The notes under the pieces are model-generated. The model saw nothing but the letters and a program-made list of their open reading frames with translations, did not search any database and was not told where the DNA came from. Shown here piece by piece: positions 1-39,372 of a DNA stretch of 39,372 bases. The translations under genes were made by a program, and so were the position numbers. Position 1 is the stretch's first letter. Every line of letters starts with the position of its first letter. The stretch is from a virus, in the IMG/VR virus record IMGVR_UViG_3300025508_003355, positions 1 to 39,372 of that record, one strand, 5' to 3'.

Positions 1-214
1 GTTGTCTTTGGATGCCGATAATATTCTTGTGCAAAGGGTTAGACTGACAAATAAAGAAAGCTACTTTACAGAGTACCAAGCGTATGATATAATGACTTAT
101 GAGTTTTATCATAATGAAGAACAGCTTCATAGAGATATAATTCAATCTGGATACGAATTAAAAAAGATAAACCTGTACGAAGACATATTTGATTTATACA
201 TAAGGAAAAGATGA
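1..214 (+). CDS. C-terminal fragment of a probable sugar-cluster methyltransferase
   Basis: The reading frame is already open at the left edge and ends in TGA at 212-214, so only the last 70 or so residues are present and the true start lies outside. The visible part is acidic and aromatic-rich. It ends in a GYEL...DLYIRKR stretch that resembles the C-terminus of SAM-dependent methyltransferases of polysaccharide clusters (TIGR04325-like), but this is a weak pattern match. The stop overlaps the ATG of the next gene, which puts this fragment in the same operon as the sugar genes. The TTG at base 2 is probably an internal codon. Confidence 0.5.
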   Translation, partial: LSLDADNILVQRVRLTNKESYFTEYQAYDIMTYEFYHNEEQLHRDIIQSGYELKKINLYEDIFDLYIRKR

Positions 215-1089
215 TGGCAAAAAGAAGACCTGTGGTAGCAATCCCCCCTTCTTATAATAAAAACGAAGACCTTGAGACAGATAGCACTAAAAGCTATTTG
301 AATTATCTTAAACAAAACGGTGCTGAGTGTGTCATGACAACCGCAGGCACTTCTCAATTTAATCTTCTTAGCACAGAAGAGGTTCATACACTTAATAAGG
401 CTGTTTCAAGTTTTGAAGGTCAAAAAATATTGGGGGTTCCTGCGCTTCCTGTTCGTCATACCGTTGACTTTATCAAACAGGCTAAAGATACTTACTTGGA
501 TGAAAATTCAAGCCTGATGGTGCTTTATCCAGACAGATATTATTACGATAGTGTCTTAGAGCGTTTTTTAGAAACGGTGACAGACCACACAGATAAGGTT
601 TATTTACACACGCCCAAGATGAGAAACGGCAAGGGTGGCGATTATGAGTATTCATCTAGATTAATATCTTGCATGTTTACTTGGGGGCTAGCCGGAATCA
701 AAGAAGAAAACTCAAGCCTTCAACAATCTTACGATTTTGTAAGAAAACTACCAGAGGATTTAGACGTTATAGTTGCTGGCGGTAGCATGAGAAGATTTCA
801 ATTTCTAGAATCTGCTGGTGCAAATTCTTTCTTAGCCGGAATAGGTAATCTATTTCCAAATATTGAAAACAGGTTTTTGTCTTCACAACAAGATAGACAA
901 CAAATGCTAGACATTGAGTCAAAATTCTTTGATGTCACTTCTAAAGTTGGCTGGCATCCTGCGCTTAGAGCATCTTTAAAAGAGTTGGGACTTACTTGTT
1001 TTTACAGCAGGCAACCTTGGCCGGAACTTTCCCATGTAGAATTTTTAGAACTAGCAACAGTAATTAAAGAGGTGCGAAGTTATGAGTAA
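211..1089 (+). CDS. DapA/NanA-family class I aldolase
   Basis: This is a TIM-barrel aldolase of the dihydrodipicolinate synthase / N-acetylneuraminate lyase superfamily, 292 residues, the normal family length. Visible marks are the GTTGE-like loop at residues 43-48 (TTAGTS), the tyrosine-rich strand YPDRYYY at 106-112, and GIKEENSS with the expected Schiff-base Lys164 (the family has G-[IL]-K-[DE]). Members join or split pyruvate and an aldehyde. The adjoining kdsA and CMP-sugar synthetase make a role in ulosonic-acid metabolism more likely than lysine synthesis; that is inference. The start is ATG 211 or ATG 214. An AGGA at 203-206 is spaced slightly better for the second. Its stop overlaps the kdsA start. 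Confidence 0.8.
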   Translation: MMAKRRPVVAIPPSYNKNEDLETDSTKSYLNYLKQNGAECVMTTAGTSQFNLLSTEEVHTLNKAVSSFEGQKILGVPALPVRHTVDFIKQAKDTYLDENSSLMVLYPDRYYYDSVLERFLETVTDHTDKVYLHTPKMRNGKGGDYEYSSRLISCMFTWGLAGIKEENSSLQQSYDFVRKLPEDLDVIVAGGSMRRFQFLESAGANSFLAGIGNLFPNIENRFLSSQQDRQQMLDIESKFFDVTSKVGWHPALRASLKELGLTCFYSRQPWPELSHVEFLELATVIKEVRSYE

Positions 1090-1855
1090 AGTATGGATTC
1101 TTGGTCCTTGCTCTATAGAAAATAGAGACTTGTTTTTTGAGTGCTTGACTCGAATAAATAATATCATGCGTGATGGCGACGATTGGTATATGAAGGCTAG
1201 CTTCGATAAGGCTAATAGAACATCACTACATGGAGGGCGCGGTCCCGGTTTAGATGAGGCAGTTTCTATATGGCAAGAAGCGCGTTCCACGTTTCCAAAT
1301 GTTAAATTCACCACAGATGTACATGAGTGCTGGCAAGTTGAGAAGCTGGTAGATGTTATTGATATGGTTCAGATACCGGCCTTTCTTTCTAGGCAAACTG
1401 ATCTTATTATAGAATGCGCAAAACATTTTCCAATTATAAATGTAAAGAAGGGTCAATGGTTAGGACCAAACAATGTGGTGGCATCTGTAGACAAAATTAA
1501 AGAAACAAACGAAGATTGTCAAGCTTGGATTTGCGATAGAGGATCTAATTTTGGTTATCATGATTTGTTTGTAAACTTTGGTATAGTAGATGAACTTAAA
1601 CAACACTATGATAAAGTTATATTAGATTGCACACACTCTACACAAAGATCAAGAGCAGTATACGGAACGCAAGGAGATCCCGTGCTGGCTGGTAGATATC
1701 TTGTTTCTGCTGATCTTTTTAATTATGATGGAGTTTTTGTTGAAACTCATCCGACGCCAGAAACATCTGTTTCTGACGGCCAATGTTTAATTCATCTAGA
1801 TAAATTAGAGCATCTTATAAATAAAGCAAAAGCAGTAGGAGGTTTAGAAAGGTGA
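1082..1855 (+). CDS. kdsA: 3-deoxy-D-manno-octulosonate-8-phosphate synthase (KdsA), metal-dependent type
   Basis: KdsA condenses phosphoenolpyruvate with D-arabinose-5-phosphate to KDO-8-phosphate in the cytoplasm. At 257 residues it is slightly shorter than bacterial KdsA (about 270-285). The family blocks are all visible: GPCSIEN (8-14), KASFDKANRTS (38-48), GRGPGL (52-57), TDVHE (78-82), QIPAFLSRQTDL (97-108), VKKGQ (121-125), RGSNFGY (153-159) and DCTHSTQ (182-188). Cys10, His185, Glu221 and Asp232 match the four metal ligands of the Aquifex-type (class II) enzyme, whereas the E. coli type has Asn in place of the Cys. The gene overlaps the aldolase by 8 bases, and its TGA lies inside the GTG start of the next small gene. 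Confidence 0.95.
   Translation: MSKVWILGPCSIENRDLFFECLTRINNIMRDGDDWYMKASFDKANRTSLHGGRGPGLDEAVSIWQEARSTFPNVKFTTDVHECWQVEKLVDVIDMVQIPAFLSRQTDLIIECAKHFPIINVKKGQWLGPNNVVASVDKIKETNEDCQAWICDRGSNFGYHDLFVNFGIVDELKQHYDKVILDCTHSTQRSRAVYGTQGDPVLAGRYLVSADLFNYDGVFVETHPTPETSVSDGQCLIHLDKLEHLINKAKAVGGLER
1837..1842 (+). promoter_or_regulatory. Strong Shine-Dalgarno site that decides the GTG start at 1852
   Basis: AGGAGG inside the 3' end of kdsA, nine bases before GTG 1852. It is the best match to the 16S anti-Shine-Dalgarno noted in this operon, and the main evidence for the small gene that follows. Confidence 0.7.
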
Positions 1856-2028
1856 AGCATCTAAAAGAACATAACATAACTTATTTTGCGCACTTTAAAA
1901 AGGCCGTAAGTATAGGAACCAGAATGATTATTTCTGGTTTTTGTTGTTGTGTACACGGGCTTTTCCCATTTACCTTTACTACCACTGCAAGCAGCACTAT
2001 TAAAAAAATTAACGAGGAAATATCTTGA
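1852..2028 (+). CDS. DUF6356-like small membrane protein, 58 residues, GTG start
   Basis: A short frame fills the apparent gap after kdsA. It starts at GTG 1852, which overlaps the kdsA stop in a GTGA junction, and ends at TGA 2026-2028, which overlaps the TTG start of the next gene. An AGGAGG lies at 1837-1842, nine bases before the GTG, an unusually strong ribosome-binding site for this cluster. The product has a polar N-terminus with a TYFAHF motif, then one hydrophobic segment (about residues 20-44) holding a triple Cys and an HGLFPF motif. This order resembles the short DUF6356 family (YxxH, single hydrophobic stretch, HALFPF). No function is known for the family. Double translational coupling argues that it is a real gene. 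Confidence 0.75.
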   Translation: MKHLKEHNITYFAHFKKAVSIGTRMIISGFCCCVHGLFPFTFTTTASSTIKKINEEIS

Positions 2029-2690
2029 AAACACTAGCAGTAATTCCAGCTAGAAGCGGGTCAACAAGGCTTATAAATAAAAATATATACCAACTAAAAG
2101 ACAAACCACTAATGCGCTGGATAACAGAAGCGGTTGTTAAGTCTGAATGTTTTGAAAAAATATTGATATCTACAGATAATGATTTATATTTTGACACTGT
2201 TTCTGATTTGCCCGTAGAAAGACACGTAAGGCCAGAAGCTCATGCGACAACTAAAGCTACGGTTCTAGACGCTATGATAGATTTAATGCAAGACCAAAAG
2301 GGATACGATGCTTTTGCATATTTCTTGCCCACATGTCCATTCGTTTCTGTTGACGATATAAAAAAGGGATTTGAAACATTAGTAAATGGTCAATGTGATT
2401 CTGTTGTAAGCATGACAGAGATACCAGAAACAATTCAACTGGCCTGCCTGATGAGTCAAGACAATTCAGTATTGCCCGTGTTTGATAATCTTGAATCGGG
2501 TTTGACCAATAGTAAATTTATTAAAAAATACCACAAGCCATCTGGAGCGTTCTATATGGCAATGTGGGACTACTTACTAGAAAATAAAAACTTCTTCAAA
2601 GGATCTACTAAAGGTGTGATAATACCACCGGAAAGATCTGTGGATATAAACACATTACAAGATTTAAAATACGCGGAGTCTATAATATGA
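2025..2690 (+). CDS. CMP-ulosonic/sialic acid synthetase (NeuA-type cytidylyltransferase)
   Basis: Transfers CMP from CTP to the anomeric hydroxyl of a 3-deoxy-2-ulosonic acid (KDO, sialic acid or a relative). At 221 residues it has the usual length. The N-terminal nucleotide-binding signature IPARSGSTRLINKN (7-20) is followed by PL and an STDN motif, as in acylneuraminate cytidylyltransferases. The KN pair after the signature favours NeuA over KdsB, whose motif usually reads RxPGKxL. The start is TTG 2025, which overlaps the TGA of the previous gene and is preceded by GAGGA at 2014-2018. The ATGA-type overlap with the next gene supports the same transcript. The exact acid activated is not shown by the sequence. 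Confidence 0.85.
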   Translation: MKTLAVIPARSGSTRLINKNIYQLKDKPLMRWITEAVVKSECFEKILISTDNDLYFDTVSDLPVERHVRPEAHATTKATVLDAMIDLMQDQKGYDAFAYFLPTCPFVSVDDIKKGFETLVNGQCDSVVSMTEIPETIQLACLMSQDNSVLPVFDNLESGLTNSKFIKKYHKPSGAFYMAMWDYLLENKNFFKGSTKGVIIPPERSVDINTLQDLKYAESII

Positions 2691-3358
2691 TACAAAATTT
2701 AAGCACCGATATCCCGCTAGAAGAAATGAGAAAAACCCTGTTTCGCGATGGGGTTTTTAAGATAGAAAATTATTTAAACGGTTCTGATTTAACAAAGCTG
2801 CATGATGAAGTTTATTCTAAATGCGAACATGATGCTGGACACTATGAGTTTGGTAGAAACTACAGAGGTGGGGATTTGTCTCAATACCCAGAAGATAGCG
2901 CAATATCAAAAACCTATAATGAAAAATGGATGAAAGATCTCCATAGCTTGTATACAGGAAGTCCTGACAGATACGGAATTAATGTTTTTGCAACTCATGA
3001 TTACAAATTTGACGGCAAACTTGCTAGAAACGGCTGGCTTCATTTTGATAGACTTTGGAGATTAAAGTTTTTCATTTATCTTACGGATATAGATAGTAGT
3101 TCAGGCGCTTTTTCTTGTTCTGTTGGCTCTAGAGCGATGGGAGAAGGCTTGAGACACAAAGCTTGGAACACTCCAGAGTACGAAGAAGTTAAAAATAGAA
3201 TAGATCTTGACTATCCAGATCTAGCGATTGAATATCCTGCGGAACCCATAGAAGCTTCGGCTGGCACTTTGATTGTATTTGATACCAACACTTTCCACAA
3301 AGGCGGTAAGTGTCAAAAGGGAAAAGAAAGATTAGTAGTGAGGTTGCATTGTGAGTAA
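2687..3358 (+). CDS. PhyH-type Fe(II)/2-oxoglutarate dioxygenase
   Basis: A 223-residue non-haem iron oxygenase of the phytanoyl-CoA dioxygenase (PhyH) type. The iron ligands are visible as His119-x-Asp121 (LHFDRLW) and distal His204 (NTFHKGG), with Arg215 in position to hold the 2-oxoglutarate carboxylate. Such enzymes hydroxylate unactivated carbons. Within this cluster the substrate is most simply a sugar, a sugar nucleotide or a lipid-linked glycan, but that is inference. The ATG overlaps the stop of the cytidylyltransferase by four bases, and the end overlaps the next gene by eight. It is the first of two such oxygenases in the operon, and the two are not close copies. Confidence 0.8.
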   Translation: MIQNLSTDIPLEEMRKTLFRDGVFKIENYLNGSDLTKLHDEVYSKCEHDAGHYEFGRNYRGGDLSQYPEDSAISKTYNEKWMKDLHSLYTGSPDRYGINVFATHDYKFDGKLARNGWLHFDRLWRLKFFIYLTDIDSSSGAFSCSVGSRAMGEGLRHKAWNTPEYEEVKNRIDLDYPDLAIEYPAEPIEASAGTLIVFDTNTFHKGGKCQKGKERLVVRLHCE

Positions 3359-4523
3359 ACATGAATTTTTAGATTTAGGTAGACAGCCTATAGCAAATCG
3401 TTTTTTAAATCAAGACGAATTTGAAAATGAGTTTTTCTACAATCTTAAAGTTGGGTTTGATACAGAAACATGTTTGGTGACGCATATGAACTATGTAGAC
3501 GCGCCCATGATGTTTAATGATGAATATTCATACAGAGGCTCTATGTCCGCTACTATGAGAAATCATTTTTCAGACTTTAGCAAAAGTATCAAAACCAGTT
3601 TACCAATCGCCCCTAAAGTATTAGAGATTGGAAGTAATGATGGAGTATTTATAAAAAACTGGGACACAAAAACGTCTTTTGCCGTAGAGCCATGTGGAAA
3701 CTTCGCACAAGAAACTAATAATCTAGGATACAAGACTTATAATGATTTTTGGACAAAGGATTTAGCGAATAAAATTCTTACAGAGAAGGGCGATATGGAT
3801 CTAGTATTCTCTGCAAACTGCATGTGTCATATACCAGATTTAGACGAAGCTTTCTCTGCCGTGGAAAGTATTTTAAGTCTAAATGGAGTATTTATATTTG
3901 AAGATCCTTCTTTGGCAGAAATGATAAATGTAAACTCTTATGATCAAATATACGACGAGCATCCACATATCTTCTCAATAACAGCACTAAAGAAAATATT
4001 AGAAAGAAATGGGCTGACAATAGTGAAGGTTGAGAACACCAGTGTTCACGGAGGCTCAAATAGGGTTTGGGCTAAGAGGTCTAATTTTGCTAATCCTCAT
4101 AAAAGTGTACAAAACAATTTAGACTTAGAGAATCTACTGGGGTTACACACCTTAAACGCGATGGAACGCTTTGCAGAAAGGGTGCAACAATCTAAGATTG
4201 ATTTAAGACAACTCCTTATAAGATGTGAAGAACTAGGTAAAAAGGTTATAAGCTATGGAGCAACTTCCAAGTCTACAACTATATTTAACTATTGCAATAT
4301 TGGGCCTAGTCTGATACAATATATAACAGATACAACTCCAGAGAAACAAAATAAATATTCTCCGGGCGTTCATATACCAATTATATCTCCAGAACAAGGC
4401 TTTAATAACACTATTGATTTTGCTTTCTTGGGCGCTTGGAATTTTGCTCAAGAAATTAGAAATAAAGAACAGGATTTTAATGGAAAATTTATTACTCATG
4501 TCCCTACGGTTAAATTACTATGA
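3351..4523 (+). CDS. Sugar C-methyltransferase (TylC3/TcaB9-like) with degenerate zinc domain
   Basis: A three-part SAM-dependent methyltransferase, 390 residues. Residues 1-80 match the N-terminal domain that normally binds zinc (LDLGRQPIANRF), 85-230 the Rossmann methyltransferase (EIGSNDG at 92-98), and about 290-390 the C-terminal methyltransferase_14-type domain. The catalytic set known from TcaB9-like enzymes is present: His160 and the YDEH cluster Tyr201-Glu203-His204. The four zinc cysteines are largely lost: the protein begins after the first CxxC, and only Cys41 remains of the second. The family usually methylates C3 of a 4-keto dTDP-sugar, which fits RmlA/RmlB downstream. The start is GTG 3351 inside the previous gene; no longer in-frame start was noted. 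Confidence 0.85.
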   Translation: MSKHEFLDLGRQPIANRFLNQDEFENEFFYNLKVGFDTETCLVTHMNYVDAPMMFNDEYSYRGSMSATMRNHFSDFSKSIKTSLPIAPKVLEIGSNDGVFIKNWDTKTSFAVEPCGNFAQETNNLGYKTYNDFWTKDLANKILTEKGDMDLVFSANCMCHIPDLDEAFSAVESILSLNGVFIFEDPSLAEMINVNSYDQIYDEHPHIFSITALKKILERNGLTIVKVENTSVHGGSNRVWAKRSNFANPHKSVQNNLDLENLLGLHTLNAMERFAERVQQSKIDLRQLLIRCEELGKKVISYGATSKSTTIFNYCNIGPSLIQYITDTTPEKQNKYSPGVHIPIISPEQGFNNTIDFAFLGAWNFAQEIRNKEQDFNGKFITHVPTVKLL

Positions 4524-4921
4524 GCGTTCAATATCATGAAGACGACAGAGGTCAAAGACTTCTAGATATATTTCCAGAAGTAGATGGTCAAATTAATATT
4601 ACCCATGTAAATTCTACATCACATATTGTAGCTTGGCATAAGCATATATTACAAACAGATTACTGGTTTTGCCCCAAGGGTTCTTTTAAAGTGGGGCTTG
4701 GCGTTCCACAGTCAGATGGTTCTGTAAAAGTGGAATGGGAGTATATATCTGACAAGAACCACAAAGTTTTGACGATAAAACCGGGAACTTGGCATGGGTA
4801 TATGGCGCTTCAGCCAGAGTCTATGATGATGTATTATCTAACCCATAAATACAATCCTAAAGATGAATGGAAGACACCTCCGGGGTCTTTTGGAGAAGAC
4901 TGGGGGGTTGTAAATAAATGA
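4520..4921 (+). CDS. RmlC-like cupin, putative dTDP-4-keto-sugar epimerase
   Basis: A 133-residue single-domain cupin. The central part (HKHILQTDYWFCPKGSFKV) and the later KPGTWHGYMAL stretch follow the pattern of dTDP-4-dehydrorhamnose 3,5-epimerase-like proteins, in which a histidine acts as the base. It is shorter than classical RmlC (about 180 residues), so it may be a related epimerase or an isomerase subunit. It sits directly before an FdtA-like cupin with ATGA overlaps on both sides. That pairing suggests both act on the same dTDP-4-keto-6-deoxy-sugar. The precise stereochemistry cannot be read from the sequence. Confidence 0.65.
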   Translation: MSVQYHEDDRGQRLLDIFPEVDGQINITHVNSTSHIVAWHKHILQTDYWFCPKGSFKVGLGVPQSDGSVKVEWEYISDKNHKVLTIKPGTWHGYMALQPESMMMYYLTHKYNPKDEWKTPPGSFGEDWGVVNK

Positions 4922-5313
4922 ATACAGTAGAAGACGTAAAAGTAATTAACTTTACAGGATTTTCACAAGACGGATTACTTGTACCCGTAGAAAATGTTCC
5001 ATTTGAAATTAAAAGAATTTTCTACGTTTCTGGAGTACAATCGCAAAACCCAAGAGGCAAACATGCGCATCACAAGACCTGTCAAATATTGTTCTGTCTG
5101 ACGGGTTCTATATTGTGTATCTGTAGGGATCAACAAGGATACTCTAAAGATTTTTTATTAGATGATCCAACAAAAGGGCTTTACATACCAGAAATGATTT
5201 GGGATGAGCAAATTTATCAATGTAAAGATTCTATACTGCTTTCTATCTGTAATACAAAGTACGATAAAGACGATTACATAACAAATTGGAAGGATTTTAT
5301 AAATGTTAATTAA
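4918..5313 (+). CDS. fdtA: FdtA/WxcM-type dTDP-4-keto-6-deoxyglucose 3,4-ketoisomerase
   Basis: Moves the keto group of dTDP-4-keto-6-deoxyglucose from C4 to C3, the step that commits the sugar to a 3-amino derivative. The 131-residue length is typical. The hallmark block FEIKRIFYVSGV then RGKHAHHKTCQ (residues 46-56) supplies the paired histidines His49 and His51, followed by a LTGS turn and the C-terminal DDYITNWKDF motif seen across FdtA/QdtA proteins. Whether the product has galacto (FdtA) or gluco (QdtA) configuration cannot be decided here. Its partners in the window are RmlA, RmlB and the DegT-type aminotransferase. The end overlaps the next gene by 11 bases. Confidence 0.85.
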   Translation: MNTVEDVKVINFTGFSQDGLLVPVENVPFEIKRIFYVSGVQSQNPRGKHAHHKTCQILFCLTGSILCICRDQQGYSKDFLLDDPTKGLYIPEMIWDEQIYQCKDSILLSICNTKYDKDDYITNWKDFINVN

Positions 5314-5956
5314 GCCTTATGAAAATTTTAATGCTTGGTATATGGATGATTTTATGCCATCAGAATCTATTGTCAGGGCTGCTGCTGAAAGCTTTAATAA
5401 AATAGATGAAAAAACTTGGGTGCGTTATGAAAAAGAAGATGGTCAAGTTCAAATGTGTTCACCAGCATCGCGCAATAGCTGGACACCAGAATGCTCCATA
5501 ATTGCAGATTATATAGCTCTTCATTTTGATCCCAATCTTATGATTGGTATGACCAAAACAGCCTTTCCAGATATATCTGGATATGGCGGTGGTATGATGA
5601 TAACGCCAAATAAAAATGGAGAAGGTGGCTTTCTTGGTATGCATATTGACGCAGAAAGACACGCGCGAAATCCAAGCTGGAAAAGACAATATAGCGCTGT
5701 TCTAGGCTTATCAGAAGACTATGATCACTCATTCGATCTTAGGTTGCATAATGGACAAGAGCATTGTAGACTACAATATAAATTTAACAGATTGAATATA
5801 TTTAAGTTTGAAGAAAACTCTTGGCATGGCTTCCCAGAAATCACCAAGGGTAAAGATAGAAAAACTATAGGAATTATGTACTGGTCAATAGAGACAGAAG
5901 ATCCAAACCCGCAAGCCACAAAAGCTAGATTTAAAAACGATTTAGCATTTCGCTGA
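5303..5956 (+). CDS. Prolyl-4-hydroxylase-like Fe(II)/2-oxoglutarate oxygenase
   Basis: A 217-residue oxygenase with the double-stranded beta-helix pattern of the prolyl-4-hydroxylase type. Iron ligands are His114-x-Asp116 (LGMHIDAER) and His175 (SWHGF), with a basic pair near Arg186-Lys187 suited to binding 2-oxoglutarate. It differs clearly in length and motif spacing from the PhyH-type gene upstream, so the operon carries two independent oxidation steps. The substrate is unknown; a cluster glycan or sugar nucleotide is the simplest guess. It is followed by a 29-base gap, the largest in the sugar cluster, in which I see no convincing promoter or terminator. Confidence 0.75.
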   Translation: MLIKPYENFNAWYMDDFMPSESIVRAAAESFNKIDEKTWVRYEKEDGQVQMCSPASRNSWTPECSIIADYIALHFDPNLMIGMTKTAFPDISGYGGGMMITPNKNGEGGFLGMHIDAERHARNPSWKRQYSAVLGLSEDYDHSFDLRLHNGQEHCRLQYKFNRLNIFKFEENSWHGFPEITKGKDRKTIGIMYWSIETEDPNPQATKARFKNDLAFR

Positions 5957-5985
5957 AGTAATCACGCTAAAAAGTGAAAGTTTTC

Positions 5986-6714
5986 ATGAAAGTAATAATA
6001 TCGGGCGGCAAAGGTAATCTTGCCCAAAATATAATAGAACAGTCTAGCGGTCACGACATCGTAGCGCCCAGTAGACAAGAGATGAATGTGTCTAATCTGT
6101 GGGAAATAGAAGATGAAATCAAACACCACAATCCAGACGTGTTTATTCATGCTGCTGCATACACAAGACCCATGCACAAGCATCAAGATAACCCAGACGA
6201 AAGTATTCAAGCCAATATAATCGGCACATCTAATGTTGTTTTAGCATGTATGAAGCACAATATTAAATTAGTTTATATATCAACAGACTATGTGTATCCC
6301 GGTACAGATGGAGACTATAATGAAGATGATACGCTTTCTCCTTTTACGGGGAAGTCTGACGGTGTTAACAAGTATGGGTGGTCAAAGCTTGGCGGAGAAT
6401 GCGCCGTAAGAATGTACGATAACTCTTTAATACTGAGAACTTGTATATGCGACTATCCATTTCCTCATGGTCAGGCGTTAACTGACGTTAAAAAAAGCCT
6501 GATGTATAATTTTGAAGCTGCTAGAATCATACTTAAATTACTGAATGAAAAAGGCGTTATAAATTTAGGAGGCGATTCTCAAAGCGTATACAACTTTGCC
6601 TCTAAGAAAAATCCAAGGATTAAGAAAATAACAAGACAAGACGTAAAAGATGTATGCATAGCGCCCGATACCAGTATGAATACCTCTAAACTAAAGGAAA
6701 TATTAAATGATTAG
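5986..6714 (+). CDS. RmlD-like NAD(P)-dependent sugar reductase/epimerase (extended SDR)
   Basis: A 242-residue short-chain dehydrogenase of the dTDP-4-dehydrorhamnose reductase (RmlD) branch. The dinucleotide loop is ISGGKGNLAQ (residues 5-14), followed by an HAAAYT strand, an STDYVYPG segment and the catalytic YGWSK (Y-x-x-x-K). It likely reduces a 4-keto group of a dTDP-sugar. It is somewhat shorter than RmlD (about 290 residues), mostly in the substrate-binding C-terminus. I chose ATG 5986: the GTG at 5974 only adds four residues, and a GAAAG lies just ahead of the ATG. It overlaps the following methyltransferase by eight bases. Confidence 0.75.
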   Translation: MKVIISGGKGNLAQNIIEQSSGHDIVAPSRQEMNVSNLWEIEDEIKHHNPDVFIHAAAYTRPMHKHQDNPDESIQANIIGTSNVVLACMKHNIKLVYISTDYVYPGTDGDYNEDDTLSPFTGKSDGVNKYGWSKLGGECAVRMYDNSLILRTCICDYPFPHGQALTDVKKSLMYNFEAARIILKLLNEKGVINLGGDSQSVYNFASKKNPRIKKITRQDVKDVCIAPDTSMNTSKLKEILND

Positions 6715-7312
6715 ATTGAATTTGGGATGTGCTTCTAGACTTTTAGAAGGATATATCAACATAGATATGGATTCTATAGAGGATATTAAGAAGAGATATC
6801 CCAATATTGAAATCAAAGACAATTTAGAATTTATGCAAGCAGATGTTTTAACACTACCATTTGCTAGTGGCTCTGTAGACGAAATAAGATGCGATGCGTT
6901 GATTGAGCATTTTTCTTTTAAAGAAGAGTCAAAATTCTTCTATGAAGCTAAAAGAGCGCTAAAGGCTGGCGGCTTACTAAGATTTTGCGTTCCAGACTTT
7001 GAAGATTGCGTCAAAAAATGGATAGAAGCAGAAGATAATTGGAAAGATTTTTTTAGAGATGATGACGAAGCTATAGAGCAGCAGCACTGGTTTGGAAACT
7101 ACTCATACTCAACAGATAATAAATGGGGCTATTTGACTGCTAGTATTTTTGGAACACAAAACGGAGAAGGTCAGTTTCATAAAAATGCATACACTGTACC
7201 AAAAATAAAGGCTATCTGTAACAAACTGGGATTTGGCGAACCTTCCATTGAAAAGTTTCAGTGGAAAGAAGACAGAGATCTTATGATAAACGTTGAAACT
7301 AGGAAGGTGTAA
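6707..7312 (+). CDS. Class I SAM-dependent methyltransferase
   Basis: A 201-residue Rossmann-fold methyltransferase. Motif I is LNLGCASR at residues 4-11, followed by GYINIDM where an acidic residue holds the SAM ribose, and by the ADVLTLPF and IEHF motifs common to glycan-cluster methyltransferases (methyltransf_11 type). It lacks the extra N- and C-terminal domains of the 390-residue enzyme upstream, so it is a different family and most likely an O- or N-methyltransferase. The substrate is probably a sugar or glycan end. The stop lies one base before the next ATG. Confidence 0.8.
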   Translation: MIRLNLGCASRLLEGYINIDMDSIEDIKKRYPNIEIKDNLEFMQADVLTLPFASGSVDEIRCDALIEHFSFKEESKFFYEAKRALKAGGLLRFCVPDFEDCVKKWIEAEDNWKDFFRDDDEAIEQQHWFGNYSYSTDNKWGYLTASIFGTQNGEGQFHKNAYTVPKIKAICNKLGFGEPSIEKFQWKEDRDLMINVETRKV

Positions 7313-7313
7313 T

Positions 7314-8276
7314 ATGAATTTTTCTATATTGCTTGTACTAAAAAACAGAAGTAATTATACAGTAAGGCTTATGCATAAGTGGAATCTTGAAAAGTTTCCC
7401 CACAAGATCTGGATAGCCGATGGTGGAAATGATTCCCACATAGAAGCGCTCCTGTTAAACAAAGAAAATTTTAAAAATCTAGAATATGAATATATAAGAT
7501 ATCCTTTTGATGCTACGCTTGAAGACTTTTACAAAAAAATGGCAAGCGCCGTTATGAAGATAGATACGGATACGACTTTATTAATGGATAACGACGACTT
7601 TATTGATGTAGACGGTATCAATAAGTGTGTAGAAATCTTGAATGACCATAGCTATTGTTCTGCTAGAGGTCTGATGCAAGACATGCAGGGCAACAATATG
7701 TATAGCCTATATCCAGACTCCATCATAGAAAGTAGCGCTGCGGAAAGAGTGGTAGAACAAACCAAAAGATTCCATAGTAATTGGCATAATGTAGCAAGAA
7801 CAAAATATATACAAGCCATGTGGAAAATTATAGAAATTGCAAATCCGCAATATTTTAGAGTAGTGGAGCAAGCAACATCCTATCTTAACACAGTTTTTGG
7901 TAATAGCTACAGGGGTAACTTTTCTTGGATGCATCATGAATATAGCGAAAGAATACAAACGCAGTCTGGAAGCTTAGGAGATCACTTTCCAGACCAGAGA
8001 ACTTGGATAGAATCTAGTCATGATCCAAAACTATGGCTGGAAGAATTTAATAAACTTACAGAAATGATTGGCGCAGCAATATCTTATCATGATCAAATTC
8101 CCATAGAAGAAGGCTTGAAAATATTTAGAGAATGTTACCACTTCAAGCTGCCAGACCTAAAAGATTTGCTAGATACTAGAATTTCTCAGGCTTTTGATTT
8201 AGGATATAACTATAATAAAATAGATCAAATGCTACAAATTATGACAGATTTGAATATAGAAAAGGCAGAAAAATGA
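7314..8276 (+). CDS. GT2-like (GT-A fold) glycosyltransferase
   Basis: A 320-residue protein with a GT-A-type N-terminal half: FSILLVLKNR at the start, then IADGGND, and the nucleotide-sugar/metal motif MDNDDFID with Asp92-x-Asp94-Asp95. The opening resembles a variant GT2 group (TIGR04440-like) found in phage and capsule clusters. The C-terminal half (about 170-320) is helical with no motif I recognise. It probably transfers one of the sugars made by the neighbouring enzymes. I chose ATG 7314 because AGGAAGGTG at 7301-7309 gives a good ribosome site; an in-frame TTG at 7293 has none. The end overlaps rmlA by four bases. Confidence 0.75.
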   Translation: MNFSILLVLKNRSNYTVRLMHKWNLEKFPHKIWIADGGNDSHIEALLLNKENFKNLEYEYIRYPFDATLEDFYKKMASAVMKIDTDTTLLMDNDDFIDVDGINKCVEILNDHSYCSARGLMQDMQGNNMYSLYPDSIIESSAAERVVEQTKRFHSNWHNVARTKYIQAMWKIIEIANPQYFRVVEQATSYLNTVFGNSYRGNFSWMHHEYSERIQTQSGSLGDHFPDQRTWIESSHDPKLWLEEFNKLTEMIGAAISYHDQIPIEEGLKIFRECYHFKLPDLKDLLDTRISQAFDLGYNYNKIDQMLQIMTDLNIEKAEK

Positions 8277-8980
8277 AAGGTATAATACTGGCTGGAGGCA
8301 CTGGTAGTCGTCTATATCCGCTAACAAAAGTTACAAATAAACATCTACTACCCATAGGGTCTTTTCCTATGGTTCATTATCCTATCATTAGTATGACAAA
8401 TGCTGGTATAGATGATATAATGATTATTAGCGGAACTGGACATGTGGGTGACATGATAGCCTTTTTAGGCAGCGGAAGTGAATATGACTGTCAGTTCACC
8501 TTTAAGGTTCAAGACAAGCCTGACGGCATCGCTGGGGCGCTTAAACTCTGTAAGAACTTTGTTCATAACGATAGCTGTCTAGTTATATTGGGGGATAATA
8601 TTTTTGAAAGAGATCTGTCTAAAGATGTTGAGAACTTTAGTTGCGATGCAAAGTTATTTTTTAAAGAAGTTCAAGATCCAGAAAGGTATGGGGTTGGAAC
8701 TTTTACAAAGCAGAACAAGCTTACAAAAATAGAAGAAAAACCTAAAAAACCTAAAAGTAATTTCGGATGCATGGGAATCTACATGTATAGCAACAAGGTG
8801 TTTGACGCCTTAAAAAAAATAAAAAAGTCGCCAAGAGGCGAGTATGAAATAACAAGTGTCAATAACTACATGTTAAGAAATCATGAATGCGAGCATGGTA
8901 TTCTAGAAGATTTCTGGATGGATGCTGGAACTATGGAATCTTATCACTATACAAATGGATTAATTTATGAAAAAGAGTAG
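8273..8980 (+). CDS. rmlA: Glucose-1-phosphate thymidylyltransferase, short RmlA type
   Basis: Makes dTDP-glucose from dTTP and glucose-1-phosphate, the entry to all dTDP-deoxy-sugars. The catalytic signature AGGTGSRLYPLT is at residues 7-18, with NKHLLPIGSFPM following, QDKPDGIAGAL at 80-90 and the metal motif GDN at 107-109. At 235 residues it is a short RmlA, lacking the C-terminal allosteric and dimer extension of the 290-residue enzymes; this short form is common in archaeal and viral lineages. It may therefore be less subject to dTDP-rhamnose feedback, which is inference. It overlaps the RmlB gene by 14 bases. Confidence 0.9.
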   Translation: MKGIILAGGTGSRLYPLTKVTNKHLLPIGSFPMVHYPIISMTNAGIDDIMIISGTGHVGDMIAFLGSGSEYDCQFTFKVQDKPDGIAGALKLCKNFVHNDSCLVILGDNIFERDLSKDVENFSCDAKLFFKEVQDPERYGVGTFTKQNKLTKIEEKPKKPKSNFGCMGIYMYSNKVFDALKKIKKSPRGEYEITSVNNYMLRNHECEHGILEDFWMDAGTMESYHYTNGLIYEKE

Positions 8981-9914
8981 AATCCTTATGACGGGATGTG
9001 CCGGTTTTATTGGTGGACATGCGCTAGAACTTTTCTTAAAGAAAGGCTGTAAAGTAGTAGGCGTTGATAAAATGACCTACGCAGCAAATCCATCCGCTTT
9101 AAAGTCTCATAACAACTTTAAGTTTTATCAAGCGGATATATGTCAAACCTCAACCGTAAAAAGAATCGCAAAAGAAAATAATGTTGCTTGCATCATACAC
9201 TTCGCGGCAGAGTCTCATGTAGATAACTCTATACTGGGAGATAACTGCTTCATAGACTCTAACATAACAGGCACAAAATCCCTGATGGAAGTCTGCAAAG
9301 ATTTAAAAATTCCTATCTGTCACATATCTACGGATGAGGTTTATGGGCCGATTGCGAATGGGTCTTTTGACGAAGAAGATAAGCTGTCACCACAAAACTT
9401 TTACTCTGCAACAAAAGCTGCTGCGGAGCATATAGTCTGCGCTTACTCAAATACATTTGATATTGACTATGTTATGGTGAGGATGAGCAATAACTATGGA
9501 CCAAGACAAAACTCAGAAAAGTTTATACCTACTATATTAGAGGCCGTAAAAAACGAATCTAAGATTCCCGTATATGGAGATGGTCTAAACGTAAGAGACT
9601 GGATTTATGTTAAAGACTCAGTTAAAATTATATACAACATATTGCAGGGTGCGAATTTTGATAGAGATGTTTATAATATAACCTTTAGAGATGAAAAAAC
9701 CAATATGCAAGTTATTGAAAGCATACTACGATACTTTAATTTACATACAAAAGACCATGTAGAATATGTCGCAGACAGATTAGGACACGACTCAAGATAC
9801 AGCATAACAAACAATAAGATGATGCAGTTTGTTGACTTTGAAAAAACTAATTTCCAAAACGGTCTAGAAGATACAATTAAAGAATATTTTAAAGAGGGCT
9901 ATCCGTGTCTTTGA
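8967..9914 (+). CDS. rmlB: dTDP-glucose 4,6-dehydratase (RmlB)
   Basis: Converts dTDP-glucose to dTDP-4-keto-6-deoxyglucose using bound NAD. The 315-residue extended SDR has the dinucleotide motif TGCAGFIGGH (9-18), HFAAESHVD (78-86), the catalytic STDEVYG (121-127; Thr122-Asp123-Glu124) and YSATK (Tyr146, Lys150). The Asp-Glu pair after the threonine is the mark of dehydratases rather than epimerases. RYG-type substrate contacts (NNYGPRQ, DGLNVRDWIYV) are also visible. It directly follows rmlA and supplies the substrate for the FdtA-like and RmlC-like enzymes encoded upstream. Confidence 0.93.
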   Translation: MKKSRILMTGCAGFIGGHALELFLKKGCKVVGVDKMTYAANPSALKSHNNFKFYQADICQTSTVKRIAKENNVACIIHFAAESHVDNSILGDNCFIDSNITGTKSLMEVCKDLKIPICHISTDEVYGPIANGSFDEEDKLSPQNFYSATKAAAEHIVCAYSNTFDIDYVMVRMSNNYGPRQNSEKFIPTILEAVKNESKIPVYGDGLNVRDWIYVKDSVKIIYNILQGANFDRDVYNITFRDEKTNMQVIESILRYFNLHTKDHVEYVADRLGHDSRYSITNNKMMQFVDFEKTNFQNGLEDTIKEYFKEGYPCL

Positions 9915-10555
9915 TAATTTGCGGCTCTAAAAAATATAACAATAGAAACTTTGATGAACTTGTAGATAGCTTTGAAGTTATCGTAAGAAGTAATATGCTT
10001 TTACCAGACATGGGATACGGCAAAAAGGATTCTACAATTCAGGTCTGCAATAATCATGTTTATGATCACTACCAAAGAAAAGCAGGAGTAAATGAGCTTT
10101 ATAGAGAGTACAAAGAGAAAACAGACAAGAACCACGTTAAGAGGTTTCATGATTTCTTTACAAAGTCTCAATCTAAATTTGTACACTATGAACACAATAA
10201 TTCAAGGCTTATGTCTTACATCATCCACTTCTGCGGCATAGAGCATAACCTTAATCCAAGCAGAGGACTTTTGAAGTGCGGACTATCTTACGTTGCGCAG
10301 TGCATATTTGGCGGTGTAAAGCCTTTTATGGTGGGGTTTTCTTTGCAGGAAGATGACCTTATGAAGCATAGCTACAATCATCATACAAATCTTTATGGTG
10401 GACACGATCATCAGGGCGAGATAGGCTTGATAATCAAGCTGCACCAAAAGGGGCTAGTAGATGCTAGCTTTTGTTTAATTGAAGACAAGGAAGAAATTTC
10501 TTTTAGTAATGAGTTTCAACCAACTCCACAAGCTTTAGAGATCTTAAAATGCTAA
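9905..10555 (+). CDS. GT29 sialyltransferase-like protein (putative CMP-ulosonic acid transferase)
   Basis: A 216-residue protein with the three motif types of GT29 sialyltransferases in the right order. An L-motif-like block spans residues 5-45 (CGSKKYN, then DSFEVIVRSN and a GYGKKDS turn). An S-motif-like block spans 118-145 (PSRGLLKCG, then VGFSL). The VS motif H-x4-E is His167 to Glu172. Classic GT29 enzymes use CMP-sialic acid, and plant relatives are linked to KDO-like sugars. The operon also encodes a CMP-ulosonate synthetase and KdsA, so transfer of that sugar is a coherent role, but it is inferred from motifs only. It starts at GTG 9905 and overlaps rmlB by ten bases. Confidence 0.6.
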   Translation: MSLIICGSKKYNNRNFDELVDSFEVIVRSNMLLPDMGYGKKDSTIQVCNNHVYDHYQRKAGVNELYREYKEKTDKNHVKRFHDFFTKSQSKFVHYEHNNSRLMSYIIHFCGIEHNLNPSRGLLKCGLSYVAQCIFGGVKPFMVGFSLQEDDLMKHSYNHHTNLYGGHDHQGEIGLIIKLHQKGLVDASFCLIEDKEEISFSNEFQPTPQALEILKC

Positions 10556-10857
10556 TTTACGTAGATATAGATGAAACAATTTGCGAGAGTCCTGAAGATA
10601 GAGATTACACAAAAGCGCGCCCCATAAAAGAAAGAATTGAAAAAATTAATAAGCTTTTTGATGAAGGTAATACTATTGTATATTGGACGGCTCGCGGAAC
10701 TATGACCGGAATTGATTGGTATCAAGTAACTCAAAAACAATTCGATATTTGGGGAGTAAAGTATCATGACTTAAAAATGGGAAAACCGGCTTACGACTTA
10801 TTTATTGATGACAAAAACATAAAATCGGAAACATTCTTTAATGATACAGCTATTTAA
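10549..10857 (+). CDS. Small HAD-superfamily phosphatase
   Basis: A 102-residue minimal HAD hydrolase without a cap domain. Motif I is Asp6-x-Asp8-x-Thr10 (VDIDET), motif II is Thr47 (YWTARG), motif III is Lys79 (MGKPAYD) and motif IV is the Asp87-Asp88 pair (FIDDK). It resembles the capsule-cluster phosphatases often found with sugar-phosphate enzymes. KDO-8-phosphate has to be dephosphorylated before CMP transfer, and no KdsC is visible, so this protein is a candidate for that step; that is inference. It overlaps the aminotransferase gene by 17 bases, the longest overlap in the cluster. Confidence 0.8.
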   Translation: MLIYVDIDETICESPEDRDYTKARPIKERIEKINKLFDEGNTIVYWTARGTMTGIDWYQVTQKQFDIWGVKYHDLKMGKPAYDLFIDDKNIKSETFFNDTAI

Positions 10858-11758
10858 CATAAATAACTATGAAATCGACACTAGCGAGCTTGGCAATATT
10901 CTTCATGGAGAAATAGTTGAAGAATTTGAGCAGGAATTTGCAGAGTATGTTGGAGCAAAATATGCATGTTTTGCAAATAGCGCCTCTAGCCTTCTTTACC
11001 TTTCTTTAAGAAAAAGAAATACGACTGTAAAAATACCAAGCATCATGCCGCCAGTTGTTCCAAATGTGATTATAAACTCTGGAAATAAAATACAGTTTTA
11101 CGACGATGTTGATTGGGTTGGCGATATGTATCAGATACACCCCGGAATTTGGGATTCTGCTCAAAGAGTTTCTAGAAATCAATATACAGAATTTTCAAGC
11201 TCCGACACGGATGTTATGATATTTAGTTTTTATCCAACAAAACCCGTGGGAAGCTGTGATGGTGGCATGGTTGTGTCTAATAATAAATATTTAATAGATA
11301 CTTTTAAAGCTATGGTTTTAAATGGCACAAAAGCGTCTAAAAACGCTTGGGAAAGAGAGCAAATAATGCTAGGATATAAGATGCATGGAAACTCTATACA
11401 AGCAAAAATTGCACATGAGAATCTAAAAAAGCTAGATAAAAAAAATAGTATTTTAGAAGAGATTAGGCTTGTTTTTAATGAGTCTTTAGGTTATAATAAT
11501 AAGAGCAATCATCTCTATAGAATAAGAGTAAAAGATAACTCTAAGTTTATAAAAGAAATGAAACAGGTGGGAATACAATGTGGCATACACTATAAAGCCT
11601 TTCATAAAAGTAATCTTCTAAAGAATATAACAGAATACAAAGAGATGCCTAAATCAGAATTAGAAGAAATTCAAACGGTAAGTATACCTTTTCATGAAAA
11701 ACTAACTAAACAAAACATAGACCATATAGTAGATAACATAAGGAAATTTAATGATTAA
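10841..11758 (+). CDS. DegT/DnrJ/EryC1/StrS-type sugar aminotransferase
   Basis: PLP-dependent aminotransferase of nucleotide-keto-sugars. The PLP Lys is Lys134 in SFYPTKPVGSCDGGM, the family's SF[HY]PTK..GxGEGG motif, with a Cys-Asp in place of the usual Gly-Glu before GG. The cofactor-ring aspartate is Asp105 in DSAQ. At 305 residues it is shorter than usual (360-400), mainly at the C-terminus, but the catalytic core looks intact. Together with the FdtA-like ketoisomerase it would yield a dTDP-3-amino-3,6-dideoxyhexose (FdtB/QdtB role). That assignment rests on context; a 4-amino product cannot be excluded. Confidence 0.8.
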   Translation: MIQLFNINNYEIDTSELGNILHGEIVEEFEQEFAEYVGAKYACFANSASSLLYLSLRKRNTTVKIPSIMPPVVPNVIINSGNKIQFYDDVDWVGDMYQIHPGIWDSAQRVSRNQYTEFSSSDTDVMIFSFYPTKPVGSCDGGMVVSNNKYLIDTFKAMVLNGTKASKNAWEREQIMLGYKMHGNSIQAKIAHENLKKLDKKNSILEEIRLVFNESLGYNNKSNHLYRIRVKDNSKFIKEMKQVGIQCGIHYKAFHKSNLLKNITEYKEMPKSELEEIQTVSIPFHEKLTKQNIDHIVDNIRKFND

Positions 11759-12221
11759 TATTACAGCGGTATTAAATGATTTAGGACCGTCACAAAAATC
11801 TTTTTACTTTATTAAAAATTTTAACGAACTGTCTAAAAATCCTAACTTTTCTTGTTCTGCTTTTTTATGCAATATAGGAATGCCCGTAACGAAACCCCTT
11901 TTTTCTTGTTCTAGCGTTTCGTTCTTCTCTGATTACTTTGGGATAGCCATATCTACTAGCATAGCGGAAGCAGACACCTTGTTGAAGTCTCATAACAATT
12001 CTAAAAAATATCTATACTTATGGGATATGGAATGGCTAGTTAGATCTATGAATTATTCTCAAGTATGCAAGATCTTATTAGATAAAAGATTAAAGATCAT
12101 AGCCAGAAGTAAATCACATGCTCAGATTATAGAGAACTTCTGTAACAAAAAACCTATTGGAATCGTAGAGGACTGGAACAACGAACAATTACTAACACTA
12201 TTGGAGAAACAAGATGCCTAA
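11751..12221 (+). CDS. Unidentified sugar-cluster protein, possible partial glycosyltransferase fold
   Basis: A 156-residue protein I cannot assign. It has a Ser/Phe-rich N-terminal half and a C-terminal half with LYLWDMEWL, an IIARSKSH motif and an IGIVEDWN stretch. Alternating strand and helix patterns there recall half of a GT-B Rossmann domain, but no complete nucleotide-sugar motif is present. It overlaps the aminotransferase and the endonuclease gene by eight bases each, so it is the last gene of the sugar run and links it to the DNA-metabolism genes. It may act with a partner glycosyltransferase; there is no direct evidence. Confidence 0.6.
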   Translation: MINITAVLNDLGPSQKSFYFIKNFNELSKNPNFSCSAFLCNIGMPVTKPLFSCSSVSFFSDYFGIAISTSIAEADTLLKSHNNSKKYLYLWDMEWLVRSMNYSQVCKILLDKRLKIIARSKSHAQIIENFCNKKPIGIVEDWNNEQLLTLLEKQDA

Positions 12222-12993
12222 AATAGATGAAGGGTATGTATTAAAAAAATACCAAGAAAACAGTAGCACTTATTCCATAGCAAAAGAATTAGGCACGTAT
12301 CCAAAAAAGATAGAAAGGATACTAAAAAAGAATGGGATAACCATGAGGACACGCTCTGAGGCGCAAGCTAACGCTATTAAAACAGGACGTAGCAAACATC
12401 CTACCAAGGGCGAAAAAAGGTCAGAGGAAGACAAGAACAAGATCAGCAGAGGCAAGGAACTTAGCTGGAAGAACACTTCTGATGAAGATAGAGAAAAGTT
12501 TTCTAAGCAAGCAAAAGAAAGATGGGATAAAATTCCAACAGATAAAAAAAGAGAGATGATGGAGAAGGCAGGCCGCGCCCTTAGAATTGCAGCTATAGAA
12601 GGCTCTAAAGCGGAGAAGTTTTTAGAGAGAAAGCTTAACGAAATGGGCTATGATGTCGTTCTGCATAAGAAAGATCTTGTTGAAGGTAATTTTGAAATTG
12701 ACTTGTTTTTGCCTGAATTAAATACTATAATAGAGATAGATGGGCCACAACACTTTCTTCCGGTGTTTGGAGAAAAGAAGCTACAAGAAGTTATTAAGTT
12801 TGATTCTATTAAGAATGGACTCCTAATTTCTAAAGGGTTTTGTGTTGTTAGAGTTAGATATCTTTGCAAGAATATGTCTCGCGCTGTAGAAAGAAGATTG
12901 TGGGATTTAATCTCGGAACAGGTTGGAAAAATACAGGACAAGTTTCCACCTAAGAATAAACGTTTCATTGAATTGGAGATAGGAAATGAGTGA
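12214..12993 (+). CDS. PD-(D/E)XK endonuclease, Vsr/DUF559-like, with DNA-binding N-terminus
   Basis: A 259-residue nuclease. Residues 8-48 form a helix-turn-helix-like region (SIAKELGTYPKKIERILKKNG). Residues 68-115 form a charged, NUMOD3-like DNA-contact stretch (RSEEDKNKISRGKE). The catalytic core is at 130-235: Glu134, Asp163 in FEIDLFLP, and Glu174-x-Asp176-Gly-x-x-His180 (IEIDGPQH), with Asp197 and Lys200 behind it. This matches the DUF559/Vsr branch, which includes phage free-standing homing endonucleases of the EDxHD type. The modular N-terminus favours a homing endonuclease over mismatch repair. It sits exactly at the seam between the sugar and recombination genes, where a mobile gene might be expected. 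Confidence 0.8.
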   Translation: MPKIDEGYVLKKYQENSSTYSIAKELGTYPKKIERILKKNGITMRTRSEAQANAIKTGRSKHPTKGEKRSEEDKNKISRGKELSWKNTSDEDREKFSKQAKERWDKIPTDKKREMMEKAGRALRIAAIEGSKAEKFLERKLNEMGYDVVLHKKDLVEGNFEIDLFLPELNTIIEIDGPQHFLPVFGEKKLQEVIKFDSIKNGLLISKGFCVVRVRYLCKNMSRAVERRLWDLISEQVGKIQDKFPPKNKRFIELEIGNE

Positions 12994-13753
12994 AGTTTTA
13001 AGCACAGACCTGTTTGATAAAGAGGTTCTTGAGAAGGAAAAGGATACTGAACCAGATATGACTATGCCCGCATACGGATCTGCGGAATGGCATGATTATG
13101 TGATGAGCAAGTTTCACGATTCAGAAATGTATAATGGAAACCCTCTAACTACAGGATTACGCAGAGTCGCAGAGGAACTACTGGGAGACATACTAGTGAG
13201 CCGACCAGTTCACGTTATAGCGTCTGATGATCCCAACGGTCCCGGTAGAGCTACTGTTGTGTTTGAGGTTGTTATTGACTGGATGAACTCAGGACAGCTA
13301 AGGACTTATGGAGATGCGGCAGACTGCTGGCATGGCAACTCAGACGATCTATTTTGCGCCCATCCCGCTGCTACAGCCAGTACCAAAGCGGAAGGTAGAT
13401 GTTTAAGAAAAGCTCTCAAAGTGCGCTGTGTGGCCGCAGAAGAAATTCCAAGAAACAAAGACGTAGTAGCTATCGTGCGACAATCTATCGCGTCTAAACC
13501 CACTACAGGAGAATGGAACGAAGAAGATCCAATTAGTGTACCACAAATCAATTTTATTGATGGTAAATGTAGACAGTTGGATATTGGTGTTTTTGAGTTT
13601 ATTAATTCAGGAGAAAAGACTTACAAAAGCATACAGGAAGTTAGCAAAAAGACAGCATCTAAAATGCTTGCTATGCTAAATGAATATCAAAATAAAAGTA
13701 AACCGACTCCTGCTAAGATAGTAGGATATAACTCAAACTGGAGAGAATCATGA
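12986..13753 (+). CDS. Putative single-strand annealing protein (Rad52/Erf-like)
   Basis: A 255-residue protein. A central block has two beta strands (GRATVVFEVVIDW, then a polar strand ending near residue 120) followed by a helix with the TASTKAEGRCLRKAL pattern. This resembles the beta-beta-helix core of Rad52/Erf annealing proteins (A-x-T-x-A-x-x-R-A-L). The C-terminus (about 185-240) has a helical VPQINFIDGKCRQL repeat, like the small C-terminal domain of phage annealases. It would pair single strands during replication or recombination. It is followed with four-base overlap by a zinc-ribbon gene, a pairing common in phages. The similarity is by pattern only, so the family assignment is moderate. 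Confidence 0.55.
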   Translation: MSEVLSTDLFDKEVLEKEKDTEPDMTMPAYGSAEWHDYVMSKFHDSEMYNGNPLTTGLRRVAEELLGDILVSRPVHVIASDDPNGPGRATVVFEVVIDWMNSGQLRTYGDAADCWHGNSDDLFCAHPAATASTKAEGRCLRKALKVRCVAAEEIPRNKDVVAIVRQSIASKPTTGEWNEEDPISVPQINFIDGKCRQLDIGVFEFINSGEKTYKSIQEVSKKTASKMLAMLNEYQNKSKPTPAKIVGYNSNWRES

Positions 13754-14079
13754 AGCTAAATTACAAATTGGGAAACCTTAGTGTAGAATTTGAATGCGAT
13801 ACCCCCAAGGAAGTGTTTAATCAACTTTCTGTATTCCAAGAAGTATTTGGTGAAACCAAATGCGGTAAGTGCGGATCTGAAAACCTAAGATTTGTTGTAC
13901 GTGAAAACGATGGCAACGAATACTATGAAATTAGATGCATGGATTGTGGGGCTAAACTAGCGTTTGGAGCTAATAAGAAAGGCGGCGGCTTGTTCCCAAG
14001 AAGAAAAGACGCAGATGGTAACTGGCTTCCAGACAAAGGTTGGACAAAATGGAATCCCAAAACCAAACAAGTAGAATAA
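13750..14079 (+). CDS. Zinc-ribbon phage protein
   Basis: A 109-residue protein with a four-cysteine zinc ribbon: Cys38-x2-Cys41 and Cys63-x2-Cys66, held on beta strands (ENLRFVVREN, YYEIRCMDCG). A basic tail follows with KKGGGLFPRRK and a GWTKWNP end. Such small ribbon proteins often lie beside phage annealing proteins and may bind single-stranded DNA; the function is not established. It is the last plus-strand gene, and a bidirectional terminator lies about 60 bases beyond its stop. Confidence 0.7.
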   Translation: MKLNYKLGNLSVEFECDTPKEVFNQLSVFQEVFGETKCGKCGSENLRFVVRENDGNEYYEIRCMDCGAKLAFGANKKGGGLFPRRKDADGNWLPDKGWTKWNPKTKQVE

Positions 14080-14140
14080 TTTAGGATTCAATGTATCATT
14101 ATGGCTAGATCATAATTCAACTTATCATCCTAAAAAACAA

Positions 14141-14169
14141 CCCCGCCGTGATTGGCGGGGTTTTCTTTT
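14141..14169. terminator. Bidirectional rho-independent terminator between convergent blocks
   Basis: A perfect 7-bp GC stem, CCCCGCC (14141-14147) and GGCGGGG (14154-14160), with a 6-base loop, followed by TTTTCTTTT on the plus strand. On the minus strand the same stem is followed by TTGTTTTTTA (14131-14140). It would therefore stop both the plus-strand sugar/recombination transcript and the minus-strand tail transcript. The 115-base interval 14080-14194 holds nothing else I can support. Confidence 0.93.
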
Positions 14170-14194
14170 GTCTCTAGGTACAAAGTGACAAACC

Positions 14195-15181
14195 TTATAG
14201 ATATTCTAAAGAGACATAGAGGCCGAACTGTTCTTTGGAACCAATTGCAAGCGGGCTAGCCGAAAGCGCAACGCACCAAGTGTGGTGAGTATGAAGACCG
14301 GTTCCGCCAAAGGTATATTTCTTACCATTAGTAGAATCTCCGTCGAAACTACCAACAGCAGGCGCCCAAGTGCTTTGCGAACTTGAGTTGATGTACTGCG
14401 ACCACTTAGGCCAAACAAGTCCATAGTTTGTACCATTTGGACTTCCGGGAGGCGTGCCTGCAATTTCCTGAAGACCCTTTTGACCGCTTCCGGGAGAGTC
14501 TAACAACGGAACAATAACACCAGTTCCGCCCACAGTTTCGTCATCACCAGTTGCAACACCGTTACCAATTCTAGAGTCACCATTTACAACACTTGAAGTA
14601 TCCAAACCATTGTAAAACTTTGTACCAAGACTGTTTTCGTAGAAGTTTTGACTTCCAACCAATTCTGAGGGCCAAGGCTCGCCCCACCAGAAAGCGTCAC
14701 CACTTCCAATATGAGCGGAAGAAACGCCATCGGAACCTTGAGAATATGGATTTGAGCCGTTCCAGTTGACAACTTCTGCAACCTTAGTATTAACGCCGCT
14801 AGCAGGATAATTAATATTCGTTCTGTCGTAAATTCTTAATTGAGCGTTTTGGGTTTTAACAGCAGTAGTGTGACCAAATCTAATACCCAAGGTGCTTTGA
14901 TAGCTGACAACACCACTAAGCCCCACGTTAAAGTCTGCACCCGCACTATCTACAGTACACTGACCGCTAGGGAATATACTTGATAAGTATTTAACATTAT
15001 TAGTTTGCCCGCTAGTAGAGCTTCCGTCACCGTTTGAAACAAATGTACTGTCTTGGTAAGCACCAATTTGCACAGAAGATCCGGCGCTAGCTCCAAAAAA
15101 GCCAAGACCAGAACCCGACAAGGTTTCCGTCCCCGGAACCATTGCGTTGCTGTAATTTACCTGAAAATCTATAGTCGCCAT
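14195..15181 (-). CDS. Putative virion surface/tail protein, 328 residues
   Basis: The last gene of the minus-strand structural run. It is rich in Gly, Ser, Thr and Asn with few Lys, as in beta-structured virion proteins. No signal peptide or membrane segment is visible. The C-terminus is distinctive: a THHTWC motif followed by a strand running FGLYVSLEYL to the end, which may be an oligomerisation or virion-attachment end. It starts at ATG 15181, with AAGGAG seven bases ahead. The 57-base gap before it holds no convincing promoter. A role as an adhesin, decoration or receptor-binding protein is inferred from position and composition only. Confidence 0.65.
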   Translation of the reverse strand: MATIDFQVNYSNAMVPGTETLSGSGLGFFGASAGSSVQIGAYQDSTFVSNGDGSSTSGQTNNVKYLSSIFPSGQCTVDSAGADFNVGLSGVVSYQSTLGIRFGHTTAVKTQNAQLRIYDRTNINYPASGVNTKVAEVVNWNGSNPYSQGSDGVSSAHIGSGDAFWWGEPWPSELVGSQNFYENSLGTKFYNGLDTSSVVNGDSRIGNGVATGDDETVGGTGVIVPLLDSPGSGQKGLQEIAGTPPGSPNGTNYGLVWPKWSQYINSSSQSTWAPAVGSFDGDSTNGKKYTFGGTGLHTHHTWCVALSASPLAIGSKEQFGLYVSLEYL

Positions 15182-15238
15182 GTTTTGTTCTCCTTGATTA
15201 AGGTTTGTCTATCATAAGATACACAATAAGTAATAAAA

Positions 15239-15514
15239 TTAAGTTTTTTTGTCTCTTGTATTTTTGATGGCTTTTTTAATCATAGTCTTTAATGTAGCCC
15301 TTTTTATCAAATCTGGAAATAGCTTTAAAGATGGAGACAGATATTTTTCCTGCTCCATCAACTTATCCACTATTTCATCTATTTTTTCTTCGCACCTATC
15401 TGGACCCCACTCATTTAGGGTTCCAGCGTAAATATTACAATCACAGTTTTTTGGCTTTGAGATCCATTTTCCTATGATTTTTGATAATTCTGTTCCAACT
15501 CCCATAGTTTTCAT
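15239..15514 (-). CDS. Small three-cysteine phage protein
   Basis: A 91-residue protein with GVGTELSKIIGKW near the start, then Cys24-x-Cys26, an NEWGPDRCEE motif with Cys41, and a basic C-terminal helix. I have the impression of a conserved but uncharacterised family (GxGTEL...C.C......WGPDxC) seen in phage and environmental genomes; its function is not known. I chose ATG 15514 because GGAG at 15525-15522 is seven bases away. A TTG at 15520 would be too close to that site. The start lies just after the stop of the 713-residue gene, so the two are translationally linked. Confidence 0.7.
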   Translation of the reverse strand: MKTMGVGTELSKIIGKWISKPKNCDCNIYAGTLNEWGPDRCEEKIDEIVDKLMEQEKYLSPSLKLFPDLIKRATLKTMIKKAIKNTRDKKT

Positions 15515-15516
15515 TA

Positions 15517-17658
15517 TCAATCTCCATAATCGTTTACCATAGTAACTGTAATTTTAGCTATTTCAAGAGGTGCAAAATTTTCTTTTGGCAGCAGTGAAAC
15601 CGAACCATCAAGATTTAAGCTTTCACGCAAACTACTCTTAAAATAAGTAAGCTTTCCATCTATAACTCTAGGATTAGCTAAATTTGAAAATGGTATATTT
15701 CTAAAACCCTGCCGCCGCCCTGATCTGTCCGGGTTTTCAATCGTTATATTAGTAGGACTTCCTTTGCTTCTAATGATTATATCATTATCGTTATCAACAT
15801 AAACAACATTTCTATCGTAAGCAACAGTCCTATCTCGAATATCTACAGTCTGAGAAAAGAAATTGTAAGAAGCTGTCTGATAATCTATTGTTTTTTGTTC
15901 TTGTCTGATATCCGAACTAGTATAAAAATCATGATTTGTTTTAAATATTATATTGTCAACCCCCTCAAAAAGCTGTTCTTCTTTAGCGTTAATGTCTGGA
16001 GCGCTGAATTGACTACCACCCATCCTGAAAGTAGTAAAGCTTCCGCCTGTCAATTTCAAAAGAATATTAGGAAGTCCACAAAACCTTTGTTCAGAATCTT
16101 CATCAGGACAGCCCACAAAATCTGGACCGACATAATAAGTTCCATTAACACTGCCTCCGGGAGTAAAATCTGTAATACTTCTTCTAGAACCTAAAGCCGT
16201 GAAGGAAACTCCAAGATTTTTAAAAGTCTCACTATCCGTATAAGTATAAAATCCAGAATCCCAATCTAGAAATTGGTAATTATTACCGCCGCTAAAAAAG
16301 CTATAAGCCTCCGTAGGATAATCTTCTATAACAATTTTCATTATAGTTTGTGGTATTCCACCAAAACCATTTTCAAAAAATAACGTTTGATAACAACTAT
16401 CACACTCTACTAAATTTGAGCTATTAAACCAAGTTGCAGCATTAATAGAAAACGCCTTCTCTCCATCTGTCGCGGCAGATTCCCCCATTCCCACCACAAT
16501 CCCTCTTGTCGAAGGATAAAAAACACCACCAGCAATATCGCTTCCTGCAATCATACCACCACCACCGCCAAAGGGATCAGCACCGGGCCTTTCGTCTCCA
16601 AAGTCAGTCTTTCTCACGCCCCAGCGATTTCCGAGCCTTCTGTGCTGGGGTATATCGTAAGTAAACAATAAAAATTCAGCATTTTGATTCAACCAAAATT
16701 CAACAGTATCAGAGTCACATCTGGTTTCTATATGAACGGCGCTAATGTTAGATCGCGTTGTTAATGAATTCAAAGTCTCGGTTTCATCTGATTCGTTAAT
16801 TGTGCCATCATTATTTGTATCTGCCTCACCTCTTGGACCATTCAAATCTAATTCAAAACCATCACAATCGGCAAATAACCTAGAGCCGTTTAAAGAACCA
16901 CTACGGACATGTGGTAAATCCACATAATACATCCTTTTAGACATAACGGGTGAACCATTCTCATCCAGCAGTATAAAATCAACATCATAACCCTGAGCAA
17001 ATTTTCCCAACGAGGCAAAAAAATCAAAATCATCAATGGAACCATCGAGATTAAAATCTTGTTCCTGCCTCGATGGGGGTTGACCATAATGAAGATTGGT
17101 AGCAACGGTGGATTCAATTCTTAAAGACCACCCCTTAACAGAGTCATTCCTTCCTGTTTCTTTTGCAAAAAACATTATATCGCCCATTATATGCTTCAAG
17201 CCTACCTCCGCGCCTTTTATGATAGCACCGTCTTGCTGCCTAATCGCTACCTTTTGTTGGTGATAATTAACATCAAAATTAAGCCCCAATCTTATTCTGT
17301 TGATTTCTCTTGAAACACTCATGGGGGTTTTATGAAGAGCTACAAAATCTTCTTCCGTGTATGATAAAATTAAATCAGTATAATTTCTATTAAATGAATA
17401 CGCGCCTAAATTGCTTAAATTAGCACTTCCTCTAAGAATATCCCACTGTAATTCATTAGCCCCTACTGGAATTGACGGTCCAATTCCACCTTCGTTAGTA
17501 AACTCCTCAAAGGGGTCCACAAATCTCCCCTGAGATTTTCTTAACTCTATGTTTTCTTTGTTTCTTTGTATAGCGCCTTCGTCAGTTAAAAGTTTAAAAT
17601 TAACCAAATCAGACAAAGTACAATCTTCACTTTCACAACATTTGCAAGGTCTTCCCAT
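15517..17658 (-). CDS. Structural protein with two dockerin-like calcium loops, 713 residues
   Basis: The start has four cysteines in the first 13 residues (MGRPCKCCESEDC), suggesting a metal or disulfide cluster. Two calcium-loop motifs of the dockerin/EF-hand type follow: DFNLDGSIDDFD (about residues 199-210; D-x-N-x-D-G-x-I-x-x-x-D) and DTNNDGTINESD (about 279-290). They are separated by a beta-rich insert of about 70 residues rather than the usual short linker. The rest is beta-rich with glycine-rich turns and has no catalytic motif I recognise. Its position in the tail operon suggests a virion protein stabilised by calcium. It starts at ATG 17658 with AAAGGAA ahead, nine bases after the previous stop. 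Confidence 0.7.
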   Translation of the reverse strand: MGRPCKCCESEDCTLSDLVNFKLLTDEGAIQRNKENIELRKSQGRFVDPFEEFTNEGGIGPSIPVGANELQWDILRGSANLSNLGAYSFNRNYTDLILSYTEEDFVALHKTPMSVSREINRIRLGLNFDVNYHQQKVAIRQQDGAIIKGAEVGLKHIMGDIMFFAKETGRNDSVKGWSLRIESTVATNLHYGQPPSRQEQDFNLDGSIDDFDFFASLGKFAQGYDVDFILLDENGSPVMSKRMYYVDLPHVRSGSLNGSRLFADCDGFELDLNGPRGEADTNNDGTINESDETETLNSLTTRSNISAVHIETRCDSDTVEFWLNQNAEFLLFTYDIPQHRRLGNRWGVRKTDFGDERPGADPFGGGGGMIAGSDIAGGVFYPSTRGIVVGMGESAATDGEKAFSINAATWFNSSNLVECDSCYQTLFFENGFGGIPQTIMKIVIEDYPTEAYSFFSGGNNYQFLDWDSGFYTYTDSETFKNLGVSFTALGSRRSITDFTPGGSVNGTYYVGPDFVGCPDEDSEQRFCGLPNILLKLTGGSFTTFRMGGSQFSAPDINAKEEQLFEGVDNIIFKTNHDFYTSSDIRQEQKTIDYQTASYNFFSQTVDIRDRTVAYDRNVVYVDNDNDIIIRSKGSPTNITIENPDRSGRRQGFRNIPFSNLANPRVIDGKLTYFKSSLRESLNLDGSVSLLPKENFAPLEIAKITVTMVNDYGD

Positions 17659-17667
17659 TTTTTTCCT

Positions 17668-20600
17668 TTATTCTCCCGGACAACCTATCCAAAGAGGCAT
17701 CCATTCGTAATTAACCCTTATAACCATAGCTAGTGTGTTTGAGCCTGCCTGCTGAGACAAGCTTGTATCTCTATTATAGCATGTAATCGTTTCTCCAGAC
17801 TCACTTAAAGCCCCGCTTCCCTTAGCGCTTTTTGTTTTTCTTAAAACCTTTATAGTAAAAGTAGTTGGCTCTAAAGGACTGGGGGGCGCTGTTATTTCTG
17901 AATCTAAAATACCACAAATAATCTCTGGACCACCCACCCAAATTTTTCTTTCCTCATCCCACAACAGTCTAACTGGACCCGCTTTTCTAAGCGCAGGATC
18001 GTTTTGGAATTTAGGATCAAACTTTCTTAAATCTTCACCATCGTTAGGAACCGGATTAAAAGCTATGTCATGCCCCCATCCAGCCGCAATTTTAGGAAGA
18101 CTATCAGCAACAGTTCTAACCGCAGTCACACTTTTCTTTTCTGCTTCTGTCATTTTGTCGGGAGAAAAATCATCAGGAGGACCATTAGGTGTATCTACAA
18201 TCAAACCATCAGAAGTATTTCTTTCAAAGGTCTTAGTGCCATCGTCTTCATTAACCTCTGTAGAAAAGAAGGGATCAGAAGTTTTGCTATTTGGAAGTAT
18301 ACCCTCTCCATCTTCTTCTCCTTCTACTTGAGGCTTTTCTAAAGATGGCATGTTTTGATTTTTAGATTTGTCCTTGCTTATATGAACTGGAACAAAATTG
18401 TTATCTCTAGAAGCTCCCGCAACCCGATCATATATACCACCGTTTTCTGCTGTACCACCTATATCACTAGTACTAATATCAGAAATAGACCAAGTACCAT
18501 CCAAATCTCCTTGTGGCGGAAATATTTGACCTAAACTAAGACTAATATCTTGTCTATTTAGTCTATTAAGAAGATCCTCAGCAGTTAACGGAGGCGGTGG
18601 AGGTAAAAGCGCTCTTTTTTGTATTTTAGCCCTCTCTCTTTGTGCAAGCTCTAGGCTAGCTTTATTTATCCTAGCTATTCTATCTATGTTATATTTTGCC
18701 AGTTTACCAAACTGAGGCGTCCAAGTGTTAAACTTATAAGTAGTTTTAAATCCGCTAATATCAATAGTGAAAGACATATCGGAAACATAGGGTCCACTAC
18801 CAGCAAATCTTTCTGCAATATTGTAAGCTGGAAATTCTGCAATTTCCACGTAACCAGTTTCACTTCCGCTCATTTCAGCATTCCCCACGTTAGCCAAAGC
18901 TTCACCGGCCTGATTCATTCCAGAAACAGTACCAAAACTCTCTGGAACTAAACTTTCGTCCTGTATTACTTCCGCCTTCCCTTTAAGGCTACCACCTATC
19001 CACGGACCCCAAACATATCTATTGCTTTGTTGGGCTATACCAAAGGATCTTGGAGTAATAACTCTAGGAGGAACTGCTATTTTTGTATTAGCTTTTCCGG
19101 GACCGATATAATTCTGCGGAGGAATTTTTATGCCAAAGAAATAATCAGCAAGAACAGTAAGTCCAAAGTCTGTGGTGGTTTTACTATCATATTCTAATAT
19201 CTGCTGTCCAGCATTCATAACAACAAAAGGTGTTGCCATAAAATCTCCACTTCGATCTCTATAGAATATAGCACTCTTTTCTATAGAACAGCCATTGCTA
19301 GCAACGCCCTGTCCCCCAGTTTGCAAAGTGTCTTCTTTATCAAAATTTTGATTATGCAATCTTCCGCTATATCCAGCATAGTTGCTACCCAGTTTACTAA
19401 AATCTCTTTCTGAAGTATATCTCCATTCTACATAGGTTTTTGTTCTTCCATTGGAATCAAACATTGCGATGTCATTAAACCTAAACCCAGCACCCCCCGG
19501 ATCAAAAGCTGAGTCTACAGCTTCCCAGCTAGTCTCATATTTTTGATCTTCTGTTATAAATCTAATATTATTATCAATACCCCCCGGCTCCGTAGGCATG
19601 GGTAAGGCAAACATTTTTCCGTAAAAATTATTTGCGGTATTTTGAACAGCCGCAAAAAGCTTGTCTACATATTCCTCCACGGATTCGTTAAAATTGTTTT
19701 GAAAATCTGTGTTAAAAGATTTTTGAGCAGAAATTTTAGAGGTAGAGGCTAAGTGTAAAGCGCCCCTAGTACCAGCCTTTAGAACATTTAACGTAGCCTC
19801 ATCAATATCCATGTCTACACACCAAGGAGCTTTTTGAGGATCGTTGTATTCACCATTTGCAACAGATTCAAAAACCTTAAAAGTTTGCCAAGAGTTTCTT
19901 CCTCCTCTTGCCATTCTTAACTCAAAAATACTAGCAGCGTATTGCGATATAGGTGAAAATGGATCTACCCACACAGGAACTTTATTTCTATCTTGATAAC
20001 TTTCACTAGTGGTTTTAGCAGATCCGCTGGGACCAAAGTCAAAAACGTAACTACTATCTTGCAACTTGGCCCAAATAGGAAATGCGTTTGCTAAATCTCT
20101 TGTTACAAGTCTACTTCCCGGACCTCCTAAGACAATTTTTTGAGTTGTATCATCTGTCAACTCTTGACCGATAGATGAAGATATTAACAGTTCCCTTTCT
20201 TTAAAATCATTAACTAAAGACCTAATAACACCAGCAGAAGGTTGAGCGCCTTTACTTATAGCTTTTATTTTAATGTTAGGGTTTTCTATCAAGCCGCCTC
20301 CGTCATCTCCTTCCGCACCTTTTACTGGCGGTAAAAACCTACCAACAGCAGAATCTGGCTCAAGCGTTACAAAATAATCGTTTTGAACCAACTCAGTAAC
20401 ATCAGATATTACACCATTTACACTTTGTGTTACGCCTTGGACTCTATAAAAATCAGGAGCTATATTTTTTATCTCGCTCAAATCTATTTTAAAAAATTCT
20501 TGACTTCCAAAAGCGCATTTATGAGCAAATGCAGCAGTTGGATTTTCTTCCGGGCAAGATAAAATCTCTATAGTTTCTAAAAGTTTATTTGCTAAAAAGC

Positions 20601-21897
20601 CTGCGCTATTTGTTTGAGCGGCTCCAAAAATACCCTTTTTACCTTCAAATTCAAAAGTATGATTTTCAAAGTGTCCTAAAGCATTATATACATTATTTAC
20701 TTCTGTTGTTATGTTGGGATTAACACTAGAAGGTCTAAATCTATTGTATTCATTCCCTTCATCGTAATTGTATTCTGTACCTTCAAAGCTGTCCATTATA
20801 ACTTGAACGCCATCAAGCAATTTAGCGGGAGACTCTAATATTATATCATAGTACCTTCCGCTGGTAGAATCAGAATAAGACCATCTTACAAAAATCCCAC
20901 CAAACTCAAAACCCCTATACTTAAAATAACAAGCGGCACCAACGTCAGGAGGGGTCCAAACATAACCGTTTCCGGGATCTTCTATCAATCTTAGACTACA
21001 GGTGCTGCTGGTTCCACCCCAGCCAACAGACGCACTAACGCTTTGTACATAACATCCAAACATAGTAGGAGCTATGTCTGGACCGCTAACCCTTTTAAAA
21101 ACTGTAAAAGGCAGTGTAACTTCTGCGGTATTCCAATTAGCCGCGTTAACAGGAGTAAAAACCGCAGTTATATTTGTAGACTCTGTAAGCTCTGCCCCTT
21201 TATCGGGACTATAACTAAAAGAGCCGGGAATATCATTTCCTAAACTTTGCGCTTTAGCATCTGGAAAATCTAAAACATAGGGCGTTTCTACTGTGGCATC
21301 AGGCGTTCTTGTTTCTTGAAAAACTCCGTTTTCAAAAATTCCCCAGTCAATTTGAATATCACCCCTCAAAACTTCAAATTCAATCTGTAGTATATCGCCA
21401 TCCTGCGGCAAAGACTTGTAGTTATCAATGTCCGTAGGAACAAAAATAGCAGTGACCGTTTGTAAACCAGCGCTTAGTTCTGTACCAATCGCTGGACTAT
21501 AAGTAAACTCACCCGCAACATCTGCCGTTGCGCTAAGTTGCTCAACAGACAACTTGGGTCCAGAAGATCCATCATATGTATACTTTATACTGGGCGGATT
21601 ATTCCAAACCACCACAGGAGTAGCTTTTTCTACCGTTAAAGAAGCTGTACCAGTTATATTAGATCCCAAACTAGCGTCCGTTGGATCAAACGTAACAGTT
21701 AAAGTATAGACTCCAGAATCAAGTTTTGTTCCAGCCGCAAGAGTGCCGCCAGAGTATGTATATGTATAAGTCCCATCAGGAGAATAATCATCACCATCAG
21801 CGTCTTGATAAATAGCGCGAGCAGAAAATATTGATTCCTCAACAACTTCTCCGTAAACTATCTGACCAACATTAGGTTCCCATTTAATAGAAGCCAA
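17668..21897 (-). CDS. Large tail/baseplate protein with Ig/MBG-like repeats, 1409 residues
   Basis: It starts at TTG 21897, supported by AAGGAG seven bases upstream; the previous gene ends 11 bases earlier. Residues 1-270 hold about three repeats of an Ig/MBG-like module, recognisable by GxFTYSPxxGxxL followed by FxPTDxxNY. From about 271 (IAPTMFGCYVQSV) a different region begins: beta strands with GWGG and RGFEFGGIFVRW motifs that recall phage baseplate-hub or late-control proteins, at low confidence. Near residue 1098 a run of five prolines (LLPPPPPL) ends a coiled helix. The C-terminus is beta-rich. Its place between the 537- and 713-residue proteins suggests a baseplate or tail-tip part. 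Confidence 0.7.
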   Translation of the reverse strand: MASIKWEPNVGQIVYGEVVEESIFSARAIYQDADGDDYSPDGTYTYTYSGGTLAAGTKLDSGVYTLTVTFDPTDASLGSNITGTASLTVEKATPVVVWNNPPSIKYTYDGSSGPKLSVEQLSATADVAGEFTYSPAIGTELSAGLQTVTAIFVPTDIDNYKSLPQDGDILQIEFEVLRGDIQIDWGIFENGVFQETRTPDATVETPYVLDFPDAKAQSLGNDIPGSFSYSPDKGAELTESTNITAVFTPVNAANWNTAEVTLPFTVFKRVSGPDIAPTMFGCYVQSVSASVGWGGTSSTCSLRLIEDPGNGYVWTPPDVGAACYFKYRGFEFGGIFVRWSYSDSTSGRYYDIILESPAKLLDGVQVIMDSFEGTEYNYDEGNEYNRFRPSSVNPNITTEVNNVYNALGHFENHTFEFEGKKGIFGAAQTNSAGFLANKLLETIEILSCPEENPTAAFAHKCAFGSQEFFKIDLSEIKNIAPDFYRVQGVTQSVNGVISDVTELVQNDYFVTLEPDSAVGRFLPPVKGAEGDDGGGLIENPNIKIKAISKGAQPSAGVIRSLVNDFKERELLISSSIGQELTDDTTQKIVLGGPGSRLVTRDLANAFPIWAKLQDSSYVFDFGPSGSAKTTSESYQDRNKVPVWVDPFSPISQYAASIFELRMARGGRNSWQTFKVFESVANGEYNDPQKAPWCVDMDIDEATLNVLKAGTRGALHLASTSKISAQKSFNTDFQNNFNESVEEYVDKLFAAVQNTANNFYGKMFALPMPTEPGGIDNNIRFITEDQKYETSWEAVDSAFDPGGAGFRFNDIAMFDSNGRTKTYVEWRYTSERDFSKLGSNYAGYSGRLHNQNFDKEDTLQTGGQGVASNGCSIEKSAIFYRDRSGDFMATPFVVMNAGQQILEYDSKTTTDFGLTVLADYFFGIKIPPQNYIGPGKANTKIAVPPRVITPRSFGIAQQSNRYVWGPWIGGSLKGKAEVIQDESLVPESFGTVSGMNQAGEALANVGNAEMSGSETGYVEIAEFPAYNIAERFAGSGPYVSDMSFTIDISGFKTTYKFNTWTPQFGKLAKYNIDRIARINKASLELAQRERAKIQKRALLPPPPPLTAEDLLNRLNRQDISLSLGQIFPPQGDLDGTWSISDISTSDIGGTAENGGIYDRVAGASRDNNFVPVHISKDKSKNQNMPSLEKPQVEGEEDGEGILPNSKTSDPFFSTEVNEDDGTKTFERNTSDGLIVDTPNGPPDDFSPDKMTEAEKKSVTAVRTVADSLPKIAAGWGHDIAFNPVPNDGEDLRKFDPKFQNDPALRKAGPVRLLWDEERKIWVGGPEIICGILDSEITAPPSPLEPTTFTIKVLRKTKSAKGSGALSESGETITCYNRDTSLSQQAGSNTLAMVIRVNYEWMPLWIGCPGE

Positions 21898-21904
21898 TTT
21901 TATT

Positions 21905-21910
21905 CTCCTT
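21905..21910 (-). promoter_or_regulatory. Shine-Dalgarno site that decides the TTG start at 21897
   Basis: AAGGAG on the minus strand, seven bases before TTG 21897 and in the short gap after the 537-residue gene. It supports the rare start codon for the 1409-residue protein. Confidence 0.75.
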
Positions 21911-23522
21911 AACCTTGATTAAATTCCCAAGTTTCTGATTTATTATAAGCCCTAGTGTTAGGATTCCAAGACTCTGTAGAAGCAGTTAAAAAAGTGTTAG
22001 CACCCGTTGGCCTATATGCGCTTATCGCCGCCTCTCCGTCAGGCTTGCCAGAACCCCTTTTCATCACAGCGTCTACCGTTATAGTTCTACTGCTAATTTG
22101 TGTAGTTTGTATATCTTGGATTATTGGCCCATTTGCCCTTCCTATAACTTGTAAAACAGCTATAAGTTTTTGCTCACCCTTATCATTATTATAGTTAATT
22201 GAAACAGCTTCCGACACGGCGTCAGTTATTTTCGGACGGTCATAATCATTAAATGACACACTATAAGTAATGCTTCCGGCAACCTTATTATGTCCTACAC
22301 TTTCACTAAGTTTAAGATCTGTATTAAGAGCAAAATTTCCTCCAGAATCTTGATAAACCCTTTTGGCTAAATTAGGAATGAGTGGCTTAACTATACCAAA
22401 GGTTTTTAAAGCTCCAGCATATTTATCTATTTTAGTGCTGTCTGAAGTTACAGTAGATAAACCTTGAAACGTTGCATTAGCAGTCAAAGTAGCGCCCTCA
22501 GCGCTTGCCGACCCCTCAAAAGTAAACTCTAAACTATGGGTAGACTCAAAATTTTCTTGAGACACAACCCAAGTATCAGTTACACTATAACTTCCTACGT
22601 TCTGATCAGAAGAAACAGATCTGCTATGATTATACCCCTTATAAGAGAGCGCTCCTGATTTTAGGTTAAAACCAAGCTCGTCCGTAGCTCCGGGCTTATT
22701 CATTTCTATAGGGAGAAATTTACTACTAAAAAATGTAGTGTCTCCCATTAAATCTTCTGTTATATCTATTGTAGGATCAGTAACAAGCCTACCACTAACC
22801 CACTGAACAGCCTGTCTAAATGCCTCTCCGTCAGCAGCAAGAGTTCCGGGAGCAGAGTATTTTTTTAAACCCGTAGCGGAAACGGTGTGTGTGAGAGTGT
22901 ATGTTTTATGAAGGTTGTTATTTGCTTCATTAGGCGCGTCTGACTGATAAAACAAGCCATCAGCTTCAGTAAGCTCCCAACTTTCATCTACAGAAGACAG
23001 TTTGTAAGCAGGCTTAACTGGCCTACCGCTAGAACCGGTATTGGTGTTATTAGAATCTTCTTCATATGCCTCAAAACTAAACGAATATTCTAAAGTTTGA
23101 ACTCCAGCGCTTTCTTCTGTTTGTTCTGGCAAATCAACACTAACAAGTTTGGCATCATTAAAAACAATAACATTAGACAAACCGCCATAGGCACTTATTT
23201 CTAGCTTGCCAGTACCTTGATTGGGAAATTGTTCTCTTAACATCTGTAAAGAGGTTATAGCCTCTCCCATAACGCGACTTTGTCTTTGGCCCTTTATAGT
23301 TATATCTTGATTATCATCTACAGAATTTATAAGAGCCGTGCCGGTTACATTTATGGTAAATTTTGTACCCATAAAAGTGCCATCACCAGTAGATAAATTT
23401 TCTCTACCTATAGAATATCTTGGCATTGGACCAACAATTCCACTTGTGCCAGCAGATAAAGAGCTTGTGCCACCAATTGATAATCTAGTAGTTGCAGATT
23501 GGTTCGATGTGTAAAGTATCAT
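21909..23522 (-). CDS. Putative tail/baseplate structural protein, 537 residues
   Basis: A beta-rich protein (many Ser, Thr and Val; alternating pattern) with an acidic character. An internal SxSFEAYEED strand near residue 155 is reminiscent of tail proteins that carry a repeated beta-sandwich; two related segments of the type YSFSFEAYEED and ITYSVSFNDYD hint at a duplicated fold. There are no catalytic motifs. Its ATG overlaps the TAA of the 3230-residue gene in a TAATG junction, so it is translated by re-initiation at a fixed ratio to it. Function is inferred from position only. Confidence 0.65.
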   Translation of the reverse strand: MILYTSNQSATTRLSIGGTSSLSAGTSGIVGPMPRYSIGRENLSTGDGTFMGTKFTINVTGTALINSVDDNQDITIKGQRQSRVMGEAITSLQMLREQFPNQGTGKLEISAYGGLSNVIVFNDAKLVSVDLPEQTEESAGVQTLEYSFSFEAYEEDSNNTNTGSSGRPVKPAYKLSSVDESWELTEADGLFYQSDAPNEANNNLHKTYTLTHTVSATGLKKYSAPGTLAADGEAFRQAVQWVSGRLVTDPTIDITEDLMGDTTFFSSKFLPIEMNKPGATDELGFNLKSGALSYKGYNHSRSVSSDQNVGSYSVTDTWVVSQENFESTHSLEFTFEGSASAEGATLTANATFQGLSTVTSDSTKIDKYAGALKTFGIVKPLIPNLAKRVYQDSGGNFALNTDLKLSESVGHNKVAGSITYSVSFNDYDRPKITDAVSEAVSINYNNDKGEQKLIAVLQVIGRANGPIIQDIQTTQISSRTITVDAVMKRGSGKPDGEAAISAYRPTGANTFLTASTESWNPNTRAYNKSETWEFNQG

Positions 23523-26500
23523 TAGTCCAAAAATCCTCTTGTAAACATATTAAAATTACTATTCTCTAAAGTCTTTAGCGTTAAACTTATTCCACTGTTT
23601 GAAATGTTAGCCCCGTCTACATATAGATCAGAAACCCCAGAAGCTATACGACTATCTATAAACAAGTTAGCTGAATTTCCAAATGATTTTTGTATAAAGA
23701 GCGGCGAGACACCACTTTCAATATACTCACTTTTAATACTTAACAAAGCGGTTTGATTAAATTTGCTAAATACTCCAGCGTCATTATTTCCGTTCAACGT
23801 CAAGGATACTAAGCCGCTTTCGATCAACCCTCCAAAACCACCAGTAAAAGGAATTTCCGTCTTAATCATCAAAGGATTAACAGAAGTAACGCTACCGACA
23901 ATAGGAGCATTTAAATATAAATTAGTTTCGCTGAAAGAAGAACTTTCAAACATTCCAGAAACAGAAAGGCTTACATCGTTTTGACCTAAATCCGCCCCCG
24001 GCGTAAACGACACAGGAGATTGAACAAAAAGAGAAGCCGACCCATCTGAGTAAATATCTTTTCCTATAAATAACGTTCTGTCGTTAGAGTTGCCTATTCC
24101 TATCGAACCTTCAACAAAGGTAGAAACGTTGTTATTTTTAACTGCGGCACTAGGCTTTGTAATCAATGGAGCAGAAAAACTAACTTCTTGATTTTTTAAT
24201 ACTAATCCAACCTGCGAGCTTGAGTCTATAGAAACTCCCCCAATCCTTAAAGGTGCGTATGGGTTATTAACCCTCTCTGTATACAAAGGAAGGTTTTGAT
24301 TAGAAAGTAGATTACTTACGAATAGCGGCGCATCACCAGACCTAGACACAACAGGAGCGCCCATAAATAGGGGCATTTCTCCGCTTGGTCCGTTTGCAAG
24401 ATTATAAAGAGAGGCGGAACTATTAATTCCAATTGGCCCACTAATAAACAAAGTTCCATTTGAAGACCTGTTTAAATCTATAACAGAAAGCTTTTGAATT
24501 CTAATAGATTTATTTGCAACATCAGAAGAACTTCCAGAGTTTAATTTTAAGAAAAACTCTCTAACAACTAAAAGTCTGTCTCTAGATTTAGCTTTAAGCT
24601 TTTTAATAGAAGCTATCCTAGACCACCGATATATATTATCTTCTGAAAATAACTGTAATCCATCAGCATTGTAAGGATTTATTTCTGATTTAACTGCTTC
24701 AGAACTAAAAGTTAATACACCGTCTCTGTTTTCATAACTCAACCCAAAAACAGAATTATCCCTTAAATTATAAATAGTACTATCATTTTGATACTTCCTG
24801 AATCCCAAGTCAGTATCTTGAGAAAGGGTCGCATCAGACCAAGAAATTACATCCTCTTTTCCTAATAAAACTACATTAGAACCAAAATTGTCACCGGCAG
24901 AAACTGTAGTCCCATTAGGCAGAGATACACTTGAGGCAGAGTATGTTTTCAACAAAGACGGCGTAGAAGATATATCAAATGCATAAACTTTTCCCGAATT
25001 AATAATATTAGATCCATCGCCTCCCGGCTCAGAAACTACCAACACTCCTTCATTATAATCAAAATCATAACCAAACAATGCGCATTCAGAAGCAGAAATT
25101 GCACCACCCCTATAAGATCCTAGATTAGAAATAATATTAGCAGATGTAAACCCTTTAGAGTAAACCGCTCCGTGGTAAGACCAAGAATCGCTACTAGCAG
25201 ACCTTTTATAAATATAAACTGCGCCCATTGCATTTGGCGAGTGCGAATCCGTCAAAGTGTTAAAAACATACGGATCAAGCAATGGAGCGTTAATCAGCAT
25301 TATTTTATTACTTGTTTCATATTCATCAAAAATCTTTATAGAGGTTGCAAAACCAACCCTCCTTTCTGATGATTGAATATATGCTGCATTAGAATTATAG
25401 TAAGAAGCATCTGATAGTTGAGAAAACTTTACAACACTTTCATAATTTTTATAGCCACCTTCACTTAAAAGCCTGTAAACTTCTCCTAAAGATCCGCTAG
25501 AAACACCCCTTCTATCAAAGTAAACATCTTGATTATCAAACGCTAGACTATAGCCAGAATTTTCTTTTTCTGCATCTTCGCCGCTTTCTTCTAAGATTAT
25601 CCAACCGTAATCAGATGCGCTATTAAAACCTTGAGAAACACCTTTATAGTTATTAATATTGAAAACAATTATAACATTAAAGGTACTAGCTGAAGTTTCA
25701 AAGTCTTTTGAATACTCAACCCTAACCCTCAGCGAAACAGCGCATTTGTTATTGCTAGATATTTTAACGTCATTGACAGAAACCTTGCCAGTATTTAATA
25801 TTTGTGATTTTTCAAAACTTTTTCCATGAATAGTTTTTACTTTATTGTAAATATCTTCTCTTATAGAATAGAAGGGATCTAGCACGCCTAAAGAAAGCTG
25901 TTGAGAATCTAAAGAAGACCTAGAAGGTGCCATTCTAATTATACCACCATGATTCCTTTCTCCTATTTGACTAACATTGCCATCATCATCTAAGTCATAA
26001 AAACTAAGCTCTATAACATCACCAGCAATAGAGGTCTTGATTAAATAATCATCGTTAACATCATAAGCTTCTTGTTTTATAGTATAGTTAGGGGTTTCAA
26101 TATCAGACTCTTTATTATTATTTTCATAAAAAGCTTTAACTAAACTATTGCTTCCGAGTTTTGACAAAGTAAAAGCTGGATCTTTATATTCCACTCCTTC
26201 AGATATAAAACTAGAACGAAGAGAAGAAGACATAAACCAAAGCTTACTCCTGTCTGCGGAGTCATAATCCATTCTATTTCTAGAATAAATATCTTCATTT
26301 ACCACATTGGCAACAACTGAGTTTGATTGATAAATTTTTCCAGATAGATTCTTGATTATGGCACTCTCTCTACCCTGACCAAATATTCCGCCTTTATCAA
26401 ACAGTTGATCAGAAACCGTAGGAGAAACAGAAGTAACGCCGTTTCTATTTGAGTTAGCTGTATTTATTTCTCCTTTCGTCCTCAAGGGGGTCTGACCAGA

Positions 26501-29500
26501 AGCAAACTCTTGGGGCTTTATAAACAGGTCAACATCATTATTAATGAGATCAAATTGATTTCCTGTAAACAAGCTGATTCCCTGAACGCCAGAAGCCTTA
26601 GCGTTAAACGTGAGAGGCATTTTTCCACTAGACTCAAGATGTTTAACAATGAAAAGCGGAGTAGCACCGCTATAAATCGGATTCATTGCTAAACCGATAA
26701 ACCCGCTATCTGGAACGCTTGCCTCTGTATAAAGAGGAAATAGGCCAGTGGAGAAAAACACACCGGAAATACTTAAAGGCGAAGCTTTACTATCTAAAGC
26801 GTGAGACTGAATATTTAAAGGTGTAATCCCGGTAGCTTGAATAGGTCCAATGGTATATAAGCTAGCGGTTTTAGTTACAGGAGGAGCGACAACTAAAGAA
26901 ACTCCTCCAGACGCATCAGGAGCATCTGTAAATAAAGGAGATATTGCAGAAGGAGCTACCTCAAAAGTAAACAACGGAGCATTATTTCGCCCTATAAGCG
27001 CCCTCAAGAAAAGAGGAGACTCAAAATTAAACTCATTAACACCAATCCAAAGTGGCGATACGCTTGTACGGGAAGTTAACCCAGCCGTCACAAGAACCCC
27101 TCCGCTGTTGGAAATTTCATGCGAATTTGCGGTTAACGTTATAGCATTAGTTTCAGTGGGGTTTGTGTTCATAAATAAGCTCAAATACTCTGGAGACTGA
27201 ATATCAAAGCCTCCCAGAAGCGTATTTGTAGCAAACTCGCTTTTTCCTATAACGTATCCCGTAGGGGGAGTCACATACTCTAGAAAACCTGTATCTTCAT
27301 TTAAATAAATATTTGAAGAAGTCCCGCGAGCGTCCGAATAATATATACTATCTGTATTTAGAATCTGTAAAGAGCTAGAAAACGAACCATCTTTAACTAA
27401 GCCAGAATCCGAAGAGGCAGAAGACCTACTTATCGCGACTATAGGATTTGATTTTACAAGACTTGTTTTACGACCTTCTGCTTCACTATAAGGACGACGA
27501 ATAGACTCTGGAACAGGAACTAAATTACTAAAACCAAAATCAGAATAAACTTTTGCATCTGCGCTATCTATATAAAATTTTCTAACTTCATCTCTTTCCG
27601 CTTTATTGTAATTAAAAACAGCAATTTTATGAAATGAATTTCTATATCTTCTGCTTAATAATCTCTTCTTGGAAATAGAAACATCTAGGTTTCTAACCTT
27701 GGCCCTAAGCTCGTACTCAAGCTGACTTAACCCCAAACCCTCTCTAACGACCTCTGCCCCATTGAGCGTGAACTCATAAAAATTAACATCAGGAGTGTAT
27801 GCATATCTAGCATTTGGAAAATTGCTATTGGTAGAATCCGTCACTCCTATATGTCTGATAGGCCCAGTTTGTAAATTTAAAGAAGGCTCTTGATGCAAAG
27901 TTTCTGCTGTCGTTATGTCAAAAGAGTTTACGTTTGTCAAAACAAAACCTATAGCAAGCGTATAATTTATATCGCTAGCACCAGAATAAAGGTTTGAAGA
28001 GTCGTTAAAGTTTCCGGCAACAGAGGTTGGCCTGTTAACATCTTTAACCAAACTACCATCAATAACAAAATCTCTAACATCTTGAGCAGATATATTTACA
28101 GAATAACCATCAGGGTTCAAAGTCGGAGAAAATATCTTGGCATATGGCAATATGTGCGCTATTTCATTTGGGGTGAAGTGCTGATAAACATCTGGGGCTA
28201 TCCAAGCAGGATCACCAGCGTCACCACCACCCCTTGATCCAGCGGTCAAATCATAATATTCTCCAAGATTTATATTGCCCCCATATAGATACGGCAACGT
28301 CGCCCTTTCTGGAAAATCAACCTTTCCAGTTTTTATCAATGAACCGGGAAGCCTGCCGTAGAAAAACAAATCTTGTGCGCCGCCCCTATAGTATCCCGGA
28401 TACATATCTGAATAATACTCTGAATGCGGTCCAGCGTCCCACCTCGGCCTGCTCCATAAGCCATTTTCATAGCGAGGATATATAGATGAACTACTCCCCC
28501 TTGTGGCGGGTCCATTTTCTATAATCGTAGATCTTGGATCTTTACCGTACAAAACAATTCTTGGTACAATGTTATTTGTTTCTTCATTTTGATTCAAGGT
28601 GTTAAAAGAGCTAAATAAATCTTCCTGTAGTATATCAAAATTTATAGTGATATCATTCACCATGTCTAGGCTGTCTAAAGGAAGCTTTAGAAAAAAGAAT
28701 GGAGTTTTATTTGTTCTGTATGTAGATATTTCTCCACCAGAACTTGCACAATCATATTCCGTAGTAGATTGAGGAATGTAATTGTAATTAATTGTTGTAC
28801 TAGACTTTAACCTTTGAATAGAAGCGTCTTCGCTAATACCTAGATAAATAGGAACCCTATCTTCATAATTATCAGAAATGGAAAACGCTTCAGACTGAGA
28901 ATAATCCCTATCAAAAAGAGAGTATTCTATAGCATCTTTAACAACTATTTTTTTTCCAGCTAAGTCATAACGATTACTTAAATCTATATCCCAAGCCGAA
29001 GTATGAAGCGAGTTATTGTCATAATTAAAAGCATTTTTAATAGGTATCATATCTGGCATAAGATAATCAGCACTTTTAAAATACTCAGAATAATAATCTT
29101 CTCTAGACTCATCTATAGCAGTAAGTATTTTCTGAGAAAAATCAAACGACGATTTGTTTCTAAATATTTCATAAACAAAAATTTGATCTATAAAATGACC
29201 ATCAATACCACCCAAGGTAGCTATGAGATCTCCACCTTCATCTTCGTTATCTAGTGAATTAGTTAAAAATAAACGATCTTCATATTTAAAATCTAAACCA
29301 AAACCCTCTCCAGTATATTTTTCTCTCCTTGGATTTTTAAACGCTTTAGATATTGTTTTAGCAGGATTGAATTTACCAGAAAATGTAAAGAAATGAACTA
29401 TAGAATTTCCATTAGATATGTCTTGCTCGCTCCAAACTATGTAGTCATCTTTCCATAAAATTTTAGAACATGAAAGTTCCGCCGCAGAAATAACTTCTGA

Positions 29501-32500
29501 CATACCCTTTCCGCCAGCCGTCCCCGTACCGAGACTACTGTATGATATTCCGTTAGTAGTTAATATCTTTTCTCCAGAAGAGAATCTGCCGCCCACAGAG
29601 CCAGCAGAGTTGAAAGGTATATAGTCAACATTTTTGTAAACATTAGAACTATTTTTATAAAGAAAATGAGCGGTTATTTGTCCTATCTGGCTTACCGTTT
29701 CGGCGTCCGACAAATTTGCATCCTTGGCGAGAACGGGCTGTTCAAGACTATTGCTAATATCTATATTAGATCTCACCCTTGAGGCGGAAAGAATGACGGT
29801 TTTTGGATTAGACTCTGGATACAAAGAAGGAGATAAACTTCCTAAAGATAGAGATGAGCTATTGTGTATTGAAACAGCTTTACCAAAACTATCCACCCAA
29901 GGAAAAATAGCCCAATATTGGACACCCTCTCCATATAAATCGTCTTCCGGCGACCCAAACCTATCTATAGTCTCTATATTTTCCCCAATACCAAATCTAC
30001 TGCGATTACCTAAAGAATCGGTTAATTTACATCTTCTATCTGATTTTATATTTCTTTTTAGTACTTCTCTGAATTCCCCGGTATCCAAGTCTTGACGAGA
30101 ATATCTATCGTAGATATTTTGACCCTTCCAGTGCATAACTGCACTTCTTAGCCAGTATCTAGAGTTGCGACGAACATTAGGATTGGTGGAAGTGTCTATT
30201 TTTTGATTGTCTGTAACACGCTCGTTAAAACTAGATATACTGCTAAAAGTGTCACCAAAACTAATGATATTCGCGCCTAGTCCCGTGGTTAATCCGGGAG
30301 ATCTAGCTCTATAGTTGTATCTAGAAGTCCACTCAAAATCAAGCCAAGGATTATACTCAATACCCGCCAGATCGCTGGAGTCTATAGTATCTCTTCTAAC
30401 ATCACTTTTAGAGATAGAGCCTCCGCCACCAAAAACGGTGTCTTCGTGAGATAAATCGCTAATTCTTCCATACTGATCTAAAGTTATAGATATAAGGTGC
30501 GTTCTGCCGTAGGGTAAATAATAAGGAGTTATTTTTTTTCTAAATGTCTGATAAAGCTCTTGTTGCTCATCGCTCCATTCCATATTAGGTTTTTCAAAAA
30601 GCTGCTCCGAAGGCACCACTCCAAACAGATCTACAGAAACATCGGAACCCCGTTCTCCCACTGCTAAAGTGTAAACTCTGCTATTTCCAGAATAATGAGA
30701 AAATTTCAAATCCATACTGGACCCAAACCTCATCCCCGGATATGGAGACTTTATGTCTGAACCTTCGAGAGCAGGATTAGGGTCAACAAAATTAGAAAGA
30801 TCGTCTTGACAATGGTATGGAAAGAAATCCTGCGGACCCCTTCTTGGATCGTCTAGGGGAGTACTGTAAACGTCTGAGAAAACAACAGGTATATTTTCTT
30901 CTAGCTCTTTAGCAAACTTAGTGTTCATCCAGTACCCTATAGGGCCAGCGGAAAACCCAAGATCTGAAAAATATAATCCAAGTTCTCCAAAGGGCAATTC
31001 TATAGACTTTCTATCGGTAGCAGGCGTATTTTCAGATACTCCACTTTTTATTCTCTTGGTTGTAAAAAACGAATCTTTTGCGGCTAAAAAGTTTGCATTA
31101 CCAAGGCTAGACGAAGGATCTGGGTGAGAATATCCATTTCTACCAGTAGGAGAAAACATGCTACCATAGTAGTCCCAAGACTGACCAAGAGATCCAAAAT
31201 TATTAGAAACGCAAGTCCAAACAATACCTTCTGTAGTTTTTAAATTTTCCGTAGATGTGGCGTCTTTAAAGTACTGGTCATCGTAAACCTCAAAGGTGTC
31301 ATCATCTATTTTTTTTACAAACTTATTACCATTTAAGGGATGAATATCAGCAATACCATTTTGCGCTCCATCAAATATGGCAGAAGAAATTTTAATAATA
31401 TCATTATTATTCAAATTATGATTTGAGGAAGTGATAGAATTATTTACAACAGCGGATATTATGCCTGTTTTTCTTGTGTATATATCTACCTTACCACACT
31501 TGCGAACTGGCTGAAACTTCATTAAAGTACACTCAGTCATCTTGTGAGCCGCTATGTAATTTTTTAAGCCATTAGAGACAAAAGCGGACAAATCGTCAAA
31601 ATTGCCCTCAAACTCAGGAGATTGACCCCAGTTACTCTGCACAGAAAGTTGAATACCTACCGTATCTCCAGTGTTAATAAGCCTTCCGTCATCCAATTGT
31701 TCTGTACTATCTTTTACGACAACGTAAAAGTAACCAACAACAAGATCGTCTAGGTCTGTCAAATCTTTCTGATTAGCGGAAAATGTATCAACCAATTTGG
31801 GATTCTGCGGCGTCATAACGCTAAAGCCACTCTGTTTCCAGTCTCTAAACTTTTTAGATGCGCAGTTACTTAGAATAGACCTTGGAAGTGGGTTATTTGC
31901 CCTGTCTAGATTATTGTAAGGTATATCACCAGAGTTTACATAAAGTCCAGTGTCATCTTTAACAACTCCACCAAATATGAAATATGCAACTTTGGGCAAT
32001 TGTTGATTGACTATCTGACCATTAACTTGCTGCGTAAAGCCAATCTTTAAAATAGAATTTGAGTACGAATCAAAATCAGAAGTAAAAGTGTGTTTTTTAG
32101 GAGGGTCTAGCTGAAAACTATCAAAAGAATAAACTTTTTCGTTTGTTTTATCTAAAGAGTCTGTTCTAAATCCAAGCGTTCCAATTCTAGATATACGAGT
32201 AATCATAGTATCAGGACCGGGATCAATATCACCACCACCACCGCCACTTGGTACATATCCATTATAGGTAGTACCGCTCGCACTAAAGCCCAAGCTGCAA
32301 CCGCCGCCCGCCAAGTAGTTTAATGTGTACGACCCTATGCTAGAAATATCATCCGAACAATTTTTACCAGAACTAGAAGATGGAGTATAAGCTAGATTGA
32401 AAATACCACTATAAGAAGAGCTGCCCCCAGAAAAAGAACAGTAATGAGTACCAGAAACAGGTATACTAACGGTAGTATTAGCACATCCCCCGCCAGTACA

Positions 32501-33214
32501 AGAACACGCATCTTGAACTTTTGTTCCCGTTATGTTACCACCCCAGCCGCCATCATTAGGAACAGTAGCAGAGAAAGACCAAGTAGAAGTTGAAGGAGTG
32601 TAAGTTAACGTAATACTCCCGGTAGGACTAGAGCCTTCAAAGTTCGCGGACCAAGTTCCAGATATAGTCCAACTAGAGACCCCCATTCCGTCGTCGGTAT
32701 CTCCTGCTGGAACACTTCCTCCGGCTCCGGGAGTTGTTACCTCAATATTAATATTTTGAATAAGCTGTTCAACGGAAACGCCATTTTGTAAAAGAGGAAT
32801 ATCTTTTCTATGTACATCTGTATATTCTTCTTGCGCAACAAACGCTATATCATCTAATATTTTTATATCATTAGGAGTCCAAGTATCTGTAAATTCAACA
32901 GTTCTCCTGCCTTCCGCAATATCTGTAGAACCATGTATAAAATCGTCAAAATAAATACCACCAGCTTTTGGCTTTTGCTCCATAGTACTAAAACTTAATG
33001 AAGTTGGTTGAACGTCATCAAATCTGGCAAAACTTTTAGATTCTATGGAGTTAGCAATATTTTCCCAGTTAGTAAAATGTTGTATTCCTTCCGCAGCACT
33101 TTTAATCCCCAAAGGCATAGCGCGATTCTGACCATCTTTAACTCCGTCCGAATCGGACTTCATAAATAAAGAAGAGCCTTGTTGTAATTTATTACCATTA
33201 AAATAATCTTGCAT
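23522..33214 (-). CDS. Giant fibre/adhesin-like virion protein, 3230 residues
   Basis: The largest gene in the window. Visible regions in order: an N-terminal part; a Gly/Ser/Thr-rich, cysteine-bearing beta insert (about 145-330) with CSCTGGGC and two similar TYTPS/AYTPS strands; a fibre-type module near 597-648 (NHNLNNND to FEVYDD); a long unassigned stretch; repeat block A (about 2009-2249); an FG-GAP/propeller-like region (about 2630-2780, GAVYIYKR and GKVYAFD motifs); and repeat block B (about 2916-3230). Both blocks repeat a roughly 14-residue unit with a [PSN]-L-[FY]-[IVT] strand. This suggests an elongated tail fibre or adhesin. It starts at ATG 33214 with AGGAT ahead, eight bases after the tape-measure stop. 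Confidence 0.8.
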   Translation of the reverse strand: MQDYFNGNKLQQGSSLFMKSDSDGVKDGQNRAMPLGIKSAAEGIQHFTNWENIANSIESKSFARFDDVQPTSLSFSTMEQKPKAGGIYFDDFIHGSTDIAEGRRTVEFTDTWTPNDIKILDDIAFVAQEEYTDVHRKDIPLLQNGVSVEQLIQNINIEVTTPGAGGSVPAGDTDDGMGVSSWTISGTWSANFEGSSPTGSITLTYTPSTSTWSFSATVPNDGGWGGNITGTKVQDACSCTGGGCANTTVSIPVSGTHYCSFSGGSSSYSGIFNLAYTPSSSSGKNCSDDISSIGSYTLNYLAGGGCSLGFSASGTTYNGYVPSGGGGGDIDPGPDTMITRISRIGTLGFRTDSLDKTNEKVYSFDSFQLDPPKKHTFTSDFDSYSNSILKIGFTQQVNGQIVNQQLPKVAYFIFGGVVKDDTGLYVNSGDIPYNNLDRANNPLPRSILSNCASKKFRDWKQSGFSVMTPQNPKLVDTFSANQKDLTDLDDLVVGYFYVVVKDSTEQLDDGRLINTGDTVGIQLSVQSNWGQSPEFEGNFDDLSAFVSNGLKNYIAAHKMTECTLMKFQPVRKCGKVDIYTRKTGIISAVVNNSITSSNHNLNNNDIIKISSAIFDGAQNGIADIHPLNGNKFVKKIDDDTFEVYDDQYFKDATSTENLKTTEGIVWTCVSNNFGSLGQSWDYYGSMFSPTGRNGYSHPDPSSSLGNANFLAAKDSFFTTKRIKSGVSENTPATDRKSIELPFGELGLYFSDLGFSAGPIGYWMNTKFAKELEENIPVVFSDVYSTPLDDPRRGPQDFFPYHCQDDLSNFVDPNPALEGSDIKSPYPGMRFGSSMDLKFSHYSGNSRVYTLAVGERGSDVSVDLFGVVPSEQLFEKPNMEWSDEQQELYQTFRKKITPYYLPYGRTHLISITLDQYGRISDLSHEDTVFGGGGSISKSDVRRDTIDSSDLAGIEYNPWLDFEWTSRYNYRARSPGLTTGLGANIISFGDTFSSISSFNERVTDNQKIDTSTNPNVRRNSRYWLRSAVMHWKGQNIYDRYSRQDLDTGEFREVLKRNIKSDRRCKLTDSLGNRSRFGIGENIETIDRFGSPEDDLYGEGVQYWAIFPWVDSFGKAVSIHNSSSLSLGSLSPSLYPESNPKTVILSASRVRSNIDISNSLEQPVLAKDANLSDAETVSQIGQITAHFLYKNSSNVYKNVDYIPFNSAGSVGGRFSSGEKILTTNGISYSSLGTGTAGGKGMSEVISAAELSCSKILWKDDYIVWSEQDISNGNSIVHFFTFSGKFNPAKTISKAFKNPRREKYTGEGFGLDFKYEDRLFLTNSLDNEDEGGDLIATLGGIDGHFIDQIFVYEIFRNKSSFDFSQKILTAIDESREDYYSEYFKSADYLMPDMIPIKNAFNYDNNSLHTSAWDIDLSNRYDLAGKKIVVKDAIEYSLFDRDYSQSEAFSISDNYEDRVPIYLGISEDASIQRLKSSTTINYNYIPQSTTEYDCASSGGEISTYRTNKTPFFFLKLPLDSLDMVNDITINFDILQEDLFSSFNTLNQNEETNNIVPRIVLYGKDPRSTIIENGPATRGSSSSIYPRYENGLWSRPRWDAGPHSEYYSDMYPGYYRGGAQDLFFYGRLPGSLIKTGKVDFPERATLPYLYGGNINLGEYYDLTAGSRGGGDAGDPAWIAPDVYQHFTPNEIAHILPYAKIFSPTLNPDGYSVNISAQDVRDFVIDGSLVKDVNRPTSVAGNFNDSSNLYSGASDINYTLAIGFVLTNVNSFDITTAETLHQEPSLNLQTGPIRHIGVTDSTNSNFPNARYAYTPDVNFYEFTLNGAEVVREGLGLSQLEYELRAKVRNLDVSISKKRLLSRRYRNSFHKIAVFNYNKAERDEVRKFYIDSADAKVYSDFGFSNLVPVPESIRRPYSEAEGRKTSLVKSNPIVAISRSSASSDSGLVKDGSFSSSLQILNTDSIYYSDARGTSSNIYLNEDTGFLEYVTPPTGYVIGKSEFATNTLLGGFDIQSPEYLSLFMNTNPTETNAITLTANSHEISNSGGVLVTAGLTSRTSVSPLWIGVNEFNFESPLFLRALIGRNNAPLFTFEVAPSAISPLFTDAPDASGGVSLVVAPPVTKTASLYTIGPIQATGITPLNIQSHALDSKASPLSISGVFFSTGLFPLYTEASVPDSGFIGLAMNPIYSGATPLFIVKHLESSGKMPLTFNAKASGVQGISLFTGNQFDLINNDVDLFIKPQEFASGQTPLRTKGEINTANSNRNGVTSVSPTVSDQLFDKGGIFGQGRESAIIKNLSGKIYQSNSVVANVVNEDIYSRNRMDYDSADRSKLWFMSSSLRSSFISEGVEYKDPAFTLSKLGSNSLVKAFYENNNKESDIETPNYTIKQEAYDVNDDYLIKTSIAGDVIELSFYDLDDDGNVSQIGERNHGGIIRMAPSRSSLDSQQLSLGVLDPFYSIREDIYNKVKTIHGKSFEKSQILNTGKVSVNDVKISSNNKCAVSLRVRVEYSKDFETSASTFNVIIVFNINNYKGVSQGFNSASDYGWIILEESGEDAEKENSGYSLAFDNQDVYFDRRGVSSGSLGEVYRLLSEGGYKNYESVVKFSQLSDASYYNSNAAYIQSSERRVGFATSIKIFDEYETSNKIMLINAPLLDPYVFNTLTDSHSPNAMGAVYIYKRSASSDSWSYHGAVYSKGFTSANIISNLGSYRGGAISASECALFGYDFDYNEGVLVVSEPGGDGSNIINSGKVYAFDISSTPSLLKTYSASSVSLPNGTTVSAGDNFGSNVVLLGKEDVISWSDATLSQDTDLGFRKYQNDSTIYNLRDNSVFGLSYENRDGVLTFSSEAVKSEINPYNADGLQLFSEDNIYRWSRIASIKKLKAKSRDRLLVVREFFLKLNSGSSSDVANKSIRIQKLSVIDLNRSSNGTLFISGPIGINSSASLYNLANGPSGEMPLFMGAPVVSRSGDAPLFVSNLLSNQNLPLYTERVNNPYAPLRIGGVSIDSSSQVGLVLKNQEVSFSAPLITKPSAAVKNNNVSTFVEGSIGIGNSNDRTLFIGKDIYSDGSASLFVQSPVSFTPGADLGQNDVSLSVSGMFESSSFSETNLYLNAPIVGSVTSVNPLMIKTEIPFTGGFGGLIESGLVSLTLNGNNDAGVFSKFNQTALLSIKSEYIESGVSPLFIQKSFGNSANLFIDSRIASGVSDLYVDGANISNSGISLTLKTLENSNFNMFTRGFLD
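23525..24470 (-). repeat. Repeat block B of the 3230-residue protein, C-terminal
   Basis: About 18 units with spacing of mostly 12-16 residues carrying [PSNTD]-L-[FYx]-[IVT] strands (MPLFM, APLFV, LPLYT, TLFIG, NLFID), running to the last residues of the protein. It matches block A in pattern but is separated from it by about 670 residues. Confidence 0.8.
26470..27190 (-). repeat. Repeat block A of the 3230-residue protein (~14-residue PLF[IVT] units)
   Basis: About 15 imperfect units of 12-20 residues, each with a short strand such as SPLFT, TPLFI or FPLYT followed by a polar or Ser-Gly turn. The DNA is diverged between units, so this is an old protein-level repeat, not a recent DNA expansion. 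Confidence 0.8.
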
Positions 33215-33222
33215 TTTATATC

Positions 33223-36200
33223 CTATGCCACATTAAAGTCGTTTCCATCTGGCAATAACGGTTTTACATAATCCGCCGCCAGCTTTCCGATTTGATCAAT
33301 TGTTTGAGCGTCCAATTTGCTTTCAGCGCTTCCGGCAGTTACGGTTACACTGTGTACGTGATTCATCTTTATACCCTCGGAACCTCCAAATACTTTAGCT
33401 AAATCTTGAAGAGCCTGCGCCATTGGCGAAAAGACTCCAGTTATTTTATCTAACTCTGAAGAAAAATTGCCCACAAAATTACTAAATGATTCATCTAAAT
33501 TTGCTGTATTTATTGATATACCACTGCCACCAAATTCAGCACCATTGCTACCATTAGCCCTATAAGCAACGCCACCCACCATGCCGCCGCGATTGAATCC
33601 GGGAACTTGACCACGATTCAATGCTCGCATAGTGCCTACGCCATGCTGCCTAACTGCTCCAGCGCTCATCACAAACTCGCCGGGGGTTAGCATGGCAGGA
33701 ATAACATCGCTTCCGGCGGCACTGCCCCCAGCGGCAAATCCCTCTGGTCTTTGCCTACTTCCCCTATTGACCATTTGTCGTAAAAGTTGTTGTAGTAATT
33801 GGTCTGTGTTAGACGCGCCTGCTTGTTGAGATCTTCCTCGCCCTCTAGTAAATCTAGTCTTTGGAGGCTCATAACCAGAATAATTTGCGAATCTTTGCGC
33901 TGCTGCTGGGCCTTGAGTTCTTAAAATTCTTTCGTATCTAGCTTTATTGATAGCATTATTTGAATCAAGCTCCGCGCCCTCTTCTTGCTGCCGTCTAGCT
34001 AATTGCGCTGGTGTTCCTCTTTGACCTCTGGGTAAGATGCCTCTTCTTTTCCGAATATCCGCTCTTCTTTTGTCTCTTCTTTGTTTTAATGCGGCCTTTT
34101 TAGCCGCTTCGGGACCGGCTAAAGCCGAAGAGTAAGGGTTCATATCAAGAATACCGCCCCCGGCATCTAAATCATAATCTTCTACCGTTAGTGCCTCTCC
34201 AGATTCGGTAAATCCTGTAGTTATACTTGTTGGTCTTCCCGGCTCCATCCCTAGAGATTTCATGAACTCGTTTTCTCTTGTCTTTCTTGCTGTAAATTCT
34301 TCTAAACTTTCACCAGCTTGTTTTTTCATTTCATCGCCAGCAGCAGTTCCCGGAGCAACGGGCGCGGCGGCCCCAACCTTTTGTTTGTTAGCTTCTGTTT
34401 CCGCTCGTTTAGCTTTAGCCTCTTCTCGTTTCGATCTTCTTTGTGCTTCTTTAGCGCTAACGGCAGCACCTTGAGCAGTTAAAACTTTTCCACTCTTGGC
34501 ATCAGGGTATTTTTGGGGGCCAGCGTCTGTTGCAAACGGATCTGTACCCCCTCTTTGTCCAGCGATTCTTGGTTGCGGAAGGGTGCCATCAATAATGTAT
34601 CGCGAAGCAGCGTCCGTGGTATTATTAATAGTTTCACTTGCATACAAGGGTTTTCCTGATGCAGACTGAACGCCAAGCTCGCCACTTCCCGGAAGCTGAG
34701 TTCGTAACCCTGTATCAACGCCAGTTTCAACTTTTTCATATAGTCCAGTTTCTATATTTCTAACATAGCCGGGAATATTAAAGCTTTCCTGTGGTTCATT
34801 AGCATATATTTTCTTACCCTTAGAATCTATGCCAATAAGTTCTCGTTTTCCTTCTCCTGCTGACGGGGTTACTGGTGCAGATGGGAACGAGCTTCTGCCA
34901 TCTCTAATTGCATCCTTTGCAACCCGCTGATTTATAGGAAGATTACTTTGAACGTCCGTATCTGTCTGAGTCAACTGTCCGCGACTAGGACCAAATGACT
35001 CAAGAGTTCTACCCTCATATTCATCACTTATATTACTTATACCAGCCCGCTCCTTGGCGGCTTGTTTTTTATAATAGTTTGTCTGAGCCTGTTGTAGACT
35101 TTTCCTTTCCTTTTCCTCGGCCTGTTGTTGATTTTTCCTCCGCTCTGCCACACTCTGTTCTGATTGAACACTATCAATCGGACTAAAATCCGTTCCCGTT
35201 ACCGTTACCTCTGTAGAAACGCGGGTGTCTAATCCAGCAGTTTGTGAATATTGCTGAAACTCTGAAGTTGAGTCAGGCTTTCGATTATCAATTTCTTCTT
35301 GAGTTATTAGTCCTGCGTCCAACTTCTGCTTGTCTGTCCCCATCCTACTAATCACGTCCAGCTCCATCGCAGAGAACTGATCTTTATCTTTGTTATATTG
35401 TTGGATTTTGCGATAATCAGCCGCATCTCTTGCTTGTTGAGCTTTTGTATCTAAAAATTCTTTTGGGCCGCTCACGCGTTCGCTAAGTGCCTCATCTGCG
35501 TTTTTTGGTTTTAGCGTAGGGTTAAGAATAGGATCATCGGTTGTTTGCTGACTCGTCCCCTTAAAACTAGGCTTGTACCCTTGCTTAATAGCCATACTTA
35601 AATCAATAGGTCGTTGAGCTTTTGCTTCAGCCCTTTTTTCTTTAATGAACTCTTCTTCAAGAGTCTCGAATCCATCTAAAGGAAAATTTTGCTGCAAGCC
35701 GAAAGTATCAACGTTTCCGAATTCACTAGCTAATCTACGTTCAGCTTCAGCATCTCTACGTTCAGCTTCAGCATCTAAGTTTCTTGTTCTATTGAGAGGT
35801 TTTGCTCCACCAGTAGTTGTAGAACCCGCCCCAATGTCTACTCCCGAAAGACTTAAAGACGCTGCGCCTCCACTGCCAATATTTGAAGCCACCGCAGCAG
35901 CGCGTTCGATAAAAGGATCTCCCAGAACACCGCCCGCATATTGAGATCTGGGATCATCGGTCTGTTTTTTTAGATTTCTGTTATAAGCCTCCTCTTCATC
36001 TTTTTCTTTTTTCGAGTACGCCTGAGTAGGCATACCGATTCCACCACGCCCACCCATATACATACCAGTAGAAGCATAAACAGCGCTTACACCACCCTCA
36101 TTTATAGCAGCCAAAGCGTCAGCACCAATACTGTCAACAGCAGATTTTCTAATAACAAACTCGCCCGGACTGAGCATAGCCGGTACAGTGTCTGTGCCTC

Positions 36201-39200
36201 TTGGTTTAAATATACTACCTCCACCGGCGCGATATTGAACCATGCCGCCATTGGCAAAAGGAATAGCGGGCGCTAAACCTTGCGCAGCTATCAACATAGA
36301 TACAGATAGTATCTCCATTTTTTTAGCTAGGTTTCTATTGGCCTCTATAAGCTTTTCTTCTGTAGATGTTCCAGTAGCGATAGCTTCTGCAAGCTTGGGA
36401 TCTAATCCAAGTCTTACAGCATCTTGAAAAACAAGCTCTTGTTTAATTTGTCTTCCTGTCATGCCACCCGCAACCATAGTGTCACTTAACTTGTCAAGAA
36501 GTCCGACAGTTGCGCTTCTTTGTTCAGGGCTTTGCATTTGCAAAGTACCGCTTGAAAAAGCCTGTCTAACACCAGCAGCAGCTTCCACTAAACCTTTTCT
36601 AGCGTCCTGCCCACCAACAACAAACTCTTCAATAACGCCTGTAACCTGCTCTCTTGCCCTTCTTTCTTTTTCTATAGCCCGAAGATTTTGCTCCATAGCA
36701 CCTTGAATATCCGCAGCTTCAGAAGTTCTATCGGACAATCTTTTTAATTCATCCCCGGTAGTATTTATAATAGTTCTAAGTTTGTCTTGCTCTGCTATCA
36801 AAGCTTTTGTTTTTTCTATACTTAAACCGCCTGCTTCAATTTCTTTTCTTATTTCTTCTTGTCTTTGTTGTGCATCTCTTCTTGCCTGAGTAACACCACC
36901 AACATCACCGGCCTGCAACCCCTTACCCAAAGTGTCAAGTCTATTTTGAGCATTAATATTTTGAAGTCTTGTTTCTACACCTCTTTGGGGAGTAAAATCT
37001 GCATTTGGATCAATAGACTTCGACAATGTGGCGTAAGCCTTTTCGGTAAAACCCACACCCTTTCTAATAGCATCGACTTGCGCTTCTCTTGCCTGTATTT
37101 CCTTTTCTCTTAACTTATTCTGAACATCAATTGTTTTTTGTAGATTAGCGATTTCCTGCTGCCTGATTTCTACCAATTTCTTTGCAGCATCGACAGCTTG
37201 GGCGTTAGCTTCTTCCGCTGGGCCAAGTATAGCTTCAAGCTCGCTAGCATCCACAACACCATCTTCTAAAGCTTTTTTAAGTTCTGACTGCATTTTTTCA
37301 AATACAACTTTACCTAGCTCGCCGCCCCCTAGAGACTCTGCGCTGAATCCAAGATCTTTAAGTATTTTTTCTGTCTGCCCAGAGCCAGCATCATCAGTTA
37401 GCTTTTGCTCTAATCCTAATAGACCACCCTCTTGCGCTTTCTTGAACGCCGCCGCATTAGCAGTTAATTGATCAACGTACTTTTGAGCTTCAGGACCAGC
37501 ACCCTTGGCTGCATCTCCTAACTGTTGTGCAAATGTAGACAAATCTCTAACATTAGTTAGATTATCAATTTCATCTATATTAATCTCTTGGAACTTAAAA
37601 GCAGCACCATCAAGAGCAGCGGCAAAGTTGTCTATAGCCATAGACTGTCTTTGAAGGGACTGTAATTGTTTATTAAGACCATCAAAGAATTTACCATTCT
37701 CAATTAAAGATTTAGCTAAAGCTATACTTGCGTCTCTAGCTATTCTTGCGGCTTCTGCTTGGGCATAAAGAATTTTATGAGATGCTTCAGCGCCTTCTCT
37801 TAAATTGTCTATAGATGTTTTTCCTCGCTCTTCAGCCTTAGCTAAAGCTTCTTTGGCGGCTGTTTCGTTTGCAGTACCTTTAGCGTTTTCTAATGCTTGT
37901 TTTGCATTAAAGATTTCTACCTGTGTACGCTCATTTATTGCTGCGATCTGAGCGTCTAGGGCGTCTTTATATGGGCCTGCCTGCGTTGAAAGTTCTTCAA
38001 ATGTTTTAGTGGGGTCTGCATTCTGCATAGCAAGAGAAAATGTTTCACTTGTGATTTGAAGCCTTTTATTTAAAACATCCATAGCGGAAGCCGCCGCCTG
38101 CGAGCTAGCGTTAAATTTGCCTAATTTTACTGCGTCGTCTTCAAAGTCTTCCTCCGTAAGCTGACCGGCACTTTTCCCAGTACCTTTCGCTAGTTCGTTT
38201 AACTGACCCTGAGCAATCTGAAACTCCGCACCAGCCCCAACTCCACTCTTTTGAACTTCTAGTCTCTTTTTTACAACCTCGGCAGGCTCAAGCCCCTTAG
38301 CCGCATCAATATCAGCTATACCAGTTTCTAAATCTCTTTGAGCTTGATTTAGAGCTATAATAGAATCTATAGTATCATAAATTGCCTGTATCTCTTTTTG
38401 TCTAGCTGCTATAGCTGCATCAGTAGCCGCCGAAGCACCAAACATAGCAACGCCAAAACCTATTAAACCACCCACTATACCGCCTACAACGTTTCCAATA
38501 ACGGGAACAAAAGTTCCAATAGTCGCACCAGCGGCAGCAAAAGCGGCAACAGTCCCTAAAGCACTATAGCTCACCTGATTAGCCGAAAGCGTTCTAGCCT
38601 CTATCTCGGACGCAGCGGAAGCTTTTATCTCATCAGCATTTGCAGCAACCCCAGTTTTTATACCTTCTAAAGCAGATTTTACATCTTTCTGTAGCTCATC
38701 AGCAACCGCTTTGTTTTTTGCAGAGAAAAACTGAAGAGCGGTTACGCCCACAGCTAGACCGGCTGCTAGCCCTGTCATAATTTTTCCAAATTTACCCATA
38801 CCTTCCGCAGCTTCATCTACATCACCACCATCATCATCCCCACCGCCACTAGCAGCCTGCTCAAGATTAGCCTGAGTAACCCGCTTGCTAGACTGTTCTT
38901 GTATCGCGTTAGAAGCGGCCATACTATAAAAAGTATCAACTAAAGTTGCCCCTATACCAACCACACCAGCGGCAAATCCTGCTGTTTCATTTATAGCCCT
39001 TTTGGTAGAATCTTCAAGCCCACTCATTTGACTTGTGACAGCGCCTATACTAGCGCCGATAAAAACAAAACTTTGGGCCGCGCCTGCCATGCTTCGGACC
39101 CTTTCAGAACTTTTTGATAAGTTATCACGAAACTTATCAACACTACCTTTAAGTTTTGAAAATGATCCGGTTTGTTTTTTTACAGATTCTGAACTCTTCT

Positions 39201-39372
39201 TGGTTTCACCAGTACCTTTCTTTATTTCTTGAGTACTGTTCTTTCTGGCTTCAGCTTCATCTTCTGCGTCTTTTATAAGATCTGTAGCGCTACCACCACT
39301 AGAAATCTGCGCGCTAGCAGCGGGTATACCATAATTATTTCTGCCGGTAGTAACAACTCCACCAGCGGCATA
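33223..39372 (-). CDS. Tail tape-measure protein, 5' end outside the window
   Basis: The frame is open from the right edge to TAG at 33223-33225, at least 2049 residues. The ATG at 39090 is internal: 94 codons above it are free of stops and also look like tape-measure sequence. Tape-measure proteins set tail length and enter the host envelope during DNA injection. Visible: hydrophobic Gly/Ala-rich segments (for example residues 261-311), long charged coiled coils with Lys/Glu/Gln, and the tape-measure motif VPAMLSPGEFVI (about 1050-1086), repeated as IPAMLTPGEFVM (about 1886-1924). A perfect 21-base tandem duplication adds a DAEAERR repeat. The product is the first minus-strand gene seen here; tail-assembly chaperones would lie further right. 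Confidence 0.9.
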   Translation of the reverse strand, partial: YAAGGVVTTGRNNYGIPAASAQISSGGSATDLIKDAEDEAEARKNSTQEIKKGTGETKKSSESVKKQTGSFSKLKGSVDKFRDNLSKSSERVRSMAGAAQSFVFIGASIGAVTSQMSGLEDSTKRAINETAGFAAGVVGIGATLVDTFYSMAASNAIQEQSSKRVTQANLEQAASGGGDDDGGDVDEAAEGMGKFGKIMTGLAAGLAVGVTALQFFSAKNKAVADELQKDVKSALEGIKTGVAANADEIKASAASEIEARTLSANQVSYSALGTVAAFAAAGATIGTFVPVIGNVVGGIVGGLIGFGVAMFGASAATDAAIAARQKEIQAIYDTIDSIIALNQAQRDLETGIADIDAAKGLEPAEVVKKRLEVQKSGVGAGAEFQIAQGQLNELAKGTGKSAGQLTEEDFEDDAVKLGKFNASSQAAASAMDVLNKRLQITSETFSLAMQNADPTKTFEELSTQAGPYKDALDAQIAAINERTQVEIFNAKQALENAKGTANETAAKEALAKAEERGKTSIDNLREGAEASHKILYAQAEAARIARDASIALAKSLIENGKFFDGLNKQLQSLQRQSMAIDNFAAALDGAAFKFQEINIDEIDNLTNVRDLSTFAQQLGDAAKGAGPEAQKYVDQLTANAAAFKKAQEGGLLGLEQKLTDDAGSGQTEKILKDLGFSAESLGGGELGKVVFEKMQSELKKALEDGVVDASELEAILGPAEEANAQAVDAAKKLVEIRQQEIANLQKTIDVQNKLREKEIQAREAQVDAIRKGVGFTEKAYATLSKSIDPNADFTPQRGVETRLQNINAQNRLDTLGKGLQAGDVGGVTQARRDAQQRQEEIRKEIEAGGLSIEKTKALIAEQDKLRTIINTTGDELKRLSDRTSEAADIQGAMEQNLRAIEKERRAREQVTGVIEEFVVGGQDARKGLVEAAAGVRQAFSSGTLQMQSPEQRSATVGLLDKLSDTMVAGGMTGRQIKQELVFQDAVRLGLDPKLAEAIATGTSTEEKLIEANRNLAKKMEILSVSMLIAAQGLAPAIPFANGGMVQYRAGGGSIFKPRGTDTVPAMLSPGEFVIRKSAVDSIGADALAAINEGGVSAVYASTGMYMGGRGGIGMPTQAYSKKEKDEEEAYNRNLKKQTDDPRSQYAGGVLGDPFIERAAAVASNIGSGGAASLSLSGVDIGAGSTTTGGAKPLNRTRNLDAEAERRDAEAERRLASEFGNVDTFGLQQNFPLDGFETLEEEFIKEKRAEAKAQRPIDLSMAIKQGYKPSFKGTSQQTTDDPILNPTLKPKNADEALSERVSGPKEFLDTKAQQARDAADYRKIQQYNKDKDQFSAMELDVISRMGTDKQKLDAGLITQEEIDNRKPDSTSEFQQYSQTAGLDTRVSTEVTVTGTDFSPIDSVQSEQSVAERRKNQQQAEEKERKSLQQAQTNYYKKQAAKERAGISNISDEYEGRTLESFGPSRGQLTQTDTDVQSNLPINQRVAKDAIRDGRSSFPSAPVTPSAGEGKRELIGIDSKGKKIYANEPQESFNIPGYVRNIETGLYEKVETGVDTGLRTQLPGSGELGVQSASGKPLYASETINNTTDAASRYIIDGTLPQPRIAGQRGGTDPFATDAGPQKYPDAKSGKVLTAQGAAVSAKEAQRRSKREEAKAKRAETEANKQKVGAAAPVAPGTAAGDEMKKQAGESLEEFTARKTRENEFMKSLGMEPGRPTSITTGFTESGEALTVEDYDLDAGGGILDMNPYSSALAGPEAAKKAALKQRRDKRRADIRKRRGILPRGQRGTPAQLARRQQEEGAELDSNNAINKARYERILRTQGPAAAQRFANYSGYEPPKTRFTRGRGRSQQAGASNTDQLLQQLLRQMVNRGSRQRPEGFAAGGSAAGSDVIPAMLTPGEFVMSAGAVRQHGVGTMRALNRGQVPGFNRGGMVGGVAYRANGSNGAEFGGSGISINTANLDESFSNFVGNFSSELDKITGVFSPMAQALQDLAKVFGGSEGIKMNHVHSVTVTAGSAESKLDAQTIDQIGKLAADYVKPLLPDGNDFNVA
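35734..35775 (-). repeat. Perfect 21-bp tandem duplication inside the tape-measure gene
   Basis: Two identical copies, 35734-35754 and 35755-35775, in frame and encoding DAEAERR twice in a coiled-coil stretch. The copies are exact, so the duplication is recent. It lengthens the coil by one heptad, which keeps the phase of a coiled coil. Confidence 0.95.

Follow-up and report, generated by a model that had tools for sequence, protein, structure and literature searches.

The 3,230-residue giant protein encoded in the window, a stretch of 39,372 bases that forms IMG/VR virus record IMGVR_UViG_3300025508_003355, probably represents, in enlarged form, a core tail-tip protein of a family of uncultured phages, with its C-terminal repeat block (block B) as the core. 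It looks like a small part enlarged about 14-fold because related phages have, in the same gene slot, a small protein that matches the last ~230 residues of the giant.

The gene of the giant (P0001; 23522–33214 (-)) is an intact frame, open from an ATG over 3,230 residues, and its N-terminus (MQDYF) is kept in all full-length giant relatives, including those of L018 and L019. It starts 8 bases past the stop codon of the tape-measure gene (33223–39372 (-)), and its own stop codon overlaps the ATG of a gene for a conserved 537-aa tail-tip protein (21909–23522 (-)) in the sequence TAATG. The gene order is tape measure, giant, and then the 537-aa gene and other tail-tip genes. The position directly after the tape-measure gene supports a tail location for the giant, which had been called a fibre from the letters alone. 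The tape-measure gene was recognized by tblastn to annotated tape-measure proteins and by a PhageMin_Tail domain in the relatives; because it runs off the window end, the record is probably a fragment. The phage family is probably siphovirus-like, since the tape measure contains PhageMin_Tail and inspection of the G002 tail region by eye led to no recognized sheath gene. In close pairs, dN is far below dS, indicating purifying selection.

The repeats were examined with a model of 14 positions, which was trained on one block across five lineages and scanned against the other block, with 300 shuffles as a control. The model trained on block A (residues 2008–2252; 26459–27193 (-)) found 15 sites in block B of P0001 (residues 2917–3230; 23525–24466 (-)), compared with 1.5 ± 1.3 in shuffled sequences (maximum 8). 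Conversely, the block-B-trained model found 15 sites in block A of P0001, compared with 2.0 ± 1.2 (maximum 6). Therefore, the two blocks share one repeat of about 14 residues, as the sequence-only reading had claimed. That reading was also right in placing the repeats in two blocks, but it overlooked two further copies near the N-terminus (residues 11–43, SLFMKS ... MPLGIKS; 33086–33184 (-)), where the block-B-trained model detected 2 sites versus 0.12 in shuffles. This pair is also found in P0005 and P0008, and one of its two units in P0006. In the 1,620-residue middle, just 3–6 repeat sites were detected, which is the chance level. The spacing of 158 sites peaks at 12–14 residues (mode 14), with a second peak at 28–29 where one unit was missed. 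The consensus is roughly S/T-G-x-x-P/S/T-Leu-F/Y-I-x-G-P, and Leu occupies position 6 in 89% of these sites. Among the open frames of the window and of the loci scanned before the short forms were included, at least four repeat sites were found in the giants alone. No tandem repeats were detected in the array at the DNA level, which indicates that the array is old.

Giants were found in the window lineage and in four more lineages, with lengths of 3069–3293 aa, and one of them is truncated. All of the relatives are metagenome contigs. The nearly identical contigs L002 and L003 encode a 3,293-aa giant that is 63% identical to that of the window; more distant giants have 3,187 aa (L014–L017) or 3,069 aa (L018 and L019) and show 32–34% identity where the full length was compared. 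L028 contains a truncated 2,018-aa C-terminal part. Two repeat clusters are present in all five giant lineages, and the order of block A, middle domain and block B is kept in every one. Block A has an almost constant length and is nearly free of gaps across P0001, P0005, P0006 and L018. Compared with block A, block B is less regular, and its length varies by lineage, with ~90 more residues in P0006 than in P0001. The long non-repeat part (residues 45–2007; 27194–33082 (-)) belongs to no recognized family, having no Pfam or PHROG match. It includes an insert (residues 145–340; 32195–32782 (-)) that is also present in P0005 and is mostly missing from P0006 and L018 (173 gap columns). The best conserved regions within the giant are residues 1–140 and 556–720.

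Homology searches with single proteins or an alignment of the N-terminal region found giant lineages only, the propeller alignment added the truncated L028, and the downstream marker protein led to the short forms. This marker is a 1409-aa tail-tip protein (17668–21897 (-)), of which residues ~276–1409 are common to other loci; it recovers the module in 14 loci and has no Pfam or PHROG match at 0.1. The 537-aa protein shows 74% identity in L002/L003 and lies in an equivalent position in giant and short loci. The tail module ends with a 328-aa protein (14195–15181 (-)), whose counterparts in short loci have 320–331 aa as judged from ORF ends. Names such as "hub" (for the 1409-aa protein) and "tail tip" were given to the neighbours of the giant from the gene order.

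The marker search yielded eight more loci that have an equivalent tail module and lack the giant. In these loci, a small gene lies between the tape-measure gene and the homologue of the 537-aa gene, after which comes the marker gene, as in the giant loci; the L051 contig begins near this small gene. The encoded proteins of these eight related uncultured phages range from 218 to 386 aa, and seven of the eight have 218–238 aa and consist of the repeat throughout. The remaining one (L041, 386 aa) has ~170 non-repeat residues between two repeat clusters; therefore, the giants are not alone in having a domain between repeats. The short proteins contain 9–11 detected repeats, compared with 0.8–1.2 in shuffles. 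They have no Pfam match except weak unrelated ones.

A profile of seven short proteins matched block B with a probability of 99.7 and E = 3e-26 over 216 columns, and the column-wise alignment extends to a common C-terminal end. BLASTP of block B against the short proteins gave E values down to 2e-26. Block A is also related to them: the profile of the short proteins matched block A at 3.5e-12, and the comparisons of the short proteins with block A and of block A with block B gave ~4e-12 to 6e-12. Reversed and column-shuffled profiles scored at most 21, compared with 180 for block B and 85 for block A. On these sequence comparisons, the last ~230 residues of the giant are homologous to the short proteins. 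The sequence-only reading had pictured two shafts around a propeller; this picture overlooks the chief finding, namely that the last ~230 residues of block B stand alone in related phages and that the two blocks are therefore not equivalent.

In the mechanism that we propose, the conserved core would be the C-terminal repeat domain, which related phages encode alone (~218–238 aa). The giant lineages would have gained block A, best read as the array in a second copy, together with the propeller between the arrays, the long N-terminal part and the two N-terminal units. The lineage-specific additions would thus comprise block A, the propeller and another ~1,960 residues. As regards virion location and polarity, we infer that block B most likely builds or docks on the tail tip, which would place the giant there in the virion; its oligomeric state and binding, discussed below, are likewise predicted. 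The added domains, including the propeller, would reach outward and contact the host surface, a role modelled on the carbohydrate-binding decorations of evolved Dit proteins. The change was probably from short to giant, which is the simpler direction, given that short forms make up the majority of the lineages recovered. Loss of large parts is also possible, because the tree of the 537-aa protein, whose deep branches are poorly resolved, places the short lineages L049 and L051 among the giant ones. Counting gains and losses on the trees of two neighbours did not settle the direction. An origin by fusion of separate genes was considered as well; the eight short-form records, which may be fragments, yielded no separate gene for the propeller or the middle part.

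One slot that holds either a ~230-residue or a 3,000-residue protein allows a direct comparison of the part that builds the tail tip with the part that meets the host, and the small/giant pair provides an anchor for a whole family of uncultured phage tails. More tentatively, and with less than even confidence, the ~14-residue repeat could represent a new fold for building tail tips, one that works as a scaffold open to expansion: an array of ~230 residues would be the minimal form, to which lineages could add further arrays and, between them, whole domains. The largest outcome would be an adhesion device of 3,200 residues, with a propeller framed by two arrays.

The region between the blocks (approximately residues 2325–2910; 24485–26242 (-)) is predicted to be a beta-propeller on the basis of an AlphaFold2 model, whose local confidence is moderate, and its structural matches. 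VIA-align gave Z scores of 14–18 to many propellers, with matches spanning model residues 295–897; WD40 proteins reached Z = 17.9, and integrin alpha-M gave Z = 15.3 over 330 residues. Modelling thus supports the prediction of a complete propeller of ~585 residues resembling the WD40 and integrin-alpha propellers. An FG-GAP-like region had been noticed here from the letters alone. A propeller is indeed predicted, but the FG-GAP_2-like blade (residues 2713–2746; 24977–25078 (-); Pfam FG-GAP_2, E = 0.0022) scored 18.6 bits, under the 23-bit cut-off, and the stretch belongs to the larger complete propeller. A blade profile detected no further significant FG-GAP blades in the middle part. The calcium-binding role suggested as one option from the letters alone would call for conserved calcium loops in the blades; a candidate loop, DLDDDG at about residue 2407 in P0001, is not conserved in P0006. 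The giant's propeller thus shares with integrin alpha and FG-GAP proteins a predicted fold and a weak family match. However, the sequence match falls below the curated cut-off and WD40 proteins score as high or higher; therefore, no particular propeller family is established. Between P0001 and P0005, the propeller core is 73% identical and the repeat blocks are 51–56% identical. Because the propeller core is among the better conserved parts, its conservation counts mildly against a fast-changing receptor binder.

This slow evolution of the propeller core, together with the nearly fixed length of block A across four lineages, would also suit a giant whose repeat blocks and propeller serve mainly a structural purpose, in the walls or rings of a large complex at the tail tip, the propeller having no part in host binding. 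We regard this as rather improbable, since the tail module of the short lineages lacks both block A and the propeller, which argues that neither is needed for the basic structure. Alternatively, the giant could be a side or central tail fibre of the ordinary kind but of great length, in which the N-terminus docks on the tail tip, as is usual for phage fibres, the shaft consists of the long middle and block A, and the propeller and block B form the distal host-binding end. Conservation is strong in the N-terminal 140 residues (77% identity between P0001 and P0005; 48–49% to P0006 and L018), and the N-terminus could be the docking end instead because this region is conserved as well as any part. 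However, it is the C-terminal block that persists in every relative, even where nothing else of the giant is present; one would expect a distal receptor-binding end to be the most variable part, yet the C-terminal end is common to the giant and short forms. An ordinary fibre is therefore unlikely in our view, and an enlarged tail-tip core with block B at the tail is preferred.

The fold of the repeats, for which a beta-solenoid or a trimeric shaft had been suggested from the letters alone, was approached by AlphaFold2 modelling of single chains. The model of residues 2031–3230, built with seven rows, had a mean pLDDT of 42; many stretches of the middle reached 50–84, and the repeat blocks remained at ~21–43. 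Block A modelled with 15 rows had a pLDDT of 38. In both models, the blocks show a short strand every ~13 residues at a pLDDT under 50. This regular strand would be expected of monomeric beta-solenoids, and the Foldseek matches of the block A model were mostly beta-helix proteins (SufB/SufD, LpxA, GlmU and the P22 tailspike). However, all of these matches have E values above 1 and are not significant, and the confidence stays under 50 nearly throughout the blocks despite 15 aligned rows; the solenoid is thus one tentative reading of the models. Low monomer confidence would instead fit a fold that needs partner chains, such as a trimeric shaft with a beta-roll like that of YadA heads or a triple beta-spiral. 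The YadA-type heads are homotrimeric left-handed parallel beta-rolls with a ~14-residue repeat and an invariant glycine per layer (PMC9543794). The giant repeats share with them the ~14-residue period and the beta strands, and may also form a trimer. However, they lack the invariant glycine (the best Gly column reaches 34%) and a Pfam match, and their signature is a near-invariant Leu followed by an aromatic residue and Ile/Val. We hold the trimeric shaft to be possible, with the same reserve as the solenoid.

Among known systems, the evolved Dit of siphophages is, by analogy, the nearest concept to the short/giant pair. In the TMP-Dit-Tal triad of these phages, Dit has a plain core in some phages and added carbohydrate-binding domains in others (PMC7291167). 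The likeness lies in the gene position directly after the tape measure and before further tail-tip genes, and in a core tail-tip protein that is plain in some phages and carries added domains in others. In contrast, the giant matches no Pfam or PHROG family, Dit included, and its core is an array of strand repeats; evolved Dit proteins gain one or two carbohydrate-binding modules, and the addition here amounts to ~2,900 residues. Dit is also marked by a hexameric belt plus a galectin fold; the single-chain models of the giant's repeats have low confidence. Because the sequence test for Dit failed, the giant was not classified as an evolved Dit. Gp45 of Staphylococcus phage phi11, a receptor-binding protein of 636 residues with a helical stem, a five-bladed propeller and a C-terminal tower (PMC4901313), likewise belongs to the tail tip and has its beta-propeller between other domains. 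The propeller of the giant is larger and flanked by repeat blocks, and no sequence relation to Gp45 was found. The source passage on gp131 of phage PhiKZ describes a seven-bladed propeller at the baseplate periphery, with unproven function (PMC4901313). It resembles the giant in having a propeller on a phage tail structure and differs in phage type; no sequence relation was seen, and that passage mentions no repeat blocks.

Except for the weak FG-GAP_2 match, searches of Pfam, PHROGs, INPHARED, the GTDB genome contigs and the PDB recovered no relatives at the sensitivities used, and the repeat family is absent from the protein libraries searched. INPHARED gave no match for pieces of the giant, the repeat blocks, the 537-aa protein, the marker proteins, a short form or the 330-aa protein; the genome contigs gave none for the propeller or marker alignment, and the PDB sequence search gave none for the giant or the block A/B profile. 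Matches of the short/block B profile to PDB antibody light chains (best E = 1.4e-5) and to ankyrin were set aside as compositional because they covered ~57 positions of unrelated folds. Vibrio phage Ares1 was matched by the tape-measure protein only, and no giant gene follows there.

Several features were observed beside the giant. Residues 1–275 of the 1409-aa protein are absent from the L015 and L028 versions and resemble repeated Ig-like units; the L002 version has a similar start. In the giant lineages L015–L017 and L018/L019, two genes that start like the 537-aa one lie in tandem, compared with one in the window (553 and 529 aa at L015:14793–18053; 534 and at least 463 aa at L018:19212–22215). 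The 2578-aa tape-measure protein of L018 (L018:2257–9993) matches ADP-ribosyltransferase families at residues ~935–1021 just under the cut-offs (ART, 21.3 of 22.3 bits; ADPrib_exo_Tox, 20.2 of 23.4), and it might bear an enzyme acting on the bacterial host. L011 encodes an 878-aa protein (L011:15757–18393 (-)) with many TVGGGxxNTAS-type repeats and a weak match (20.7 bits, cut-off 27) to UspA1_rep, a trimeric adhesin repeat, and a Laminin_G_3 protein adjoins it (L011:18396–19076).

In the window, a 713-aa protein (15517–17658 (-)) has no Pfam match at 0.01, and its stretches DFNLDGSIDDFDFF and DTNNDGTINESDE resemble calcium loops of the dockerin or EF-hand type. A run of nucleotide-sugar genes (211–11758 (+)) includes DHDPS-like, DAHP/KDO8P-synthase-like, cytidylyltransferase, PhyH, C-methyltransferase, FdtA-like, NTP_transferase, NAD-dependent epimerase/dehydratase and DegT aminotransferase families. 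These genes may modify surface sugars of the host or the virion.
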